From positions 1-64,000 of the forward strand of contig JAKPGJ010000003.1 of the NCBI GenBank assembly GCA_029550965.1: a stretch of 64,000 bases of DNA, in the 5' to 3' direction. The notes below the pieces were generated by a model. It did not search any database. It saw only the letters and a list, made by a program, of their open reading frames with translations, and was not told the origin of the DNA. Position 1 is the first letter of the stretch; the number at the start of each line of letters is the position of its first letter. Positions 1 to 64,000 of the stretch are shown here, piece after piece. Source of the DNA: Bacillota bacterium (GTDB taxonomy: Bacteria; Bacillota; Clostridia; Oscillospirales; CAG-382). The position numbers were made by a program, and so were the translations under genes.

Positions 1-1
1 C

Positions 2-652
2 GCCGTAATGAAAGAGGCGCAGGAGTTCTGCGCTTATCTCTGCAAAACATACGGATTCGGCGTTGATAAAATCTGTTCTCATCATGAAGCCCACCTGCAG
101 GGGTTCGGCAGCAACCACGCCGACTGCGACCATTGGCTCAAAAAGTTCGGAAAGACCATGGACTGGTTCCGTGCGGAGGTCCGGAAGCTGTTTGACAAAC
201 CCGCATCGTCACAGCCCGAGCGGCCGGAGCAGGAAACCGCGAGCGATGTTGTTTATACGGTCGTAAAAGGCGATACCTTAATCAAAATCGCGGCAAAGTT
301 CAAAACGACCTATCAGGCGCTCGCGGCATATAACGGGATATCCGATCCGAACAGGATCATCGTCGGGCAGAAAATCAAAATACCGCAGACCGCTCAGCCT
401 TCCGCGCCGGTGACGACCGCTCCGGCTCCCGCGCCCGAACCCGCGCCGGCGCCTGCGCCGACCATCAAAGTCGGCAGCGTTGTCCGTCTCAAGCCCGGGG
501 CAAAGACTTACACCGGCGGCAGCCTTGCGAAGTATGTTTATCTCCGCGACCATGTAGTGTCGCAGATCGTCCGCGACCGCGTCGTAATCACCTTCGACGG
601 CGTTGTCGTCGCGGCCGTGAAGCTCTCTGATTTGACGCTTGTGAAAGAATAG
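2..652 (+). CDS. N-acetylmuramoyl-L-alanine amidase-like protein with LysM domain, 5' end outside the window
   Basis: Frame is open to the left edge. 'EFCAYLCKTYGF...ICSHHEAHLQGFGSNHADCDHWLKKFGK' resembles the C-terminal part of an amidase; then LysM ('YTVVKGDTLIKIAAKFKTTYQALAAYNGISDPNRIIVGQKIKIP') and a Pro/Ala linker. Confidence 0.75.
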   Translation, partial: AVMKEAQEFCAYLCKTYGFGVDKICSHHEAHLQGFGSNHADCDHWLKKFGKTMDWFRAEVRKLFDKPASSQPERPEQETASDVVYTVVKGDTLIKIAAKFKTTYQALAAYNGISDPNRIIVGQKIKIPQTAQPSAPVTTAPAPAPEPAPAPAPTIKVGSVVRLKPGAKTYTGGSLAKYVYLRDHVVSQIVRDRVVITFDGVVVAAVKLSDLTLVKE

Positions 653-706
653 CAGAAGAATAAAAAGTTGTAAGGCATAAAGAATATATTATGCAATGAT
701 AGATTC

Positions 707-743
707 ATGGCTTGAAACCTGTTGAGCGCAGGTTTCAAGCCAT
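707..743. repeat. Perfect 15-bp inverted repeat / hairpin
   Basis: ATGGCTTGAAACCTG-(7 nt)-CAGGTTTCAAGCCAT read directly. Confidence 0.8.
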
Positions 744-999
744 CACATTTGCTGACAAGTCATTTTTATCAATTAACTATCTCCATTTAGAACCTATTGG
801 ATCAGAACCATTGCAAATTGTTAAGCAACCATCTTCGAGAAAAATATGTAGGTTGGTCATGCAGAAACGGTTAATGAACAGATAGTGCCAAATATTATTA
901 TTGTGTGGAGATTTATCGGAGATGCGTAAGCTTTTGTTCTATCTCCACCGTCGAAACGGCGGAACAGAACATTAATAGGATCGCTGTTTCGGAGAAGGT

Positions 1000-1817
1000 T
1001 TACTTACGCTTCACCTTGACTCTGTAGGATTCTGCTCCATGACTTAAATTATTTTTTTGAACGAATCTGCCAAGCTGTTCAACAGTATATGTTGACAAAT
1101 AACCCTCTTCATCTCTGGAAAAAGTGAATTTGTATTGGTCTAATAGCTGAATGGAAGGCATATAACGATACCAATTAATAGATTTCAGCGAATTATCTAT
1201 ATACTCAAATGTTTCTACATTAATTTCCGTACAGCCTTAACCACCATAATATAATTCACATATAGCACTTTCATATCTTGATAATCTTTCATTTTTGTAT
1301 TGGCATTCAGATATGAAAGTAAGGGCATGATTGTTGTATGGTTCAAAAACAAAAGACAACACTCTATTTTGCTCATATACAAGTAATTCAATAGCGATAA
1401 CACTAAAAACTCCATCAAACTTATTGCTGTACTTTTTAGAGCAAATTAAATTGCCTTTATCGTCAAAAATGTACTCATAATCGTACATGTTATGTTTAGG
1501 AGTTCCCTTGAGAAGCTTACCTCTATTGTAACCTCCAATAACTAAATCTAAAGAACTTGGAGAATAAAAACCTCGATGAATAGTTGCTCCACCTTTTGAA
1601 TATTCCTTTCTATATGCCTTGTCATCAATACCGAGTACAATTCTTGAAAGGAATTAGCATATTGTTTTTGCAGTAGAATATACTTTTGATTTAATAGTTC
1701 AAAATATTTGCAGTTCATTTCATTTTCTTCTGAATGGTTATAATAAAATAAATCTTTTGGCCCGTCAATCTCTGAAAGTTCTTTTAAATATATTTGTTGG
1801 TCAAATTTCTCCCTCAT
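1000..1817 (-). pseudogene. Disrupted ~270-codon gene (one frameshift, one in-frame TAA)
   Basis: ORF 1548..1817, a continuation in another frame (GIDDKAYRKEYSKGGATIHRGFYSPSSLDLVIGGYNRGKLLKGTPKHN) and ORF 1237..1488 join up. After the TAA at 1237-1239 the same frame continues as GCTEINVETFEYIDNSLKSINWYRYMPSIQLLDQYKFTFSRDEEGYLSTYTVEQLGRFVQKNNLSHGAESYRVKVKRK, ending at 1000. Confidence 0.65.
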
Positions 1818-1832
1818 AAATCATACTCCTTG

Positions 1833-2087
1833 TTAAAATGGAGATACAGCATCTAATTCCCAAACAAGTCCTGCCCAATCTCGCCATTTCGTGGGATTGC
1901 CAATGGTGTCATAATATATAGTTTTTCCATTGATTTCTGTAAGCAGATCTAATATATTTATTCCAATTTCAATAATATAAAAATAAAACGTTAATGTCAA
2001 ATGATTTCGACGTATATTGACATTTTTTGCATATAAATTTTCTAATGTTAAATAAATATCAATTATATTCTCTGATTTCAAATTCAC
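1833..2087 (-). pseudogene. RHS/YD-repeat protein fragment
   Basis: The C-terminal half 'DLLTEINGKTIYYDTIGNPTKWRDWAGLVWE' matches the RHS/YD pattern (LTsYNGkxIxYDxiGNPxxW...xWE). Confidence 0.5.
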
Positions 2088-2178
2088 ATCAATGATTCAA
2101 CAGGTTTTCAACTCTTAGAAGATTGATACGTATGCAGATTACCTCCATCATTCATGTGCAATTTTCAGATAAAGACAT

Positions 2179-2215
2179 ACGCCCCGTTTTCCGATATGGA
2201 GAACGGGGCGTTTTT
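2179..2215 (+). terminator. Rho-independent terminator-like hairpin
   Basis: ACGCCCCGTTTTC..GAGAACGGGGCGTTTTT. Confidence 0.6.
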
Positions 2216-2392
2216 GGTGTTATAATGAATAGAAACCTTTATGGCAAACGATGCCGCGCGGATAATGGATACCATGACTACGAGGAATATGAGCAACGCG
2301 AATGCTCGGCCTTTTGCGCAACCTTTAAGATTCAAACAATACCGGGCAAAGTGCATAGAAGAAGCCGATGCAATGATCTATGTACTTGGCTG

Positions 2393-3553
2393 TCATCCTG
2401 TGTGTTCGTACTCATCTGCACATTCGCCGGACAGCGCGACGGTGACGTGTTTTTTTATCTCTCCGCAGAACAGCAATAGCGACGAATCAATATCCGCCAT
2501 GCCGGGAAGATCTCTTGCCTCGACGGCGTCGTACAACGCCTGCGCGAGTTCGTCGTTCCCGATTACGACGTTGTGGTGGTCGGAGCCTAAGTATTCGGTC
2601 ATAATCTGAATGTACTTCTCGTCGCTGTCCGGCTGGAAGAAGCTTTTTTTAAAGAACTTTTCGTTGTCTTTATACGTGACCGAGAAAGTCTGCAGCTTTT
2701 CGCCGCGCCGCTTTAAAGAATTGGCGGCGACCGCGGATATGATGCTCGAATCCAGACCGCCGGAGAGGAAGGTTCCGATCGGAACGTCGCTGACCAGCTG
2801 GCGTTCGATGGCGTCGGTAACCAAATAGCGCACTTTCTCGATCGTCGCGTTCAGGTCGTCGGTATGCGGCTTATCCTCCAGCGTCCAGTACGCTCGGGTT
2901 TTCAGCCCGTCCGCGTCGTATACGCCGCAGCAGCCGGGTTTTAACTCGTACATATCCTCAAAGACGCCGCAGCCCGGCGTTCTGCCCGGTCCTAAAAAGA
3001 ACAGTTCCGAGATGCCTCGGTAGCTCAGAACGGGTTTGACGCTCGGATGGGCGAGCAGCGCCTTTATCTCTGAGCCGAAGATGAAACTTTTCTCCTTTTC
3101 TACATAGAAAAACGGTTTTACGCCCATTCGGTCGCGCGCGATAAACAGTTTTTTCTCGCGCTCGTTCCAGATCGCGAACGCGAAAATGCCGTTCAGTTTT
3201 TCAAGACAGTCTTCGCCCCACACGCAGTAGGCCCTGAGCAGAACTTCGGTGTCGCTGTGTCCGACAAAACGTTCGCCAAGCGCTTTCAGTTCCGCGCGGA
3301 TATCTTCGGTGTTGTACAGTTCGCCGTTGTAAACAATGGCAAAGTCGGCGCCCTTGTAATTGTACCGCATCGGCTGCGAACCGTTCTCGATATCGACGAC
3401 GGCGAGCCGGGCGTGCAGCAGAACCACGTTTTCGCTAACATAAACGCCGTCCGCGTCCGGCCCGCGGCGCTTTAGGTTTTTTATGATGTTCTTCTGCTGT
3501 TCGTCGGTTAACAGAATGTTGTTGAAGTTGACTTCTCCTGCGATCCCGCACAT
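2393..3553 (-). pseudogene. asnB: Asparagine synthetase (glutamine-hydrolysing), C-terminally truncated
   Basis: MCGIAGEVNF (Ntn Cys2), 'RGPDADGVY', 'HARLAVVD', 'SGGLDSSI' PP-loop. Homology stops after 'VALSGECADE' followed by 'YEHTG*'; full-length AsnB continues well past this motif. Confidence 0.75.
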
Positions 3554-3576
3554 ATTCTAACCTCTCCCAATAAAGA

Positions 3577-3611
3577 TTAAAAGCGCTCCATCCATAGAAT
3601 GGATAGAACGC
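3577..3611 (-). terminator. Terminator-like hairpin between 3670..3924 and asnB
   Basis: Minus strand GCGTTCTATCCAT-TCT-ATGGATGGAGCGC followed by TTTT. Confidence 0.5.
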
Positions 3612-3669
3612 CATTGTTCTTTTTGTAGTATATGCAGGGAAGAAGAGAAAAATTAGTAAAAAACAGCGC

Positions 3670-3924
3670 TTAGCTCACCAGACACCAGGGTTCTCTGTTT
3701 TTGGTATATTGATTTTTCGCGTTGTAGTAATATTTCGCGCCGCTGCTGTCAACGCGCCAGATATATACCTGATCGCCGGCGCTGCCGTATTTGGAGATCA
3801 GTTTCTTCGCATACGCTATAGCATCTTCTTCCGTTACAGAAGGTTCGCTGAAAACGTACCCGCCTTTTTCTATAAGCTGAATAAGAATACTATAGGCATT
3901 GGACATTTTTCCGGCTCCTTTCAT
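3670..3924 (-). CDS. Small hypothetical protein
   Basis: 84-aa ORF (61-78 aa depending on start). Confidence 0.45.
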   Translation of the reverse strand: MKGAGKMSNAYSILIQLIEKGGYVFSEPSVTEEDAIAYAKKLISKYGSAGDQVYIWRVDSSGAKYYYNAKNQYTKNREPWCLVS

Positions 3925-4002
3925 TTAATCCTATGTCTTTAAAAAATATTATAATATTAAAATTTATATTTGTCAATATATCGTTCAAAAAATTGAAAAT
4001 CG

Positions 4003-4033
4003 CAAAAAATGCCCGCCGGCTTTCCGGCGGGCG
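4003..4033 (-). terminator. Rho-independent terminator of the rubredoxin gene
   Basis: GCCCGCCGG-AAAG-CCGGCGGGC then ATTTTTT on the minus strand. Confidence 0.8.
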
Positions 4034-4050
4034 GGAGGAGCGATGGCGTT

Positions 4051-4206
4051 TTAGTCGATGGGGGAGAAAGCGGATTTGTCCAGTCCGCAAACCGGGCATA
4101 CCCAGTCGTCCGGCAGGTCGTCGAAAGATGTGTTGGGTGCGATTCCGTGTTCGGGATCACCAACAGCGGGGTCGTAAATATAACCGCATGCGCATTCGTA
4201 CTTCAT
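4051..4206 (-). CDS. Rubredoxin (51 aa, below the ORF-track cut-off)
   Basis: [51 protein letters not shown]; CxCGY and CPVCG iron ligand motifs. Confidence 0.92.
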
Positions 4207-4245
4207 CGTAAAAATCCTCCTTAAATTTGTTTTATTTCTGCTATG

Positions 4246-5454
4246 TTACTGATTCAATAGCATTTTACCAAAGTTAAGCCCGTATTCGTAAGCATTCTTC
4301 CGGTCTTCGCTGCCGGGCTTGAATCTGACGCGGAAACCGTCCGCAACGTTCAGCCGTATCTGTTTCAGCCGCTCGATGAGATTTCCGACCGCCTCGCCGC
4401 TCCAGCCGTAGCTGCCGAACGCCGAAGCGAGCTTGCCCTTGAACATCGGGTAGTTCATGCTGGTAACAATATCCCAGATGGGTTTTAACGCGTCGCCGAG
4501 TATGGTCGGGGAGCCAAACAGCACGCCGTCCGCGTATTCGATTTCCTGCAAGACGTCGTCCGTTTTATGCTCGACCATATCGTACGCGCGGACATCGATA
4601 TCTCCGGCGGCTTCGATGCCGCTTTTAATGATTTCCGCGATTTCCTTGGTGTATCCGTACGCGCTGACATAAGGAATGATAACCGTCTTTTTCCGGTTCG
4701 GGTTGACGTCGCTTGTCCATTCCTGATAAAGCCGAATCGTCTCCTTGATATGGCTGTCCAGCACCGGTCCGTGCCCGGTCAGAATCATGTCGATGTCCAA
4801 ACCCTCGATGCGCTGCAAAGCGTTCGTCATATAGGGCTTTCTGAACGGGTAGATGATGGCGTCGAAGTACTCCTTCAAAGCCCGTTTGTAGTCCGCTTCG
4901 TCCTTGCCGGTCAGCTTGCTGCGCAGAACCCCTTCGAAGCTGTAATGCGCGCCGAACGAGTCGCAGGTGAACAGTAGCTTGTCCTCCGCAACGTAAGTGT
5001 ACATGGTGTCCGGCCAGTGCAGGTTGGGGAGGATAAAGAACCGCAGCGTTTTGTCGCCAAGGCTGAGCGTGTCGTTGTCCTTGACGGTTATGCTTTTAAA
5101 CTCGCGGTTGAGAATGTGTTTTAAAAACAGGATTGCGGGCTGCGAACCGACGACCGTGATGTCCGGGTTGATGTCCAGCAGTTTCTCGATGCTGCCGGCG
5201 TGGTCAGGCTCGGTATGGTTTACGACGATATAATCAATTTCCGACAGCTTCTTTACGCTTTCTACGGCGGTGCAGTAGTCGTCGAAAAATACCGCTTTCG
5301 CCGTCTCGATCAGCGCGGTCTTTTCGCTGCCCTTTAAAATATAAGAGTTGTAGGTCGTGCCGAATTCGGTCTCCATGATGATGTCGAATATGCGTAAATC
5401 CGGATCCAGCACGCCGGTCCAGAACAAATCTTTGGTTAATTGTAAATTCTTCAT
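4246..5454 (-). CDS. FprA-family A-type flavoprotein (flavodiiron protein)
   Basis: 'IVVNHTEPDHAGSIEKL' metallo-beta-lactamase diiron motif, 'LTGHGPVLD', C-terminal flavodoxin domain 'VSAYGYTKEIAEII...GSPT'. Confidence 0.93.
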   Translation of the reverse strand: MKNLQLTKDLFWTGVLDPDLRIFDIIMETEFGTTYNSYILKGSEKTALIETAKAVFFDDYCTAVESVKKLSEIDYIVVNHTEPDHAGSIEKLLDINPDITVVGSQPAILFLKHILNREFKSITVKDNDTLSLGDKTLRFFILPNLHWPDTMYTYVAEDKLLFTCDSFGAHYSFEGVLRSKLTGKDEADYKRALKEYFDAIIYPFRKPYMTNALQRIEGLDIDMILTGHGPVLDSHIKETIRLYQEWTSDVNPNRKKTVIIPYVSAYGYTKEIAEIIKSGIEAAGDIDVRAYDMVEHKTDDVLQEIEYADGVLFGSPTILGDALKPIWDIVTSMNYPMFKGKLASAFGSYGWSGEAVGNLIERLKQIRLNVADGFRVRFKPGSEDRKNAYEYGLNFGKMLLNQ

Positions 5455-5568
5455 ACGACAAACCTCAAAAAGAAAAGCATGATAAACATGCAGCGCATGT
5501 TCTCATGCTTATAATACCATATATTTTGAATAGAATCAATACTTTAATAACAATTATTGCTAATTATT

Positions 5569-6159
5569 CTACTTCAATTCCGTGCGACCCTCGATGGCTT
5601 TGAGCAGGGTTACGCCGTCGGCATACTCCAGCGTCGCGCCGACCGGAAGCCCGTACGCAAGACGGGTGACTTTGACGCCCAGCGGTTTGAGAATCTTCGC
5701 GATGTATAGAGCGGTCGCCTCGCCCTCGACACTGGGGTTGGTCGCGACGATAACCTCCTTGACGTCGGCGTTGATACGCGCGAGCAGCTCTTTGATTTTC
5801 AACTGCTCCGGCCCGATGCCGTCGATGGGGGAGATAACGCCGTGCAGAACGTGGTACAGCCCCTTGTATTCGTGCAGGTTTTCGATCGAATCAATGGATT
5901 TTGAATCCTCGACGACGCAGATGGTGGATTTGTCGCGCGCGCCGTCCGAACAGATGTCGCAGTATTCCTTTTCGCTGTAACACTGGCAGGCGGCGCAGAG
6001 GTGAACTGCGTTCTTTACGTTCAGGAGCGCGTCCGCGAAGCTTTTCACCTCGTCGATGTTCATGTTCAGTACATGATACGCGAGCCGCGCGGCGCTCTTC
6101 CTGCCGATGCCCGGCAGCGCGGCGAAATGATGGATCAATTTTTCAAGAGCAGGAGTCAT
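5569..6159 (-). CDS. recR: Recombination mediator protein RecR
   Basis: 'LPGIGRKSAARLAYHVL', C4 zinc motif 'CAACQCYSEKEYCDIC', Toprim 'VVEDSKSI'. Confidence 0.95.
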   Translation of the reverse strand: MTPALEKLIHHFAALPGIGRKSAARLAYHVLNMNIDEVKSFADALLNVKNAVHLCAACQCYSEKEYCDICSDGARDKSTICVVEDSKSIDSIENLHEYKGLYHVLHGVISPIDGIGPEQLKIKELLARINADVKEVIVATNPSVEGEATALYIAKILKPLGVKVTRLAYGLPVGATLEYADGVTLLKAIEGRTELK

Positions 6160-6561
6160 GCAGCCATCCCTTTATCGTTTTTTATGAATTGTGAGGTAAA
6201 TGTGTAATATCCTGCAGTGTTTTTGCGCCCGAAGGCCCGTGACGCTTTCTTTTTTTAACGGGAGAGCGGTTGGCGTCCCGTTACACCGGCGCGGCGGTCA
6301 TCCCGACGGATGCCGCGCCCTGCGGTTTGCCGCCGTCGTCCCCGACAAAAAAGCATGCCTGCGCCGAAACGCCCGACCGCTCCTCGCCTTCGACGCGGTT
6401 TTCAACGCCTGTTTGATATGGCCTTTCATAAGCTTCCGGCAGGATAAAATCAAAGCGCGCCGCTTGCGGTATTCGTTTGCATTTTTTCAAAACTTCCTCG
6501 CAATTAGCGTTGCAATCAGCGTTTCGAACCGGTCGAAAGCGGCGGCTTTGAACTGCATAGC

Positions 6562-6918
6562 CTAAAACATTCCGGGAAGTCCGGGCAGATTGAACGAACC
6601 GGTAACCTTCGCCATCTCGGTTTCTCTGGCTTCGGCAACCTTCTTAATCGCCTCGTTGACGGCGGCGACAAGAATGTCCTGCAGCGTTTCGATGTCGTCC
6701 GGATCGATGATCTCCGGCTTGATCTCGATGTGCTGGATTTCGTTTTTACCGTTGATTTTGACGGTGACCACGCCGCCGCCGGCGGAAATCTCGTATTCTC
6801 TCTGCTCGAGTTCGGCGGTCAGCGCTTCCATGGTTTCCTGCATTTTCTGAGCCTGCTTGAGCATGGAGTTCAAATCCTGCGGTCCGCCGCCGATGCCTTT
6901 CGGTAATCTGACTTTCAT
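6562..6918 (-). CDS. YbaB/EbfC family nucleoid-associated protein
   Basis: 'MLKQAQKMQETMEALTAELEQREYEISAGGGVVTVKINGKNEIQHIEI'; position between dnaX and recR. Confidence 0.93.
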   Translation of the reverse strand: MKVRLPKGIGGGPQDLNSMLKQAQKMQETMEALTAELEQREYEISAGGGVVTVKINGKNEIQHIEIKPEIIDPDDIETLQDILVAAVNEAIKKVAEARETEMAKVTGSFNLPGLPGMF

Positions 6919-6936
6919 ATATGTCCTCCGTAAAAT

Positions 6937-8505
6937 CTAAATTTCTATCTCGTCAATCAGGCTGGGAGAGCTGTTTTCCTCCTTGCCTGTTTTTTCCTGA
7001 ATCTGCACCTGTTTATCTTTGCCTGTAACGGTTTTAACAGCGCTTTCGATCGCCGCTTTCGCAGCGGGCTGCGTCAGGATATGCTTTCCGATCAGGTCGG
7101 TGTAAATCATAACGGCATCCCCTTTTTCGGTTATTCTTGCCATTCGGAGAAACGAGCAGACGTCGGGGTGATCCTTTAGTTCCTGCAGCAGCTCGGGCAA
7201 CGCCTTGAAGGGTTTCTCGCCTGCGTCCGAAGGAATGGGTTCGATTTTCGGCTTCTTTTCTTTCTCGACCGGCGGGTTCGGAATGGGCGCGACCGACGGT
7301 TTTCGAACGCTCGGCGCTTCGGGTTTGCCGGCGACGCCTTCGGCGACTTTTTTCTCAAGCTCGGCGATGCGCGCGAGCAGCGCTTTCGGGCTGTCGGAAA
7401 GGGAAAGATCGCACAGCTTGATGACGGTCAGCTCGAAAAAGGTCTTTTTGTTGACCGTAAACCGGCTGATGGTGTTGAGCGCGTCTTCCAAAACCGAACT
7501 GTAATAGAGCAGCGTCTCGGTCGTAAAGGCCTTTAACATCCCGCTTAACTGATCGGACGCCGTCGCGGAGAAGAAAAACTGCTCTTTTAAGTATTTCTCG
7601 CTCTCCGACGGAATGCTTTTCGCGATCAGCATATCGCGGACGAAAGCGATCAGGTCCGCCAGAAAGACGCTCAGGTCTTTGGAAGATTTATGAACATCCT
7701 GAACAATGCCTAAGGCTTCCGGAATATTCCTGTTAACAATCGCTGAGAAAAGGTATATAATCGTATCGTTGTTCGTAATGCCCAGCTGCGCCTGAACGTC
7801 CTCGAGCGTAATAACGCTGTCGCCGCGTCCGGCGGAGCAGGCGTCCAGCAGGCTCAAAGCGTCTCTTGCCGCGCCGTCGGCGAGCTTGGCGATCAGCTTC
7901 TCGGCTTCTTCGGTGATTCGAATGCCCTCCTGCTCGGCTACATAGTGCAGCCGTTTGGTCAGCATATCCGGTTCGATGCGCTTAAAATCAAAGCGCATGC
8001 AGCGCGACACAATTGTAGGCGGGAGCTGGTTCAGCTCGGTCGTTGCAAGGATGAACAGCACGTATTCCGGCGGTTCCTCCAGCGTTTTGAGCAGCGCGTT
8101 GAACGCGCTGTCCGAGAGCATGTGCACCTCGTCGATGATGTAAACGCGTTTTTTGAGTAAAGACGGGGGATATACGACCTCGTCGATCAGCTCGCGCACG
8201 TCGGCGACGCGGTTGTTGCTCGCCGCGTCGATTTCCAGCACATCGGTCGCGGACGCGTTGTCGATCGACTGGCAGCTGTAACATGCGTTGCAGGGGTTGC
8301 CGTTTACGGGGCGTTCGCAGTTGACCGCTTTCGCAAGAATCTTCGCGGAAGAGGTCTTGCCGGTTCCCCTTGAGCCGCAGAAAAGATAAGCGTGCGAGAC
8401 CTTGTTTTCCTCGCATTGCTTTTTCAGAATGGAGGTAATATGGTCCTGACCGACGATTTCGTCGAAGGTTTTCGGACGCCATTTTCGGTAAAGAGCCCTG
8501 TACAA
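6937..8505 (-). CDS. dnaX: DNA polymerase III subunit gamma/tau
   Basis: 'MYRALYRKWRPKTFDEIVGQDHI', Walker A 'GSRGTGKTSSAK', 'IIDEVHMLS', 'FILATTE'. Confidence 0.96.
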   Translation of the reverse strand: MYRALYRKWRPKTFDEIVGQDHITSILKKQCEENKVSHAYLFCGSRGTGKTSSAKILAKAVNCERPVNGNPCNACYSCQSIDNASATDVLEIDAASNNRVADVRELIDEVVYPPSLLKKRVYIIDEVHMLSDSAFNALLKTLEEPPEYVLFILATTELNQLPPTIVSRCMRFDFKRIEPDMLTKRLHYVAEQEGIRITEEAEKLIAKLADGAARDALSLLDACSAGRGDSVITLEDVQAQLGITNNDTIIYLFSAIVNRNIPEALGIVQDVHKSSKDLSVFLADLIAFVRDMLIAKSIPSESEKYLKEQFFFSATASDQLSGMLKAFTTETLLYYSSVLEDALNTISRFTVNKKTFFELTVIKLCDLSLSDSPKALLARIAELEKKVAEGVAGKPEAPSVRKPSVAPIPNPPVEKEKKPKIEPIPSDAGEKPFKALPELLQELKDHPDVCSFLRMARITEKGDAVMIYTDLIGKHILTQPAAKAAIESAVKTVTGKDKQVQIQEKTGKEENSSPSLIDEIEI

Positions 8506-8599
8506 AGTCTCACATCCTTTCGCTCAAACTGACCGCAAACTGCTTTTGAATAATAAAAACCGCTTATAAGGCGGATTGACACATCTTTGTATAAAAAAA

Positions 8600-8898
8600 T
8601 GAGATACACAATATGGCCATACGGCCAGAATCGAACCGGTACCTCCACCCGTAAGCCTTGGCTCCGCCTCAAAGCAGGCGCCCCTGCGGCACATCCGCAA
8701 AAATGCTTAATGCTGCTTGGTTCCCCACCTGACATGGTTCGCAAAACGCGAATTGCGCAGGACCCGCTTCTCAACGGCGTTGCCAAAGCGCAGCGGCACA
8801 GGTACGGCCCTCAAAAGGCTACTCACCCCTGCTGTAGCGGATTGCAGGTACAGGGCACCGCTAACTCCCCGGCTAGTATGGCCATATTCCGTATCTCA
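8600..8898 (-). ncRNA. ffs: Bacterial large signal recognition particle RNA
   Basis: Minus strand contains GAACCATGTCAGGTGGGGAACCAAGCAGCATTAAGC (apical SRP core, GGAA tetraloop) and an Alu-like GGGGAGTTAGCGGTGCCCTGTACCTGCAATCCGCTA. The 5' and 3' ends pair (GAGATACGGAATATGGCCATA / TATGGCCATATTGTGTATCTC) and a T-run follows. Located upstream of dnaX. Confidence 0.92.
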
Positions 8899-9051
8899 TT
8901 CTCAAAAAATTATAGCACGCCAGAACCTGATTTTCAATAGTTAATTTTGCAAATTGAAAATTTCATTCCTTTCATTGACAATAACTTTTAAAACATGTAT
9001 AATCATTTAGAATAGAATCCTACTATTTATCAAGGAAAGGGAAGGTAGAGT

Positions 9052-9588
9052 ATGCGTAAAAAAGAAACGGCAGGCAACCAGACAGAAGAGAGAAACTACG
9101 GCGGATCTTCGATATTTTATGCTGTCCTTCTTTTGATTGACGTGGCGCTGATCGTTTACAATCTAATCTTTATGCAGACGTTCAAAGAAATAGGACAGGT
9201 CTATTATCCCGTCGCGAGCAACGCGTCGTTTATCGAAAAGTTCGCCGACCGGTATTTCTCGTTTTTTGCTCAGTTCCTCGGATACTATCCTTCCACAAAA
9301 GTGCTGGCAGTAGCCATCCCGCTTGCGTTTTTATTTTTCGTCTGGTTTATAGATGATTATTCAAAATACTTAAAGCAGAAAGCAAGAAAAAAAGCAGCTT
9401 TGAATCTTGAAATGGCCGCGCTGCTGTCAAAGCAGGGCATGACCGCGGACGAACAGAACGATCCGGCAGCCGCGGTGCAATCAGAAGCAGCCGCTGCGGC
9501 TGACGAAGCGGCAAAAACCGAGCATGACGAGAATGCGGACAAGCCGCCTGCCGACTCGGAGAAACAAGACACGGAAAGTTCAAATTAA
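9052..9588 (+). CDS. Hypothetical membrane protein with Ala/Asp/Glu-rich tail
   Basis: Two hydrophobic segments, low-complexity acidic/Ala C-terminus. Confidence 0.6.
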   Translation: MRKKETAGNQTEERNYGGSSIFYAVLLLIDVALIVYNLIFMQTFKEIGQVYYPVASNASFIEKFADRYFSFFAQFLGYYPSTKVLAVAIPLAFLFFVWFIDDYSKYLKQKARKKAALNLEMAALLSKQGMTADEQNDPAAAVQSEAAAAADEAAKTEHDENADKPPADSEKQDTESSN

Positions 9589-9640
9589 GTTCGAATATTC
9601 ACGATATAATCATACCGGAAAGCAAAGGAAGCGTACGAAA

Positions 9641-10585
9641 ATGACAAGTTCCCAGTATAAGGTAAAGCTGACCAAGCTCGCGAAAGACTTTAATTTTGAA
9701 GAAGTATTCATTCCCGAAGGAATCGAGCAGATGTATGTCCGCCGCTCGGACATGAGCCGTCCGGGGCTTCCGCTTACCGGCTTTTTTACGAATTTCGAGC
9801 GGGAGCGGATTCAGCTTTTTGGAAACATGGAGCACGCGTACCTTGCTTCGCTGACGCCGGAGCAGCGGTACGCTTCGCTGGACAAGTTTTTCCAGCATCA
9901 GGTCGTATGCGTGCTGGTTACCAGCGGGCTTGAGATTTTTCCGGAAATGATTGAGCTTGCAAAAAGGTATAACACCCCACTTTACAGAACCGCTTCCGAA
10001 ACTTCTGCCATCATGGCCAATTTGATTGCCAGCCTGAACGTTGCGCTCGCGGAGCGCGTGACGCGCCACGGCGTTCTTGTGGAGGTGTACGGCGAGGGCG
10101 TATTGATGCTCGGCGACAGCGGAATCGGAAAAAGCGAAACCGCGATCGAGCTTGTCAAGCGCGGCCACCGGTTAATCGCGGACGACGCGGTCGAGATCAA
10201 GCGCGTCTCCTCCAAAACGCTTGTCGGCTCTGCGCCCGAGGTGATTCGGCATTATATCGAGTTGAGAGGCATCGGCATCGTCGATGTCAGAAGGATTTTC
10301 GGTATGGGCTCCGTAAAGGAAACCGAGAAGATTGACCTGGTCGTCAACTTTGAGGTTTGGGAGCAGGGAAAAATTTACGAGCGGTTCGGGCTTGAGACCG
10401 AGTACACCGAGATCCTCGGCATCAAGATTCCTTCCATCACCATTCCGGTTAAACCGGGCAGAAACCTTGCGGTGATCATCGAGATTGCGGCGATGAACAA
10501 CAGACAGAAAAAGATGGGCTACAACACCGCGGTGGAGTTTAATAAGAAATTAATGAGCCATCTGGAAGGCAGCGACGAAGACTGA
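9641..10585 (+). CDS. hprK: HPr kinase/phosphorylase
   Basis: Walker A 'GEGVLMLGDSGIGKSETAIEL', 'RGHRLIADDAVEI', 'ELRGIGIVDVRRIFG'. ATG at 9641 starts MTSSQYKVKLTKLAKDF; the ORF-track start at 9524 is upstream. Confidence 0.95.
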   Translation: MTSSQYKVKLTKLAKDFNFEEVFIPEGIEQMYVRRSDMSRPGLPLTGFFTNFERERIQLFGNMEHAYLASLTPEQRYASLDKFFQHQVVCVLVTSGLEIFPEMIELAKRYNTPLYRTASETSAIMANLIASLNVALAERVTRHGVLVEVYGEGVLMLGDSGIGKSETAIELVKRGHRLIADDAVEIKRVSSKTLVGSAPEVIRHYIELRGIGIVDVRRIFGMGSVKETEKIDLVVNFEVWEQGKIYERFGLETEYTEILGIKIPSITIPVKPGRNLAVIIEIAAMNNRQKKMGYNTAVEFNKKLMSHLEGSDED

Positions 10586-10618
10586 CCATTCAAACAGCTT
10601 TTTAGGAGCGATAGAAAA

Positions 10619-11569
10619 ATGTACTATCTTGGAATAGACTTGGGCGGAACATCCATAAAAGCAGGCGTCTGCAATGAAAAGGGCGAGATTCTCTACAAAG
10701 AGAGCTGCCCGACTGTCACAACCGAAGGCGGCGACAGGATTCTTACGGATATGGCTGCGCTTTGCGGGCGCGTTATCGCGAAGTGCGGACTTAAGACGGA
10801 TGATATAGAATATGCCGGGGTTGCTTCTCCCGGAACGGCGGATTCGGAACGGGGCGTCATTGTGTACGCCTGCACGCTTCCGTTTCTCTATTACCCGATC
10901 GCGGAGAAGCTGAGCGGCCTGACCGGCATAAAAAAGATATACGTCGAAAACGACGCGAACGCCGCCGCGAAGGGCGAAGCGGCCGTCGGCGCGGCAAAGG
11001 GTTACGCCGACTCGGTCATGATTACGCTCGGAACCGGCGTAGGCGGCGGAATTATCATAGACAACAAGGTCTATTCCGGATTCAACTTCGCGGGCGCGGA
11101 ACTGGGACATATGGTCATTGTCCACAACGGCAAGCAGTGCACCTGCGGCAGAAAGGGCTGCTGGGAGGCGTACGCTTCCGCGACCGCGCTGGTCGAACAG
11201 ACCAAAGAGAAAATGCTGGCCGAGAAGGATTCGGTCATGTGGCAGCTCTGCGGTGGCGACATCGAGAACGCCGGCGGCAGAACCGCTTTTGACGCCATGC
11301 GGCTCGGCGACAGAGCGGGCAAAGAGGTGGTGGACGCGTATATCGGCTATCTTGCCTGCGGCGTCGTCAACATCATCAACATCTTCCAGCCGGAAGTATT
11401 AAGCATCGGCGGCGGCGTAAGCAACGAGAAAGATTACCTTACAAAGCCGCTCATTGAAATCGTTAAGAAAGAGCAATATTCACGCAACAGCCCCAAGCAG
11501 ACTATAATAAAAATAGCGCAGCTTGGTAACGACGCCGGCATTATCGGCGCCGCAATGCTGGGGTTGTAG
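10619..11569 (+). CDS. ROK-family glucokinase
   Basis: 'LGIDLGGTSIKAGV', 'GTGVGGGIIID', ROK zinc motif 'CTCGRKGCWEAYAS'. Confidence 0.93.
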   Translation: MYYLGIDLGGTSIKAGVCNEKGEILYKESCPTVTTEGGDRILTDMAALCGRVIAKCGLKTDDIEYAGVASPGTADSERGVIVYACTLPFLYYPIAEKLSGLTGIKKIYVENDANAAAKGEAAVGAAKGYADSVMITLGTGVGGGIIIDNKVYSGFNFAGAELGHMVIVHNGKQCTCGRKGCWEAYASATALVEQTKEKMLAEKDSVMWQLCGGDIENAGGRTAFDAMRLGDRAGKEVVDAYIGYLACGVVNIINIFQPEVLSIGGGVSNEKDYLTKPLIEIVKKEQYSRNSPKQTIIKIAQLGNDAGIIGAAMLGL

Positions 11570-11646
11570 TCTGGCGTGAAAGTTTATCACAGAAAGGCAG
11601 GAAAGCCCGTGTTTGTCTTAAAGCAGACAAAGCATCGGGCGTTCGT

Positions 11647-14058
11647 ATGATCCCCGAAAAAACTGAAAACGCAGTATTTACATACAATACGATCGCATTA
11701 AGGGGCGTAGTCATATTCCCCCGCATCACAACCAGCTTCGAGATTGGAAGAAAGTCTTCCATCAAAGCGTTCAAGGACGCGCTCGAAAAGGATGAGCCTA
11801 TCTTTTTGGTCGCTCAGAAGGATATGGCGGTTGTCGATCCGCAGAACAACGACCTGGTGAAGGTCGGCGTAATCGCGGAGATTAAGCACGCGCTCAGGCT
11901 CCCGAACGGCAACTACCAGCTGATGATCGAGGGAAGCAAACGCGCGGAGCGTTACAACTCTTATTATGAAAACGACATGCTCAAGAGCGACATCGCCATC
12001 CACGAGGAAGCCGCGGATGATTCTCCCCTGGCAAGGCAGAAAGAAGAAATCGCCATTCGGGAGACGCTCATCATCTTTGACGAGTATTTAAAATACGTCG
12101 CAAAACCCTCGCAGGAGATCATCAACGAGGTAAAACAGATCAAATCCGCTTCCTATCTGGCGGACTTTCTCGCTTCGTCCTTTTTAATTAATTTCGAGGA
12201 CAGACTGACCATTATCGAGGAGTTCGATCCGATTAAGCGGCTCGAGAAGCTGTGCAAGGTATTCGAGAAGGACATCCAGCTGATGCAGCTGGAGGGCAGC
12301 ATCCAAAGCAAAGTCCGGTACAGACTTCAGAAGAGCCAGCGCGAAATGTACCTGCGCGAGCAGCTCCGCGCCATTCAGAACGAGCTTGGCATCGGCGAGA
12401 ACGATGAAAACGAAGACGTCGATGAATATACCCGCATGATTCAGGAAGCGAAGATACCGGACTCGGTCAAGGAAAAGCTGCAGGAGGAAGCCAACAAGCT
12501 CGCGAAGATGCCTTTCGGCACGCCGGAAGCGACCGTTATCCGCAACTATATCGAAACCTGTCTGGAGCTTCCTTGGAATAAGAAATCTAAAGACCGAATG
12601 GACATCAAGCTCGCCGAGAAGTATCTCAACGAGGATCACGACGGGCTGACGAAAGTTAAAGAGAGAATTCTTGAGTTCATGTCGGTAAAACAGTTAAAAC
12701 CCGACCTGAGCGGTCAAATTCTCTGCCTTGTCGGCCCTCCCGGCGTCGGCAAGACGTCGATCGCGCGCTCGATCGCGCGGGCGACCAACCGGAAGTATGT
12801 CCGCATATCGTTGGGCGGCATCAAGGACGAGGCGGAAATCAGGGGCCACCGGCGCACCTATATCGGTTCCATGCCCGGCAGAATCACCAACGCGCTGAAG
12901 ATAGCCGGCACCTCCAACCCGGTTATTCTGCTTGACGAGATCGACAAGCTGACCAGCAACGCGCTGGGCGACCCGACCAGCGCTCTGCTTGAGGTGTTGG
13001 ATACCGAACAGAACAAAGCCTTTAGAGACAATTTTATCGAGATACCGATAGACCTTTCGGAGTGCCTTTTCATCGCGACCGCGAACACGACCGAGACCAT
13101 TCCCGCGCCGCTGCTCGACAGAATGGAAGTCATTTATATGAGCAGCTACTCGGATTCTGAAAAGCTCTCGATCGCGAAGAATCACTTAATTCCGAAGCAG
13201 ATCAAGCTCAACGGCCTTACCAAGCGCATGATTAAGTTTACCGACGACGCCATCCGGGAGATTATCACCAGCTATACCAAGGAAAACGGCGTCAGAGGGC
13301 TGGAGCGCGAAATCGCGTCGCTCTGCCGCAAGACGGCGAAAAAGATTGTCAACGGCGAGTGCAAGAGCCTTGAGATCGACGCGAAAAAGGTGCGCGAGCT
13401 GTTGGGCGTCGAGAAGTTCCTGCCCGACAAGATATACAGCCAGGACGAGGTCGGCATCGTCAACGGCCTTGCGTGGACTTCCTTGGGCGGAGAAATGCTC
13501 CGTATCGAGGTTTTGTCCATGAAGGGCAACGGCAAGCTCGAGCTGACCGGGCATCTCGGCGACGTCATGAAGGAAAGCGCGAAGGCGGCCATCAGCTACA
13601 TACGCAAGCACGCCAAGGAACTGGGCATCGACGAGGAGTTCCACTCCAAGGTCGATTTGCATATCCACGTTCCGGAGGGCGCGATTCCGAAGGACGGCCC
13701 GAGCGCCGGCATTACCATCGCGACCGCGATTGTCTCCGAGCTTTCGGGCAGAACCGTCAAGCAGAGCGTCGCGATGACCGGAGAGATTACGCTCACCGGC
13801 AGGGTGCTGGCGATCGGCGGTTTGAAGGAAAAATGCATGGCGGCCTACAAGGCCGGTGTCAAGACGGTTATTATTCCGTATGACAACCGGAACGATATAG
13901 AAGAATTTGACGAGGAGATTAAGAACGGACTGACGTTCGTACCCGTCAAGAACGTCTCCGAAGTCTTCGAAATCGCTCTGAACAAAGATAATAACAGTAA
14001 GGATACGCAAGATGAGAATGAATGTGGGCGGATTGAACCTGCACAATGTGGAGCTTAG
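11647..14058 (+). CDS. lon: ATP-dependent protease La (Lon)
   Basis: 'LCLVGPPGVGKTSIARSIA', 'ILLDEIDKL', catalytic 'PKDGPSAGITIATAI', 'LTGRVLAIGGLKEK'. Confidence 0.97.
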   Translation: MIPEKTENAVFTYNTIALRGVVIFPRITTSFEIGRKSSIKAFKDALEKDEPIFLVAQKDMAVVDPQNNDLVKVGVIAEIKHALRLPNGNYQLMIEGSKRAERYNSYYENDMLKSDIAIHEEAADDSPLARQKEEIAIRETLIIFDEYLKYVAKPSQEIINEVKQIKSASYLADFLASSFLINFEDRLTIIEEFDPIKRLEKLCKVFEKDIQLMQLEGSIQSKVRYRLQKSQREMYLREQLRAIQNELGIGENDENEDVDEYTRMIQEAKIPDSVKEKLQEEANKLAKMPFGTPEATVIRNYIETCLELPWNKKSKDRMDIKLAEKYLNEDHDGLTKVKERILEFMSVKQLKPDLSGQILCLVGPPGVGKTSIARSIARATNRKYVRISLGGIKDEAEIRGHRRTYIGSMPGRITNALKIAGTSNPVILLDEIDKLTSNALGDPTSALLEVLDTEQNKAFRDNFIEIPIDLSECLFIATANTTETIPAPLLDRMEVIYMSSYSDSEKLSIAKNHLIPKQIKLNGLTKRMIKFTDDAIREIITSYTKENGVRGLEREIASLCRKTAKKIVNGECKSLEIDAKKVRELLGVEKFLPDKIYSQDEVGIVNGLAWTSLGGEMLRIEVLSMKGNGKLELTGHLGDVMKESAKAAISYIRKHAKELGIDEEFHSKVDLHIHVPEGAIPKDGPSAGITIATAIVSELSGRTVKQSVAMTGEITLTGRVLAIGGLKEKCMAAYKAGVKTVIIPYDNRNDIEEFDEEIKNGLTFVPVKNVSEVFEIALNKDNNSKDTQDENECGRIEPAQCGA

Positions 14059-14620
14059 AAGGTCCGCGGGCGCGCCCCAACAGCTCGTGAAAAGCGGGCT
14101 TCCGCAGGTGGCGTTTGCCGGAAGGTCCAATGTCGGCAAAAGCTCGCTTATCAATTCGCTTTTGGGCAGAAAGAAGCTGGCGAGGGTCAGCTCGGAGCCC
14201 GGCAAAACCATAACCGTAAACTATTACGAGGTCGACGGGAAGATATATCTTGTCGACCTCCCGGGATACGGGTTTGCGAACCGCGGAAAAGAAGAAACGA
14301 AAAAGTGGTCCGCATTGACGCAGAATTATTTTGAGGAAAACGACGCGTTAAAACTCGTACTTCAGCTTGTGGACATCAAGGTCGGATTTACGGAAGACGA
14401 CCGGATGATGCTCGAATATTTGAATTACTACAAGGTCCCCTACGTTGTTGTCGCCACCAAATGCGACAGGCTTAACAAAACGCAGCTTACGGAAAGCGCG
14501 CGCAGGATCGCGGAGGACCCGCTTTTGCGTCCGGGTACGGGAATTATTCTGTATTCCTCCGTCAAAAGCATCGGGCGTGACGAATTATGGGGAATGATAT
14601 TAAAAACCATCAAAGGCTGA
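14012..14620 (+). CDS. engB: Ribosome biogenesis GTP-binding protein EngB/YsxC
   Basis: 'PQVAFAGRSNVGKSSLINSLLGRKKLARVSSEPGKT', 'DLPGYGFA', 'TKCDRL'. Confidence 0.93.
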   Translation: MRMNVGGLNLHNVELRRSAGAPQQLVKSGLPQVAFAGRSNVGKSSLINSLLGRKKLARVSSEPGKTITVNYYEVDGKIYLVDLPGYGFANRGKEETKKWSALTQNYFEENDALKLVLQLVDIKVGFTEDDRMMLEYLNYYKVPYVVVATKCDRLNKTQLTESARRIAEDPLLRPGTGIILYSSVKSIGRDELWGMILKTIKG

Positions 14621-14668
14621 CGCAAGGCCGTCAGGCGTTGAAAAATCTACGACTTTTTGGAGCCAAGT

Positions 14669-15976
14669 ATGCTGCACGACAATATAACAATCGGAAACAA
14701 CGGACATTTATATTTTGCGGGAATGGATACGGTAGAGCTGGCGAAAAAGTACGGCACGCCGCTGTATCTGGTCGACGAGAACAAAATAAGGGAAAACTGC
14801 CGGATTTATATCGAATGCGTCAAAAAATACTTCGGCGAAAAGAGCATTCCGCTTTTCGCGAGCAAATCGCTCTGCTACCTTGACCTGTACCGCATCCTGA
14901 AGGAAGAAGGTACGGGCGTCGACGTCGTTTCGGGCGGCGAGTTATATACCGCTCTGAAGGCGGGCTTCCCGGCCGAGCGGATGTTCTTCCACGGAAACAA
15001 CAAAACAGACGAGGAAATAGAATACGGAATCAAGAGCGGCGTCGGCTACTTCGTCGTGGACAACAAAGAGGAGCTGGACACGGTTTCCGAAACCGCGTCG
15101 AAGTACGGCGTAACGCAGAAGATACTTTTGCGCCTGTCTCCCGGCATCGACCCGCATACCCATAAAGCCGTCGTGACCGGTTCGGTCGACTCCAAGTTCG
15201 GAACCGCGATTGAGACCGGGCAGGCGATGGAACTGACCAAATACGCGCTCAAAAAGCCGAACGTTTATTTGGTCGGCTTCCACTGCCATATCGGTTCGCA
15301 GATATTCGAGCACACGCCGTTCTCGGACGCGGCAAAGATTATGCTTCAGTTTATCGCCGACGTTCGGGCGGAAACCGGCGTTTTGGCGGATATGCTCAAT
15401 TTGGGCGGCGGCATCGGCGTGCGCTACGTCGAGGAGCATCCGGAGGTAGATATAGACCTCATCTTTAGAAGCATTAAAAATGAAGTGGACAATTTCTGCC
15501 GCAAGAAGGGTTTCGAGTCCCCGACCATCCTGTTTGAGATGGGAAGGTATATTTCCGCGAACGCGGGCATGACGCTGTATACGGTCGGCTCCTTCAAGAG
15601 CATAACGGGATATAAGAATTACGTTTCGATCGACGGCGGCATGACGGACAATCCGAGATACGCTTTGTACCAGTCGCCATATACGGTGGTCGTGGCGAAC
15701 CGCGCGAACGAGGAGAAGTCGGTCGTCGCGACGATTGCCGGCCGCTGCTGCGAGAGCGGCGATTTGATACAGGAGGACGTCGCGATTCAGCCCTGCAAAA
15801 AAGGCGATATTTTGGCGGTGCTGGTCACCGGCGCGTATAATTACGCGATGGCGTCGCACTACAACAGGCTGCCGAAACCCGCTATGGTCAGCATCCGGGA
15901 CAAAGCGGACAGACTTGTCGTCAGGCGCGAGACCTACGAGGATTTGTTAAGAAACGAAATCCTCATCGAATCGTAG
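14669..15976 (+). CDS. lysA: Diaminopimelate decarboxylase
   Basis: 'PLYLVDENKI', 'FASKSL' PLP lysine, 'GFHCHIGSQI', 'LNLGGGIGV', 'GRCCESGD'. Confidence 0.94.
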   Translation: MLHDNITIGNNGHLYFAGMDTVELAKKYGTPLYLVDENKIRENCRIYIECVKKYFGEKSIPLFASKSLCYLDLYRILKEEGTGVDVVSGGELYTALKAGFPAERMFFHGNNKTDEEIEYGIKSGVGYFVVDNKEELDTVSETASKYGVTQKILLRLSPGIDPHTHKAVVTGSVDSKFGTAIETGQAMELTKYALKKPNVYLVGFHCHIGSQIFEHTPFSDAAKIMLQFIADVRAETGVLADMLNLGGGIGVRYVEEHPEVDIDLIFRSIKNEVDNFCRKKGFESPTILFEMGRYISANAGMTLYTVGSFKSITGYKNYVSIDGGMTDNPRYALYQSPYTVVVANRANEEKSVVATIAGRCCESGDLIQEDVAIQPCKKGDILAVLVTGAYNYAMASHYNRLPKPAMVSIRDKADRLVVRRETYEDLLRNEILIES

Positions 15977-16010
15977 CATAAGCGCAGTTTCGTCATAGGA
16001 TAACAAAACA

Positions 16011-16037
16011 ACGGGCGGAAAAACCGCCCGTTTTATG
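16011..16037 (+). terminator. Rho-independent terminator after lysA
   Basis: ACGGGCGG-AAAAA-CCGCCCGTTTT. Confidence 0.85.
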
Positions 16038-16079
16038 TTTTATTAAGTTGAAGTTTGAATTCCTCCGAATCTCTAAATT

Positions 16080-16149
16080 CTTACCTCTTATCTCTTACTT
16101 CTTACCTCTTATCTCTTACTTCTTACTTCTTATCTCTTATCTCTTACCT
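16080..16149. repeat. Heptanucleotide tandem array, 10 x CTTAYYT (minus strand ARRTAAG)
   Basis: Ten contiguous units: cttacct cttatct cttactt cttacct cttatct cttactt cttactt cttatct cttatct cttacct. Confidence 0.97.
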
Positions 16150-17103
16150 AAACAATTTCATAAATTCCGGTTCCGGCGCGGTCAGGGTCAATCCGTTCAG
16201 GTATCCCAAGACCGGCTTTTTTTCTTTAAATGCGAACCTAAGCGAGTAAGAACACAGCGCCTGATGGCGATAGCCCATTTTCCGGTCCGCCTTGTTCTCC
16301 GCGTATTTTCCGTCGCCGAGCAGAGGATGCCCCACGGACGCCATATGCGCGCGAATCTGGTGCGTCCGCCCGGTCACCAGCTCAATCTCTAAAAGCGAAA
16401 GGTTTAGCTCCTTGTTTACCGCCAATACCGCGTATTTTGTGACGGCTTCTTTGTCCATCGCGCTGTTTTTTACCTTCTTGACCGTAACCAGGTTGCGGTC
16501 GGCGTCTTTATTCAAAAAGCTGCGGATAACGCCTTCCTGCTGCTTCGGAACGCCGTGAACCGCGGCCAAATACTTCTTTTCCACCTCGCGGTTTTTAATG
16601 ATGTCGTTCATTTCCTTGAGCGCGGCGGCGTTTTTGGCGGCGATGACCAACCCTTGGGTGTTGCGGTCGATGCGGTTGCATAACGCGGGCGCAAAGCTGT
16701 TCTCCGCGTCCGGGTTATAACTGCCGTTCGCATACAAGTACGCCGTAATATGGTTGATCAGCGTGTTGAACTCCTCGTTCGCGTCCGAATGCACAATCAG
16801 CCCGGCGGGTTTGTTGACGACCAGAATGTTCTCGTCCTCGTAAACAATGTCCAGCTTCGGCTTGACGCGCAGAAAAGCGTGCTCGTTTGTTCCTCTTTCA
16901 AAAAACTCGTCGGAGATATAAAAGGTTAAAACGTCCCCCGGCTTGAGCTTGTCGCTCTCTTTCGCCTTTTTGCCGTTGAGCTTGATTTTTTTTAAGCGTA
17001 TAAATTTATACATCAGCGACAAAGGCATATTCTTAAACCGTTTCGTTAAAAACTTGTCCAGCCGTTGCCCGCTGTCGTTTTGGTTAATTTCTATCGTGCG
17101 CAT
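16144..17103 (-). CDS. RluA-family 23S rRNA pseudouridine synthase
   Basis: S4-like N-terminus 'GQRLDKFLTKRF', 'VNKPAGLIVHSD', 'CNRIDRNTQGLVIAAKN', 'VTGRTHQIRAHMASVGHPLLGDGKY'. Confidence 0.93.
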   Translation of the reverse strand: MRTIEINQNDSGQRLDKFLTKRFKNMPLSLMYKFIRLKKIKLNGKKAKESDKLKPGDVLTFYISDEFFERGTNEHAFLRVKPKLDIVYEDENILVVNKPAGLIVHSDANEEFNTLINHITAYLYANGSYNPDAENSFAPALCNRIDRNTQGLVIAAKNAAALKEMNDIIKNREVEKKYLAAVHGVPKQQEGVIRSFLNKDADRNLVTVKKVKNSAMDKEAVTKYAVLAVNKELNLSLLEIELVTGRTHQIRAHMASVGHPLLGDGKYAENKADRKMGYRHQALCSYSLRFAFKEKKPVLGYLNGLTLTAPEPEFMKLFR

Positions 17104-17104
17104 A

Positions 17105-17755
17105 TCACTTTCTCGCTTTGATAATGCTGGTGTTTTCCCATTCGCGAATGATTTTTACATCCGAAAAGCCTGCGGATTTGAACAGTTTCATTTGCATCTC
17201 GGCGGTGAAGGGGATGTCGTAGTGATAAAACCCTTCCGGTATGTTGTTTTTATTGTAAAGCTGTTCGCTTTCCTTTATGTATTTTTCCTGTTCTTCCGGC
17301 GTCTTGCAGGTGTAGTCGCCCTCGACGTAAATTCCGTCCCTGCGCAGCGCGTCAAAAACCTTTCGGTAAAGCTTTGTCTTTTTTGCTTCGCCAAAGTGGT
17401 GCAAAGAGTAGGTGGACAGCGCAAAATCATATTTATCTTTTCCGAAATCAATATCAAAATAAGAGCCGCAGAGCGCGGTTATATTTTTGTCCGGATATTT
17501 TTTGTAAAGCAAATCAAGCATACCCTGCGATATATCGATGCCGGTCACTTTTAGTCCGGGAAACTTTGCAAACAGCCTTTCAAGCTCAAGCCCGGTTCCG
17601 ATGCCGAGGTCAAGCAGCGCCGGTTCGGCGTTTCCAGCCGGGAAGCATTCCGCGATCTCTTTGTAAAAGACTTCGAGCTGCAGTTCCTTTAGCATATGGC
17701 TGTCGTAAATTTCGGCTTTGGCGTAAAAAAAGGCGTCCATTCTTTCAAGCTGCAT
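17105..17755 (-). CDS. Class I SAM-dependent methyltransferase
   Basis: 'LLDLGIGTGLELERLF', 'VTGIDISQGMLDLL', 'ALSTYSLHHF'. Confidence 0.85.
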   Translation of the reverse strand: MQLERMDAFFYAKAEIYDSHMLKELQLEVFYKEIAECFPAGNAEPALLDLGIGTGLELERLFAKFPGLKVTGIDISQGMLDLLYKKYPDKNITALCGSYFDIDFGKDKYDFALSTYSLHHFGEAKKTKLYRKVFDALRRDGIYVEGDYTCKTPEEQEKYIKESEQLYNKNNIPEGFYHYDIPFTAEMQMKLFKSAGFSDVKIIREWENTSIIKARK

Positions 17756-17835
17756 AAATTTTCTCCTTTTTCCTATTCTAACATAAAAAAGAGCGGAGTG
17801 CAAACAATAAATTAGCTTCCCTTGCGGGAAGCGGT

Positions 17836-18261
17836 TTATAAATACTGTTTGAGCACTTCGATGCTTCTTTCTTCGATATCCACAAGGTTTTGCGCCAGTT
17901 CTTTCGAGGACTGCGGCGCGTCGGCATACTTCCGAAGGCTCTTTTTCATATCGATAATGCCGGCAGTGCAGCCCATAATCAGCATCTCCGCGATGTGGGA
18001 AGTGGATTTGTCCTTGTATGTGCTCAGGTTCAGCATCGCTCTGGTTCTGAATCTGGCGAGCGCGCTCATATCAAGAAGCGGATGGCTGTTTTTCAGTTTT
18101 TCGGCGTTGTAGTAGATGTTTTTATATTGTTCTTCGTTTTCGCTTAAAAACTGTTTAAAAGACGGATCATCCGCAATTTCGTTCAGCTTCGGCAGGGTAA
18201 AAAGCCCGACCTGCGCGTTCTTGTGCACGCGGCCGAGCAGTTTGTCCTTTTTCGTACTCAT
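17836..18261 (-). CDS. Hypothetical protein
   Basis: 141-aa ORF with normal composition; family not recognised. Confidence 0.6.
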   Translation of the reverse strand: MSTKKDKLLGRVHKNAQVGLFTLPKLNEIADDPSFKQFLSENEEQYKNIYYNAEKLKNSHPLLDMSALARFRTRAMLNLSTYKDKSTSHIAEMLIMGCTAGIIDMKKSLRKYADAPQSSKELAQNLVDIEERSIEVLKQYL

Positions 18262-18406
18262 CCGGTTGCATCCCGTCCTTTCGTGTTCTTATCATTAGTA
18301 TTGTCAGATTTTGTGGTTTTATATACGAATCAGAATAGAATTTGTCGGTGAATATTGCAATTGAATTTTATAAATGCTATAAATAAATCAGCAAAGGTGG
18401 GAGTGT

Positions 18407-18781
18407 ATGTTTTTTATTTTCGGCATGAACGGCGGACACGAATCGCTGCGCTTCAGACAAACTCTGGTCTGCCCCTGCTGCGGCAGGTACGGCGCGCTGG
18501 AAGCGTATAAGGAATTTAACAGCTTCAGCCTTTTCTTTATCCCGATGTTTTCCTTTAACAAGCGTTATTTTGTGCGCACAGCCTGCTGCGGGTGCGTGAG
18601 CGAGATAGACAAGGAACTGGGAAAGAAAATCGAGAAAGGGCAGGCGACGAACATTGACGTCAGCCAGCTGCGGTTTCAAACAGGGTACGGCTTTACGCCC
18701 TATAAACGCTGCGCCGGGTGCGGCTATGCGACCGCGGATGACTTTGCGTTTTGCCCAAAATGCGGCAGAAAATTTGAATAA
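18407..18781 (+). CDS. Zinc-ribbon domain protein
   Basis: N-terminal CPCCG and C-terminal 'CAGCGYATADDFAFCPKCGRKFE'. Confidence 0.75.
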   Translation: MFFIFGMNGGHESLRFRQTLVCPCCGRYGALEAYKEFNSFSLFFIPMFSFNKRYFVRTACCGCVSEIDKELGKKIEKGQATNIDVSQLRFQTGYGFTPYKRCAGCGYATADDFAFCPKCGRKFE

Positions 18782-18932
18782 ATTTCACACAAAAATAAGC
18801 ATCGCATGGTATAATTTGTACAATATACCAAAAATTTTGTACGCTTTTGGCGTTGGTTTACAGTTTGTTCACAAAATATGCTAACTTAAAAATATATTTC
18901 GTGATAAAATATTTTCAAATACAGCCAAAGGT

Positions 18933-19409
18933 GTGGTACATATCGTTGATTATAAAAAGTACCTGAACGCGGCGGTGCTTAGGGAGTTCCTGCGGTACTG
19001 CGCGGTCGGCGGGTTGGCGTTTTTGGTGGACTACGGCGTCTTGTATCTGTTCTACCACCGGATTTTCGCGCACATAGACGCGGCCGTTTTTGGTTTTCTG
19101 GACGTAAGAAACACGCTCGCGATCGCGTGCGGCTTTATTGCCGGACTGACTGCGAACTACATCCTGTCCGTTTTGTTCGTTTTTACCAATGAGAAGCAGA
19201 AAAGCAAAAACAATTTAAAAGCTTTCCTGATTTACGCGATTGTCGGAATCGTGGGTTTGGGAATCAACGAAATCGGCATGAATCTTGGGAAAGCGGTTTT
19301 GGCGGAAAGCTACGAACGGTTTTTGCTGCTCGTGAAAATGGTTGTCGCGGGCATAGCGCTCGTATGGAACTATATCGGAAGAAAAGTATTTGTATATAAA
19401 GGCGAATAA
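18933..19409 (+). CDS. GtrA family membrane protein (GTG start)
   Basis: '[25 protein letters not shown]', '[12 protein letters not shown]', C-terminal '[11 protein letters not shown]'. Confidence 0.88.
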
Positions 19410-19497
19410 GCTCGATGGGGAAGTATTTGCCCGACGACAGATGCTTCCCTGTTATAATGTTGAAAAGCAAAATACTGACGTCGGAGAAACGGGTTGT

Positions 19498-21081
19498 ATG
19501 ATGAGTCAAGACAGAAAAACAGCGTTGATTATCGGCGCCGGACCGGCAGGCTTGACGGCCGCGTATCAGTTGCTAAAGGAAACCGATATCCTGCCGATCG
19601 TTGTGGACGAGAACAACTTTATCGGCGGCATCTCCCGCACCGTCGTTTACAACGGAAACAGAATGGATATCGGCGGGCACCGCTTTTTCTCAAAAGACGA
19701 CCGGATTATGAAGTTCTGGCTGGATTTGATGCCCTTGCAGGGAAAGCCGGCCTATGACGATAAAGTACTGAACCGCAAAAAGAATTACAGCGAGAACGGA
19801 CCGGACCCGGAGAAAGAGGACCGGGTGATGCTGATCCGCAACCGCGTATCCAGGATATACTTTTTAAAGAAGTTCTTCGACTATCCGATTACCATGAGCG
19901 CCCGGACAATTCAGAACTTAGGCTTCGCGAACACCATGAAGGCGGGGTTCGGCTATGTCTGGTCGGCGGTTTTCAAGAAAAAAGAAACCTCGCTGCGGAA
20001 CTTTTACATCAACCGCTTCGGAAAACCGCTGTATAAAATGTTCTTCGAGGATTACACCGAGAAGGTTTGGGGCATTAACCCGAGCGAGATTTCCGCCGAC
20101 TGGGGCGCGCAGCGCGTCAAGGGGCTTTCTCTGAGCAAAGCGCTTTTAAATATCATTAAAAAGCCCTTTGTTTCCAAAAAAGAAGACATCGCGCAGAAAA
20201 AGGTGGAAACCTCGCTGATAGAGGAGTTCATTTACCCCAAGAAAGGTCCCGGCCAGCTGTGGGAAACGCTCGCGGACGACATCCGGGCGATGGGCGGCAT
20301 TATCCGGCTTGAGACCGCCGCGAAAAAGATACACATTGAGGGAAACGCCGTAAAAAGCGTTACGGTCGTGCATAACGGGGAAGCGGAAACCATCCCCTGC
20401 GACTACCTGATTTCCTCGATGCCGATCAAGGACCTGATCGAGAGCCTTGACAGCGACGTGCCGGAGGACGTAAAGAACATCGCGCTCAATCTGCCGTACC
20501 GCGACTTTATCACGGTCGGACTGCTTGTGGACAAGCTGAAAATCAAGAACGAAACAAACACGAAAACGCTGGGCAACATTGTTCCCGACTGCTGGATTTA
20601 CATACAGGAACGCAGCGTAAAGCTGGGCAGACTGCAGATCTTCAACAACTGGTCGCCGTATATGGTCAAAGACCCCGAACATACCGTCTGGATCGGGCTG
20701 GAGTATTTCTGCAACGAGGGCGACGAGATGTGGAACACGCCCGCGGACAAGTTTATCGAGTTCGCGAAGAACGAGCTGGACAGCATACAGATTATTGACA
20801 AAAACGACGTTAAGGATTCCGTATGCGTCAAAGTGAAAAAAGCGTATCCCGCGTATTTCGGCACATACGCCGAATTCCATAAAGTAAGAGCATACCTGGA
20901 TACCATCGACAACCTTTACTGCGTGGGCAGGAACGGTCAGCACCGCTACAACAATATGGACCATTCCATGCTGACCGCCATGGAAGCGGTTTCCATCATC
21001 AAGAGCGGCAGCAAAAACAAGGACGGCTTGTGGAGCGTCAACACCGAAAAAGAGTACCACGAGCAAAAATCGAATAAGTAA
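19498..21081 (+). CDS. FAD-dependent oxidoreductase, UDP-galactopyranose-mutase-like / amine-oxidase family
   Basis: '[17 protein letters not shown]', '[25 protein letters not shown]', '[22 protein letters not shown]'. Confidence 0.83.
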
Positions 21082-21111
21082 ATATTACGGCTTTGAAAGG
21101 TGCGTTTTTCG

Positions 21112-22680
21112 ATGCAAACAGAGAACCTGTCGCCGCAGAGCCGGCGGGAATGGTTTTTCGCAGCGCTTGAGAAGCTGAGCCGCAGACCGTATCTGCTGCT
21201 TGCCGCTGCCTGCATAACCGCCGCTTTTGCGATTGACGTGACGGCCATGAGCAATACCTTTCTTCAGGTATTCTCAATTACCGGTTTCGCTGTTCTAACA
21301 GCGATATTGTGTTTTACCAAGAAAAGCAAACTGACGGACAGAAGAGTCGCCTTCATTTTGATTTCCGCCGGTTTTCTGCTCAGGCTGGTTTATATTTTAT
21401 ATACGACCGTCGAAACCCGGCAGCACGACGTCTGGTTTTTTTCAGGCAAAATCGGGCACGCCGGATATATCCGATACATTTACGACAATCTGAAACTGCC
21501 GGACACCAATCCGATGTATACCTGGCAGTACTATCACGCGCCGCTGCATCATATCCTTGCGGCGGCCTGGATGCGCCTGAACACGGCGCTCGGTCTGTCG
21601 TTCGAGCGGGCCTGCGAGAACGTTCAGATATTGACCATGTTCTATTCCTCCGCCTGCATGATCATAACGTACAGAATCTTGAACTTTTTCAAGTTTAAAG
21701 GGTTGGCGTTCATCATACCGCTTGCCATTGTTTGTTTTCACCCCACGTTCGTGATTATGGGCGGATGCATCAACAACGACATTCTCAGCGTCATGTTTAT
21801 GTTCGGCGCCGTGTGGACCGCGCTGAAGTGGTACGAAAAGCCGACGCTTGTGCGGATTATTCCGGTTGCGCTCTGCATCGGGCTTGCCATGATGGCGAAG
21901 ACCTCCGGCGTGCTGGTCGCGCCCGCGGTGGCGTTTATATTCCTGATAAAATTTGTCAAAGACATTCAGAACTATAAGAAGTATCTATTGCAGTTTGCCG
22001 TATTCGGAATCATCTGCGTTCCGATCGGAATGTGGTGGAGCGTATATAATTATATCAAATGGGATATGCCGTTCGGATATGTCGCCGAGCTTTCGAAAGC
22101 CGAAAAGCAGTATATTCCGCAGTATTCGGCGTTCGAGCGCTTTTTCTCCTTCAACGAAAACCAGTTCAGCAACATCTTCCAGTACGGCAACGAAAAAATA
22201 GGTTATTACGAGTATAATATTTTTGTCACGCTCTTTAAAACTTCGGTGTTCGGCGAATCTTCGCTCTTTGACACAAACGCTATGGAAACCGCCGCGAACT
22301 TTTTGGGCTATACTTTATGCGTATGCCTGTTTTATGTCAACATCATCCTTGCTCTGGTTTCCTTTGTCGGCGCGATTGTCCTGATTTGGAAGAAGAAATA
22401 CCTGTACGACAGCACGGTCACCTGCTTTTTTGTGATTCTGTGGACGGTCGTCATGGCGTTTTTCTTCAAGTTCTGTCTGGAGTATCCGTTCACCTGTTCG
22501 ATGGATTTCCGCTATATCGTGCCGACGCTGCTGGTGGGCGTTGTGTTCCTCGGAAAACTGCTGGAGGTTGTCGAGGAGAAGCGGGAGAAGGCGTTTTACC
22601 GCGTTATGCAGTCGAGCATATGCGTTCTAAGCGTGCTCTTCTGCATCATGTCGCTCGAGATGTTCTTTCTTTTGGGATGA
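21112..22680 (+). CDS. GT-C fold membrane glycosyltransferase-like protein (family 39/83 type)
   Basis: Many hydrophobic segments, 'RQHDVWFFSGKIGHAGYI', 'YHAPLHHILAAAW', 'HPTFVIMGGCINNDILSV'. Confidence 0.7.
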   Translation: MQTENLSPQSRREWFFAALEKLSRRPYLLLAAACITAAFAIDVTAMSNTFLQVFSITGFAVLTAILCFTKKSKLTDRRVAFILISAGFLLRLVYILYTTVETRQHDVWFFSGKIGHAGYIRYIYDNLKLPDTNPMYTWQYYHAPLHHILAAAWMRLNTALGLSFERACENVQILTMFYSSACMIITYRILNFFKFKGLAFIIPLAIVCFHPTFVIMGGCINNDILSVMFMFGAVWTALKWYEKPTLVRIIPVALCIGLAMMAKTSGVLVAPAVAFIFLIKFVKDIQNYKKYLLQFAVFGIICVPIGMWWSVYNYIKWDMPFGYVAELSKAEKQYIPQYSAFERFFSFNENQFSNIFQYGNEKIGYYEYNIFVTLFKTSVFGESSLFDTNAMETAANFLGYTLCVCLFYVNIILALVSFVGAIVLIWKKKYLYDSTVTCFFVILWTVVMAFFFKFCLEYPFTCSMDFRYIVPTLLVGVVFLGKLLEVVEEKREKAFYRVMQSSICVLSVLFCIMSLEMFFLLG

Positions 22681-22697
22681 TAAATTAAAAAAATGTA

Positions 22698-22744
22698 AAA
22701 ACTGAGTGGAAGTGAAATGTTTAACACTTTTACTCAGTTTTTTT
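22698..22744 (+). terminator. Terminator-like hairpin
   Basis: AAACTGAGT...ACTCAGTTTTTTT. Confidence 0.6.
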
Positions 22745-22804
22745 CATACATCCCGGTTATACTGTTTGTCGATTTATAGTTTAAAAGAATGGCAGGTGTT
22801 TTTT

Positions 22805-23563
22805 ATGTTTTCATTAAAAGGACGAGTTGTGGTTATTACCGGCGCGTCTTCGGGTTTAGGACTGCAGATGGCGCACGGTTTTGCAGAACACGGCGCTGAT
22901 TTGGCGCTTTTGGCAAGAAGAATTGACAGGCTGAACGAGATCGCAGAAGCGTTCAGAGCGAAGGGCGTAAAGTGCCTGCCGATCAAATGCGACGTTACGA
23001 ATACCGAGGATGTTAATAATGCCGCCGAAGCGGTGATAAAGGAATACGGCAAGGTTGACGTGCTGGTCAACAACGCGGGTTCTTCGAAGAACGCGGGCGT
23101 ACTCGATATGACCGACGAGGATTGGGACTTCACCATCGAAACCGACCTGACCAGCGTTTTCAAGGTGACCAGAGCGTTCGCAAAATATATGAAGGAAAAG
23201 CAGTACGGACGCATCATCAACATCTCTTCGATTTACGGTCTGGTCGGCAATAAAGCGCTGGATACCGTCGCATACCATTCGTCAAAGGGCGGCGTTGTCA
23301 ACTTTACCAGAGCGGTCGCCGCGGAATTGGCGAAGTACAATATTACCTGCAACGCGCTTTGCCCCGGATTCTTTGAGACCGAACTGACGGCGGACGTTTT
23401 GAAAACCGAGTATTTCACAAACTTTATGCAGTCTACCGTTCCGCTCGGACGTTACGGCAGAGAGGGCGAACTCAACGCCGCCGCTGTTTTCCTGGCAAGC
23501 GACGAGGCGTCCTATGTCACCGGACAAGCCCTTTGCGTGGACGGTGGATACACAGCAATCTAA
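22805..23563 (+). CDS. SDR-family oxidoreductase (FabG-like)
   Basis: 'VVVITGASSGLGLQMAHGFAEHGADLALLARR', 'NNAG', 'YHSSKGGVVNFTRAVAAELAKYNITCNALCPGFFETELT'. Confidence 0.92.
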   Translation: MFSLKGRVVVITGASSGLGLQMAHGFAEHGADLALLARRIDRLNEIAEAFRAKGVKCLPIKCDVTNTEDVNNAAEAVIKEYGKVDVLVNNAGSSKNAGVLDMTDEDWDFTIETDLTSVFKVTRAFAKYMKEKQYGRIINISSIYGLVGNKALDTVAYHSSKGGVVNFTRAVAAELAKYNITCNALCPGFFETELTADVLKTEYFTNFMQSTVPLGRYGREGELNAAAVFLASDEASYVTGQALCVDGGYTAI

Positions 23564-23579
23564 CACAGCTAAAAAAATA

Positions 23580-23605
23580 CCGCAGCGCGGTCTGCGGTTT
23601 TTTTT
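23580..23605 (+). terminator. Rho-independent terminator
   Basis: CCGCAG-CGCGGT-CTGCGG followed by T8. Confidence 0.8.
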
Positions 23606-23943
23606 ATCGTATTTATATTTTTTTATCGTATTTATAATATAAATACTATATCATCTATATCATAAACCAAAAAGCCGAAGTGCTCTGTGAGTTGCCATAT
23701 TACAGCGTAACTTTTAAGGATAAAGACACTTTGCTTGTCAGCGATTCGAAAGACGCTATCGAATATGAAGTGAAAATCGCGGATCTTATAAAGCAATAGC
23801 GAAAAAATGATTCGGCAACGGCGCGGGTTTACACTTGCGCCGTTTTTTATTGCAAAGAAGGATATGCTCGGCTATGAACATCTTGTTTAAAAAAGTAAAA
23901 GATGATATAATCGGGAAAAATACGTATTCTATTGGAGGACAGC

Positions 23944-26520
23944 GTGAAGAGACTTTTGGCTATCTTTTTGGCATTCCTTTTATTTACGCTCGGTTCCTGT
24001 GGAACGGAACCGCCGGACGAACCGCAGATATCGGAGGAGACATCGGAGACTTCGAACGGGGGAGCCGAGCCTGCGATCGCGATTTACCCCAAAGCGCAAA
24101 ACCTGACTGTAAAAAACAAACAGCTAAAGCTGGAGAAAGTCAGTGTCACATCCGACGACACAACCGATCAAAACGCGTTAAACGCGCTGACGGCGCTGCT
24201 GAAAAGCAACAACGTTGAAGTTTCGGACGGCTCGGATGTGAAAATCTACCTCGGCGCAAACCATTCCGTTTCTCCCGAAGGAGAGGGATATTACATAAAC
24301 ACGGAGGGGCCGGACATTGTGCTGGCTTCCAAAGGCGCGGACGGACAGTTTTATGCGGTTCAGACGCTGAAATATCTGTTGAACGGCAACGCTCTCGAAG
24401 CGGCGGAAATCGAAGACGCGCCGGATTTTCCCATCAGAGGGGTTGTAGAAGGCTTTTACGGCACGCCGTGGTCGCATGAGAACCGGCTCTCGATGATCGC
24501 GTTTTTAGGCAGGTACAAAATGAACACCTACATGTTCGCGCCGAAGGACGACCCGAAGCACCGCGAGCGCTGGCGCGAGCTTTATAACGACGAGGAAAAA
24601 GAAAAGCTGCGCGAACTGGTAAACGCCTGCAAAGTAAACAGCGTCAACTTTGTCTATGCGATCGCGCCCGGTCTGGACATGGATTTCGGAAGCGGCTATC
24701 AAAGCGATAAAGCAAGACTGATTGAAAAATGCGATTCGCTGTACGAACTGGGAGTCCGGCACTTTGCGATTCTGCTCGACGACCTTCCGGAGCGTACGGC
24801 GCAAACGGCGGAATATCACGCAAGGCTTGTGAACGATTTCCGAAACGAATTTTACGTCAAGCATGCGGATTTAGCCGAGTTGATATGCATTTTTGCCGAG
24901 TATTACGACACCGTTGTAACCGAAGAATACACGAACACCGTTGCCGCGTCCTTGAACGATAAAGTTTACGTAATGTGGACCGGCTCGTCGCTCGCTTTAA
25001 AAATGTCGGCGGCGGATTTTGAAAAATCAAACGCGATTTACGGCAGAAAGATGCTTTTGTGGTGGAACTATCCGGTGAACGACTACGTCGAGGGCTGTTT
25101 GTTCACGGACGGCGTGAAGAACCTGCACAGTAATCTGAAAAACGCCGTTTCGGGGTTCTTATCCAACCCGATGAACCAGGCGGAAGCGTCCAAGATACCT
25201 TTGTTCACGCTCGCGGATTATCTGTGGAACCCTTCGAAGTATGTTTATAAAGACAGTTTCAAAGCCGCGTTGACGACGCTGCACCCGGATACCTACGAAT
25301 CGGTTCAGAAAATCTGCGAGAACTCGTACGCCAACAATTTAAACGGCGAAACCGATTCGGTCGTGTTTTATAACTATGTCAACGCTTATATCAACGAAGC
25401 GAGCAACGGAAAATTTGACGGCAGCGCCGCGAACAAGCTATACGCGGAGTTCGAAAAGCTGAAAAACGCGGTTGCCGATATAAAGGAAAACTACAAAAAC
25501 ACCCCGTTCGTCGCCGAAATCACGCCGTGGCTGGATAAAGCGGATTTAACGGCGAGCATGGGCATGAATCTGATGAAGGCTTTGCAAGCCGACGACGAGG
25601 AGACATTCTGGAAGCACTGCGCACTTTTCTATGCCGACAAAGAAAAGTATGACGCGAACACCGCAGGATTTAGCAGATATGTCCTGACCCCTTTTCTGAC
25701 CGAAAAAGCGACGGATTGGCTGGCGAGCGGCGGAGAAAAGCTCTTGTCAAAGAATAAGCAAAATATCGAAATAAGCGTTACGAAGAGCAAAGCGGTCGCG
25801 AGCAGTTCTCTCGGCTGGTATCAGGATTACGATATACGCTACGCGACGGACGATGACGATAAAACCTATTACTGGTCTGCCGGAGCGGCTACCGAAGGTT
25901 ACTGGATTATGCTTGATTTGGGCAAGGTAGAGAAGGTCCGCAACATCGTTTTAAAATCCGGCTGCGACAGTTATGGCGCGGATTACCTGCGCAAAGGGCA
26001 GATGCAGTACTCTTTGGACGGCGTTGAATGGTTCGACGTCGGCGGCGTCCAGACAGCCAAAGTCGTAGCTCTGTCCGGATTGGACATCGAGTGCCGATAT
26101 GTGCGATACCTGTCCGTTTCAAAGCAGGATTACTGGATGACCGTTTCGGATTTTGCCGTCAATGTGGATGTAACCTGCAAGGAAGTTTCGGGCGGTCCGT
26201 ACGGAGAATATACGTGCGAAGCGTATAGAATGCTGGACAACGATTTGACTACGTTTTACAGAAGAGAGAGAGCGCCCGCGGCAGGGGAGACCCTTACCAT
26301 TCATTCCATTCCGAAAGACGCGGCAAAAATGACGGTTTTGCAGTCGTCGCTGTGCGGCGCCGACGTCATACTGATTGCAGGCGGAAAAGAAACCAAACTC
26401 GGAACGCTCGATCAGTATTACAATACGTTTAATCTTCCAGCCGACGGAAGCGCGGACGCCGTCGTTTTCAAATGGCACGGCGACACGATTCCTTATATCA
26501 ACGAAGTAACGTTTCGGTAA
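23944..26520 (+). CDS. GH84-like beta-N-acetylglucosaminidase lipoprotein with C-terminal F5/8-type-C-like module
   Basis: 'PDFPIRGVVEGFYGTPWSHENRLSMIAFLGRYKMNTYMFAPKDDPKHRERWRELY', 'HFAILLDDLP', lipobox-like 'LFTLGSC'. The GTG at 23944 follows GGAGG closely. Confidence 0.9.
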   Translation: MKRLLAIFLAFLLFTLGSCGTEPPDEPQISEETSETSNGGAEPAIAIYPKAQNLTVKNKQLKLEKVSVTSDDTTDQNALNALTALLKSNNVEVSDGSDVKIYLGANHSVSPEGEGYYINTEGPDIVLASKGADGQFYAVQTLKYLLNGNALEAAEIEDAPDFPIRGVVEGFYGTPWSHENRLSMIAFLGRYKMNTYMFAPKDDPKHRERWRELYNDEEKEKLRELVNACKVNSVNFVYAIAPGLDMDFGSGYQSDKARLIEKCDSLYELGVRHFAILLDDLPERTAQTAEYHARLVNDFRNEFYVKHADLAELICIFAEYYDTVVTEEYTNTVAASLNDKVYVMWTGSSLALKMSAADFEKSNAIYGRKMLLWWNYPVNDYVEGCLFTDGVKNLHSNLKNAVSGFLSNPMNQAEASKIPLFTLADYLWNPSKYVYKDSFKAALTTLHPDTYESVQKICENSYANNLNGETDSVVFYNYVNAYINEASNGKFDGSAANKLYAEFEKLKNAVADIKENYKNTPFVAEITPWLDKADLTASMGMNLMKALQADDEETFWKHCALFYADKEKYDANTAGFSRYVLTPFLTEKATDWLASGGEKLLSKNKQNIEISVTKSKAVASSSLGWYQDYDIRYATDDDDKTYYWSAGAATEGYWIMLDLGKVEKVRNIVLKSGCDSYGADYLRKGQMQYSLDGVEWFDVGGVQTAKVVALSGLDIECRYVRYLSVSKQDYWMTVSDFAVNVDVTCKEVSGGPYGEYTCEAYRMLDNDLTTFYRRERAPAAGETLTIHSIPKDAAKMTVLQSSLCGADVILIAGGKETKLGTLDQYYNTFNLPADGSADAVVFKWHGDTIPYINEVTFR

Positions 26521-26525
26521 AAAAA

Positions 26526-26563
26526 GAGTCCTTGAAAGCAATTTGCTTTCAAGGACTTTTGCT
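26526..26563 (+). terminator. Rho-independent terminator
   Basis: AGTCCTTGAAAGC-AATTT-GCTTTCAAGGACTTTT. Confidence 0.85.
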
Positions 26564-26589
26564 TTATTCAATACTTGTACGGAGGCAGA

Positions 26590-26811
26590 TCTGACAGTCC
26601 GCTGGACTGTCATTCAACACCCGCCCTTCAAATCCTGCCTCGCTATGCTAAAAAAGCAAAAAAGAAACGTTGCAAGCTATGCTTACAACGCTTCCTCTTT
26701 TTGGTTGCGGAGGCAGGATTTGCCCGCCTGCAAAGCGGAGCTGTGGCGGGGTCTGACAGTCCGCCGGACTGTCATTCAACACCCGCCCTTCAAATCCTGC
26801 CTCGCCATGCT
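26590..26811. repeat. Directly repeated unit (~60 bp conserved, 162 bp spacing) with tRNA-T-arm-like inverted segment
   Basis: TCTGACAGTCCGCYGGACTGTCATTCAACACCCGCCCTTCAAATCCTGCCTCGCYATGCT occurs at 26590 and 26752. TTCAAATCCTGCCTC is the inverse of tRNA-fMet GAGGCAGGATTTGAA. Confidence 0.9.
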
Positions 26812-26860
26812 GGAATAAAAAAGAACGTTGCATGTTTACACACGCAACGTCCTTTTTTGG

Positions 26861-26934
<74 letters not shown>

Positions 26935-26975
26935 ATATATATTTGTGTTCGAAAAGGCTGATTTTTAAAAAATGG

Positions 26976-27061
26976 TGCCGGAAACCGGGCTCGAACCGGT
27001 ACGAGATTTGAGTCTCACGGGATTTTAAGTCCCGGGCGTCTGCCAATTCCGCCACTCCGGC
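26976..27061 (-). tRNA. tRNA-Leu (TAA)
   Basis: Minus strand GCCGGAGTGGCGGAATTGGCAGACGCCCGGGACTTAAAATCCCGTGAGACTCAAATCTCGTACCGGTTCGAGCCCGGTTTCCGGCA(CCA), with long variable arm. Confidence 0.95.
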
Positions 27062-27248
27062 GTCGACCGCTTGATTATAATAACACAAGACGAACGCATT
27101 GTCAAGGGAATAGACAAAGATTTTTATATAAAATCAGGCGCGCCGATTTGTGAAATGTGACGAAAGGAAAAAACGCTAAAAAAAGTACGCATTCGGAGCG
27201 GGAAACTGCAGGAGCGCCCCGGCTTTTCTCCGAATGCGAAAGAATACA

Positions 27249-28115
27249 TTAGCTTTTCGCTTTTTTTCTGACAAACTCAATCGCGCTGAGCGCGGCCTTC
27301 GCGCCTTCGCCGACCGCGACCGAAACCTGCAGAACGCCGCCGATACAGTCGCCGGCTGCAAACAGACCGGGTACGTTCGTACGCATTTTCTCGTCCACCA
27401 CGATACTGTTTCCCGAAATTTCAACGCCGAGCTTGCGGGCAAAATCCGTCGCGGCCGCCGTCCCGATCGCAACAAAGACGCCGGCGACGGGGATTTCGGC
27501 GCCGGCGGTCAGCCTGACGCCGCCTACCTTTTCTTCGCCATAAATCTCGGCGATTGGGGTTTCGATAATCCTTACGGTATCGGGGAACGAAGCGGTCAGC
27601 GGCGAGCCGTTTGTAAAGAGGGTCACGCTCGAGCAGGTATGAAGCAGTTCGCTGGCCTCATGCAGCGCGTACTCGCCGCTGCCGATGACGGCGACGGGTT
27701 TTTGTCTGTAAAAGAACGCGTCGCATACGGCGCAGTAGCTGACGCCTTTGCCCTCGAACTCTGTTATTCCTTTGATTTTCAGCTTTTTTCTCGGCGCGCC
27801 GGTTGTCAGAATAACCGCCTGGGCCCGGTAAACGCTGTTTTTGGCGGTAACGGTAAAATCGCCGTCCCACTGCACATCCGTAACCTCGTCGGTTATCAGC
27901 TCGGCGCCCAGCCTTTTCGCCTGCTCGATGCCGACCATAATCAGCTCGCGGCCGCTCAAAGGCCGTTCCAAACCGAAATAGTTTTCGATTTTTTCCGCTT
28001 TTTCCAGAGAACCGTTGTCCAGTCCGATGACGGTCGTCGTCATGCCCGCGCGCCTTGCGTACAGCGCCGCGGACAGGCCGGCAGGTCCTCGTCCGATGAT
28101 GATAATATCCTTCAT
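27249..28115 (-). CDS. Thioredoxin-reductase-like FAD/NAD(P) oxidoreductase
   Basis: 'DIIIIGRGPAGLSAALYARRAGM', CxxC 'YCAVCDAFFY', 'GLFAAGDCIGG'. Confidence 0.9.
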   Translation of the reverse strand: MKDIIIIGRGPAGLSAALYARRAGMTTTVIGLDNGSLEKAEKIENYFGLERPLSGRELIMVGIEQAKRLGAELITDEVTDVQWDGDFTVTAKNSVYRAQAVILTTGAPRKKLKIKGITEFEGKGVSYCAVCDAFFYRQKPVAVIGSGEYALHEASELLHTCSSVTLFTNGSPLTASFPDTVRIIETPIAEIYGEEKVGGVRLTAGAEIPVAGVFVAIGTAAATDFARKLGVEISGNSIVVDEKMRTNVPGLFAAGDCIGGVLQVSVAVGEGAKAALSAIEFVRKKAKS

Positions 28116-28297
28116 TTGTCTATCCTCTGCCCGTTTTTTAATATATAAAATTATATGCGAAAACAGCTTTTTTTACAGTAACAAAGTCACAAATTTCAAC
28201 ATCGAAAAGAATTGCGGCGGATAAAACTGTTGTAAACATTTCGTTTTTATGGTATAGTAAAGCAGTAACAGGTAAAAAATGAAACGGAGTATTGAAA

Positions 28298-29161
28298 ATG
28301 AAAATACCCTCTCTGTTCAAGAATAAAAAGCCGGTGCTGTCTTTTGAGATTTTCCCGCCAAAGCGGGGCGGGACGCTTACCAACATCAACGAAACGATCA
28401 AAGCGCTAAAAGCGCTGGAACCCGACTACATAAGCGTGACTTTCGGCACCGGGGGAAGCGGAAACCAGCCGCTGACGTTAGAAGTGGCGCGCGCCATGAA
28501 AGAGGAGTACGGAATCGAGCCGCTGGTGCACCTTACCTGCATCAACCATTCCAAAGCGGAAATAGACAGCCTGCTCAAACAGATGGAGGAGTACGGGCTT
28601 CGTAATATTTTGGCGCTCAGAGGCGACCGAAACCCGGACATTCCGCCCCGGAACGATTTTCAGCACGCGAGCGACCTGATCGAGTACATCAAAAGCAGGG
28701 GAGATTTTTCCATTTCCGGCGCGTGCTACCCGGAAGGGCATCCCGAATGCGACAGCATTATTCAGGACACCCTGAACCTGAAGAAAAAAGTGGATACGGG
28801 CGCAGAGCACCTTATCACGCAGCTTTTCTTTGACAACAACCTTTTTTACGCGTTTCAGGAGCGCGCCGCGCTTGCGGGCATTGATGTCCCGATCGACGCC
28901 GGAATCATGCCGGTGGTCAACAAAAAGCAGATCGAGCGCATGGTTACGCTGTGCGGGGCCAGCCTGCCCGCCAAGTTTGTGCGCATGATGAACAAGTACG
29001 AGGATAAGCCCGAAGCGCTCAAGGACGCCGGCATCGCTTACGCCGTCGACCAGATTATCGACCTGATTTCGCACGGCGTGGACGGCATTCATCTATACAC
29101 CATGAACAATCCCGAGATTGCGGAACGCATCTGCAAGGGCTTTATAAATCTGATAAAGTAG
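28298..29161 (+). CDS. metF: Methylenetetrahydrofolate reductase
   Basis: 'LSFEIFPPKRGG', 'SVTFGTGGSGN', 'LVHLTCINHSK', 'NILALRGDRNPD'. Confidence 0.93.
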   Translation: MKIPSLFKNKKPVLSFEIFPPKRGGTLTNINETIKALKALEPDYISVTFGTGGSGNQPLTLEVARAMKEEYGIEPLVHLTCINHSKAEIDSLLKQMEEYGLRNILALRGDRNPDIPPRNDFQHASDLIEYIKSRGDFSISGACYPEGHPECDSIIQDTLNLKKKVDTGAEHLITQLFFDNNLFYAFQERAALAGIDVPIDAGIMPVVNKKQIERMVTLCGASLPAKFVRMMNKYEDKPEALKDAGIAYAVDQIIDLISHGVDGIHLYTMNNPEIAERICKGFINLIK

Positions 29162-29170
29162 CTTTTGAAC

Positions 29171-29584
29171 ATGCAGGGTTATAACTTAATTGTATTGTAC
29201 GATCCTTCCTGCGAGCGCATCCTTATGTGCAGGCGCAAAAAGGACCCCTATAACGGTTTATACAACCTGATCGGCGGCAAGATCGAACCGGGCGAGGACC
29301 ATCTCGAAGCCGCCTACCGGGAGCTGTACGAGGAAACCGGAGTGGGGAAAGAAAGCGTCGACCTGATTCACCTGATGGATTTTACCTATTATCTGCAGGA
29401 CTGCTACGTGGAGGTTTACGCGGGCAGGCTGAAAAAGGAGGTTTTTGTCTCCGGCGACGAAAACGAGCTTTTCTGGTCGGATTTGAACCATGACTTTTTT
29501 AATATGAAGCTGTACGCCGGGGAAGGGAACATCGGGCATATCCTTGAGCAGGTGAACATGTACGCGGACAGGATACTAAAATAA
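29171..29584 (+). CDS. NUDIX hydrolase
   Basis: Nudix box 'GGKIEPGEDHLEAAYRELYEETGV'. Confidence 0.9.
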   Translation: MQGYNLIVLYDPSCERILMCRRKKDPYNGLYNLIGGKIEPGEDHLEAAYRELYEETGVGKESVDLIHLMDFTYYLQDCYVEVYAGRLKKEVFVSGDENELFWSDLNHDFFNMKLYAGEGNIGHILEQVNMYADRILK

Positions 29585-29697
29585 AAAAAGCAGGGCCGGA
29601 TGATCCGTCCCTGTAAAAACACAAAAAATATATCTTTTTAGAGCTTAATATTTAAGGTTTACACTCTGTGAAAGCAGTGTTTTTGAAAAATGCCGGT

Positions 29698-29910
29698 TTA
29701 CGCTAAGGTGACGTTTGCGGCTCTGAGCTTTCCTTTGCCTTTCGGATCGTTCTCTACGTCGAACAGAACCTTCTGACCTTCTTTTAAGGTCTTGTAGCCT
29801 TCTGTCTGAATCGCCGAGAAATGAACGAAAATGTCATCTCCGCCCGCGTCGTTGGAAATAAATCCATAGCCTTTTTCTGCGTTAAACCACTTAACTGTAC
29901 CCTTGTTCAT
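29698..29910 (-). CDS. Cold-shock domain protein
   Basis: '[35 protein letters not shown]'. Confidence 0.95.
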
Positions 29911-30035
29911 TGGTACCTCCAAAATAAAAATTACTTATTCCTGATAGAACAAAAACTCACACTTGCTGCAATCATCGAAACGAACAATGACCACAACAAA
30001 GTGTGAGTTCATAGATACTTTCGGAATATACTAAA

Positions 30036-30064
30036 AGTATATCATGTTCGTTCAGGTTTGTCAA
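30036..30064 (-). promoter_or_regulatory. SigA-type promoter of the cold-shock gene
   Basis: Minus strand TTGACA-17 nt-TATACT (-35 at 30064..30059, -10 at 30041..30036). Confidence 0.75.
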
Positions 30065-30135
30065 TAGAAATATTGTCTGATATTAGTATATCTAAAAAAA
30101 ACTATAATATTCCATTTTTTATTTGAGGTGGAACT

Positions 30136-31566
30136 TTGCAGCAGGATAACAACGTAGGCTTCATCTCTGAGGAATTCGAGAAAAACGTAAAAGCGTTTGC
30201 CTTGTCCGACGAACGGCGTCCCTTTTACAAATTTTCCGAATCCTATTTCAGAGAGGACATAAAAGAGAAAAAAGGTTATGTATATTACAGCCAAGCCGTG
30301 CTCGTGTTTGCTTACAGCTTTGAGAAGCAAGCGTACGCGCCCAAGAGCGTTCTGGAATGCCGGGTCTGCTTTCTGAAGGACCATACAGCGTTCGAGTATC
30401 CGTTTTACGACGTGCTCGGCGTGCTCAATCCGAGTGATTTTCAATGCTATATTTTCCCGTACATAGAATGCGCCGAGCGGATGCGGAATTGCTTTTCCTT
30501 TCTTGCGAACGCCGTGAAACGGTACCTGCCGGATATTTTAGCTGTCGCCGAGGACGAGAAAAAGCTCGAGCTATTAAAAGCAGAGCGTACTGAAAACCTA
30601 AAAGCAATGTTCGGCAGATTCTACGCTTGGATGGACGAAAGCGACAGCGAAACGAGCGATTTCTTTAACGAGAATTATTATTCGCTGTATCGTCTCTCTT
30701 TTTCCGACAGAAGGTACAACCATTTTCTTACGGGGAACTATAAAAAAGCGAAAAAGGAGTATTTGAAAGTAAAACGGCTGCTCGGGTACGAAAAGCGGCT
30801 TTTTGCGTTTATGCAGAGTCTTTCGCCCGGCGAAAAGTATGAAGCGGCGCCGCCCGAGCTGAACACGCTGGACGAAGGGCTGAAAGAAGTAAAAGGAAAA
30901 CTCGGATTGAGCGTTTTGTTGTTCTCGCTCTTCTGCATCACGCCGTTTTTAACTGCGGTTTTTACGTTTCTATACCTGCTGATGGTAAGGCTTGTTTATA
31001 TAGACGCATTGTACGTGACGAACTTTGGTCCGATAGCGGCTTTGGAAATGATGTTGCCGGCAATTTTGGTTTCAATTCTGCTCTCGTATTTTCTGCGCAG
31101 AAAAATATCAAGGCTTTTATTCCCGAAAAAGCATGAAAAGAACTGTCAGTACGACAGCATTCTGAACCGAGCGCACGAGGAACGCTTGATGCGCAAACTC
31201 ACATATGTGCTTGCGACCGGCTGTTTGATTTTTCTGTTTTTGACCATCAACAAAAACCTTGTTTTCTACGAGGACGGGTTTAAGGACAATCTGAAGTTTT
31301 TCTCGCTTAAGAGCGAGTATATAGGTTATGACAGCGTCGATTCGATCTGGGAGATTTCGGAAAAGAAGAACAGCTTAGGGATGCAGATGGACAACCGCTA
31401 TTATATCATTTTGTTAAAGAACGGCAGAAAGCTGAATTACGCATACGATGTTTCCGATTCTCAGTTCGAGAAAAAAATCGTTCCGCTGCTTGCCGAAAAG
31501 GGTGTTAAAATCTGTTACGCTGTTACAGAGGACGAGGTCAAATTAACCAGAAGCTTTCATAGCTAA
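30136..31566 (+). CDS. Hypothetical membrane protein, C-terminal YcxB-like region
   Basis: 476 aa, several hydrophobic segments, C-terminal 'FYEDGFKDNLKFFSLKSEYIGYDSVDSIWEI...YYIILLKNGRKL'. Confidence 0.55.
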   Translation: MQQDNNVGFISEEFEKNVKAFALSDERRPFYKFSESYFREDIKEKKGYVYYSQAVLVFAYSFEKQAYAPKSVLECRVCFLKDHTAFEYPFYDVLGVLNPSDFQCYIFPYIECAERMRNCFSFLANAVKRYLPDILAVAEDEKKLELLKAERTENLKAMFGRFYAWMDESDSETSDFFNENYYSLYRLSFSDRRYNHFLTGNYKKAKKEYLKVKRLLGYEKRLFAFMQSLSPGEKYEAAPPELNTLDEGLKEVKGKLGLSVLLFSLFCITPFLTAVFTFLYLLMVRLVYIDALYVTNFGPIAALEMMLPAILVSILLSYFLRRKISRLLFPKKHEKNCQYDSILNRAHEERLMRKLTYVLATGCLIFLFLTINKNLVFYEDGFKDNLKFFSLKSEYIGYDSVDSIWEISEKKNSLGMQMDNRYYIILLKNGRKLNYAYDVSDSQFEKKIVPLLAEKGVKICYAVTEDEVKLTRSFHS

Positions 31567-31611
31567 ACTCGCGGCTTCTAATTCTGCTGGGTTCCAGTCG
31601 CGATTCATCAT
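31543..31611 (-). pseudogene. Truncated small ORF with very strong Shine-Dalgarno
   Basis: Minus strand AAGGAGGTGATATGATGAATCGCGAC; peptide MMNRDWNPAELEAASLAMKASG*. Confidence 0.45.
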
Positions 31612-31700
31612 ATCACCTCCTTGAGGTAGTATAAAAAAATGCTGATGGCCTCGGTGTTACGTTGAGTGAATTGTTTATAGGATTATAAGGAGAACACGAA

Positions 31701-32270
31701 ATGAAATACTCAATTAAGAACGAAGAGATTGAAATTTATAACGAAAGCGGTTCATTTTCTTTCCCAAAATACACCTCTCAGTTAATAAATTGGGCTAATC
31801 AAAATGCTCAAGGGACTCGCCCAGTAGTGGTTGGACAGATGTCAGATCTCTTTCAGGAATTTCTTGAATCCGATGAAGAAAAAACGATTGATGGCTGGCG
31901 CCGTTGGTATACACATAGGTACCCGGACGCATTTGATAAAGCAACTGCAAAGATTTGGATACAAATTAACAATTTGCGAACTGCAATACAACTTATTGAT
32001 AAAGATATGGTCGAAAAATGGGTTGAAGATCTTGTTATCAATAAAACTTTTAATGGTTTATACGTCCAAAAGGCGATATTGGCGTCACTCGCAAAGAAAA
32101 AGGGTACTACATATCGCCTCGCTACTTCAGAAGAAGAAAGTAAAGGTATTGATGGCTACGTTGGAGATGTCCCCTATTCTATTAAACCGGACACTTATAA
32201 AACAATGGGGCGTTTATCTGAAGCCATTGACGTAAAAATGATTTATTATAGTAAACAAAAACAGGTCTGA
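31701..32270 (+). CDS. MjaI-like type II restriction endonuclease
   Basis: 'FPKYTSQLINWANQNAQGTRPVVVGQMSDL' and 'IKPDTYKTMGRL', recalled as features of the MjaI family. A partner methyltransferase lies next to it. Confidence 0.7.
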   Translation: MKYSIKNEEIEIYNESGSFSFPKYTSQLINWANQNAQGTRPVVVGQMSDLFQEFLESDEEKTIDGWRRWYTHRYPDAFDKATAKIWIQINNLRTAIQLIDKDMVEKWVEDLVINKTFNGLYVQKAILASLAKKKGTTYRLATSEEESKGIDGYVGDVPYSIKPDTYKTMGRLSEAIDVKMIYYSKQKQV

Positions 32271-32308
32271 AGATAGAAGTAGAAGAATAATAAAGAGGGA
32301 AATGTACT

Positions 32309-32620
32309 ATGCCAGTAGCAGATAAAAATTCATTTTGAATTATTAAATGAACAGATGGCAGCAAGTCATCTAAAGAGAAGGAACACGAAGCTTTTTTACG
32401 TGATTTTGGTGGTAAAGTATTCACGGTTATGCCTGTAAACGGTGCCATTCCGGCTGATGTAGAACGGAGAATTAATGCTGAACGTGATATTAATGAAGCT
32501 GCAGCCAAGATAATAAAATCAGCGTACAGAAGAATTGCTATCCTCTGCCCGCTGATGAAGTTATAAATACAAGAACAATTGAACGTGTTAAGCTTTGGGC
32601 CTGTATTTTTCATATTGGCA
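32309..32620 (+). pseudogene. Frameshifted small gene inside the RM island
   Basis: Coding-like segments in different frames: IHFELLNEQMAASHLK, KEKEHEAFLRDFGGKVFTVMPVNGAIPADVERRINAERDINEAAAKIIKSA, PLPADEVINTRTIERVKLWA. Confidence 0.5.
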
Positions 32621-33634
32621 AACATACTTATTATCTTTTCTTGTAATACCAGCCAGCTGTTCTATTTCTATAGCAGTTTCCTGCTTTGTCTTCACAAGAA
32701 ATCCATGCGGAGAATTTCTGTAACATTTTACTTTTTTATCCTCTGGTAGATTCTCTATAAATTCCATATGCCGCTTTATTCTATTATCAATTATTTTATT
32801 TAAATCATTAACATTCTGGTTCATGTTATTTAATGCAATTTCTGCAATCTCACTATTAATTTCAACGCCAATGCTATTGCGCTTGGCAATCATACAGGCA
32901 ATGTTGGTCGTTCCAAGGCCGGCAAACGGGTCTAAAACAGTATCACCTTGTACCGAATACATATTTACAAGGCGAAATGGAATTTCTAACGGGAAAGATG
33001 CACTCCTATCTCTGTCCGCCTTGGATGAAATAATAGTTTGAGACGTACCTTTTATTTCCCAAAGATCAGAAAACCAAATATTTCTCTCTTCCCAGAAAAA
33101 TGCACTTTTCTGCCGCAACATCTTTCCTTCTCCCTTGAAAATTCGTCTTCTTCCTTTTCTGAAAACGAGAATATATTCATGTTCATATGTCACGTATGCT
33201 CCAGCGGGGTACATACCAGAACCCATAAATTTGTTTGGTGCATTTGACTGCTTTCTCCAATGAATATCCGGGAGAACGCTGTATCCCATGCTTACGAACT
33301 GATTGATAATTTGCGTATGATTTGAGTACAGTTGAAAATTGTCTCCAATTGTTCTTGTTGCGTCACCTATGTTAATGCAAACAAAACCATTATCGGCAAG
33401 GACTCTATCGCATTCCTTCCATATTGAATTAAGAATGTCATGCATTTTAAGGAAGGCAGCATTTCCGTTTCCAAGCTCGAGGTCGTTTTTAATCGCTGGA
33501 TTTTGTAAACTGAACATCTCATCCCACATCTCTATCATTGGGTAAGGAGGAGATGTAACAATTAAATCAATCGATCTATTTGGGATGGAACTCATATTAT
33601 TGCTGTTTCCAATTATAATCTCATGCGTGGTCAT
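32588..33634 (-). CDS. DNA methyltransferase with TSPPYP motif (likely N4-cytosine, partner of the MjaI-like enzyme)
   Basis: 'DLIVTSPPYPMIEMWDEMF' motif IV; 'GDTVLDPFAGLGTTNIACMIAKRNSIGVEI' motif I. Start at MTTHEIIIGNS. Confidence 0.85.
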   Translation of the reverse strand: MTTHEIIIGNSNNMSSIPNRSIDLIVTSPPYPMIEMWDEMFSLQNPAIKNDLELGNGNAAFLKMHDILNSIWKECDRVLADNGFVCINIGDATRTIGDNFQLYSNHTQIINQFVSMGYSVLPDIHWRKQSNAPNKFMGSGMYPAGAYVTYEHEYILVFRKGRRRIFKGEGKMLRQKSAFFWEERNIWFSDLWEIKGTSQTIISSKADRDRSASFPLEIPFRLVNMYSVQGDTVLDPFAGLGTTNIACMIAKRNSIGVEINSEIAEIALNNMNQNVNDLNKIIDNRIKRHMEFIENLPEDKKVKCYRNSPHGFLVKTKQETAIEIEQLAGITRKDNKYVCQYEKYRPKA

Positions 33635-33821
33635 TTTCCGGCTTCCTCTCATTCGCATATGCTTTGGATTTAAGCACGATCGCTTTCTCTTCGGGATCAA
33701 AATAGATGTCAAAAAGCGTTTTCCCTTTTTCAACTTCCAGATTCGAGAGAATTGCTTTTGGCAATCTAATTCTCATATCTTGCTGTAAGATGTACGTATC
33801 CAAATAGATAAGGTTCTTCAT
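33621..33821 (-). CDS. AbrB/SpoVT-type DNA-binding small protein
   Basis: 66 aa 'QQDMRIRLPKAILSNLEVEKGKTLFDIYFDPEEKAIVLKSK'; overlaps the methyltransferase start by 14 bp. Confidence 0.6.
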   Translation of the reverse strand: MKNLIYLDTYILQQDMRIRLPKAILSNLEVEKGKTLFDIYFDPEEKAIVLKSKAYANERKPENDHA

Positions 33822-33923
33822 TATAGACCCCCAGACTGATGTCAGACTATTTTTAGACTATTATAACATTGCACACTGATTTTTTGCAATAGCTTAAATT
33901 AAGAGTTCTGTCTGAACAAATCA

Positions 33924-33963
33924 AAAGACCGCACTAAAGGTTTTATCCTTCGGTGCGGTCTTT
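33924..33963. terminator. Bidirectional terminator hairpin
   Basis: AAAGACCGCACTAAAGG-TTTTATC-CTTCGGTGCGGTCTTT. Confidence 0.8.
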
Positions 33964-34055
33964 AGTTTTCGCTTGAAGAGTGCTGGTTAAAAATTCTCTT
34001 GTTTCAAAGTATCCATAATCGGCCTTCCCCTTTGGCGCGGGGTGTTTTTTAGCCG

Positions 34056-35120
34056 TTACTTTTTCTCTTTATTGATGGGTACCGAGAACTGCGCAAGCAG
34101 CTCTTCGAGCGTTTTGATTTCCTTTTTCTGCGCGCGCTGCGGTTCTTCCCTGGCGGCGTCTGCGCGCTCCGAAACAGGTTCTGCCGGCGTTTTCACAGCG
34201 GGCATTTCCTTGGTTTTCACAAAGTCGATTTTCTCTTTGGGTTCGGCTTCGGGCAGGGGGTTGCGCTCGAGACGCAAATCATCAAAAGAAGTTTTCTTTT
34301 CGGCGGCGGTATCGGCCGGCGCGGCTTTGGTTTCCGCAGCGCTCGAAAAATCGGCGGGCTGGTTTTTCGTTTTACCTACTTTCAGGTCTCCGATTTCGGC
34401 GTCCGGTTTAAAAATCGTTTCAGGCTCCGGCGGCAGGATGTAAATTTCATCTTCCTTTTCCATTTTTTCCAGTTCCGCCTGCGCCTTCGGGTCGGGAACC
34501 AGCGGCTCGTTCGCGACAACGAATATAGAATCGTCGGTTGTTTCGTCGGAAATCTTTTTTGAAAACGGCGCGTTCTTTACCGTCGGAATCGGTCTGGTCA
34601 GGCTGATAAACTCGTTGAAAGCCGGTAGCACCTGCGGCAGACTCGGCGCGATGTCAGCCTGCCGGATCACGATGGCGGGCAAACCGGCCTCGATATTGGA
34701 GCGTATTTCCTCCGCGATTTTCTTTTTCAGCGAATCGAGCAGGAGGTCGTAATCATACAAATCAATGCCGAGCAGGGGGGACTTATCCGAGCCGAAGGCT
34801 TTGACCGCCGATACGTTTTCCCAGTTGATGAAAACGCCCTTGTCCGGGTCGGTTACAAAATCGTATATGCCCTTTTCGGTGAGCACCAGCGCGTTCTGCG
34901 GGCGGATGCCTCTGTAAATGGTGTACGTAAACAGATAGGTAAAATAAAGCGTGGAAACAAAACCTATGACGGTTATATATTTTGCGTAAATCTCGTCGAT
35001 ATAAAAAATCCAGGTAGACAGGCAGCAAAATACCGACAAAAGCAGCATAAGCAAATAAAACAAACCCTTTGCGACAAACGCGCCCGAACTTTTTTTGATT
35101 TCCAATTCTCTGCTGAACAT
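34056..35120 (-). CDS. Hypothetical membrane protein (STM3941-like N-terminus, disordered Ala/Pro/Lys/Glu C-terminus)
   Basis: Two hydrophobic segments near the N-terminus, low-complexity charged C-terminus. Confidence 0.5.
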   Translation of the reverse strand: MFSRELEIKKSSGAFVAKGLFYLLMLLLSVFCCLSTWIFYIDEIYAKYITVIGFVSTLYFTYLFTYTIYRGIRPQNALVLTEKGIYDFVTDPDKGVFINWENVSAVKAFGSDKSPLLGIDLYDYDLLLDSLKKKIAEEIRSNIEAGLPAIVIRQADIAPSLPQVLPAFNEFISLTRPIPTVKNAPFSKKISDETTDDSIFVVANEPLVPDPKAQAELEKMEKEDEIYILPPEPETIFKPDAEIGDLKVGKTKNQPADFSSAAETKAAPADTAAEKKTSFDDLRLERNPLPEAEPKEKIDFVKTKEMPAVKTPAEPVSERADAAREEPQRAQKKEIKTLEELLAQFSVPINKEKK

Positions 35121-35179
35121 ACCGATACCTCTTTTAATTCTGCGATTTCAATACCGAACTATGAAATTCGGTATTCGTA

Positions 35180-35992
35180 TTAATCATCATATTGATAATC
35201 TTCCAAATATATTACCGTATTGTTGTTGTAGATTTCGTGCTTGCTCAAAACGGCGTACTCGTTTTCTTCTAATTCCGCTTTTAACGCGGCGTAGTCTATC
35301 TGGAGCCTGCCGTTCTTGTCTATGTTTACATAATCTCTTTTTATAAAGCTGTCGTATTTAAAAATGTACAGATAGTAAGACGATCCGCCGTCGTTTTCGT
35401 CCCCGCCGCTGGCGGTCAGGCTGGATTGCACTCTGCGGAAGCTGTCGTAATCGGAAATTTCGTTATATTTATAATAGGAATTCTGCGTCAAATCAATGTT
35501 TACCGAACTGAAGGTTACGCGCGCGTAGCCGTATCTCCGGTTGGAATCGTACACCTCGCTGACGGTGGTATAGAAGTTCCCGTCGCTGTCTTCGAGGATA
35601 TAGACCAGCGCGCCTTCCACCTTGCCGTCGGTCAGCTTTTTTAAGTTGTATTTGACGCCGACTTCCAGCTCCTCGGTGTTTTTCGCGTAATAAATGTGCG
35701 CCAGCTCAATCGAGCCGTCATAGTTCATAAAATCTTTGGGCCGTATTTTGTAAATCTGGATGGCTTCGGGGTTCTGCCGAGCAAACTCGCGGGTTTTCTC
35801 GGTAAAGAACATTTTGTCGAACATACCCGGCTCGCACGAGGTGAAAAAAATGAAAAACAGCACCGCATATACAACAAAGGAGATAGAATAAAAAATTGCT
35901 TTGAATATGCGTTTAATGCGCCGTGTTCCTTCCGTATTCCACGGGTTCTCAAGTTCCTCTTCTTCATCGTAGCCTTTGTAGTCCATACGCAC
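35180..35992 (-). CDS. Hypothetical membrane-anchored protein
   Basis: Single hydrophobic segment 'IFKAIFYSISFVVYAVLFFIFFTS' then a soluble domain. Confidence 0.55.
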   Translation of the reverse strand: MRMDYKGYDEEEELENPWNTEGTRRIKRIFKAIFYSISFVVYAVLFFIFFTSCEPGMFDKMFFTEKTREFARQNPEAIQIYKIRPKDFMNYDGSIELAHIYYAKNTEELEVGVKYNLKKLTDGKVEGALVYILEDSDGNFYTTVSEVYDSNRRYGYARVTFSSVNIDLTQNSYYKYNEISDYDSFRRVQSSLTASGGDENDGGSSYYLYIFKYDSFIKRDYVNIDKNGRLQIDYAALKAELEENEYAVLSKHEIYNNNTVIYLEDYQYDD

Positions 35993-36136
35993 CCTTTTTC
36001 TCCGGCCGATAGTTTTCTTCCTAACCGATTTGAGCCGGGAAAGCGGTTAGTTCTTCGATATTGAAAATTAAGCGTTATATTTCAAAGTAAATGATTTTAT
36101 TATACATAATTCATTATTATGACATAAAACGCAAAG

Positions 36137-36220
36137 TTATCCACAGCGGCGTGGTCAAAATGTGGAAAACTTTTGCCCGCAAAAACAAACATTTCCGCAT
36201 TATCCACGGAGTTTTCCACA
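36137..36220. promoter_or_regulatory. Cluster of four DnaA-box-like 9-mers
   Basis: TTATCCACA 36137-36145 (exact); TGTGGAAAA 36161-36169 (reverse, 1 mismatch); TTATCCACG 36200-36208; TTTTCCACA 36212-36220. Confidence 0.55.
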
Positions 36221-36308
36221 TCGAAATGTGGTTTCTACTTCATTATGACGCAATTTTATGTAAACCTATACGCCATTATTATGAATGTTGTGTATATTTT
36301 ATGAAAAA

Positions 36309-37859
36309 TTATTTTCCGTATTTTTTATCCAGACTGCGCAGCTGCACTGCCAAAGCGATATGCGGCGCTCTGATAATCTCGCTTTTGTCAAAGTCGGCAA
36401 TGGTTCTTGCGACTTTCAGAATCTTGTCGTACCCTCTTGCCGAAAGCGTGAGCTTGTTGAACGCGGCGTGCAGCAGTTCTTTGCCCGCTTCGTCGGTCAC
36501 GCAGTACTTGCGGATATGCTTGGGCTGCATGAGCGCGTTCGCGGTCAGCTTCTTGCCGTTGGACAAGGTCTCGCCCTCAAACCGCGCGAGCGCGAACTCC
36601 CTTGCCTCGCAGACGTGTTTCCGGATGCTCTCGCTGCTTTCGGCCGCGACGGCGGTGTCCAGCTCTTCAAACTCCAGCGCGCCAACTTCCACCTGCAAAT
36701 CAATCCTGTCCAGAATCGGGCCGGAAAGTTTGGCGATATAGGCTTTTCTGGAGTTGACCGAGCAGATGCACTCTTTGGTCGGATGGCCGAAATAACCGCA
36801 CTTGCAGGGGTTCATCGCGCAGACGAGCAGGAACGAGGCGGGGTAGGTGACCGTCCCGTTTACTCTTGTGATGACGACTTCGCGGTTCTCAATCGGCTGC
36901 CGCAAAACCTCGATCGCGCGCTTGTCGAACTCGGGGAACTCGTCCAAAAACAGCACACCGTTGTTGGCGAGCGAGATTTCGCCCGGCTTCGGGTACGAGC
37001 CGCCGCCGGTCAGCGCGATGTGCGAAAGCGTGTGGTGCGGCGCGCGGAACGGGCGCTGCGTTAGAAGCGGCTTCAGGTCGGCGGTTAACGAAGCGATGGA
37101 ATGAATTTTCGAGGTTTCGATGGACTCCTCCAGCGTCATGGGCGGCATAATGCCCGGCAGGCGGGAAGCGAGCATGCTCTTGCCCGAACCGGGCGGACCG
37201 ATCAGCAGGATGTTGTGTCCGCCGGCCGCCGCGATCTCAAGCGCTTTCTTCGCGCTCTCCTGTCCTTTAACGTCGGCGAAATCCAAAGCGCAGGTCTGCG
37301 TCGCTTTAAAGAATTCCTCCTCCGGGAACTCGACCGGCTTAATCGGTTTTCCGCCCAAAAGGTGGTCGAACACCTGCCTTGCGTTTTTTACGGGAAAGGC
37401 TTTGATGCCGATTGCGGCGGAAGCCTCCAGCGCGTTTTCCTCCGGCACATAGATTTCTGTAAAACCCGCGTCCCGCGCAGCGATCGCCATCGGAAGCGCG
37501 CCGCTGATCGGGCGAAGCTCGCCGGAAAGCGACAGTTCGCCGACAAAACACTTTTTTGAAAAATCCAGTTTTGTAAAAGCGGGATGATCTATCAGCGAAA
37601 GCAGAATCGGAAGGTCATACGACGAGCCTTCCTTGCGGATATCCGCCGGCGCAAGATTGACCGTAAGAAGTCCTTTTTTGAGCGGAAGCGAACAGCTTCT
37701 TGCCGCGCTGCGCACGCGCCCGGCGGCTTCCTTGATCGCCGTGTCGGGCAGTCCGATGATTTCCAGTTTCGGCTGCGGAGAGCCGACGCTGGAGGACTCG
37801 ACGTTCACAATCAAGCCGTCTATTCCGTTGATAGCCGCAGAATAAAATACACTGTACAT
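36309..37859 (-). CDS. YifB/ComM-family Mg-chelatase-like AAA+ ATPase
   Basis: 'MYSVFYSAAINGIDGLIVNVE', 'NILLIGPPGSGKSMLASRLPGIMPP', 'FRAPHHTLSHIALTGGG', 'AMNPCKCGYFG'. Confidence 0.95.
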   Translation of the reverse strand: MYSVFYSAAINGIDGLIVNVESSSVGSPQPKLEIIGLPDTAIKEAAGRVRSAARSCSLPLKKGLLTVNLAPADIRKEGSSYDLPILLSLIDHPAFTKLDFSKKCFVGELSLSGELRPISGALPMAIAARDAGFTEIYVPEENALEASAAIGIKAFPVKNARQVFDHLLGGKPIKPVEFPEEEFFKATQTCALDFADVKGQESAKKALEIAAAGGHNILLIGPPGSGKSMLASRLPGIMPPMTLEESIETSKIHSIASLTADLKPLLTQRPFRAPHHTLSHIALTGGGSYPKPGEISLANNGVLFLDEFPEFDKRAIEVLRQPIENREVVITRVNGTVTYPASFLLVCAMNPCKCGYFGHPTKECICSVNSRKAYIAKLSGPILDRIDLQVEVGALEFEELDTAVAAESSESIRKHVCEAREFALARFEGETLSNGKKLTANALMQPKHIRKYCVTDEAGKELLHAAFNKLTLSARGYDKILKVARTIADFDKSEIIRAPHIALAVQLRSLDKKYGK

Positions 37860-38106
37860 ACCGTTAAACCTTACTTCCAGCGAAATGTATAAGCGAATTC
37901 CGGCGGGGCAGGGTTCGTTTCAGTATTCATACCTAAAAACAAGATAACACAAGAACCAACTTTTTTCAATATAATTTGACAATATTTTACCAGCCGGCGT
38001 TTTGCGGCGATAAAACAGCTATTGCGCTGGTCGTGAAAAACCGTCTATTGTTTCGTGATTTTTATATATAATATCGATAAAAAAGACAAAAATTTAAAAA
38101 TATGTA

Positions 38107-38135
38107 TTTACACATTTCCAAAATTGTGGTATTAT
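38107..38135 (+). promoter_or_regulatory. Possible SigA promoter for nifJ
   Basis: TTTACA-17 nt-TATTAT, overlapping TATAAT. Confidence 0.45.
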
Positions 38136-38284
38136 AATAAAATGAATACATAAGGCAAAAGCTGTGTATTTGTCTCTACAATCAATCATATTACTTCGTG
38201 CTTTTTCATGAATAGAGAACCGGCGCGGCTTCACAGCGGCCGGAAAAAGCACAGTTTGTTAAAGAAGAAAGGAATGTTACACAA

Positions 38285-41200
38285 ATGCCAAGAAAAAAGA
38301 TTTCTATGGACGGCAACACCGCCGCGGCGCATGTCGCGTATGCGTTTACCGAGGTTGCCGGCATTTATCCGATTACGCCTTCTTCCGTAATGGCGGAGGT
38401 AACGGATAAGTGGTCTGCTGAAGGCAGAAAAAACATTTTCGGTCAGCAGGTAAATGTTATTGAAATGCAGTCCGAGGCAGGCGCTGCCGGAACAGTACAC
38501 GGTTCGCTCGCGGCGGGCGCGTTGACCACAACGTTTACAGCTTCGCAGGGCCTTCTCCTGATGATACCGAATATGTATAAAATCGCAGGAGAACTGCTCC
38601 CCGGCGTCATTCACGTTTCAGCAAGAGCGGTTGCGTCGCACGCGCTGAACATTTTCGGCGACCATTCCGACGTAATGGCTTGCAGACAGACCGGATTTGC
38701 GTTGCTTTGCGCCTGCAACCCGCAGGAAGTCATGGATCTCGGCGCGGTCGCGCATCTTTCCGCCATCAAGGGCAGGGTACCCTTCCTTCACTTCTTCGAC
38801 GGTTTCAGAACCTCGCATGAGGTTCAAAAAGTAGAAGCCTGGGATTACGACGACCTGAAAGAGCTGGTTGACATGGATGCCGTTGAGGCGTTCAGAAACC
38901 GCGCTTTAAATCCCGAGCACCCGGTTCTCCGCGGTACGGCTCAGAACCCGGATATCTTCTTCCAGGCAAGAGAAGCATGCAATATTTATTACGAAGCCGT
39001 TCCCGGCATTGTCGAAGAGTACATGGACAAGATCAATGCCAAGATCGGCTCTAACTACAAATTGTTCAACTACTACGGCGCTCCCGACGCGGAGAAGGTC
39101 ATCGTCGCGATGGGCTCGGTCTGCGACACCATCGAGGAGACCATCGATTACCTCAACGCAAGGGGCGAAAAGGTCGGTCTGATTAAGGTAAGACTTTACC
39201 GTCCGTTCGCAATCGACCGCTTCATCGAAGCGCTTCCGAAGACGGTGAAGAAGATCGCCGTTCTGGACAGAACCAAAGAGCCCGGCGCAATCGGCGAGCC
39301 TTTGTATCTTGACGTCGTCAACGCGCTGCACGGCACGGAGTTCCAGAACTGCCTCGTCGTCGGCGGCAGATACGGACTTGGTTCCAAGGACACCACGCCC
39401 GCCTGCGTTATCGCGGTTTACAAGAACCTTGACGCGAAAGAGCCGATCAACGGATTCACGGTCGGCATTACCGACGACGTCACCAACAAGTCGCTTCCGC
39501 TCGAGCCGTCGCCCAACACCGCTCCGGAGGGAACCGTTTCCTGCAAGTTCTGGGGTCTCGGTTCTGACGGAACCGTCGGCGCAAACAAGAACTCGATTAA
39601 AATCATCGGCGACCATACCGATAAGTATATACAGGCTTATTTCGCTTATGACTCCAAGAAGTCCGGCGGTCTTACGATAAGCCACCTGCGTTTCGGCGAC
39701 AAACCGATTCGCTCGACCTACTATGTATCGCACGCAAACTTTGTCGCCTGCCACAACCCCGCTTATATTCATATTTACGATATAACCGAGGACCTTGTCG
39801 AGGGCGGCACGTTCCTGCTCAACTGCCAGTGGAAGCCTGAGGAACTCGATGAAAAGCTTCCGGCAAAGGTTAAGAGAGACCTGGCAAGAAAGAAGATCAA
39901 CTTCTACATCGTCGACGCGATTACCATCGCGAAAGAGCTGGGACTCGGCGGAAGAACCAATACCGTTCTTCAGAGCGCGTTCTTCAAACTCGCCGGCATT
40001 ATTCCCGAAGCAGACGCGATTAAATATATGAAGGAAGCCGCTTACAAGAGCTTCTACAAGAAGGGCGAAGCGGTTGTCAACATGAACTATGCGGCAATCG
40101 ACGCCGGCGCGAACGCCGCCGTCAAGATTGACGTGCCCGCTTCCTGGGCCGACGCGAAGGACGAACCCGTCGAACTCAAGATTGAGGGCAGGGAAGAAAT
40201 CGTTAACTTTGTAAAGGATATTCTCATTCCGATTTCCAAGCAGAAGGGCGACGACCTGCCGGTTTCGGCATTCGTGAAGAATGCGGACGGCACCTTCCCG
40301 CAGGGTTCCGCCGCTTACGAGAAGCGCGGCGTTGCGGTTGACGTTCCGGAGTGGATACCTGAGAACTGCATCCAGTGCAACTTCTGCTCGTTCGTCTGCC
40401 CGCACGCGACCATTCGTCCCGTGCCGGTTCCCGCCGATGAGGCAGGCGATTATCCGGACGTTCCCTTCCTGGATATGACCGGTATGCCCGGATACAAGTT
40501 CGCGGTTACCGTATCCCCGCTTGACTGCTACGGCTGCGGCTCCTGCGTAAACGTTTGCCCTGGCAAGAAGGGTCAGAAGGCGCTTGTTTTGAAGCCGATG
40601 GAATCCCAGCTCCACAAGCAGGAATTCTTCAAGGCAGCATATAAATACGCGGACAATCCCGAGGTTTTAGCGAAATTCAAGCCCGACACGGTCAAGGGCA
40701 GCCAATTCAAACAGCCGCTGCTCGAGTTCTCCGGCGCGTGCGCAGGCTGCGGCGAGACGCCTTACGCGAAACTGATTACGCAGCTGTTCGGCGACAGAAT
40801 GCTGATCGCGAACGCAACCGGATGCTCGTCCATCTGGGGCGGCTCGGCTCCTTCCACGCCGTACACCGTAAACAAGTTCGGACATGGTCCGGCTTGGGCG
40901 AACTCCCTGTTTGAGGACAACGCCGAGTACGGTTTGGGCATGGCGCTCGCCATTAAGCAGAGAAGACAGAAGCTGACCGAAATCATCGAGAAGTTTGCCG
41001 CGTCCGACTACGAGCTGATCAGCGTTCCCGCAAAAGAGTGGCTCGCGGTGAAGGACGAGGGCGAAGCATCCAAGGCCGCTTCCGCGAAACTGATTGCCGC
41101 CATCGAAAAGGCAGTTGAGGAATGCGGCAGCTGCGGCTGCGAGTTCGACGCGCTGTACAGAAAAGCGCTCGCGATGAAAGACCTGTTCGTGAAGAAATCG

Positions 41201-41842
41201 ATCTGGATCTTCGGCGGCGACGGCTGGGCTTACGATATTGGATTCGGCGGACTCGACCATGTTATCGCAACCGGCGAGGACGTAAACATCTTCGTATTCG
41301 ATACCGAGGTTTACTCCAACACCGGCGGACAGGCGTCGAAGGCAACCCCGACCGGCTCCGTTGCGCAGTTCGCAGCGAGCGGCAAGGTTCAGACGAAGAA
41401 AGACCTCGCCGCGATCGCGATGTCCTACGGCTATGTTTACGTCGCGCAGGTCGCCATGGGCGCCGATTACAACCAGTGCCTGAAAGCGCTCATTGAAGCG
41501 GAGAATTACAAGGGTCCGTCGCTTGTCATCGGCTATGCTCCGTGTATCAACCACGGCATCAAGAAAGGACTTGGCACGAGCATGCTCGAGTCCAAAGCTG
41601 CGGTTGCGGCCGGATACTGGAACAACTTCCGCTACAATCCGACGCTTGCAGAGCAGGGCAAGAACCCGTTCATTCTGGACAGCAAAGAGCCTACCGTCTC
41701 TTATCAGGACTTCATCAAGTCCGAGACAAGATACAGCGCTCTTACCATCTCGTTCCCCGAGAAGGCAGCCGCGCTCTTTGACGCAGCTGAGAAACACGCG
41801 AAAAAAAGGTACGAGAGACTTAAAAAACTTGCCGAGCAATAA
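38285..41842 (+). CDS. nifJ: Pyruvate:ferredoxin (flavodoxin) oxidoreductase
   Basis: 1185 aa. 'MDGNTAAAHVAYAFTEVAGIYPITPSS', 4Fe-4S motifs 'CIQCNFCSFVCPHA' and 'CYGCGSCVNVCPG', TPP motif 'GGDGWAYDIGFGGLDHVIATGEDVNIFVFDTEVYSNTGGQ'. Confidence 0.97.
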   Translation: MPRKKISMDGNTAAAHVAYAFTEVAGIYPITPSSVMAEVTDKWSAEGRKNIFGQQVNVIEMQSEAGAAGTVHGSLAAGALTTTFTASQGLLLMIPNMYKIAGELLPGVIHVSARAVASHALNIFGDHSDVMACRQTGFALLCACNPQEVMDLGAVAHLSAIKGRVPFLHFFDGFRTSHEVQKVEAWDYDDLKELVDMDAVEAFRNRALNPEHPVLRGTAQNPDIFFQAREACNIYYEAVPGIVEEYMDKINAKIGSNYKLFNYYGAPDAEKVIVAMGSVCDTIEETIDYLNARGEKVGLIKVRLYRPFAIDRFIEALPKTVKKIAVLDRTKEPGAIGEPLYLDVVNALHGTEFQNCLVVGGRYGLGSKDTTPACVIAVYKNLDAKEPINGFTVGITDDVTNKSLPLEPSPNTAPEGTVSCKFWGLGSDGTVGANKNSIKIIGDHTDKYIQAYFAYDSKKSGGLTISHLRFGDKPIRSTYYVSHANFVACHNPAYIHIYDITEDLVEGGTFLLNCQWKPEELDEKLPAKVKRDLARKKINFYIVDAITIAKELGLGGRTNTVLQSAFFKLAGIIPEADAIKYMKEAAYKSFYKKGEAVVNMNYAAIDAGANAAVKIDVPASWADAKDEPVELKIEGREEIVNFVKDILIPISKQKGDDLPVSAFVKNADGTFPQGSAAYEKRGVAVDVPEWIPENCIQCNFCSFVCPHATIRPVPVPADEAGDYPDVPFLDMTGMPGYKFAVTVSPLDCYGCGSCVNVCPGKKGQKALVLKPMESQLHKQEFFKAAYKYADNPEVLAKFKPDTVKGSQFKQPLLEFSGACAGCGETPYAKLITQLFGDRMLIANATGCSSIWGGSAPSTPYTVNKFGHGPAWANSLFEDNAEYGLGMALAIKQRRQKLTEIIEKFAASDYELISVPAKEWLAVKDEGEASKAASAKLIAAIEKAVEECGSCGCEFDALYRKALAMKDLFVKKSIWIFGGDGWAYDIGFGGLDHVIATGEDVNIFVFDTEVYSNTGGQASKATPTGSVAQFAASGKVQTKKDLAAIAMSYGYVYVAQVAMGADYNQCLKALIEAENYKGPSLVIGYAPCINHGIKKGLGTSMLESKAAVAAGYWNNFRYNPTLAEQGKNPFILDSKEPTVSYQDFIKSETRYSALTISFPEKAAALFDAAEKHAKKRYERLKKLAEQ

Positions 41843-41897
41843 AGCAGGCTTTTCGCTCAACTCAGCGCGCTATATCATATAAAATAACGATCCGTTA

Positions 41898-41961
41898 CGG
41901 AACAGCGCATAAATTCATAGAGGGCAGACCCGCTCTTTTATGAATTTATCGCTGTTTCCGG
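41898..41961. repeat. Long imperfect hairpin (~22-bp arms) downstream of nifJ
   Basis: CGGAACAGCGCATAAATTCATA ... TATGAATTTATCGCTGTTTCCG; arms match apart from single-base bulges. Confidence 0.8.
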
Positions 41962-42053
41962 ACGCGTTTTTTGGCATGCTTTTCGGTTTTCAGAAATGAC
42001 GAAGTTGAAGGGAAATGAAGTTTTCGGCTTAATGCCGGGGAAAGGAACAGGCA

Positions 42054-43013
42054 ATGGCTAAAAACAACATGGAAAACGGCTATAAATATATGTATTTCAT
42101 AACAGCCGCTGTATGTATTATCATTGCTGCGGTGATTGCTGTTGTGCTGGTATTTAGCGACCTTCATGCGGATGAAGGCGAAAAGTCTGTAAACTTTTCC
42201 GATAGCATTACCGATGTTTCAAGCGACACCTCATCCCGGGCAAGTGCGGTGAACAACGTCGTTTCGGTGGACGTATCCGATTATGTAGAGCAGACGGTTC
42301 AGAACGATACGCTGGCGGAGGGCATTCTGGCTGTTATCTCGACAACCGCTCCGCAGAAACAGAACCTGGACCTAACGGATATTTACAGCCACAAAGTAAA
42401 AGCGTACGGGCTTTCGTCCGTCGACCTGTACCTGAACGCCGAGGCGATCGACGCGCTCAACCGCATGATGCAGGCGTTTCGGGACGAACAGGGATTGACC
42501 AACGTCATCGTGAATTACGCGTACACCGATCTCGAACAGATTAAATCCCGCAAGACGATTGCTTCTTTACTGGACCTTGCTTCCGGAAGGTCGGTTCGGC
42601 TGATCGTTTATCCGCCGGAAGAAGGCACGATGGGAACCGGAAAGCACGCATGGTTTGCCGAAAACTGCCATAAGTACGGATTTATCCTCAGATACCCCGC
42701 CGACAAAGACGAAAAGACCGGCGTCGAAGCCAACGCGACGGTTTTTCGCTATGTCGGAACGGTGCACGCGGGGTATATGAAACAGAACAATCTCTGCCTT
42801 GAGGAATATATCGAGCTTCTGAAAAACTATACCTATCAGAATCCGCTGATATATACCGAAAAGGATACGGGAATTCAGTACAGCATATATTATCAAAAAG
42901 CCGATGTCGGAGATACTACGAAGATATTTGTGCCGCAGGACAGAAGCTACGACGTTTCCGGAAACGGTTTCGACGGCTTTATCGTCACGGTCGCAAATGT
43001 CATTTCAAAATAG
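42054..43013 (+). CDS. Membrane-anchored VanY-like D-Ala-D-Ala carboxypeptidase-related protein
   Basis: N-terminal hydrophobic anchor; 'DLYLNAEAIDALNRMMQAFRDEQG' and 'CHKYGFILRYPADKD' resemble the VanY fold. Confidence 0.5.
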   Translation: MAKNNMENGYKYMYFITAAVCIIIAAVIAVVLVFSDLHADEGEKSVNFSDSITDVSSDTSSRASAVNNVVSVDVSDYVEQTVQNDTLAEGILAVISTTAPQKQNLDLTDIYSHKVKAYGLSSVDLYLNAEAIDALNRMMQAFRDEQGLTNVIVNYAYTDLEQIKSRKTIASLLDLASGRSVRLIVYPPEEGTMGTGKHAWFAENCHKYGFILRYPADKDEKTGVEANATVFRYVGTVHAGYMKQNNLCLEEYIELLKNYTYQNPLIYTEKDTGIQYSIYYQKADVGDTTKIFVPQDRSYDVSGNGFDGFIVTVANVISK

Positions 43014-43016
43014 TAT

Positions 43017-43042
43017 AGCCGGTTTTTCACCGGCTTTTTTTA
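43017..43042 (+). terminator. Rho-independent terminator
   Basis: GCCGG-TTTTTCA-CCGGC-TTTTTTT. Confidence 0.8.
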
Positions 43043-43553
43043 TGACTGTCGGGCGGTTTGACGTATTTCTTGCCGAAAAAGCGCGCTGTTTTAGCCATAT
43101 TGTCAGCATTTGCCGAATCAGAGCGAAGAACGAAAAGAACGAATGTTTTGTAGAAATATACATAGTATAAAAATTAGACAGATAAAATTGTGAAATATGC
43201 ACAAACCAAATGTATATTTTTTAACAAAATGTTATTATTTTACTGTATAAAATGTATAAACGTAAAAAGGCGTAAATTTATTCGTTTTTAAAAGTGTGAA
43301 TAAAAATATCATTTTCGTCCGTACAAGAAGGGAATTTAACATAATAAGCCCTATATTTTACGAGGTTTTTTGGTTTTTTTCTTTCGGCGGAATTGATACT
43401 ATTCGCGGGCTGAAATTTTAATTGTAAGTTTTTATTTGTCAAATATAACATATCGTTTGGGCGCCGCAATTGTTAAAAATCCTTTAAGGATGGCTTTTTT
43501 ATGTATACATAGGTAAAAAATTACTAAAAAAAACCAACCGGATATATGCACAC

Positions 43554-43582
43554 TTGACAATTTGACAATCGAATGTTAGTAT
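43554..43582 (+). promoter_or_regulatory. Possible promoter with tandem TTGACAAT elements
   Basis: TTGACAATTTGACAATCGAATGTTAGTATACAT; first TTGACA spaced 17 from TAGTAT. Confidence 0.4.
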
Positions 43583-43679
43583 ACATTATATTAAATGACA
43601 CACAATGCTGTCTTTCTGCCTGTAAGAGCGGTATTGTGAAATAATACCTTTACAGCGATTTTCACGGGAGGAAAAACGA

Positions 43680-46600
43680 ATGACCAAAATCAGAAAAATT
43701 ACGGCACGACTGGTTACCTGTCTGCTCGCGTTGATTTTGTGCGCGGGCGGTTTGGCCGGTGAACTGGGAATGCTTACCGCTTCTGCCAAAGTTGAAAGCG
43801 TCGGCGGTTCAAAGTCTTTGGTTCGCACATCGTTGGATGAAATTAAAAACATTCTCACCGACGTAGCGTATAGCGATTATCTGAAGAAGTATCCCGACGT
43901 TAAGGATGCTACCACAGATATAGACATAGATATCACCGACTACATAGTAAAAGACGAGTCTTCGTCGAACAGCGAAGACGACAGCGAACAGGAAACCGTT
44001 GTCAATCTGATCAAAGGTTTTGGCGGCGCGGAAGGCGACGTTATTTTAATCGGCGATAACGGCAGCGTCAGCTGGAAAGTGAATGTCGGCGAAGAAGCTT
44101 TTTATAATATAGAAATCGAATACTATACGGGCAATATTCAGATAAAAGACGCTGACGGAAACATTGTTTCCGAGGGCAGATCAAGCTCGATCGAGCGTAT
44201 GATTCTGATTGATAACAAGGTACCTTTCAAGGAAGCCCGTTCTATCGTCATGCCCAGAATGTGGGTCGACGAATACACGGTTAAGGACAGCAACGGAAAC
44301 GTGAAGAAGATCCGCTCCAACTCGCAGGAGTTTTTGGATTTCGTGCTGAAATACGAAAACAACCAGAAAGACAGCGATCGTCTTTTCCAGAAGGACAACA
44401 ACGGCAACGAGCTGAAGCCGGACAAGGTGCTTTTGGAGGAGTGGAACACTTATGTTATGCACGATTCCTCCGGCTATTATAACGATCCGCTCAAGTTCTA
44501 CTTCAGCGAGGGCGAGCATCTCCTGACCCTTCAGACGGTTAAAGAGCCGATTGCGATCAAGCGTATTAAACTTAAGAAAGTCGAAACTGCTCCCGATTAC
44601 GAAAATTACTTAAAAGCACATGCCGATAAAAAGGATTACACCGGAGACAAGAAGGTTATGATACAGGCAGAGTATCCTACGATCGTCTCCGAAAGAACCA
44701 TTTACCAGTTAAACGACAGAACTTCCACGATTACCATTCCGCAGGACCCTGCGTTGGTCCGCACCAACGAGATCGGCGGAGACAAGTGGCAGTATGTCGG
44801 TCAGTGGATCGAATACAAAGTAGATATTCCCGAAGATGGTTTCTATTATATTATTCCGAGATCCAAGCAGGACATTTTGTCCGGTATTTACGTCTCAAGA
44901 AGAATCTATATCAACGGCGAACTTCCTTTCAAGGAAGCTTCCTATCTGCGCTTTAATTTCACGGACAAGTGGCAGACCAATCCTCTAAACGACGGAAAGA
45001 CGAACTTTAAGTTCTATCTGAAAAAAGGAATCAACACTATCCGGTTTGAGGTTGCGCTCGGAGAAATGGCCGAGGTGCTCAGCACCGTTAACGCGAGCGT
45101 TCTTGAGATCAACAAGCATTACCGTAAAATACTGATGATTACCGGTCCTACGCCGGATACAGCGCGCGACTACAGATTTGAAAGACTGATTCCGGATACC
45201 ATTAAGGGATTAAAGGAACAGGCAAAGATTCTCACGGAAGTCAGCCAGAGACTTGCTGAAATCACCGGAAAGAAAGGCGAGCACTCGGCGGTTCTCGACA
45301 AGGTCGCGGTTTATCTGGAAAGAATGGGTACGTATCCGACAACCATTGCCGGCAGTATGTCCACCCTGAAGGACTACATGGGCAGCTTGGGCACATGGCT
45401 TACGGATACGCAGAACCAGCCTTTGTACTTTGACTATATCTGCATTCAGTCGGTCGAAGCCGATCCTCCCAAAGCCGAACCCGGCTTCTTCGAGGCGTTC
45501 TGGGGCGAAATCCAGAAGTTCCTGAAGTCGTTTGTATCCGATTACAACTCCATCGGTTCGACCGTTGACCAGAGCATTACGCAGGAATTGCAGAAAACCG
45601 AAATAGAAGTTTGGACAACGACATCCCGCGAGCAGGCGCAGATTATCCGTTCGCTGGTTGACGATGACTTTACGGCAAAATACGGCATACCGGTTAAGGT
45701 GAAGCTGGTTGTCGCAGGCACGCTTCTGCCCGCAACGCTGGCCGGCACCGGACCGGACATCTCGATGGGCAACGCGCAGAGCGAAACGATTAACTACGCG
45801 ATTCGCTCGGCTGTCAAGTCGCTGAATACAAAAACCGGCGATACGAAGATCGGCTATAACTTCAACGATCTGTCTCAGTGGGCGGATCATCCCGTATACG
45901 GAAAGATTCTGGACAAGATTGAGACCTTCGACGAGGTTAAAAAGCGTTTTGCGCCGACCGCGATGGTTCCTTTGACGCTCTACGGCGAGTCTTACGGACT
46001 GCCGGAGAACATGAGCTTCCCGATGCTGTTCTACAGAAAGGATATCTTCGCGGAACTCGGAATCAGCGTTCCGAACACCTGGGACGATTTCTACGATATT
46101 ATATATACGCTTCAGTCCAAGCAGCTTGATTTAGGTTTCCCGAACGGCACAGGCGGCTCCTTTATCTGGATGTATCAGCAGGGAGACGACCTCTACGACA
46201 TGGGCAACTATGACTACTACATGGATCTGCTCCATAAGAACGGATACACGGAAGAAAAGCTCGCGGAAATGGGCTGGACCTATATTGACGACGAGGGCAA
46301 CCTCAGACCGAAGACCGACGGCATGACGATCAACCTGGATTCGGATATCGCGCTCTCTACTTTTAAGGAAGTGTGCGAGCTGTTCACGTCGTACAGCTTC
46401 CCGGTAGCTTATGACTTTGCGAACCGCTTCCGTCGGGGCATTATGCCGATCGCGGTTCAGGATTATACCGCTTACAACCAGCTGATCGTATTTGCGCCCG
46501 AGATCAAAGGTTTGTGGGAGTTTACACCGCTGCCCGGAACCTTGAAGGATGACGGCACGATCGACAACACGACCATCGGCGCTGTTTCCTCTATCAATAT

Positions 46601-47018
46601 GATGAAATCGGTAAACGACGACAACGCGCTCGCTGCATGGACATTTATGCAGTGGTGGACCAGCGCGGAAATTCAGAGCGCGTTCGGTAATGAAATGATC
46701 GCGCTGCTCGGACCTTCCGCTAAGCAGAATACCGCGAACATTGAAGCGCTTTCCAACATGTCCTGGTCGAAAGACGAGTACGACAACCTTTTGGCGCAGT
46801 TCAACGCGGTTGAGTGTTTCCCTGAGTTCCCGGGCAGCTATATCATCGGACGTTATACGAACTTCGCGTTCCTTGACGTTGTCAACAAGGGCGCGGAGCC
46901 GATCGAAGAGCTTCGCTCTTATATCCGGGATATCAACAACGAGCTTTCAAGAAAGCGTCAGGAGTTCAACCTGCCGACTGCGGAATTCTTTAGAGACTTG
47001 ATAAACAAGAGTGAATAA
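43680..47018 (+). CDS. Giant extracellular solute-binding protein with N-terminal carbohydrate-binding-like domains
   Basis: 1112 aa. Signal peptide. Two beta-rich segments with 'LIDNKVPFKEAR' and 'YINGELPFKEAS'. C-terminal SBP family-1 core ('SYGLPENMSFPMLFYRKDIFAELGISVPNTWDDFYDI', 'AWTFMQWWTSAEIQSAFGNE'). Confidence 0.85.
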   Translation: MTKIRKITARLVTCLLALILCAGGLAGELGMLTASAKVESVGGSKSLVRTSLDEIKNILTDVAYSDYLKKYPDVKDATTDIDIDITDYIVKDESSSNSEDDSEQETVVNLIKGFGGAEGDVILIGDNGSVSWKVNVGEEAFYNIEIEYYTGNIQIKDADGNIVSEGRSSSIERMILIDNKVPFKEARSIVMPRMWVDEYTVKDSNGNVKKIRSNSQEFLDFVLKYENNQKDSDRLFQKDNNGNELKPDKVLLEEWNTYVMHDSSGYYNDPLKFYFSEGEHLLTLQTVKEPIAIKRIKLKKVETAPDYENYLKAHADKKDYTGDKKVMIQAEYPTIVSERTIYQLNDRTSTITIPQDPALVRTNEIGGDKWQYVGQWIEYKVDIPEDGFYYIIPRSKQDILSGIYVSRRIYINGELPFKEASYLRFNFTDKWQTNPLNDGKTNFKFYLKKGINTIRFEVALGEMAEVLSTVNASVLEINKHYRKILMITGPTPDTARDYRFERLIPDTIKGLKEQAKILTEVSQRLAEITGKKGEHSAVLDKVAVYLERMGTYPTTIAGSMSTLKDYMGSLGTWLTDTQNQPLYFDYICIQSVEADPPKAEPGFFEAFWGEIQKFLKSFVSDYNSIGSTVDQSITQELQKTEIEVWTTTSREQAQIIRSLVDDDFTAKYGIPVKVKLVVAGTLLPATLAGTGPDISMGNAQSETINYAIRSAVKSLNTKTGDTKIGYNFNDLSQWADHPVYGKILDKIETFDEVKKRFAPTAMVPLTLYGESYGLPENMSFPMLFYRKDIFAELGISVPNTWDDFYDIIYTLQSKQLDLGFPNGTGGSFIWMYQQGDDLYDMGNYDYYMDLLHKNGYTEEKLAEMGWTYIDDEGNLRPKTDGMTINLDSDIALSTFKEVCELFTSYSFPVAYDFANRFRRGIMPIAVQDYTAYNQLIVFAPEIKGLWEFTPLPGTLKDDGTIDNTTIGAVSSINMMKSVNDDNALAAWTFMQWWTSAEIQSAFGNEMIALLGPSAKQNTANIEALSNMSWSKDEYDNLLAQFNAVECFPEFPGSYIIGRYTNFAFLDVVNKGAEPIEELRSYIRDINNELSRKRQEFNLPTAEFFRDLINKSE

Positions 47019-47035
47019 CAGGGGGGGAAAGCAAC

Positions 47036-47971
47036 ATGCCAAGAGAAAAAGCTGTAATAAGAAGCGACATCTCTAAATTCAGATGGACACTTCTGCAAAT
47101 GAAGAAAAACTGGGTTGGATACGCAATGGTTTTGCCTTTCTTCATCCTGTTTTTCATGTTCACTGTCATCCCGGTTGTTTTGTCTGTTGTATTAAGCTTT
47201 ACAACCTTCAATATGCTGGAGTGGCCAAAATGGGTCGGAATGGACAACTACATTCGGTTGTTCCTTGATGACGACATCTTTCTCACCGCAATCAAGAACA
47301 CAATGCTTTTTGCGGTTATTACCGGTCCGTGTTCGTATTTGCTCTGCTTGTTTTTCGCATGGTTTATTAACGAGCTGAGACCGAAAATACGTTCCTTTGT
47401 AACGGTTCTGTTCTACGCGCCGTCGATCTCGGGAAACGTATATATTATCTTTAAAACACTCTTTAGCTCTGACCAGTACGGTATCGTAAACGCGTACGCG
47501 ATGAAGCTGAACCTGATTCAGAAACCGATATTGTGGTTCCAGGACGAGAATTACATCTTCGGACTGGTCGTACTGGTTGCGCTTTGGACTTCGCTCGGCA
47601 CGTCGTTCCTTACCATGATTGCCGGTTTCCAGGTCGTAAATCAGGAGTTGTACGAAGCAGGCGCTGTTGACGGCGTAAAGAACCGCTGGCAGGAGCTGTG
47701 GTTTATTACGCTTCCTTCCATGAAGCCGCAGCTGATGCTGGGCGCGATTCTCTCGATTACAAGCTCGTTCGGCTTCGGACAGATCATTACGGACCTTGTC
47801 GGATTCCCCAGCCCGAACTATGTTGTGCATACCATCATGCATCACTTGGGCGATTACGGCGGCATGCGTTTTGAAATGGGCTACGCTTCCGCAATAGCGA
47901 CTTTGCTCTTCTTCATGATGGTCGGAGCAAACCTGCTTGTAACCAAGATGCTCAGAAAGGTAGGTACATAA
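47036..47971 (+). CDS. Sugar-type ABC transporter permease (MalF-like)
   Basis: 'GYAMVLPFFILFFMFTVIPVVLSVVLSF', EAA loop 'ELYEAGAVDGVKNRWQELWFITLPSMKPQL'. Confidence 0.93.
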   Translation: MPREKAVIRSDISKFRWTLLQMKKNWVGYAMVLPFFILFFMFTVIPVVLSVVLSFTTFNMLEWPKWVGMDNYIRLFLDDDIFLTAIKNTMLFAVITGPCSYLLCLFFAWFINELRPKIRSFVTVLFYAPSISGNVYIIFKTLFSSDQYGIVNAYAMKLNLIQKPILWFQDENYIFGLVVLVALWTSLGTSFLTMIAGFQVVNQELYEAGAVDGVKNRWQELWFITLPSMKPQLMLGAILSITSSFGFGQIITDLVGFPSPNYVVHTIMHHLGDYGGMRFEMGYASAIATLLFFMMVGANLLVTKMLRKVGT

Positions 47972-47972
47972 T

Positions 47973-48893
47973 ATGGTTGCGGATCTCAAGCAAAAATACA
48001 TTGCCTACAGAAATAAAAGAATTATTCAAAAAGGCCCTTCCTCCTTTAAAAGGTCCATCAACCGTTCAAAGGGCGGAGACGCTGCCATATTCATTCTGCT
48101 CGGCATCGTAGCGGTAATCATGGTATTGCCCATGGTTTACGCAATCGTTCAGGCGTTAAAGCCGTTGGACGAGTTGTGGGTGTTCCCGCCGAGATTCTAC
48201 GTAGTCAATCCTACGCTAAAGAACTTTTCGGACCTGTTCAGGCTGATGGGCAACTCGTGGGTGCCTTTCTCAAGGTACATCTTTAACACAGTCTTTATTT
48301 CAATCGCCGGCACCGCAGGAAACGTTCTTCTTTCTTCCTACGCGGCTTACGCGATTTCCAAGATTCATTTTCCCGGAAGAAAGTTCCTGTTCAGCGTTAT
48401 CGTATATTCGCTTATGTTTAACGCAACCGTAACCGGAATTACAAACTTCCTGCTTATGACCTACCTTGGATGGGTTGACACCTATCTCGCAGTCATTGTT
48501 CCTGCCTGCTGCACGACATTCGGTCTTTACCTGATGAAACAGTTTATGGAAACCAGCGTAAACGACTCCGTGCTTGAAAGCGCAAGAATCGAAGGCGCAA
48601 GCGAGAACAGGATTTTCTGGACGATTGCAATGCCGATGGTTAAGCCCGCCTGGGTCACACTGATTATATTCGCGTTCAAGGATTTGTGGAATACCGGTCA
48701 GAATATGTACATTTACAGCGAGCAGCTGAAAACCTTCAACTACGCGATCAGCCAGATCGTCACTTCCGGTATCGCCCGTTCCGGTGTCGGTGCTGCCGCT
48801 ACGGTTGTCACGATGATCGTACCGATTACGGTATTTATCATTTCGCAAAGCAACGTCATTCAGACGATGTCCACTTCGGGTATGAAGGATTAA
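47973..48893 (+). CDS. Carbohydrate ABC transporter permease (MalG-like)
   Basis: 'NTVFISIAGTAGNVLLSSYAAYAISKIHFPGRKFLF', EAA-like 'SVLESARIEGASENRIFWTIAMPMVKPAW'. Confidence 0.92.
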   Translation: MVADLKQKYIAYRNKRIIQKGPSSFKRSINRSKGGDAAIFILLGIVAVIMVLPMVYAIVQALKPLDELWVFPPRFYVVNPTLKNFSDLFRLMGNSWVPFSRYIFNTVFISIAGTAGNVLLSSYAAYAISKIHFPGRKFLFSVIVYSLMFNATVTGITNFLLMTYLGWVDTYLAVIVPACCTTFGLYLMKQFMETSVNDSVLESARIEGASENRIFWTIAMPMVKPAWVTLIIFAFKDLWNTGQNMYIYSEQLKTFNYAISQIVTSGIARSGVGAAATVVTMIVPITVFIISQSNVIQTMSTSGMKD

Positions 48894-48911
48894 AGAAAGG
48901 AGTATAGGGTT

Positions 48912-51116
48912 ATGACGAAAAGCAAATTGGCAAAAGTTATACTTCTTACCGTCTGTTTAATCCTTCTATCGGGCAGCTTTCTCACTGTAAGCGCGCTGGT
49001 TCCGTATACGACCTTTACATACAGCTATGAAGGTAATATGCAGGAAAGCCCGCACGCGTACGTTCCTTTGACAATCATCTCCGCGCAGACGATCAAGAAT
49101 TCGTACCTCAACTCGACGGACGAAGCGGTCAAAGAGAAGTATTTGTTTTCTGATATCCCGGATTTGCAAAGCGTAAAAGACATTTTCGTGGATAAACAGA
49201 ACAACGTGTATCTTGTTGACAGCAAGTCGAACTGCGTAATCGGCCTTGACGAGAATTACAATTTCAAGCTGCTGATTAACACGTTCATCAACAATCAGGG
49301 TATCCCTGACAGCCTGAGCGGCTGCGAAGGCATATTTGTCACGGACAAAGAGATTTACGTCGCGGACAAAGACAAGGCCAGAATTGTCATTTTTGACAAG
49401 GTCGGCAACTTTGTCGATATCGTACCGCAGCCCAAGAGCGACGTTTTGAAAAACATTTATCAGCCGAAAGCAGTCGCGGTTGACAGAGCGGGAAGAATTT
49501 ATGTCGTTTCCGCGACAGAAAACTACGGTATTATTTCGCTGAACAGAGACGGTACGTTTAACAACTATGTCGGACCGCAGAAGGTTACCTACAGCGCATG
49601 GCAGCTCTTCCTGCGTATGTTCAAAACCGAAGAACAGTTAAGACAGGAAGAAAGATACGTACCTACCGAGTACAACAACTTAACAATCGATGATGACGGT
49701 TTTATCTACGCGACCATCGCTTCGATTGATGAAGGCAGCATGGCGAGCGCGATCTCCAACAGATCGAAATCCGGCGACTATGCGCCTGTCAAGAAGTTCA
49801 ACCCGAACGGAAAAGACGTTTTGCACAGAAACGGTCTTTGGCCGCCGTCCGGCGAAGTTGCGGCGTTGAAAGCGAGAGCGGAATTGCCGTTCACCGCGAA
49901 CGGCCCGTCGAAAATCGTTGACGTTGCGCTCGGTCCGAACGGCTGCTGGAGCATTATCGACAACAAAAGAAGCAAGGTATTTACCTACGACAGCGAAGGC
50001 AATCTTCTGTACGGGTTTGGCGATATGGGTGATCAGGTCGGAAATATCCAAAACCTGATCGGAATTGCTTATCAGGGCAGCAACATACTGCTGCTCGACG
50101 GCACAACCAACACGGTTACCGTTTACAAAAGGACAGCTTACGGTGACTTAATAGACGCCGCTATTAAGAACACCTTGGACAAAAACTACGAGAAAGCCGT
50201 TATTTATTACACGAGCATTCTCCAGAACAACAACAACTATGACAGCGCCTATATCGGTATCGGCGAAAGCCTTTACCGCAACGGCGACTATTTGGGCGCT
50301 ATGAAATATTTCAGATATGCGCATGACACCGAAGATTATTCGGAGGCGTACAAAGCATATCGACAGGAATGGATTGAGGATCATGTCTGGGTCGTACCGC
50401 TGGTTATCGTAGTAGGCTGCGTCGGCATCAGCCAGTTCTTCAAGTTCGCGAAGAGATATAATAAGAAGCATCAGAAGATGGTTGAAAAGCGTTCCTTCGT
50501 ATCCGAAATTATGTACGGTTTCCATGTCATCTTCCATCCCTTCGACGGTTTCTGGGATTTGAAGCATGAGAAACGCGGTTCGCTGCGGGGCGCGCTGTTC
50601 TGGCTTGGCATTACCTGTCTGGCCTACATTTACCAGTCGGTAGGTGAAGGTTATTTGTATAACCAAAGCTTCACTGCCAAGGACACCTTACTGATGACAA
50701 TCATTAAAGTTTGCCTGCCGTTCTTGCTTTTCGCGGTAGCAAACTGGTGTTTGACCACACTGTTCGAGGGCGAAGGCAGCTTTAAGGACGTATTTATCGC
50801 AACCTGCTATTCACTCGTTCCGCTGCCGCTGCTTTTAGTTCCCGTCGTCGTATTTACCAACTTTGTCACGCTTCAGGAAATGTCCATTCTGTCCACGATC
50901 ATGAGCATTGCGATGCTCTGGATGGGCTTCCTGCTCTTCTTTGCGATGATGGTAACACACGATTACACGCTTGGTAAAAACGTGATTACGATGGTCGGAA
51001 CAATCGTTGGCGCCGGATTTATCATGTTCATAGCTGTCCTGTTCTCAAGCCTGATTGTTAAGGTATTTACGTTCTTCTACAACATTTATGTAGAGCTAAA
51101 ATACAGGTACTGGTAA
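48912..51116 (+). CDS. Membrane protein with NHL-like beta-propeller, TPR-like segment and YIP1-like domain
   Basis: Repeats such as 'VDKQNNVYLVDSKSNCVIGLDENYN' and 'AVDRAGRIYVVS'; 'AVIYYTSILQNNNNYDSAYIGIGESLYRNGDYLGAMKYFRYA'; C-terminal helices after 'IFHPFDGFWDLKHEKRGSLRGALFWLG'. Confidence 0.75.
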   Translation: MTKSKLAKVILLTVCLILLSGSFLTVSALVPYTTFTYSYEGNMQESPHAYVPLTIISAQTIKNSYLNSTDEAVKEKYLFSDIPDLQSVKDIFVDKQNNVYLVDSKSNCVIGLDENYNFKLLINTFINNQGIPDSLSGCEGIFVTDKEIYVADKDKARIVIFDKVGNFVDIVPQPKSDVLKNIYQPKAVAVDRAGRIYVVSATENYGIISLNRDGTFNNYVGPQKVTYSAWQLFLRMFKTEEQLRQEERYVPTEYNNLTIDDDGFIYATIASIDEGSMASAISNRSKSGDYAPVKKFNPNGKDVLHRNGLWPPSGEVAALKARAELPFTANGPSKIVDVALGPNGCWSIIDNKRSKVFTYDSEGNLLYGFGDMGDQVGNIQNLIGIAYQGSNILLLDGTTNTVTVYKRTAYGDLIDAAIKNTLDKNYEKAVIYYTSILQNNNNYDSAYIGIGESLYRNGDYLGAMKYFRYAHDTEDYSEAYKAYRQEWIEDHVWVVPLVIVVGCVGISQFFKFAKRYNKKHQKMVEKRSFVSEIMYGFHVIFHPFDGFWDLKHEKRGSLRGALFWLGITCLAYIYQSVGEGYLYNQSFTAKDTLLMTIIKVCLPFLLFAVANWCLTTLFEGEGSFKDVFIATCYSLVPLPLLLVPVVVFTNFVTLQEMSILSTIMSIAMLWMGFLLFFAMMVTHDYTLGKNVITMVGTIVGAGFIMFIAVLFSSLIVKVFTFFYNIYVELKYRYW

Positions 51117-51133
51117 AGAGAGGAGAATCGAGA

Positions 51134-54100
51134 ATGAAAAACAGTATATTGACAAAGCTAATGGCGATTCTTCTTTGCCTTACTTTGCTTGCTCCGGTTG
51201 TTTCATTAGAGGTACTTGCCGAAGAGTCTTCAGCGGCTTCTTCCGGCGCTTCTTCCGGCGCTTCTTCCGGAACAACTTCGGGCGACGAGGATATTTGGAC
51301 AGCTTTGCGTCCCGCGTACATGGCGACGACGTTTAAGTCCATCGACGACAGAATATTGGGCAACAGTATTATTGCGCCGATGACATGCATGATCGTAAAA
51401 GACGGTTATGCGCTGTATGCGGACAAAATGACCGGCGAAGTCGTATTGCTCAAGCTTTCGAAACCCAATGAACAGGGCGAGTATGAAAAGAAGGAAAACG
51501 GTATTTATAAATACGACGGCTACTTTTCGACTAACCCTTACAACATAGGCTCGAGTACGTCCGCTTCGACTGGCGCGAATACGACGGAAGCCATTAAGGA
51601 GCAGCTTTATTCTCAGATCATCGTAAACTATTCTGAGAATAACTCCGATTTGCAGTTCTACTCGTTTACGGATGCCGCGAAGAATAATCAGATTAATTTA
51701 AAAACAATCAGAAACGGAATAAGAGTTGAGTACACGCTCGGACGCGAGCAGATCGAATACCTTGTTCCCAGACTGATCCGGGCGGAAAAGCTCGAAGCGC
51801 TCGCCGCGCAGATCGAAGCGAATTCCCCCGTTGCAAGAGACGCGAAGCAGTTTAGAGCTTTCTATCAGATAAAGGATCCGAACGATCCGACGCTTCCGCA
51901 AAAAACAGTCATTGAGATGAAGAAGCAGTATCCGATCAGCGAAAAGTTCCCGGTTTACGTATGCGAGCCGCATATCACGCCGAAAGAGCTTTCGAGACTC
52001 GAAAGATTCGTAAAGCAATATACGGATTATTCGTTTGACCAGCTGGATATTGACCACGCGGAAACCGATTACACTTCGAAAGACAAGGCGCCGCCGCTCT
52101 TTAAGTTGGCGCTCGAATACACGATCGATTCGCTGGGTCTTTCGGTCAGATGCAATGCGGGCAATATTCGTTTCGACTCGTCAAGCTACAAGCTGTCGAG
52201 CATCGTCATCCTTCCGTACGCGGGCGCGGGCAACGTAAACAACTCCGGATACATCTTTATTCCGGACGGTTCGGGTACGATCATCCGCTACGAGGATATT
52301 AAAGGCTCAAACTTTACGCTGAAGAACTCGCTGTACGGACCGGATTATACATTCCACTCCATATCCGGAAAGAACAGAGAAGTCATGCGCATGCCCGTAT
52401 TCGGCGCGGTTGAGATCGTTAAGAATCAGTATTCTACCGAAGAGCTGGTAGAAAAGGTTGACGAAGACGGAAACGTAACGTACGTAAAAGAGAGAGTATA
52501 TCACGATCTCAAGATCGGTTACCTCGCGGTTATCGAGACTGGCGACTCGCTTGCTGAAATAACGGTCAATAGCGGCGGAACAACGCATATGTTCGCTTCT
52601 GTTTACACTTCGTTCAATCCCAGACCGAAGGATTCCTACACGCTGACCGGCGGTATCACCGTTTCGGGCGACCAAGGCGCGATGTGGACAGTCGAGTCGA
52701 AGAGAAAATATACCGGCGACTACAGACTCAGATATTTCGTAATGACCGATCAAATCGACTACTCCGAAATGGCGGATCTTTACAGAGAGTATCTGATTCA
52801 GAAAGGGTTCATCTCAAAGCTTGAGAATGACAACGAAAACATTCCGCTTTACATCGAAACCCTCGGAGCAATTGATTCTGTCAAGAAAGTTCTCGGTTTC
52901 CCTGTAAAGACAATGGTTGCATTATCATCCTTTGAGGATGTCCAGAATAAACTTCTTGAAAACCTGATCAAAGATAATGTTAAGAACATTAAGCTCAAGC
53001 TCAAAGGTTGGGCAAATGACGGACTTGTTTCATTGGTACCCAACGCCGTTAAGGTTGAAGAGGTATTAGGCGGCGAAGAAGGATTAAAGAAACTATTAGA
53101 GTTTGCTAAGAACAATAATGTAACCATATACCCGGATTTCGACTTTGCTTTCATGTATAAAGACGAGTATTTCGATGGTTTTGACAGATCCGACGATTTG
53201 GCGCAGACCATCGACGAAAGAGGCGCTTTCAAGAAAGAATACGATCCGGTAACCCAGAGCTATCAATACGTCGGAATGGGCGTTATCTCGCCGAACGTAA
53301 TGGCAAGACTGTATAACAACATGTATAAGGATTACCAGAAGTTCAACGTGGGAGCAATCTCCGTTGCTTCGCTGGGCGACGCGCTGGTTTCGGACTTCAA
53401 TACCGAAGACACGCTGCACAGAGAAGACTCAAAGACACTGGTTAAGAAGCTTCTTGACCGAATCAAGAGCGAAAACGGCAAGGTAATGGTTTCCGGCGGA
53501 AACGCTTATGTACTGCCGTATGTAACAGATATTTTAGATGTTCCGCTCGACGATTCACGCTATAAGTTCTCGGCTGCAACAATTCCTTTCATGGGAATGG
53601 TTCTCCACGGCTATAAGGAGTACGCAGGTACTGCTATCAACCTTGCGGGAGATTATCAGTACACGCTTCTCAAATCGATTGAAAGCGGTGCTTCTCCTTA
53701 CTTCATCATTGCTATTGATAACACTGCTGAGCTCAAGTCCAGAACCGAGAAGTATTTGCAGGATTATTACTCTGTAAGATACAACATCTGGTACAGAGAT
53801 ATAGTAAATACGTATCATATTCTGAACGAGACGCTCAAAGATCTGAAATATACGCAGATTGTAAAGCATGAGTTTGTCGATAGCAGCTTCAAGGTTCCCA
53901 GAGTCACGTACGAGAACGGCACGCAGATTTACATCAACTACCTGTTGAACGCTTACACGGTTACGGTCGGCAGCAAACAGGTAAACATCCCGGCTGAGAG
54001 CTTTATTAAAGTGGCTAAAGTGAACAACAACGATAAAGTTTTCTGTGTTGCATTTGAGGATGGTTCCAAGCTGTACATTAACGATTCGGATTCTTCCGTA

Positions 54101-54187
54101 AACGTCAATGCGGGCGGCAGAACCATTGAGATCCCTGCTGGAGATGCCAAGAGAATCGACGGCAGCGGAAATGAGTTGAACAGGTAA
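51134..54187 (+). CDS. Secreted DUF5696-like protein with TIM-barrel-like region
   Basis: Signal peptide; 1017 aa; 'GYIFIPDGSGTIIRYEDIKGSNFTL...MPVFGAVE'; barrel-like 'VTIYPDFDFAFMY'. Assigned from recall of the family and its SBP/Yip1/permease neighbourhood. Confidence 0.6.
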   Translation: MKNSILTKLMAILLCLTLLAPVVSLEVLAEESSAASSGASSGASSGTTSGDEDIWTALRPAYMATTFKSIDDRILGNSIIAPMTCMIVKDGYALYADKMTGEVVLLKLSKPNEQGEYEKKENGIYKYDGYFSTNPYNIGSSTSASTGANTTEAIKEQLYSQIIVNYSENNSDLQFYSFTDAAKNNQINLKTIRNGIRVEYTLGREQIEYLVPRLIRAEKLEALAAQIEANSPVARDAKQFRAFYQIKDPNDPTLPQKTVIEMKKQYPISEKFPVYVCEPHITPKELSRLERFVKQYTDYSFDQLDIDHAETDYTSKDKAPPLFKLALEYTIDSLGLSVRCNAGNIRFDSSSYKLSSIVILPYAGAGNVNNSGYIFIPDGSGTIIRYEDIKGSNFTLKNSLYGPDYTFHSISGKNREVMRMPVFGAVEIVKNQYSTEELVEKVDEDGNVTYVKERVYHDLKIGYLAVIETGDSLAEITVNSGGTTHMFASVYTSFNPRPKDSYTLTGGITVSGDQGAMWTVESKRKYTGDYRLRYFVMTDQIDYSEMADLYREYLIQKGFISKLENDNENIPLYIETLGAIDSVKKVLGFPVKTMVALSSFEDVQNKLLENLIKDNVKNIKLKLKGWANDGLVSLVPNAVKVEEVLGGEEGLKKLLEFAKNNNVTIYPDFDFAFMYKDEYFDGFDRSDDLAQTIDERGAFKKEYDPVTQSYQYVGMGVISPNVMARLYNNMYKDYQKFNVGAISVASLGDALVSDFNTEDTLHREDSKTLVKKLLDRIKSENGKVMVSGGNAYVLPYVTDILDVPLDDSRYKFSAATIPFMGMVLHGYKEYAGTAINLAGDYQYTLLKSIESGASPYFIIAIDNTAELKSRTEKYLQDYYSVRYNIWYRDIVNTYHILNETLKDLKYTQIVKHEFVDSSFKVPRVTYENGTQIYINYLLNAYTVTVGSKQVNIPAESFIKVAKVNNNDKVFCVAFEDGSKLYINDSDSSVNVNAGGRTIEIPAGDAKRIDGSGNELNR

Positions 54188-54201
54188 GGAGGAAGCGGTA
54201 A

Positions 54202-55206
54202 ATGGATAAATCGATTAAAACCAAAAAAAGCAATGTAGACGTAAAACCCGCAACTCCGCAAAAGCCGGGAAGACAACGCAAAGTAACGACTTTGCAGAAG
54301 CAAAAATCAAGAATGGGCTGGGTCTTTATCTCCCCGTTTTTGATCGGCTTCCTTGTCATTTACCTTCCGATGATTACCGAGTCCATCTATTTTTCATTCT
54401 GCAAAATGAAAACCGGAAGCAGCGGCTATACGCTGAACTTCGTCGGACTTGAGAATTACAAATATGCAATTTTTACCGACAAGGACTTTGTCAGCAATCT
54501 TTGGAAAAGTATTTTAGACCTGCTTTTCCAAATACCTGCGATTGTTATTTTCTCATTGTTCATAGCAGTCCTGCTGAATGAGAAAATGAAGGGCAGAGCG
54601 ATTTTCAGAGCGATCTTCTTTATCCCGGTTATCGTTTCTACGGGTATTATCGAGCAGATCGACTTGCAGAACTACCTTGCCGAAGTTCAGATGAACGCTA
54701 CGGAAATCAGCCAGGGCGGCATGCAGGTCACGAGCGGCACGGAGATCATCAGCAGGTTGGAAGTGCAGCGATACCTGCAGGGTATGATTGTAGGTAATGA
54801 ACTGGTTATATATATCACCAACCTTGTTAACGGTATTTACAACATCGTCAACAAGTCGGGCGTACAGATGCTGATTTACCTCGCCGGCCTGCAGTCCATT
54901 TCTCCCTCCATTTATGAGTCGTGCCAGATAGACGGCGCGACCGCTTGGGAGACATTCTGGAAGATCACCTTCCCGATGATCAGCCCGATGATTCTTGTTA
55001 ACACGGTTTATACGGTCATCGACTCGTTTACGTCCAAATCAAACGTAGTGATGAACTACATTTCAAAGGTTTACAACACGAACAACGATGGAATGATGCA
55101 GGCTACCGCAATGTCATGGATGTACTTCCTGATGGTAATTGTGATTCTGTTGGCAATCGGCGGTATCATTTCTGCATACGTATTCTATCAGAGACGCGAT
55201 GTGTAA
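54202..55206 (+). CDS. Sugar-type ABC transporter permease with extra internal loop
   Basis: 'RMGWVFISPFLIGFLVIYLPMITESIYFSF', EAA-like 'SIYESCQIDGATAWETFWKITFPMISPM'. Confidence 0.88.
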   Translation: MDKSIKTKKSNVDVKPATPQKPGRQRKVTTLQKQKSRMGWVFISPFLIGFLVIYLPMITESIYFSFCKMKTGSSGYTLNFVGLENYKYAIFTDKDFVSNLWKSILDLLFQIPAIVIFSLFIAVLLNEKMKGRAIFRAIFFIPVIVSTGIIEQIDLQNYLAEVQMNATEISQGGMQVTSGTEIISRLEVQRYLQGMIVGNELVIYITNLVNGIYNIVNKSGVQMLIYLAGLQSISPSIYESCQIDGATAWETFWKITFPMISPMILVNTVYTVIDSFTSKSNVVMNYISKVYNTNNDGMMQATAMSWMYFLMVIVILLAIGGIISAYVFYQRRDV

Positions 55207-55221
55207 GGGAGGGAAAGAACG

Positions 55222-56295
55222 ATGGATATGCCTGTTAATGACAAAAAGGCGCAAAAGGCGCTGAAAAAGCAGCTGGAGAAGGAAGAGGCCTTAAGGCGCA
55301 TCAGAGCGCAGGAAAAAACGCCGTTTCTTCTGCGTCTGAAGTACAAATACCTGACCTGGTATTTCGCAAAAAGGTTTGCCTGGGCTTTATTCAGATTTGT
55401 ACTGCTTTTTGGAATTTCCTTTATCATTATTTTCCCTTACATTTCAAAAATCGCGGGCTCTATCATGAGCAGGGATGATTTTGTCGATACAACGGTTAAG
55501 CTGATCGCAAAATATCCCACGTTTGACACCTATAAAGCGATCATCAACGACAACCATTATTTCAAAGCGTTGTTCAACTCGACGTTATTGTCGTTGCTGT
55601 GCGGCGTATGTCAGATGCTCACCGCCGCGGTTGTAGGTTACGGTTTCTCGAAGTTTAAATTCAAGTTTAGAAACGCGATTTTCTATCTTGTAATTTTCAC
55701 GATGATCGTACCGCACGACACCATACAGCTTTCCATGTTTATGAAGTTCCACTACTTCGATATCTACGGTATCGTCGGCGGAATCAAGAAGCTGTTGGGT
55801 TCGGCCGAGCAAACACCTGCGATCGCAAACCTGCTCAATACTTTCTGGCCTCTTGCGATACTGTCCATCACCGGACTCGCGTTTAAGAACGGTCTGTATA
55901 TTTACATTATGCGGCAGTACTTCAACGGCGTTCCGGATGAGCTGGAGGAAGCGGCATACGTTGACGGCGCAGGCGTTATCAGAACATTCATCAGAATTAT
56001 TCTTCCGATGTCCGTTCCGATGCTTGTTACCATTTTCATGTTTGCTTTCTCGTGGCAGTGGTCGGATACGTTCTATACGGAACTGTTCTTCCCGAGCAAG
56101 TCGGCGCCGCTGCTTCTGCCGAAGATCGTCGGCGTTCCGGCTTCGCTGGATACCAACTACGCGGCTCAGATCACCTACGAAACCGCGATCAGAAATACCT
56201 GCGGTCTGCTGATTCTTGCACCGCTCGTAATTATCTACCTGTTCGCGCAGAGAACGCTGATCGAGGGTGTCGAGCGCAGCGGTATCACGGGTTAA
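55222..56295 (+). CDS. Carbohydrate ABC transporter permease (MalG-like)
   Basis: 'FNSTLLSLLCGVCQMLTAAVVGYGFSKFKFKFRNAIF', 'ELEEAAYVDGAGVIRTFIRIILPMSVPMLVTIFMFAFSWQWSD'. Confidence 0.92.
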   Translation: MDMPVNDKKAQKALKKQLEKEEALRRIRAQEKTPFLLRLKYKYLTWYFAKRFAWALFRFVLLFGISFIIIFPYISKIAGSIMSRDDFVDTTVKLIAKYPTFDTYKAIINDNHYFKALFNSTLLSLLCGVCQMLTAAVVGYGFSKFKFKFRNAIFYLVIFTMIVPHDTIQLSMFMKFHYFDIYGIVGGIKKLLGSAEQTPAIANLLNTFWPLAILSITGLAFKNGLYIYIMRQYFNGVPDELEEAAYVDGAGVIRTFIRIILPMSVPMLVTIFMFAFSWQWSDTFYTELFFPSKSAPLLLPKIVGVPASLDTNYAAQITYETAIRNTCGLLILAPLVIIYLFAQRTLIEGVERSGITG

Positions 56296-56309
56296 TCGAC
56301 AAGCAAAAA

Positions 56310-56341
56310 AAGGCTGTCTGTTCGACAGCCTTTTTCTTTTT
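56310..56341 (+). terminator. Rho-independent terminator
   Basis: AGGCTGTC-TGTTC-GACAGCCT-TTTTCTTTTTT. Confidence 0.88.
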
Positions 56342-56476
56342 TGCTTTCAAAAATATATTGTGGAATTGAGACAAAAAAAGTGCAAAAACGCACTAATATA
56401 TTGTGAACACTTTTTTGACGGATGTGTTATAGTATAATCAGCAAGCAGAATCGTCGTTGGGTTGGGAAGGTACAGG

Positions 56477-57052
56477 ATGAGGCAAATTATTCATTTCGTG
56501 AAAATCGTATTCACCGCTGTTTTTTTCTTACTGGCGCTGTCCGCTTTTTCAGCCTGTATGATAATGCCCGGCGAAAAGCCGCACGGCTCGCCGAGCAGCC
56601 AGGAAGCATCCCTTTCGGAAACGCCCGAAGCGTCCGAAACAAGCAGCAGTACGAGCAAAGAGCCGAGCAATACGTATTCCGAGCCCGCGTTTGTCGACAC
56701 ATTCTTCGCCGAAGACACGTTTATCAAATACTGCAACGCATCCGAAGAACCGAACTACGAGTCGGTCTACAAATTCGACGCGAACGGAACGGTTACATAC
56801 TCCTATAATATGTGGGAGGGGTTTATTCAGTCCACGGAAAAATATTTTATTCGAAGGTACCGAAACGGAATCTATCAGGTTTATATCTATAAGGATCAAA
56901 AAGAAAACGCGAAGGCATTGTTCACGGTGTATAACGATAAAGATGTCAGCGCGGATGCCAGCGCTTCGTTTATAACAGAAAAAGAGTTTTTTGAGATTTA
57001 TTCTTTCCATTTGGAATGGAATAAACAGGCAGCCGAACACGGTGACGAATAA
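56477..57052 (+). CDS. Hypothetical lipoprotein
   Basis: Lipobox 'LSAFSAC', Ser/Thr/Glu-rich linker, small globular domain. Confidence 0.65.
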   Translation: MRQIIHFVKIVFTAVFFLLALSAFSACMIMPGEKPHGSPSSQEASLSETPEASETSSSTSKEPSNTYSEPAFVDTFFAEDTFIKYCNASEEPNYESVYKFDANGTVTYSYNMWEGFIQSTEKYFIRRYRNGIYQVYIYKDQKENAKALFTVYNDKDVSADASASFITEKEFFEIYSFHLEWNKQAAEHGDE

Positions 57053-57120
57053 AGCATATTTCTATCCCTTTTGCCATATAAATATAGCTGTAAACAGCAA
57101 CAGGCGCAGGAGGGAAAAGC

Positions 57121-57852
57121 ATGAGATTTCGTTTCTTGCTCAGAAGCAAACGCTACCGTATTCGAATACTTGCTTTTCTCATCGTTGTTTTTGCCGTAAT
57201 GGCGTCCGCGTCGGCGATTTTAAAAAGCAAGAAAAACAATGCGGATGCCGCCGAGGTGTTTTATCCGATCAAAGGCATTCATACCGAAGAAAAAATATAC
57301 GCGCTGACAGCAAACATCAACGGCGACGAAAAGGAAAAAGATATCGACATGCTCATCTCCGTCTGCGAGGGCATGGGCCTTCGAATCACCTTTTTCGTCG
57401 AACCGGACTGGATTGACGAAAACCCCAATATCGCCAAGAAGCTGCAGAAAGTCGGAACGCTCGGTCTTTATATCAACAAGAACTTAAACGGCAAATCCAG
57501 AAACTACATTATGGAATATATCGCGTCCTGCAACGACGATTTCTTCGAAACAAGCGCGAAATACCCGAAATATGTCCGCGTCGCCGGCAACCCCGATTCA
57601 CTGACGACCAGGATTCTGAACTCGTACGGGCAGTACTGCATTTCCTATGACGCCGTATTAACGCAGGGCGGCGGGGGAACAATAGCCAAAGGAAGAATCA
57701 TCGATATAGGACCGATTAACGAAAAAACCTCCTTTCTGCTCGCGCAGTCGGTCGGAGAAGCGATTACAGCCGGATTGACCTGTATCGAGATGGAGAACTT
57801 TTTGTATAAGATCGGGAGTGTGACGGATGAATACGGAAAACAATACGCCTGA
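57121..57852 (+). CDS. Polysaccharide-deacetylase-like (NodB fold) protein, metal motifs degenerate
   Basis: 'KIYALTANINGDEKEKDIDMLISVCEGMGLRITFFVEPDWIDENPNIAKKLQKVGTLGLYINKN' follows a deacetylase layout but lacks TFDDG and HxxxH. Confidence 0.6.
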   Translation: MRFRFLLRSKRYRIRILAFLIVVFAVMASASAILKSKKNNADAAEVFYPIKGIHTEEKIYALTANINGDEKEKDIDMLISVCEGMGLRITFFVEPDWIDENPNIAKKLQKVGTLGLYINKNLNGKSRNYIMEYIASCNDDFFETSAKYPKYVRVAGNPDSLTTRILNSYGQYCISYDAVLTQGGGGTIAKGRIIDIGPINEKTSFLLAQSVGEAITAGLTCIEMENFLYKIGSVTDEYGKQYA

Positions 57853-58252
57853 TATCCTTTTATCCGGTTTTCACGCTCCGTTTATTGGTTTCGCAAGCCA
57901 GCTTTTTCAGTTTGACACCGAAAAGCGAAAAGACTATTACCGCATAATCGCGATCGGCGAGACCGGAAGCGAGCTGGACGGAAACATCTCCTGCGGCTTC
58001 ATCATCTGCCCGCAGAACATTCAGTTGAGCGGGAAGATCAAGTGCAGCGGCATTATTACGTGCGGCATGAACACGCGCTGTACGCTTTCTTATTCGAGTA
58101 TTGACTATAACAAAGCCCTGCTCTCGATCAACCGGCGGCTCGACCTTGATGGCAGAAGCATTCATCAGTGCGAAAAACCGGTTGAATATTACGAACCGCT
58201 GACAGTTTACGAAAACCTCGTTCTGCAGGGGTTAAGCATCTTAACAATGTAA
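57827..58252 (+). CDS. Hypothetical protein, overlaps preceding gene by 26 bp
   Basis: 141-aa ORF, terminator immediately downstream. Confidence 0.6.
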   Translation: MNTENNTPDILLSGFHAPFIGFASQLFQFDTEKRKDYYRIIAIGETGSELDGNISCGFIICPQNIQLSGKIKCSGIITCGMNTRCTLSYSSIDYNKALLSINRRLDLDGRSIHQCEKPVEYYEPLTVYENLVLQGLSILTM

Positions 58253-58258
58253 AAAATC

Positions 58259-58286
58259 ACACTGCTGAAATAAGCAGTGTTTTTTA
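58259..58286 (+). terminator. Rho-independent terminator
   Basis: ACACTGCT-GAAATA-AGCAGTGT-TTTTT. Confidence 0.85.
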
Positions 58287-58546
58287 TGCATAAAACCGCC
58301 GGTTGGAAATTTCGTATATCTATCAATCAAACGAGTTATTGATTTTCAATTTTAAAAATGTAGAATATAACCAGAAGCCGGCTTCCAATACCGCCCTTTA
58401 AATAAGAATAAGAAAGGATTTAGGTATATGTCGGCAGTTAAATTAAAGCTTGCGGAAAGATAGTTCTTATTTTTTCCAACCTTATTGTTCGAACCGTGTC
58501 TATATGGGTGAATTGCAATTCAAAACAAACGCTTGAGGGTAAACGG

Positions 58547-60160
58547 ATGGATACGAAAGAAAGACGCAAAACCGCCTGCCGGATTGCTTCTGGATATTTA
58601 AAGCCGCTTTACGGGTTCACGCTGAAAAAGACCGGCAATTTGCAGGACGCGGAGGACCTTGCGCAGGAAATCTGCCTGAAGCTCTATAAAGCGCTGCTCG
58701 TAAAGGACGACATCGAATCAATGGACAAGTTTGTCTGGACGATCGCGCACAACGCGCTTGCGAATTATTATCGGGGCAAATCCAAAACCTATTATGGAAA
58801 CATAGACGATTTGACCGAAATCATGCCGAGCGGGGAGGCTTTGCCGGACGAGCAGGTCATAGCGGACGAAACAATCGGAAAGCTGCAGCAGGAGATTGCA
58901 TATCTCTCCAAAATACAGCGCAAGGTTGTTATCCTGTATTACTATGCGGGCAAAAAGCAGAACGAAATTGCATCTATTCTTGGGATTCCATGCGGCACCG
59001 TCAAGTGGCATTTAAGCGAAGCCAAAAACGAATTAAAAAAAGGAATGGAACGTATGCGCAACGCGAGTGAATTGAAATTCAACCCGATTGTATTTCGAAC
59101 CATCGGCATCAGCGGTTCGGCGGGAACCATGGGCGGTCCGCAAAACTTTTTAAGAAGCGCTTTGTCACAGAACATTGCTTACGCTGTTTACAGAGAAGCA
59201 AAAACCGTAAACGAGATTGCCGACTGCCTTGGCGTTTCCCCGGTTTATGTGGAAAGCGAAGCCGAACTTCTGGAGAAGTACGGTTATCTAATTAAGAAGG
59301 GCGGCAAATATTTAACAAACTTCTTAATCGGCGAGCCTTCCGCGTTAATCAACGAACTGAAAGATAAAGTTAATATCGAAGCCGCCAAACTGGTCGGCAA
59401 CGAGCTGTTCGACGCGCTGGCAAAAAGCGATTTGCTGGACAGCGAGGGGCTGTATTATCCCGACAAGGACAAAAACTTCCTGATGTGGACGCTGTTTTTC
59501 TATATCGCCGCATGGTCGGGCGAGAAGCTGATGGAAAAAAGCGTATCTTTCGAAGAAGCCGCGACCATCCGGCCGGACGGCGCGCAGAACATTACGTACG
59601 CTTTTGTTGCGGACGATGACGAACGCTCGAAAGATAGTTCCTATTGGTTCGGCCCGTGCTGGAACGCAAACGATGACATCTTTTTATGGCTGATTGATAC
59701 GGATTGGTCGGAGAGGCGCGTTGATTTCAGTTACGAACAGCACGTCGGGCGCGACCTGAAGCTGTTAAAACGCTTCGCCGACGGCGAAAAACTGTCCGAG
59801 GACGAATACGCCGATATGGTTCAGAAAGGCTATATCCGCAAAACCGGGGACGGTTTCGAGTTTGCCGTCGTCTATATCAAAAACAAAGAAACGAAGAACA
59901 AACTGATGGCAATCGGCGACCATATCAAGGAAAAGCATTATCAAACGCTTGAGAAGTTAAAGAGCGCTTATGTAAAAGCTGTACTGGACGCGACGCCGAA
60001 GCATCTGCATAAAATGCAGAAATACGGACTGCAGTTTATGTTTCATTCAGACGGCGCGTTTCTGCTTCGCTGCGCAAAAGAACTGCTCGCGAACGGCAGG
60101 CTGAAGCCGCCGGCAGCGGAGCAGAAGCGGTCGCTGACGACGCTTTTGATCAGGAAATAA
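58547..60160 (+). CDS. ECF-type RNA polymerase sigma factor with long C-terminal extension
   Basis: Region 2 'LKKTGNLQDAEDLAQEICLKLYKAL', region 4 'LSKIQRKVVILYYYAGKKQNEIASILGIPCGTVKWHLSEAKNELKKGM', then ~350 residues starting with a winged-helix-like 'NIAYAVYREAKTVNEIADCLGVSPVYVESEAELLEKYGYLIKKGGKY'. Confidence 0.85.
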   Translation: MDTKERRKTACRIASGYLKPLYGFTLKKTGNLQDAEDLAQEICLKLYKALLVKDDIESMDKFVWTIAHNALANYYRGKSKTYYGNIDDLTEIMPSGEALPDEQVIADETIGKLQQEIAYLSKIQRKVVILYYYAGKKQNEIASILGIPCGTVKWHLSEAKNELKKGMERMRNASELKFNPIVFRTIGISGSAGTMGGPQNFLRSALSQNIAYAVYREAKTVNEIADCLGVSPVYVESEAELLEKYGYLIKKGGKYLTNFLIGEPSALINELKDKVNIEAAKLVGNELFDALAKSDLLDSEGLYYPDKDKNFLMWTLFFYIAAWSGEKLMEKSVSFEEAATIRPDGAQNITYAFVADDDERSKDSSYWFGPCWNANDDIFLWLIDTDWSERRVDFSYEQHVGRDLKLLKRFADGEKLSEDEYADMVQKGYIRKTGDGFEFAVVYIKNKETKNKLMAIGDHIKEKHYQTLEKLKSAYVKAVLDATPKHLHKMQKYGLQFMFHSDGAFLLRCAKELLANGRLKPPAAEQKRSLTTLLIRK

Positions 60161-60179
60161 TCTAAAGTGAGAATAAAAA

Positions 60180-60213
60180 CGGCGGAAGGAGAGAAAACCC
60201 TTCCGCCTTTTTT
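60180..60213. terminator. Terminator between convergent genes
   Basis: GGCGGAAGG...CCTTCCGCC TTTTTT. Confidence 0.85.
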
Positions 60214-60217
60214 ATAT

Positions 60218-61480
60218 TTACTTTGCTACGATTTTGGACAGGCTGTAAATGCTGTCGCAGGTGTCGTCGTTTTCGGTACGTAAAATCCATTTTCCGCGCG
60301 TGAAATCCGGGATGTTTACAGGCTTTCCGCCGCAGGCGATGGATTCTTCGCTCAGGCAGGAAATACTCATCCAGGTGGCGGTGTCATACGTATCAATCGG
60401 CGGGGTAATGCCTTTCGCGACGCTGTCAACGAACGCGCTGTAAACCAGCCAGTCGATGCCGTCGTGGCCGCCGATCGGGTTCTTTTTGTACTCAACCCAG
60501 AGCGGATGCTCGTACTTTTCATAATATTTGTCGGCGTTGTTCAGCTTGTTCGCGAGCGTATCAAACTCGTTCTCGCCGTCCATGTGAATGTAGTGACCGT
60601 CCTCGCAGTACATGCCCTTGGTGCCGCGCACGGTGAAGCCTCTGGAGTAGATTCTGGGCAGGGTGGTGTCCAGCGTCAGCACAATGGTCTCGCCGTTGGC
60701 GCACTTGATGACCGTAGTGACAATGTCGCCCTGGTTGAAATGCGCATTGTAGAGCGGATGCGCGGGGCCTCTGTGCTCGGCGATATACTGATGCAGTCCC
60801 TTCGAGCAGGAAGCGACGGAAGTGAGGTACAGCATCCTGTTTCCGCGGTTGATGTTCAACACCTGCGCGATGGGACCTAACTCGTGCGTCGGATAATTCT
60901 CGCAGTTGCGGGTGAGATAGTTTCTCTGGCGGTAGTGACGTTCGATGTCGCCGTCCGAAATCTCATGCCGCAGGTCGTGCATGTAGCCGCCGGAGCAGTG
61001 CACAATCTCGCCGAAAACGCCCTGCTTGACCATGTTCAGTACCATCAGTTCTTTTCTGCCGTAGCAGCAGTTCTCCAGCATCATGCAGTGGATGCCGGTC
61101 TGCTCGTAGGCTTCGACAAGATTGAAGCATTCCTGAAGCGAATAGGCGCCGCCGACCTCGATGCCGGGACGAATGCCCCGCTTCATCGCTTCGATCGCTA
61201 TGTCGACGTGCGATTCCCAGGCGGTCATGACAAGCACCGCGTCCAAGCCTTTTATATCCAAAATGTCGCGGTAATTCGTGCTTTTTACCGGTTCTTTTCC
61301 GGTTTTTTCTTTCAGGAAACCGGCGGCATCCTGTACTCTGTCCTCGTACGCGTCGCAAACGCCGAGCACTTCGATGGTGCCCATCTCAATCATTTTGATC
61401 AGCACGGTCTTTAAAATGCCAAGCCCTCTTTTTCCAAGACCGATTATGGCGAGTTTTACAACTTTCTCATTTCGACTCAT
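60218..61480 (-). CDS. Gfo/Idh/MocA family oxidoreductase
   Basis: 'KLAIIGLGKRGLGILKTVL', 'VLGVCDAYEDRVQDAAGFL', 'GLDAVLVMTAWESHVDIAIEAMKRGIRPGIEVGGAYS'. Confidence 0.9.
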   Translation of the reverse strand: MSRNEKVVKLAIIGLGKRGLGILKTVLIKMIEMGTIEVLGVCDAYEDRVQDAAGFLKEKTGKEPVKSTNYRDILDIKGLDAVLVMTAWESHVDIAIEAMKRGIRPGIEVGGAYSLQECFNLVEAYEQTGIHCMMLENCCYGRKELMVLNMVKQGVFGEIVHCSGGYMHDLRHEISDGDIERHYRQRNYLTRNCENYPTHELGPIAQVLNINRGNRMLYLTSVASCSKGLHQYIAEHRGPAHPLYNAHFNQGDIVTTVIKCANGETIVLTLDTTLPRIYSRGFTVRGTKGMYCEDGHYIHMDGENEFDTLANKLNNADKYYEKYEHPLWVEYKKNPIGGHDGIDWLVYSAFVDSVAKGITPPIDTYDTATWMSISCLSEESIACGGKPVNIPDFTRGKWILRTENDDTCDSIYSLSKIVAK

Positions 61481-61635
61481 GGCAGCAAACCTTTCTATCC
61501 GAAAATTTTAAAAATGTATTATTTTAACCTATTTACAAAACAGGTTTTCTGTGCTATACTCCAAGCATAGCAGAACCAAAATCAAATTAAAATATAAAAA
61601 TAGATATTTTTACTTCGATTTTAGATACGGAAGGG

Positions 61636-62505
61636 ATGATGACATTGTTTCCGATCAAGTTCTATGATATGAAGGAAGTGCGAAGGCTTTTTCACGTCAA
61701 CGCCGTCATTACTTCCATCGATGCCATTCGTCCGAAAGATTTCTATTTCAGCGGTGAAATGCACGATTTCTGGGAGGTAGTTTGCCTGCTGGACGGCAGC
61801 ATCTCCGCGACCGCCGACGAGCGGGTTTACCAGCTCTCGGCCGGGCAGGTGCTTTTCCATAAGCCGCTGGAGTTTCATCGAATCTGGTCAACGAACGATA
61901 CCTCTCCGCATGTCATCATCTTTTCCTTTGACGCGTCCGGCGAAGGAATGCGTTTTTTTGAGAACAAGCTCTTCACGATCGATGAAAACAAAATCGAAGA
62001 AATTAAGGATTTGCAGAAAAAGGTAAGCGCCGCTTTGGAGGAAGCGGAAAAAAACGGATTGAACTCCGACAGCTATATTTTCGCTTCGCAAAAAGCCGCA
62101 AACGCGATTGAGAATTTTCTGCTTAGCCTGTATAATACGGCAGCGATCAAACATACGGCTCCCGGAAACGAAGACTGCGAGGATTATAAAAAAATCGTCC
62201 GCGTCATGCACGAGAACGCGGATAAAAACTTAACCGTTGCCGATATCGCCGCACTCTGCAATATGAGCGTGAGCAGCTTAAAGAAAAAATTTTCCTTGTT
62301 TTCGGATAAAGGAGTAGGCAAATACTTTACGTATGTAAAAATGCGCAAAGCCATTACCATGCTTTGCAACGGCGTGAGCGCTCCCGAAATCAGCGACGCG
62401 CTGGGTTTTTCCAGCGTAAACTATTTTTACGCCGCTTTCAAGCGCGAAATCGGTCTTACGCCGAAAGAATACCTGTCTCAAACGAAAAATGAAATAGGAG
62501 GATAA
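61636..62505 (+). CDS. AraC-family transcriptional regulator
   Basis: N-terminal cupin-like; C-terminal 'LTVADIAALCNMSVSSLKKKFSLFSDKGVGKYFTYVKMRKAITML...DALGFSSVNYFYAAFKREIGLTPKEY'. Confidence 0.92.
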   Translation: MMTLFPIKFYDMKEVRRLFHVNAVITSIDAIRPKDFYFSGEMHDFWEVVCLLDGSISATADERVYQLSAGQVLFHKPLEFHRIWSTNDTSPHVIIFSFDASGEGMRFFENKLFTIDENKIEEIKDLQKKVSAALEEAEKNGLNSDSYIFASQKAANAIENFLLSLYNTAAIKHTAPGNEDCEDYKKIVRVMHENADKNLTVADIAALCNMSVSSLKKKFSLFSDKGVGKYFTYVKMRKAITMLCNGVSAPEISDALGFSSVNYFYAAFKREIGLTPKEYLSQTKNEIGG

Positions 62506-62509
62506 ATAA

Positions 62510-63418
62510 ATGACACTTGTTGTTATGGCGGCCGGTATGGGCAGCAGATACGGCGGGCTGAAGCAGCTCGATCCCGTCGGTCCGAGCGGTGAATTTATCA
62601 TTGATTATTCTGTTTACGATGCGATTCAAGCCGGATTCGACAAGGTTGTTTTTATCATAAAGGAAGAAAACCTCTCTTTGTTTCAGGAAACCGTCGGAAA
62701 CAGAATCGCCGGTCATATCAAAGTCGAGTACGCGTTCCAGCGCCTGGAAGCGCCGCAGGGCTATCCGGTGCCGGAAAACCGAGTAAAACCGTGGGGAACC
62801 GGTCATGCCGTATTGTCGGCGAAGGATCATGTGGACGGCAACTTCGCGGTCATTAACGCAGACGATTTTTACGGCAGAGAGAGCTATCGCCTGATCGCCG
62901 ATTACTTAAAGCAGCCGAAAACCGGGGCCAAAGCGCATTACTGCATGGCAGGGTTTGTTCTGAAAAATACCCTGACCGAGAACGGCACGGTGGCAAGAGG
63001 CATCTGCGAGACCGACGAAAACGGAAACCTTGTCAACATCACCGAGCGCACAAAGATTAAGCGCGTCGAGGACGGTACGGTAAAATTCTTCGACATCGAC
63101 GAAAACGGAACGTCTGTGGACGAGAACACCATCGTATCGATGAACTGCTGGGGGTTTGAAAAATCCTTCTTCAATTCGCTTGAAAACGGATTTTTTGCGT
63201 TTTTGGAAGCGAACAAAAACGACCTTGCAAAATGCGAATTTTTCCTTCCGACAGCCGTTAAGGAATCGATCGCGCGGGCGGAGAGCGAGGTCAAAGTGCT
63301 GAAAACAAACGCAAAATGGTATGGCGTTACATACCGTGAAGACAAAGAATCGGTTGTAAATTATATTCGCGAAGAAATTCAGAAAGGTGTTTATCCCGAA
63401 AACTTATGGAACAAATAA
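62510..63418 (+). CDS. Sugar-phosphate nucleotidyltransferase
   Basis: 'VVMAAGMGSRYGGLKQLDPVGPSGEFIIDYSVYDA', 'WGTGHAVLSAKDHVDGNFAVINADDFYGRESY'. Confidence 0.88.
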   Translation: MTLVVMAAGMGSRYGGLKQLDPVGPSGEFIIDYSVYDAIQAGFDKVVFIIKEENLSLFQETVGNRIAGHIKVEYAFQRLEAPQGYPVPENRVKPWGTGHAVLSAKDHVDGNFAVINADDFYGRESYRLIADYLKQPKTGAKAHYCMAGFVLKNTLTENGTVARGICETDENGNLVNITERTKIKRVEDGTVKFFDIDENGTSVDENTIVSMNCWGFEKSFFNSLENGFFAFLEANKNDLAKCEFFLPTAVKESIARAESEVKVLKTNAKWYGVTYREDKESVVNYIREEIQKGVYPENLWNK

Positions 63419-64000
63419 AAAGAATCGCGTCCGAGTTTAAAATTTCCGGCAACGTCACCGGCGTAGAAAAAATCAATATCGGACATATTAATACCACATA
63501 CCGTATTTTTACCGACGGCGAATACGATTATGTGCTTCAGCGGATTAACACGAACATTTTCAAAGATCCGTATAAGCTGATCGAAAATATTCGCGCGGTA
63601 ACCTCCTTTTTGGCGGAAAAAATCAAAAAGAACGGCGGCAATCCGAAAAGAGAAACGCTGACGCTGATTGAGACAAAAAACGGCGGGCATCTTTTGGAGG
63701 ATGAAAGCGGGTTTTACCGTATGTATTATTTCATCAAAGACGCGACAAGCTATAACGCCGTCGTCAGACCCGTTCTTTTCTACAACGCCGCCGCGGCATT
63801 CGGAAAATTCCAGAAGCTGCTTGGCGATTTTCCCGCCGAAACCCTGCACGAGACCATCAAGAACTTCCACAATACGCCGAGCAGATTCAGAGACTTCTGC
63901 AGCGCGGTGGAGCGGAATGCGACGGGCAGAGCGGACCAGGTCAAAGAAGAAATCGCATTTATTAAGAGCAGAGAAGCGTTCTGTTCGGCGATTACCGACA
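63406..64000 (+). CDS. Phosphotransferase / sugar kinase (NahK-like), 3' end outside window
   Basis: 'MEQIKRIASEFKISGNVTGVEKINIGHINTTYRIFTDGEYDYVLQRINTNIFKDPYKLIENI'. Starts 13 bp inside the preceding gene; missing from the ORF track because it is open-ended. Confidence 0.8.
   Translation, partial: MEQIKRIASEFKISGNVTGVEKINIGHINTTYRIFTDGEYDYVLQRINTNIFKDPYKLIENIRAVTSFLAEKIKKNGGNPKRETLTLIETKNGGHLLEDESGFYRMYYFIKDATSYNAVVRPVLFYNAAAAFGKFQKLLGDFPAETLHETIKNFHNTPSRFRDFCSAVERNATGRADQVKEEIAFIKSREAFCSAITD

Follow-up and report, generated by a model that had tools for sequence, protein, structure and literature searches.

A fixed seven-gene cassette of Clostridia and Paenibacillaceae as a candidate ATP-driven importer of long or branched glycans

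What would an ABC-type operon do that encodes four permeases, a substrate-binding protein (SBP) of giant size, a YIP1-type membrane protein bearing a propeller and a large DUF5696 exoprotein, and that has no ATPase gene? Such a run of genes lies in the 64,000-nt stretch of a Clostridia genome analyzed here (the window; contig JAKPGJ010000003.1). Its seven ORFs (43680-56295) point in the same direction, are separated by gaps of only 1–20 bp and end at a strong hairpin, as the sequence-only reading had noticed (Table 1). In the window, Pfam assigns them to SBP_bac_1 (C-terminal part of the SBP only), BPD_transp_1 (four genes), NHL plus Yip1, and DUF5696 (E = 1e-150), and NCBIfam agrees with Pfam on the families of the cassette genes; no ATPase family is among them, in line with what had been read from the letters. 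Because of the tight gaps, the flanking terminator-like hairpins and a conserved promoter, the run is probably a single transcription unit of ~12.7 kb. No RNA families were found near the cassette, and a screen of the upstream gap for repeats or an operator gave nothing convincing.

Table 1. Features of the cassette and its flanks (positions within the window).
Feature	Position	Strand	Basis
Giant SBP, 1112 aa; signal segment, without lipobox	43680..47018	+	ORF list, Pfam, model
SBP beta-sandwich-like domain 1, residues ~80-300	43917..44579	+	Model secondary structure; CBM35/Golvesin_C matches in relatives
SBP beta-sandwich-like domain 2, CBM35-like, residues ~325-460	44652..45059	+	Model; matches in relatives
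SBP helical bundle, residues ~463-617	45066..45530	+	Model
SBP MBP-type substrate-binding domain, residues ~640-1100	45597..46979	+	Pfam, fold match
Permease P1, 311 aa, EAA loop	47036..47971	+	Pfam/NCBIfam, EAA motif
Permease P2, 306 aa, EAA loop	47973..48893	+	Pfam/NCBIfam, EAA motif
NHL/TPR/TM/YIP1 protein, 734 aa	48912..51116	+	Pfam, profile search
DUF5696 protein, 1017 aa, GH129-type fold, Ser746/Ser787	51134..54187	+	Pfam, model, alignment
Permease P3, 334 aa, EAA loop	54202..55206	+	Pfam/NCBIfam, EAA motif
Permease P4, 357 aa, EAA loop	55222..56295	+	Pfam/NCBIfam, EAA motif
Intrinsic terminator-like strong hairpin, 12-bp stem + T run	56307..56335	+	3′ of P4
Terminator-like hairpin 3′ of upstream VanY gene	43017..43035	+	Separates VanY from cassette
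Promoter TTGACA-17-TAGTAT, TG before -10	43554..43582	+	Conserved with two relatives

The seven-gene run is a fixed cassette, far beyond chance. Among 288 sampled genomes of the same class as the window genome, 63 encode the NHL/YIP1 protein, and each of these has DUF5696 and the giant SBP as well, as judged by comparing the genome lists by eye; the cassette thus occurs in about one fifth of the sampled class, and Paenibacillus holds many copies. A wider search across Clostridia and Paenibacillaceae was reduced to its 80 best loci, and these and the window were examined by six-frame profile searches. The order SBP-P1-P2-NHL+YIP1-DUF5696-P3-P4 was found in 63/63 loci long enough to contain it (the window and 62 from other genomes); since the loci were found through DUF5696, its presence is given by construction, but the arrangement of the remaining genes is not. 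The same order recurs in 20/20 further Paenibacillus loci, the majority of them distant paralogues, from four genomes that hold several DUF5696 copies, and in two plasmid loci, so that the neighborhood search proposed as a check on the locus returned a conserved unit. Clostridia mostly have NHL and YIP1 fused in one gene (29 of 32 loci), whereas two separate genes prevail in Paenibacillaceae (37 of 56). The locus had been called a candidate undescribed machine, and a search of the open-access literature (preprints and subscription papers lay outside it) found neither a published account of the cassette nor a relevant paper on DUF5696/PF18952 with or without YIP1, NHL or permease; the component families are known and their arrangement is apparently new. 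A paper on a Paenibacillus xanthan locus mentions two binding proteins and permeases, which could not be matched to the cassette genes.

We read the cassette, with a probability of about 0.6, as an ATP-driven importer of long or branched glycans, that is, an elaborated CUT1-type ABC system with two channels and one extracellular platform. Inference lends good support to glycan import by a CUT1-like mechanism; that the parts form a physical complex, how large the substrate is and how the two channels divide their labor are what we infer in addition, and all seven proteins could act separately. In the proposed mechanism, the giant SBP would capture a glycan by two CBM35-like modules and pass its end to the MBP-like domain, while DUF5696, a GH129 fold without the catalytic pair in the window copy, would bind and orient the chain on the outer side of the membrane. 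Anchored by a TM helix of its own and by the membrane-embedded YIP1 domain, the NHL-propeller/TPR part would serve as a scaffold that keeps these capture parts above two permease heterodimers, P1/P2 and P3/P4, and the single orphan UgpC/MsmX-type ATPase of the genome would power both. Known CUT1 importers (MalEFGK2, and MdxEFG/AraNPQ of Bacillus subtilis with MsmX) are alike in their MBP-fold SBP, in BPD_transp_1 permeases with EAA loops, and in a UgpC/MsmX-type ATPase that is common to several importers or encoded in the operon. The cassette departs from them in its 1112-aa SBP with CBM35-like modules, in its fixed NHL/YIP1 and GH129-like subunits, and in having two permease pairs in every complete copy where the CUT1 norm is one SBP and one pair.

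The first of these parts, noticed from the sequence as an SBP of 1112 residues, is indeed encoded by a gene of that length, but the SBP fold itself is limited to its C-terminal part, residues ~640-1100, which matches sugar-binding proteins with Foldseek TM-scores of 0.72-0.80. The AlphaFold model of the whole protein (pLDDT 88, pTM 0.83) places two beta-rich domains and a helical bundle before this MBP fold. Among 34 giant SBP homologues, Pfam matches CBM_35 in 18 (best 3e-7) and Golvesin_C in 29; the window protein itself has no Pfam match to either family, its N-terminus found no match in a sequence search of the PDB, and the fold search with that N-terminus was dominated by MBP matches. The SBPs of Gram-positive bacteria are usually lipid-anchored, whereas a lipobox is present in 0/65 giant SBPs, as against 29/34 of the companion SBPs described below. 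The signal segment and the absence of a lipobox from all copies hint at retention of the giant SBP by its partners or by a signal helix that stays uncleaved.

The candidate scaffold is, as had been read from the sequence, a YIP1 protein of the membrane that carries a propeller. Pfam and profile matches divide its 734 residues into an NHL propeller (~80-400), TPR (~417-480), a TM segment (492-510) and the multi-TM YIP1 family PF04893 (537-708; 52.9 bits against a cut-off of 28.6).

The DUF5696 protein had been described as a large TIM-barrel-like exoprotein, and its model (pLDDT 88, pTM 0.84) has the GH129 fold: Foldseek returned E = 3e-28 to 5opq and 8e-22 to 5wzr, with a TM-score by target of ~0.7, and the DUF5696 profile also matches the GH129 structures NagBb and DagB by sequence. 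It shares the beta-sandwich, TIM barrel and C-terminal beta domain of these GH129/GH101 alpha-N-acetylgalactosaminidases. In NagBb, we take Glu478 to be the acid/base and Asp330 to be a participant in the substrate site. The nucleophile position can be placed through Asp435 of NagBb, which corresponds to the catalytic Asp486 of DagB (PMC5698469). Mapped by sequence alignment and strand positions rather than superposed coordinates, the window protein carries Ser746 at the nucleophile position and Ser787 at the acid/base position, with Val aligned to NagBb Asp330. With its catalytic pair thus replaced, this copy is probably a pseudoenzyme that binds glycans. That it should instead be an active alpha-glycosidase, trimming the captured glycan ahead of import, draws on the fold and on homology to the active NagBb and DagB, and we consider it quite unlikely: both acids are kept in 19/19 stand-alone relatives that have no cassette, as opposed to 9/74 cassette members, and nearby it is Asn790 that is invariant instead. 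Because those nine retain both the Asp and the Glu, some cassette members may be enzymes. The cassette proteins as a group differ from NagBb and DagB in having mostly lost the pair and in always being encoded within an importer operon.

In a tree, the P1, P2, P3 and P4 positions each form their own clade, and a recent duplication of one permease pair was rejected on this ground; the single extra leaf among the P4 sequences, labeled ‘other’, turned out to be the P4 gene of a cassette. The EAA loop is found in all four window permeases and in all readable copies of the relatives, the only two exceptions falling in N-masked stretches. As for the ATPase, the window genome has only one OB_MalK ATPase, an orphan of 371 aa that adjoins a predicted alpha-galactosidase and that NCBIfam places in the UgpC subfamily. 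The OB_MalK domain was detected in 62 of 63 cassette genomes (not in the remaining one) as against 162 of 225 others (p = 3e-7, relatedness not corrected for, tallies counted from the match list). In seven paralogous cassettes of Paenibacillus, a UgpC/MsmX-type ATPase gene stands immediately 5′ of the giant SBP, and its product is 49-55% identical to the orphan of the window genome. Multitask ATPases are known to power incomplete sugar importers (PMC7658222), and the present pattern fits such MsmX ATPases. The orphan together with these in-operon copies would explain why the cassette has no ATPase of its own, and genome content and the paralogous cassettes support it as the predicted power source of both permease pairs, as the suggestion of a shared MsmX-type ATPase had anticipated.

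The layout of one SBP for two permease pairs is limited to the window and the majority of the Clostridia loci. An adjacent companion SBP is present in 49/56 complete Paenibacillaceae cassettes, where it is a lipoprotein in 29/34, and is absent from 27/32 complete Clostridia cassettes, the window among them; elsewhere in the window genome, only weak homologues of the companion were found. The cassette might then be two ordinary CUT1 importers with separate SBPs in one operon, the giant SBP feeding P1/P2 and the companion P3/P4, with NHL/YIP1 and DUF5696 as accessories and no large complex. Pairwise distances at 54 loci with an adjacent companion agree with the second half of this arrangement: companion SBP distances correlate at r = 0.91-0.95 with DUF5696 and P3/P4 and at 0.79-0.80 with P1/P2, a difference of 0.12 between the pairs (bootstrap 95% 0.09-0.14). 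The first half fares worse, as the distances of the giant SBP favor neither pair, so that its dedication to one of them was rejected. Moreover, the Clostridia cassettes without an adjacent companion still retain four permeases, and NHL/YIP1 and DUF5696 are never missing from complete cassettes. We therefore regard two independent importers as unlikely, if the most credible of the alternatives considered here. Partial correlations link P1 with P2, the giant SBP with P2, NHL with DUF5696, and the companion SBP with P4, and together with the distance correlations this suggests two sub-modules joined by NHL/YIP1, though as weak evidence, since common descent and differences in rate give rise to such patterns too.

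The genes around the cassette bear on its substrate. In Paenibacillaceae, its usual neighbors are polysaccharide-degrading enzymes and the second, lipoprotein SBP; 3′ of the cassette we found GH26 (11/82 proteins), GH10, GH43, GH30, GH2, GH38, GH95, GH113 and GH5, and other copies have GH32, GH51, GH123, GH20-like or UxuA neighbors. Because these enzymes differ from copy to copy, the glycan served appears to vary among cassettes as well (mannan, xylan, alpha-mannan, fructan and arabinan). LacI or AraC-type regulators lie 5′ of cassettes in relatives. A gpPUL is defined as a degradation enzyme, a transporter and a regulator at one locus (quoted in PMC12827396), and several relatives fit this definition, the cassette supplying the transport function next to GHs and LacI/AraC regulators and far exceeding the usual three genes. 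The window locus falls outside it as a transporter only, with no degradation or regulator gene adjoining the cassette, and degradation genes are few in Clostridia loci. One plasmid cassette adjoins LLM-class flavin oxidoreductases, which suggests that not all cassettes serve a polysaccharide.

The same neighborhoods bear on the alternative that the machine exports, assembles or remodels a cell-surface polysaccharide. A VanY-type D,D-carboxypeptidase gene lies upstream in the window, VanY matches stand beside two related Clostridia cassettes, and the bare surroundings of the window copy would suit such a role. A terminator nevertheless separates VanY from the cassette, an SBP and EAA-loop permeases are hallmarks of importers, and the listed neighbor families include no glycosyltransferase, flippase, ligase or export ATPase partners; three ABC exporters were found, all in Paenibacillaceae flanks. 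Handling of an envelope polysaccharide, which the sequence-only reading had suggested, is thus very improbable, as the cassettes of relatives sit with enzymes that degrade outside polysaccharides and not with wall- or capsule-synthesis genes.

For the glycan importer that we favor, a further step would be that the seven proteins and the shared ATPase stay together at the cell surface in one stable supercomplex, with two ABC channels beneath a common capture platform of CBM-bearing SBP, GH129-derived pseudoenzyme and propeller/TPR/YIP1 scaffold, as the Gram-positive equivalent of SusCD for glycans too long for ordinary ABC importers; we hold this as a tentative proposal, somewhat short of even odds. 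The comparison with Bacteroidetes SusCD is an analogy, with no homology claimed: both would couple surface capture to the uptake of long glycans, but the cassette is ATP-driven and has neither TonB nor an outer membrane. At present the cassette proteins are labeled with names such as DUF5696 and ‘YIP1 family protein’. If the proposed reading is true, DUF5696 and a bacterial YIP1 family would gain a function, a glycosidase fold would have been co-opted as a component of a transporter, and annotators could recognize the transport genes of polysaccharide loci by a single signature. The uptake of long plant and microbial glycans by Gram-positive bacteria of gut and soil would then have a testable explanation.

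The genes ahead of the window cassette have comparable genes at the equivalent position in L092 and L093, the two nearest relatives. Visual inspection of the translation alone suggests that the 554-aa ORF further downstream starts like an ECF-type sigma factor and then runs on into a long C-terminal part of unknown kind.

Coordinates of cassette-flanking genes in the window and of plasmid-borne cassettes
Feature	Location	Coordinates	Remark
Pyruvate:ferredoxin oxidoreductase-like gene and VanY-type carboxypeptidase gene	window	38285-43013	ahead of cassette
Secreted-looking protein (196 aa, no family), then degenerate PdaB-like polysaccharide deacetylase	window	56462-57852	downstream
ORF, 554 aa	window	58496-60160	downstream
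Cassette, Paenibacillus cellulosilyticus plasmid	L226	5552-25705	
Cassette, Butyrivibrio fibrisolvens plasmid pNP243	L225	1991-21961	

Among other genomes, a single Paenibacillus genome can carry up to 11 DUF5696 matches (G302 and G292, the genomes of loci L160 and L136), part of these copies being interrupted by stops or short contigs. The pNP243 cassette is accompanied by a histidine kinase, a response regulator, a GH43 and two additional solute-binding proteins (SBPs). In P. cellulosilyticus, a UgpC ATPase lies ahead of the plasmid cassette, while LLM-class flavin oxidoreductases and two SBPs come after it; this region is perhaps an organosulfur or sulfosugar locus.

DUF5696-like proteins also occur outside the cassette, as stand-alone proteins of 565-680 aa in other Clostridia genomes (L205-L223). 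These retain the GH129 catalytic pair and the equivalent of Asp330 (NagBb numbering), and they are probably undescribed GH129-like alpha-glycosidases.
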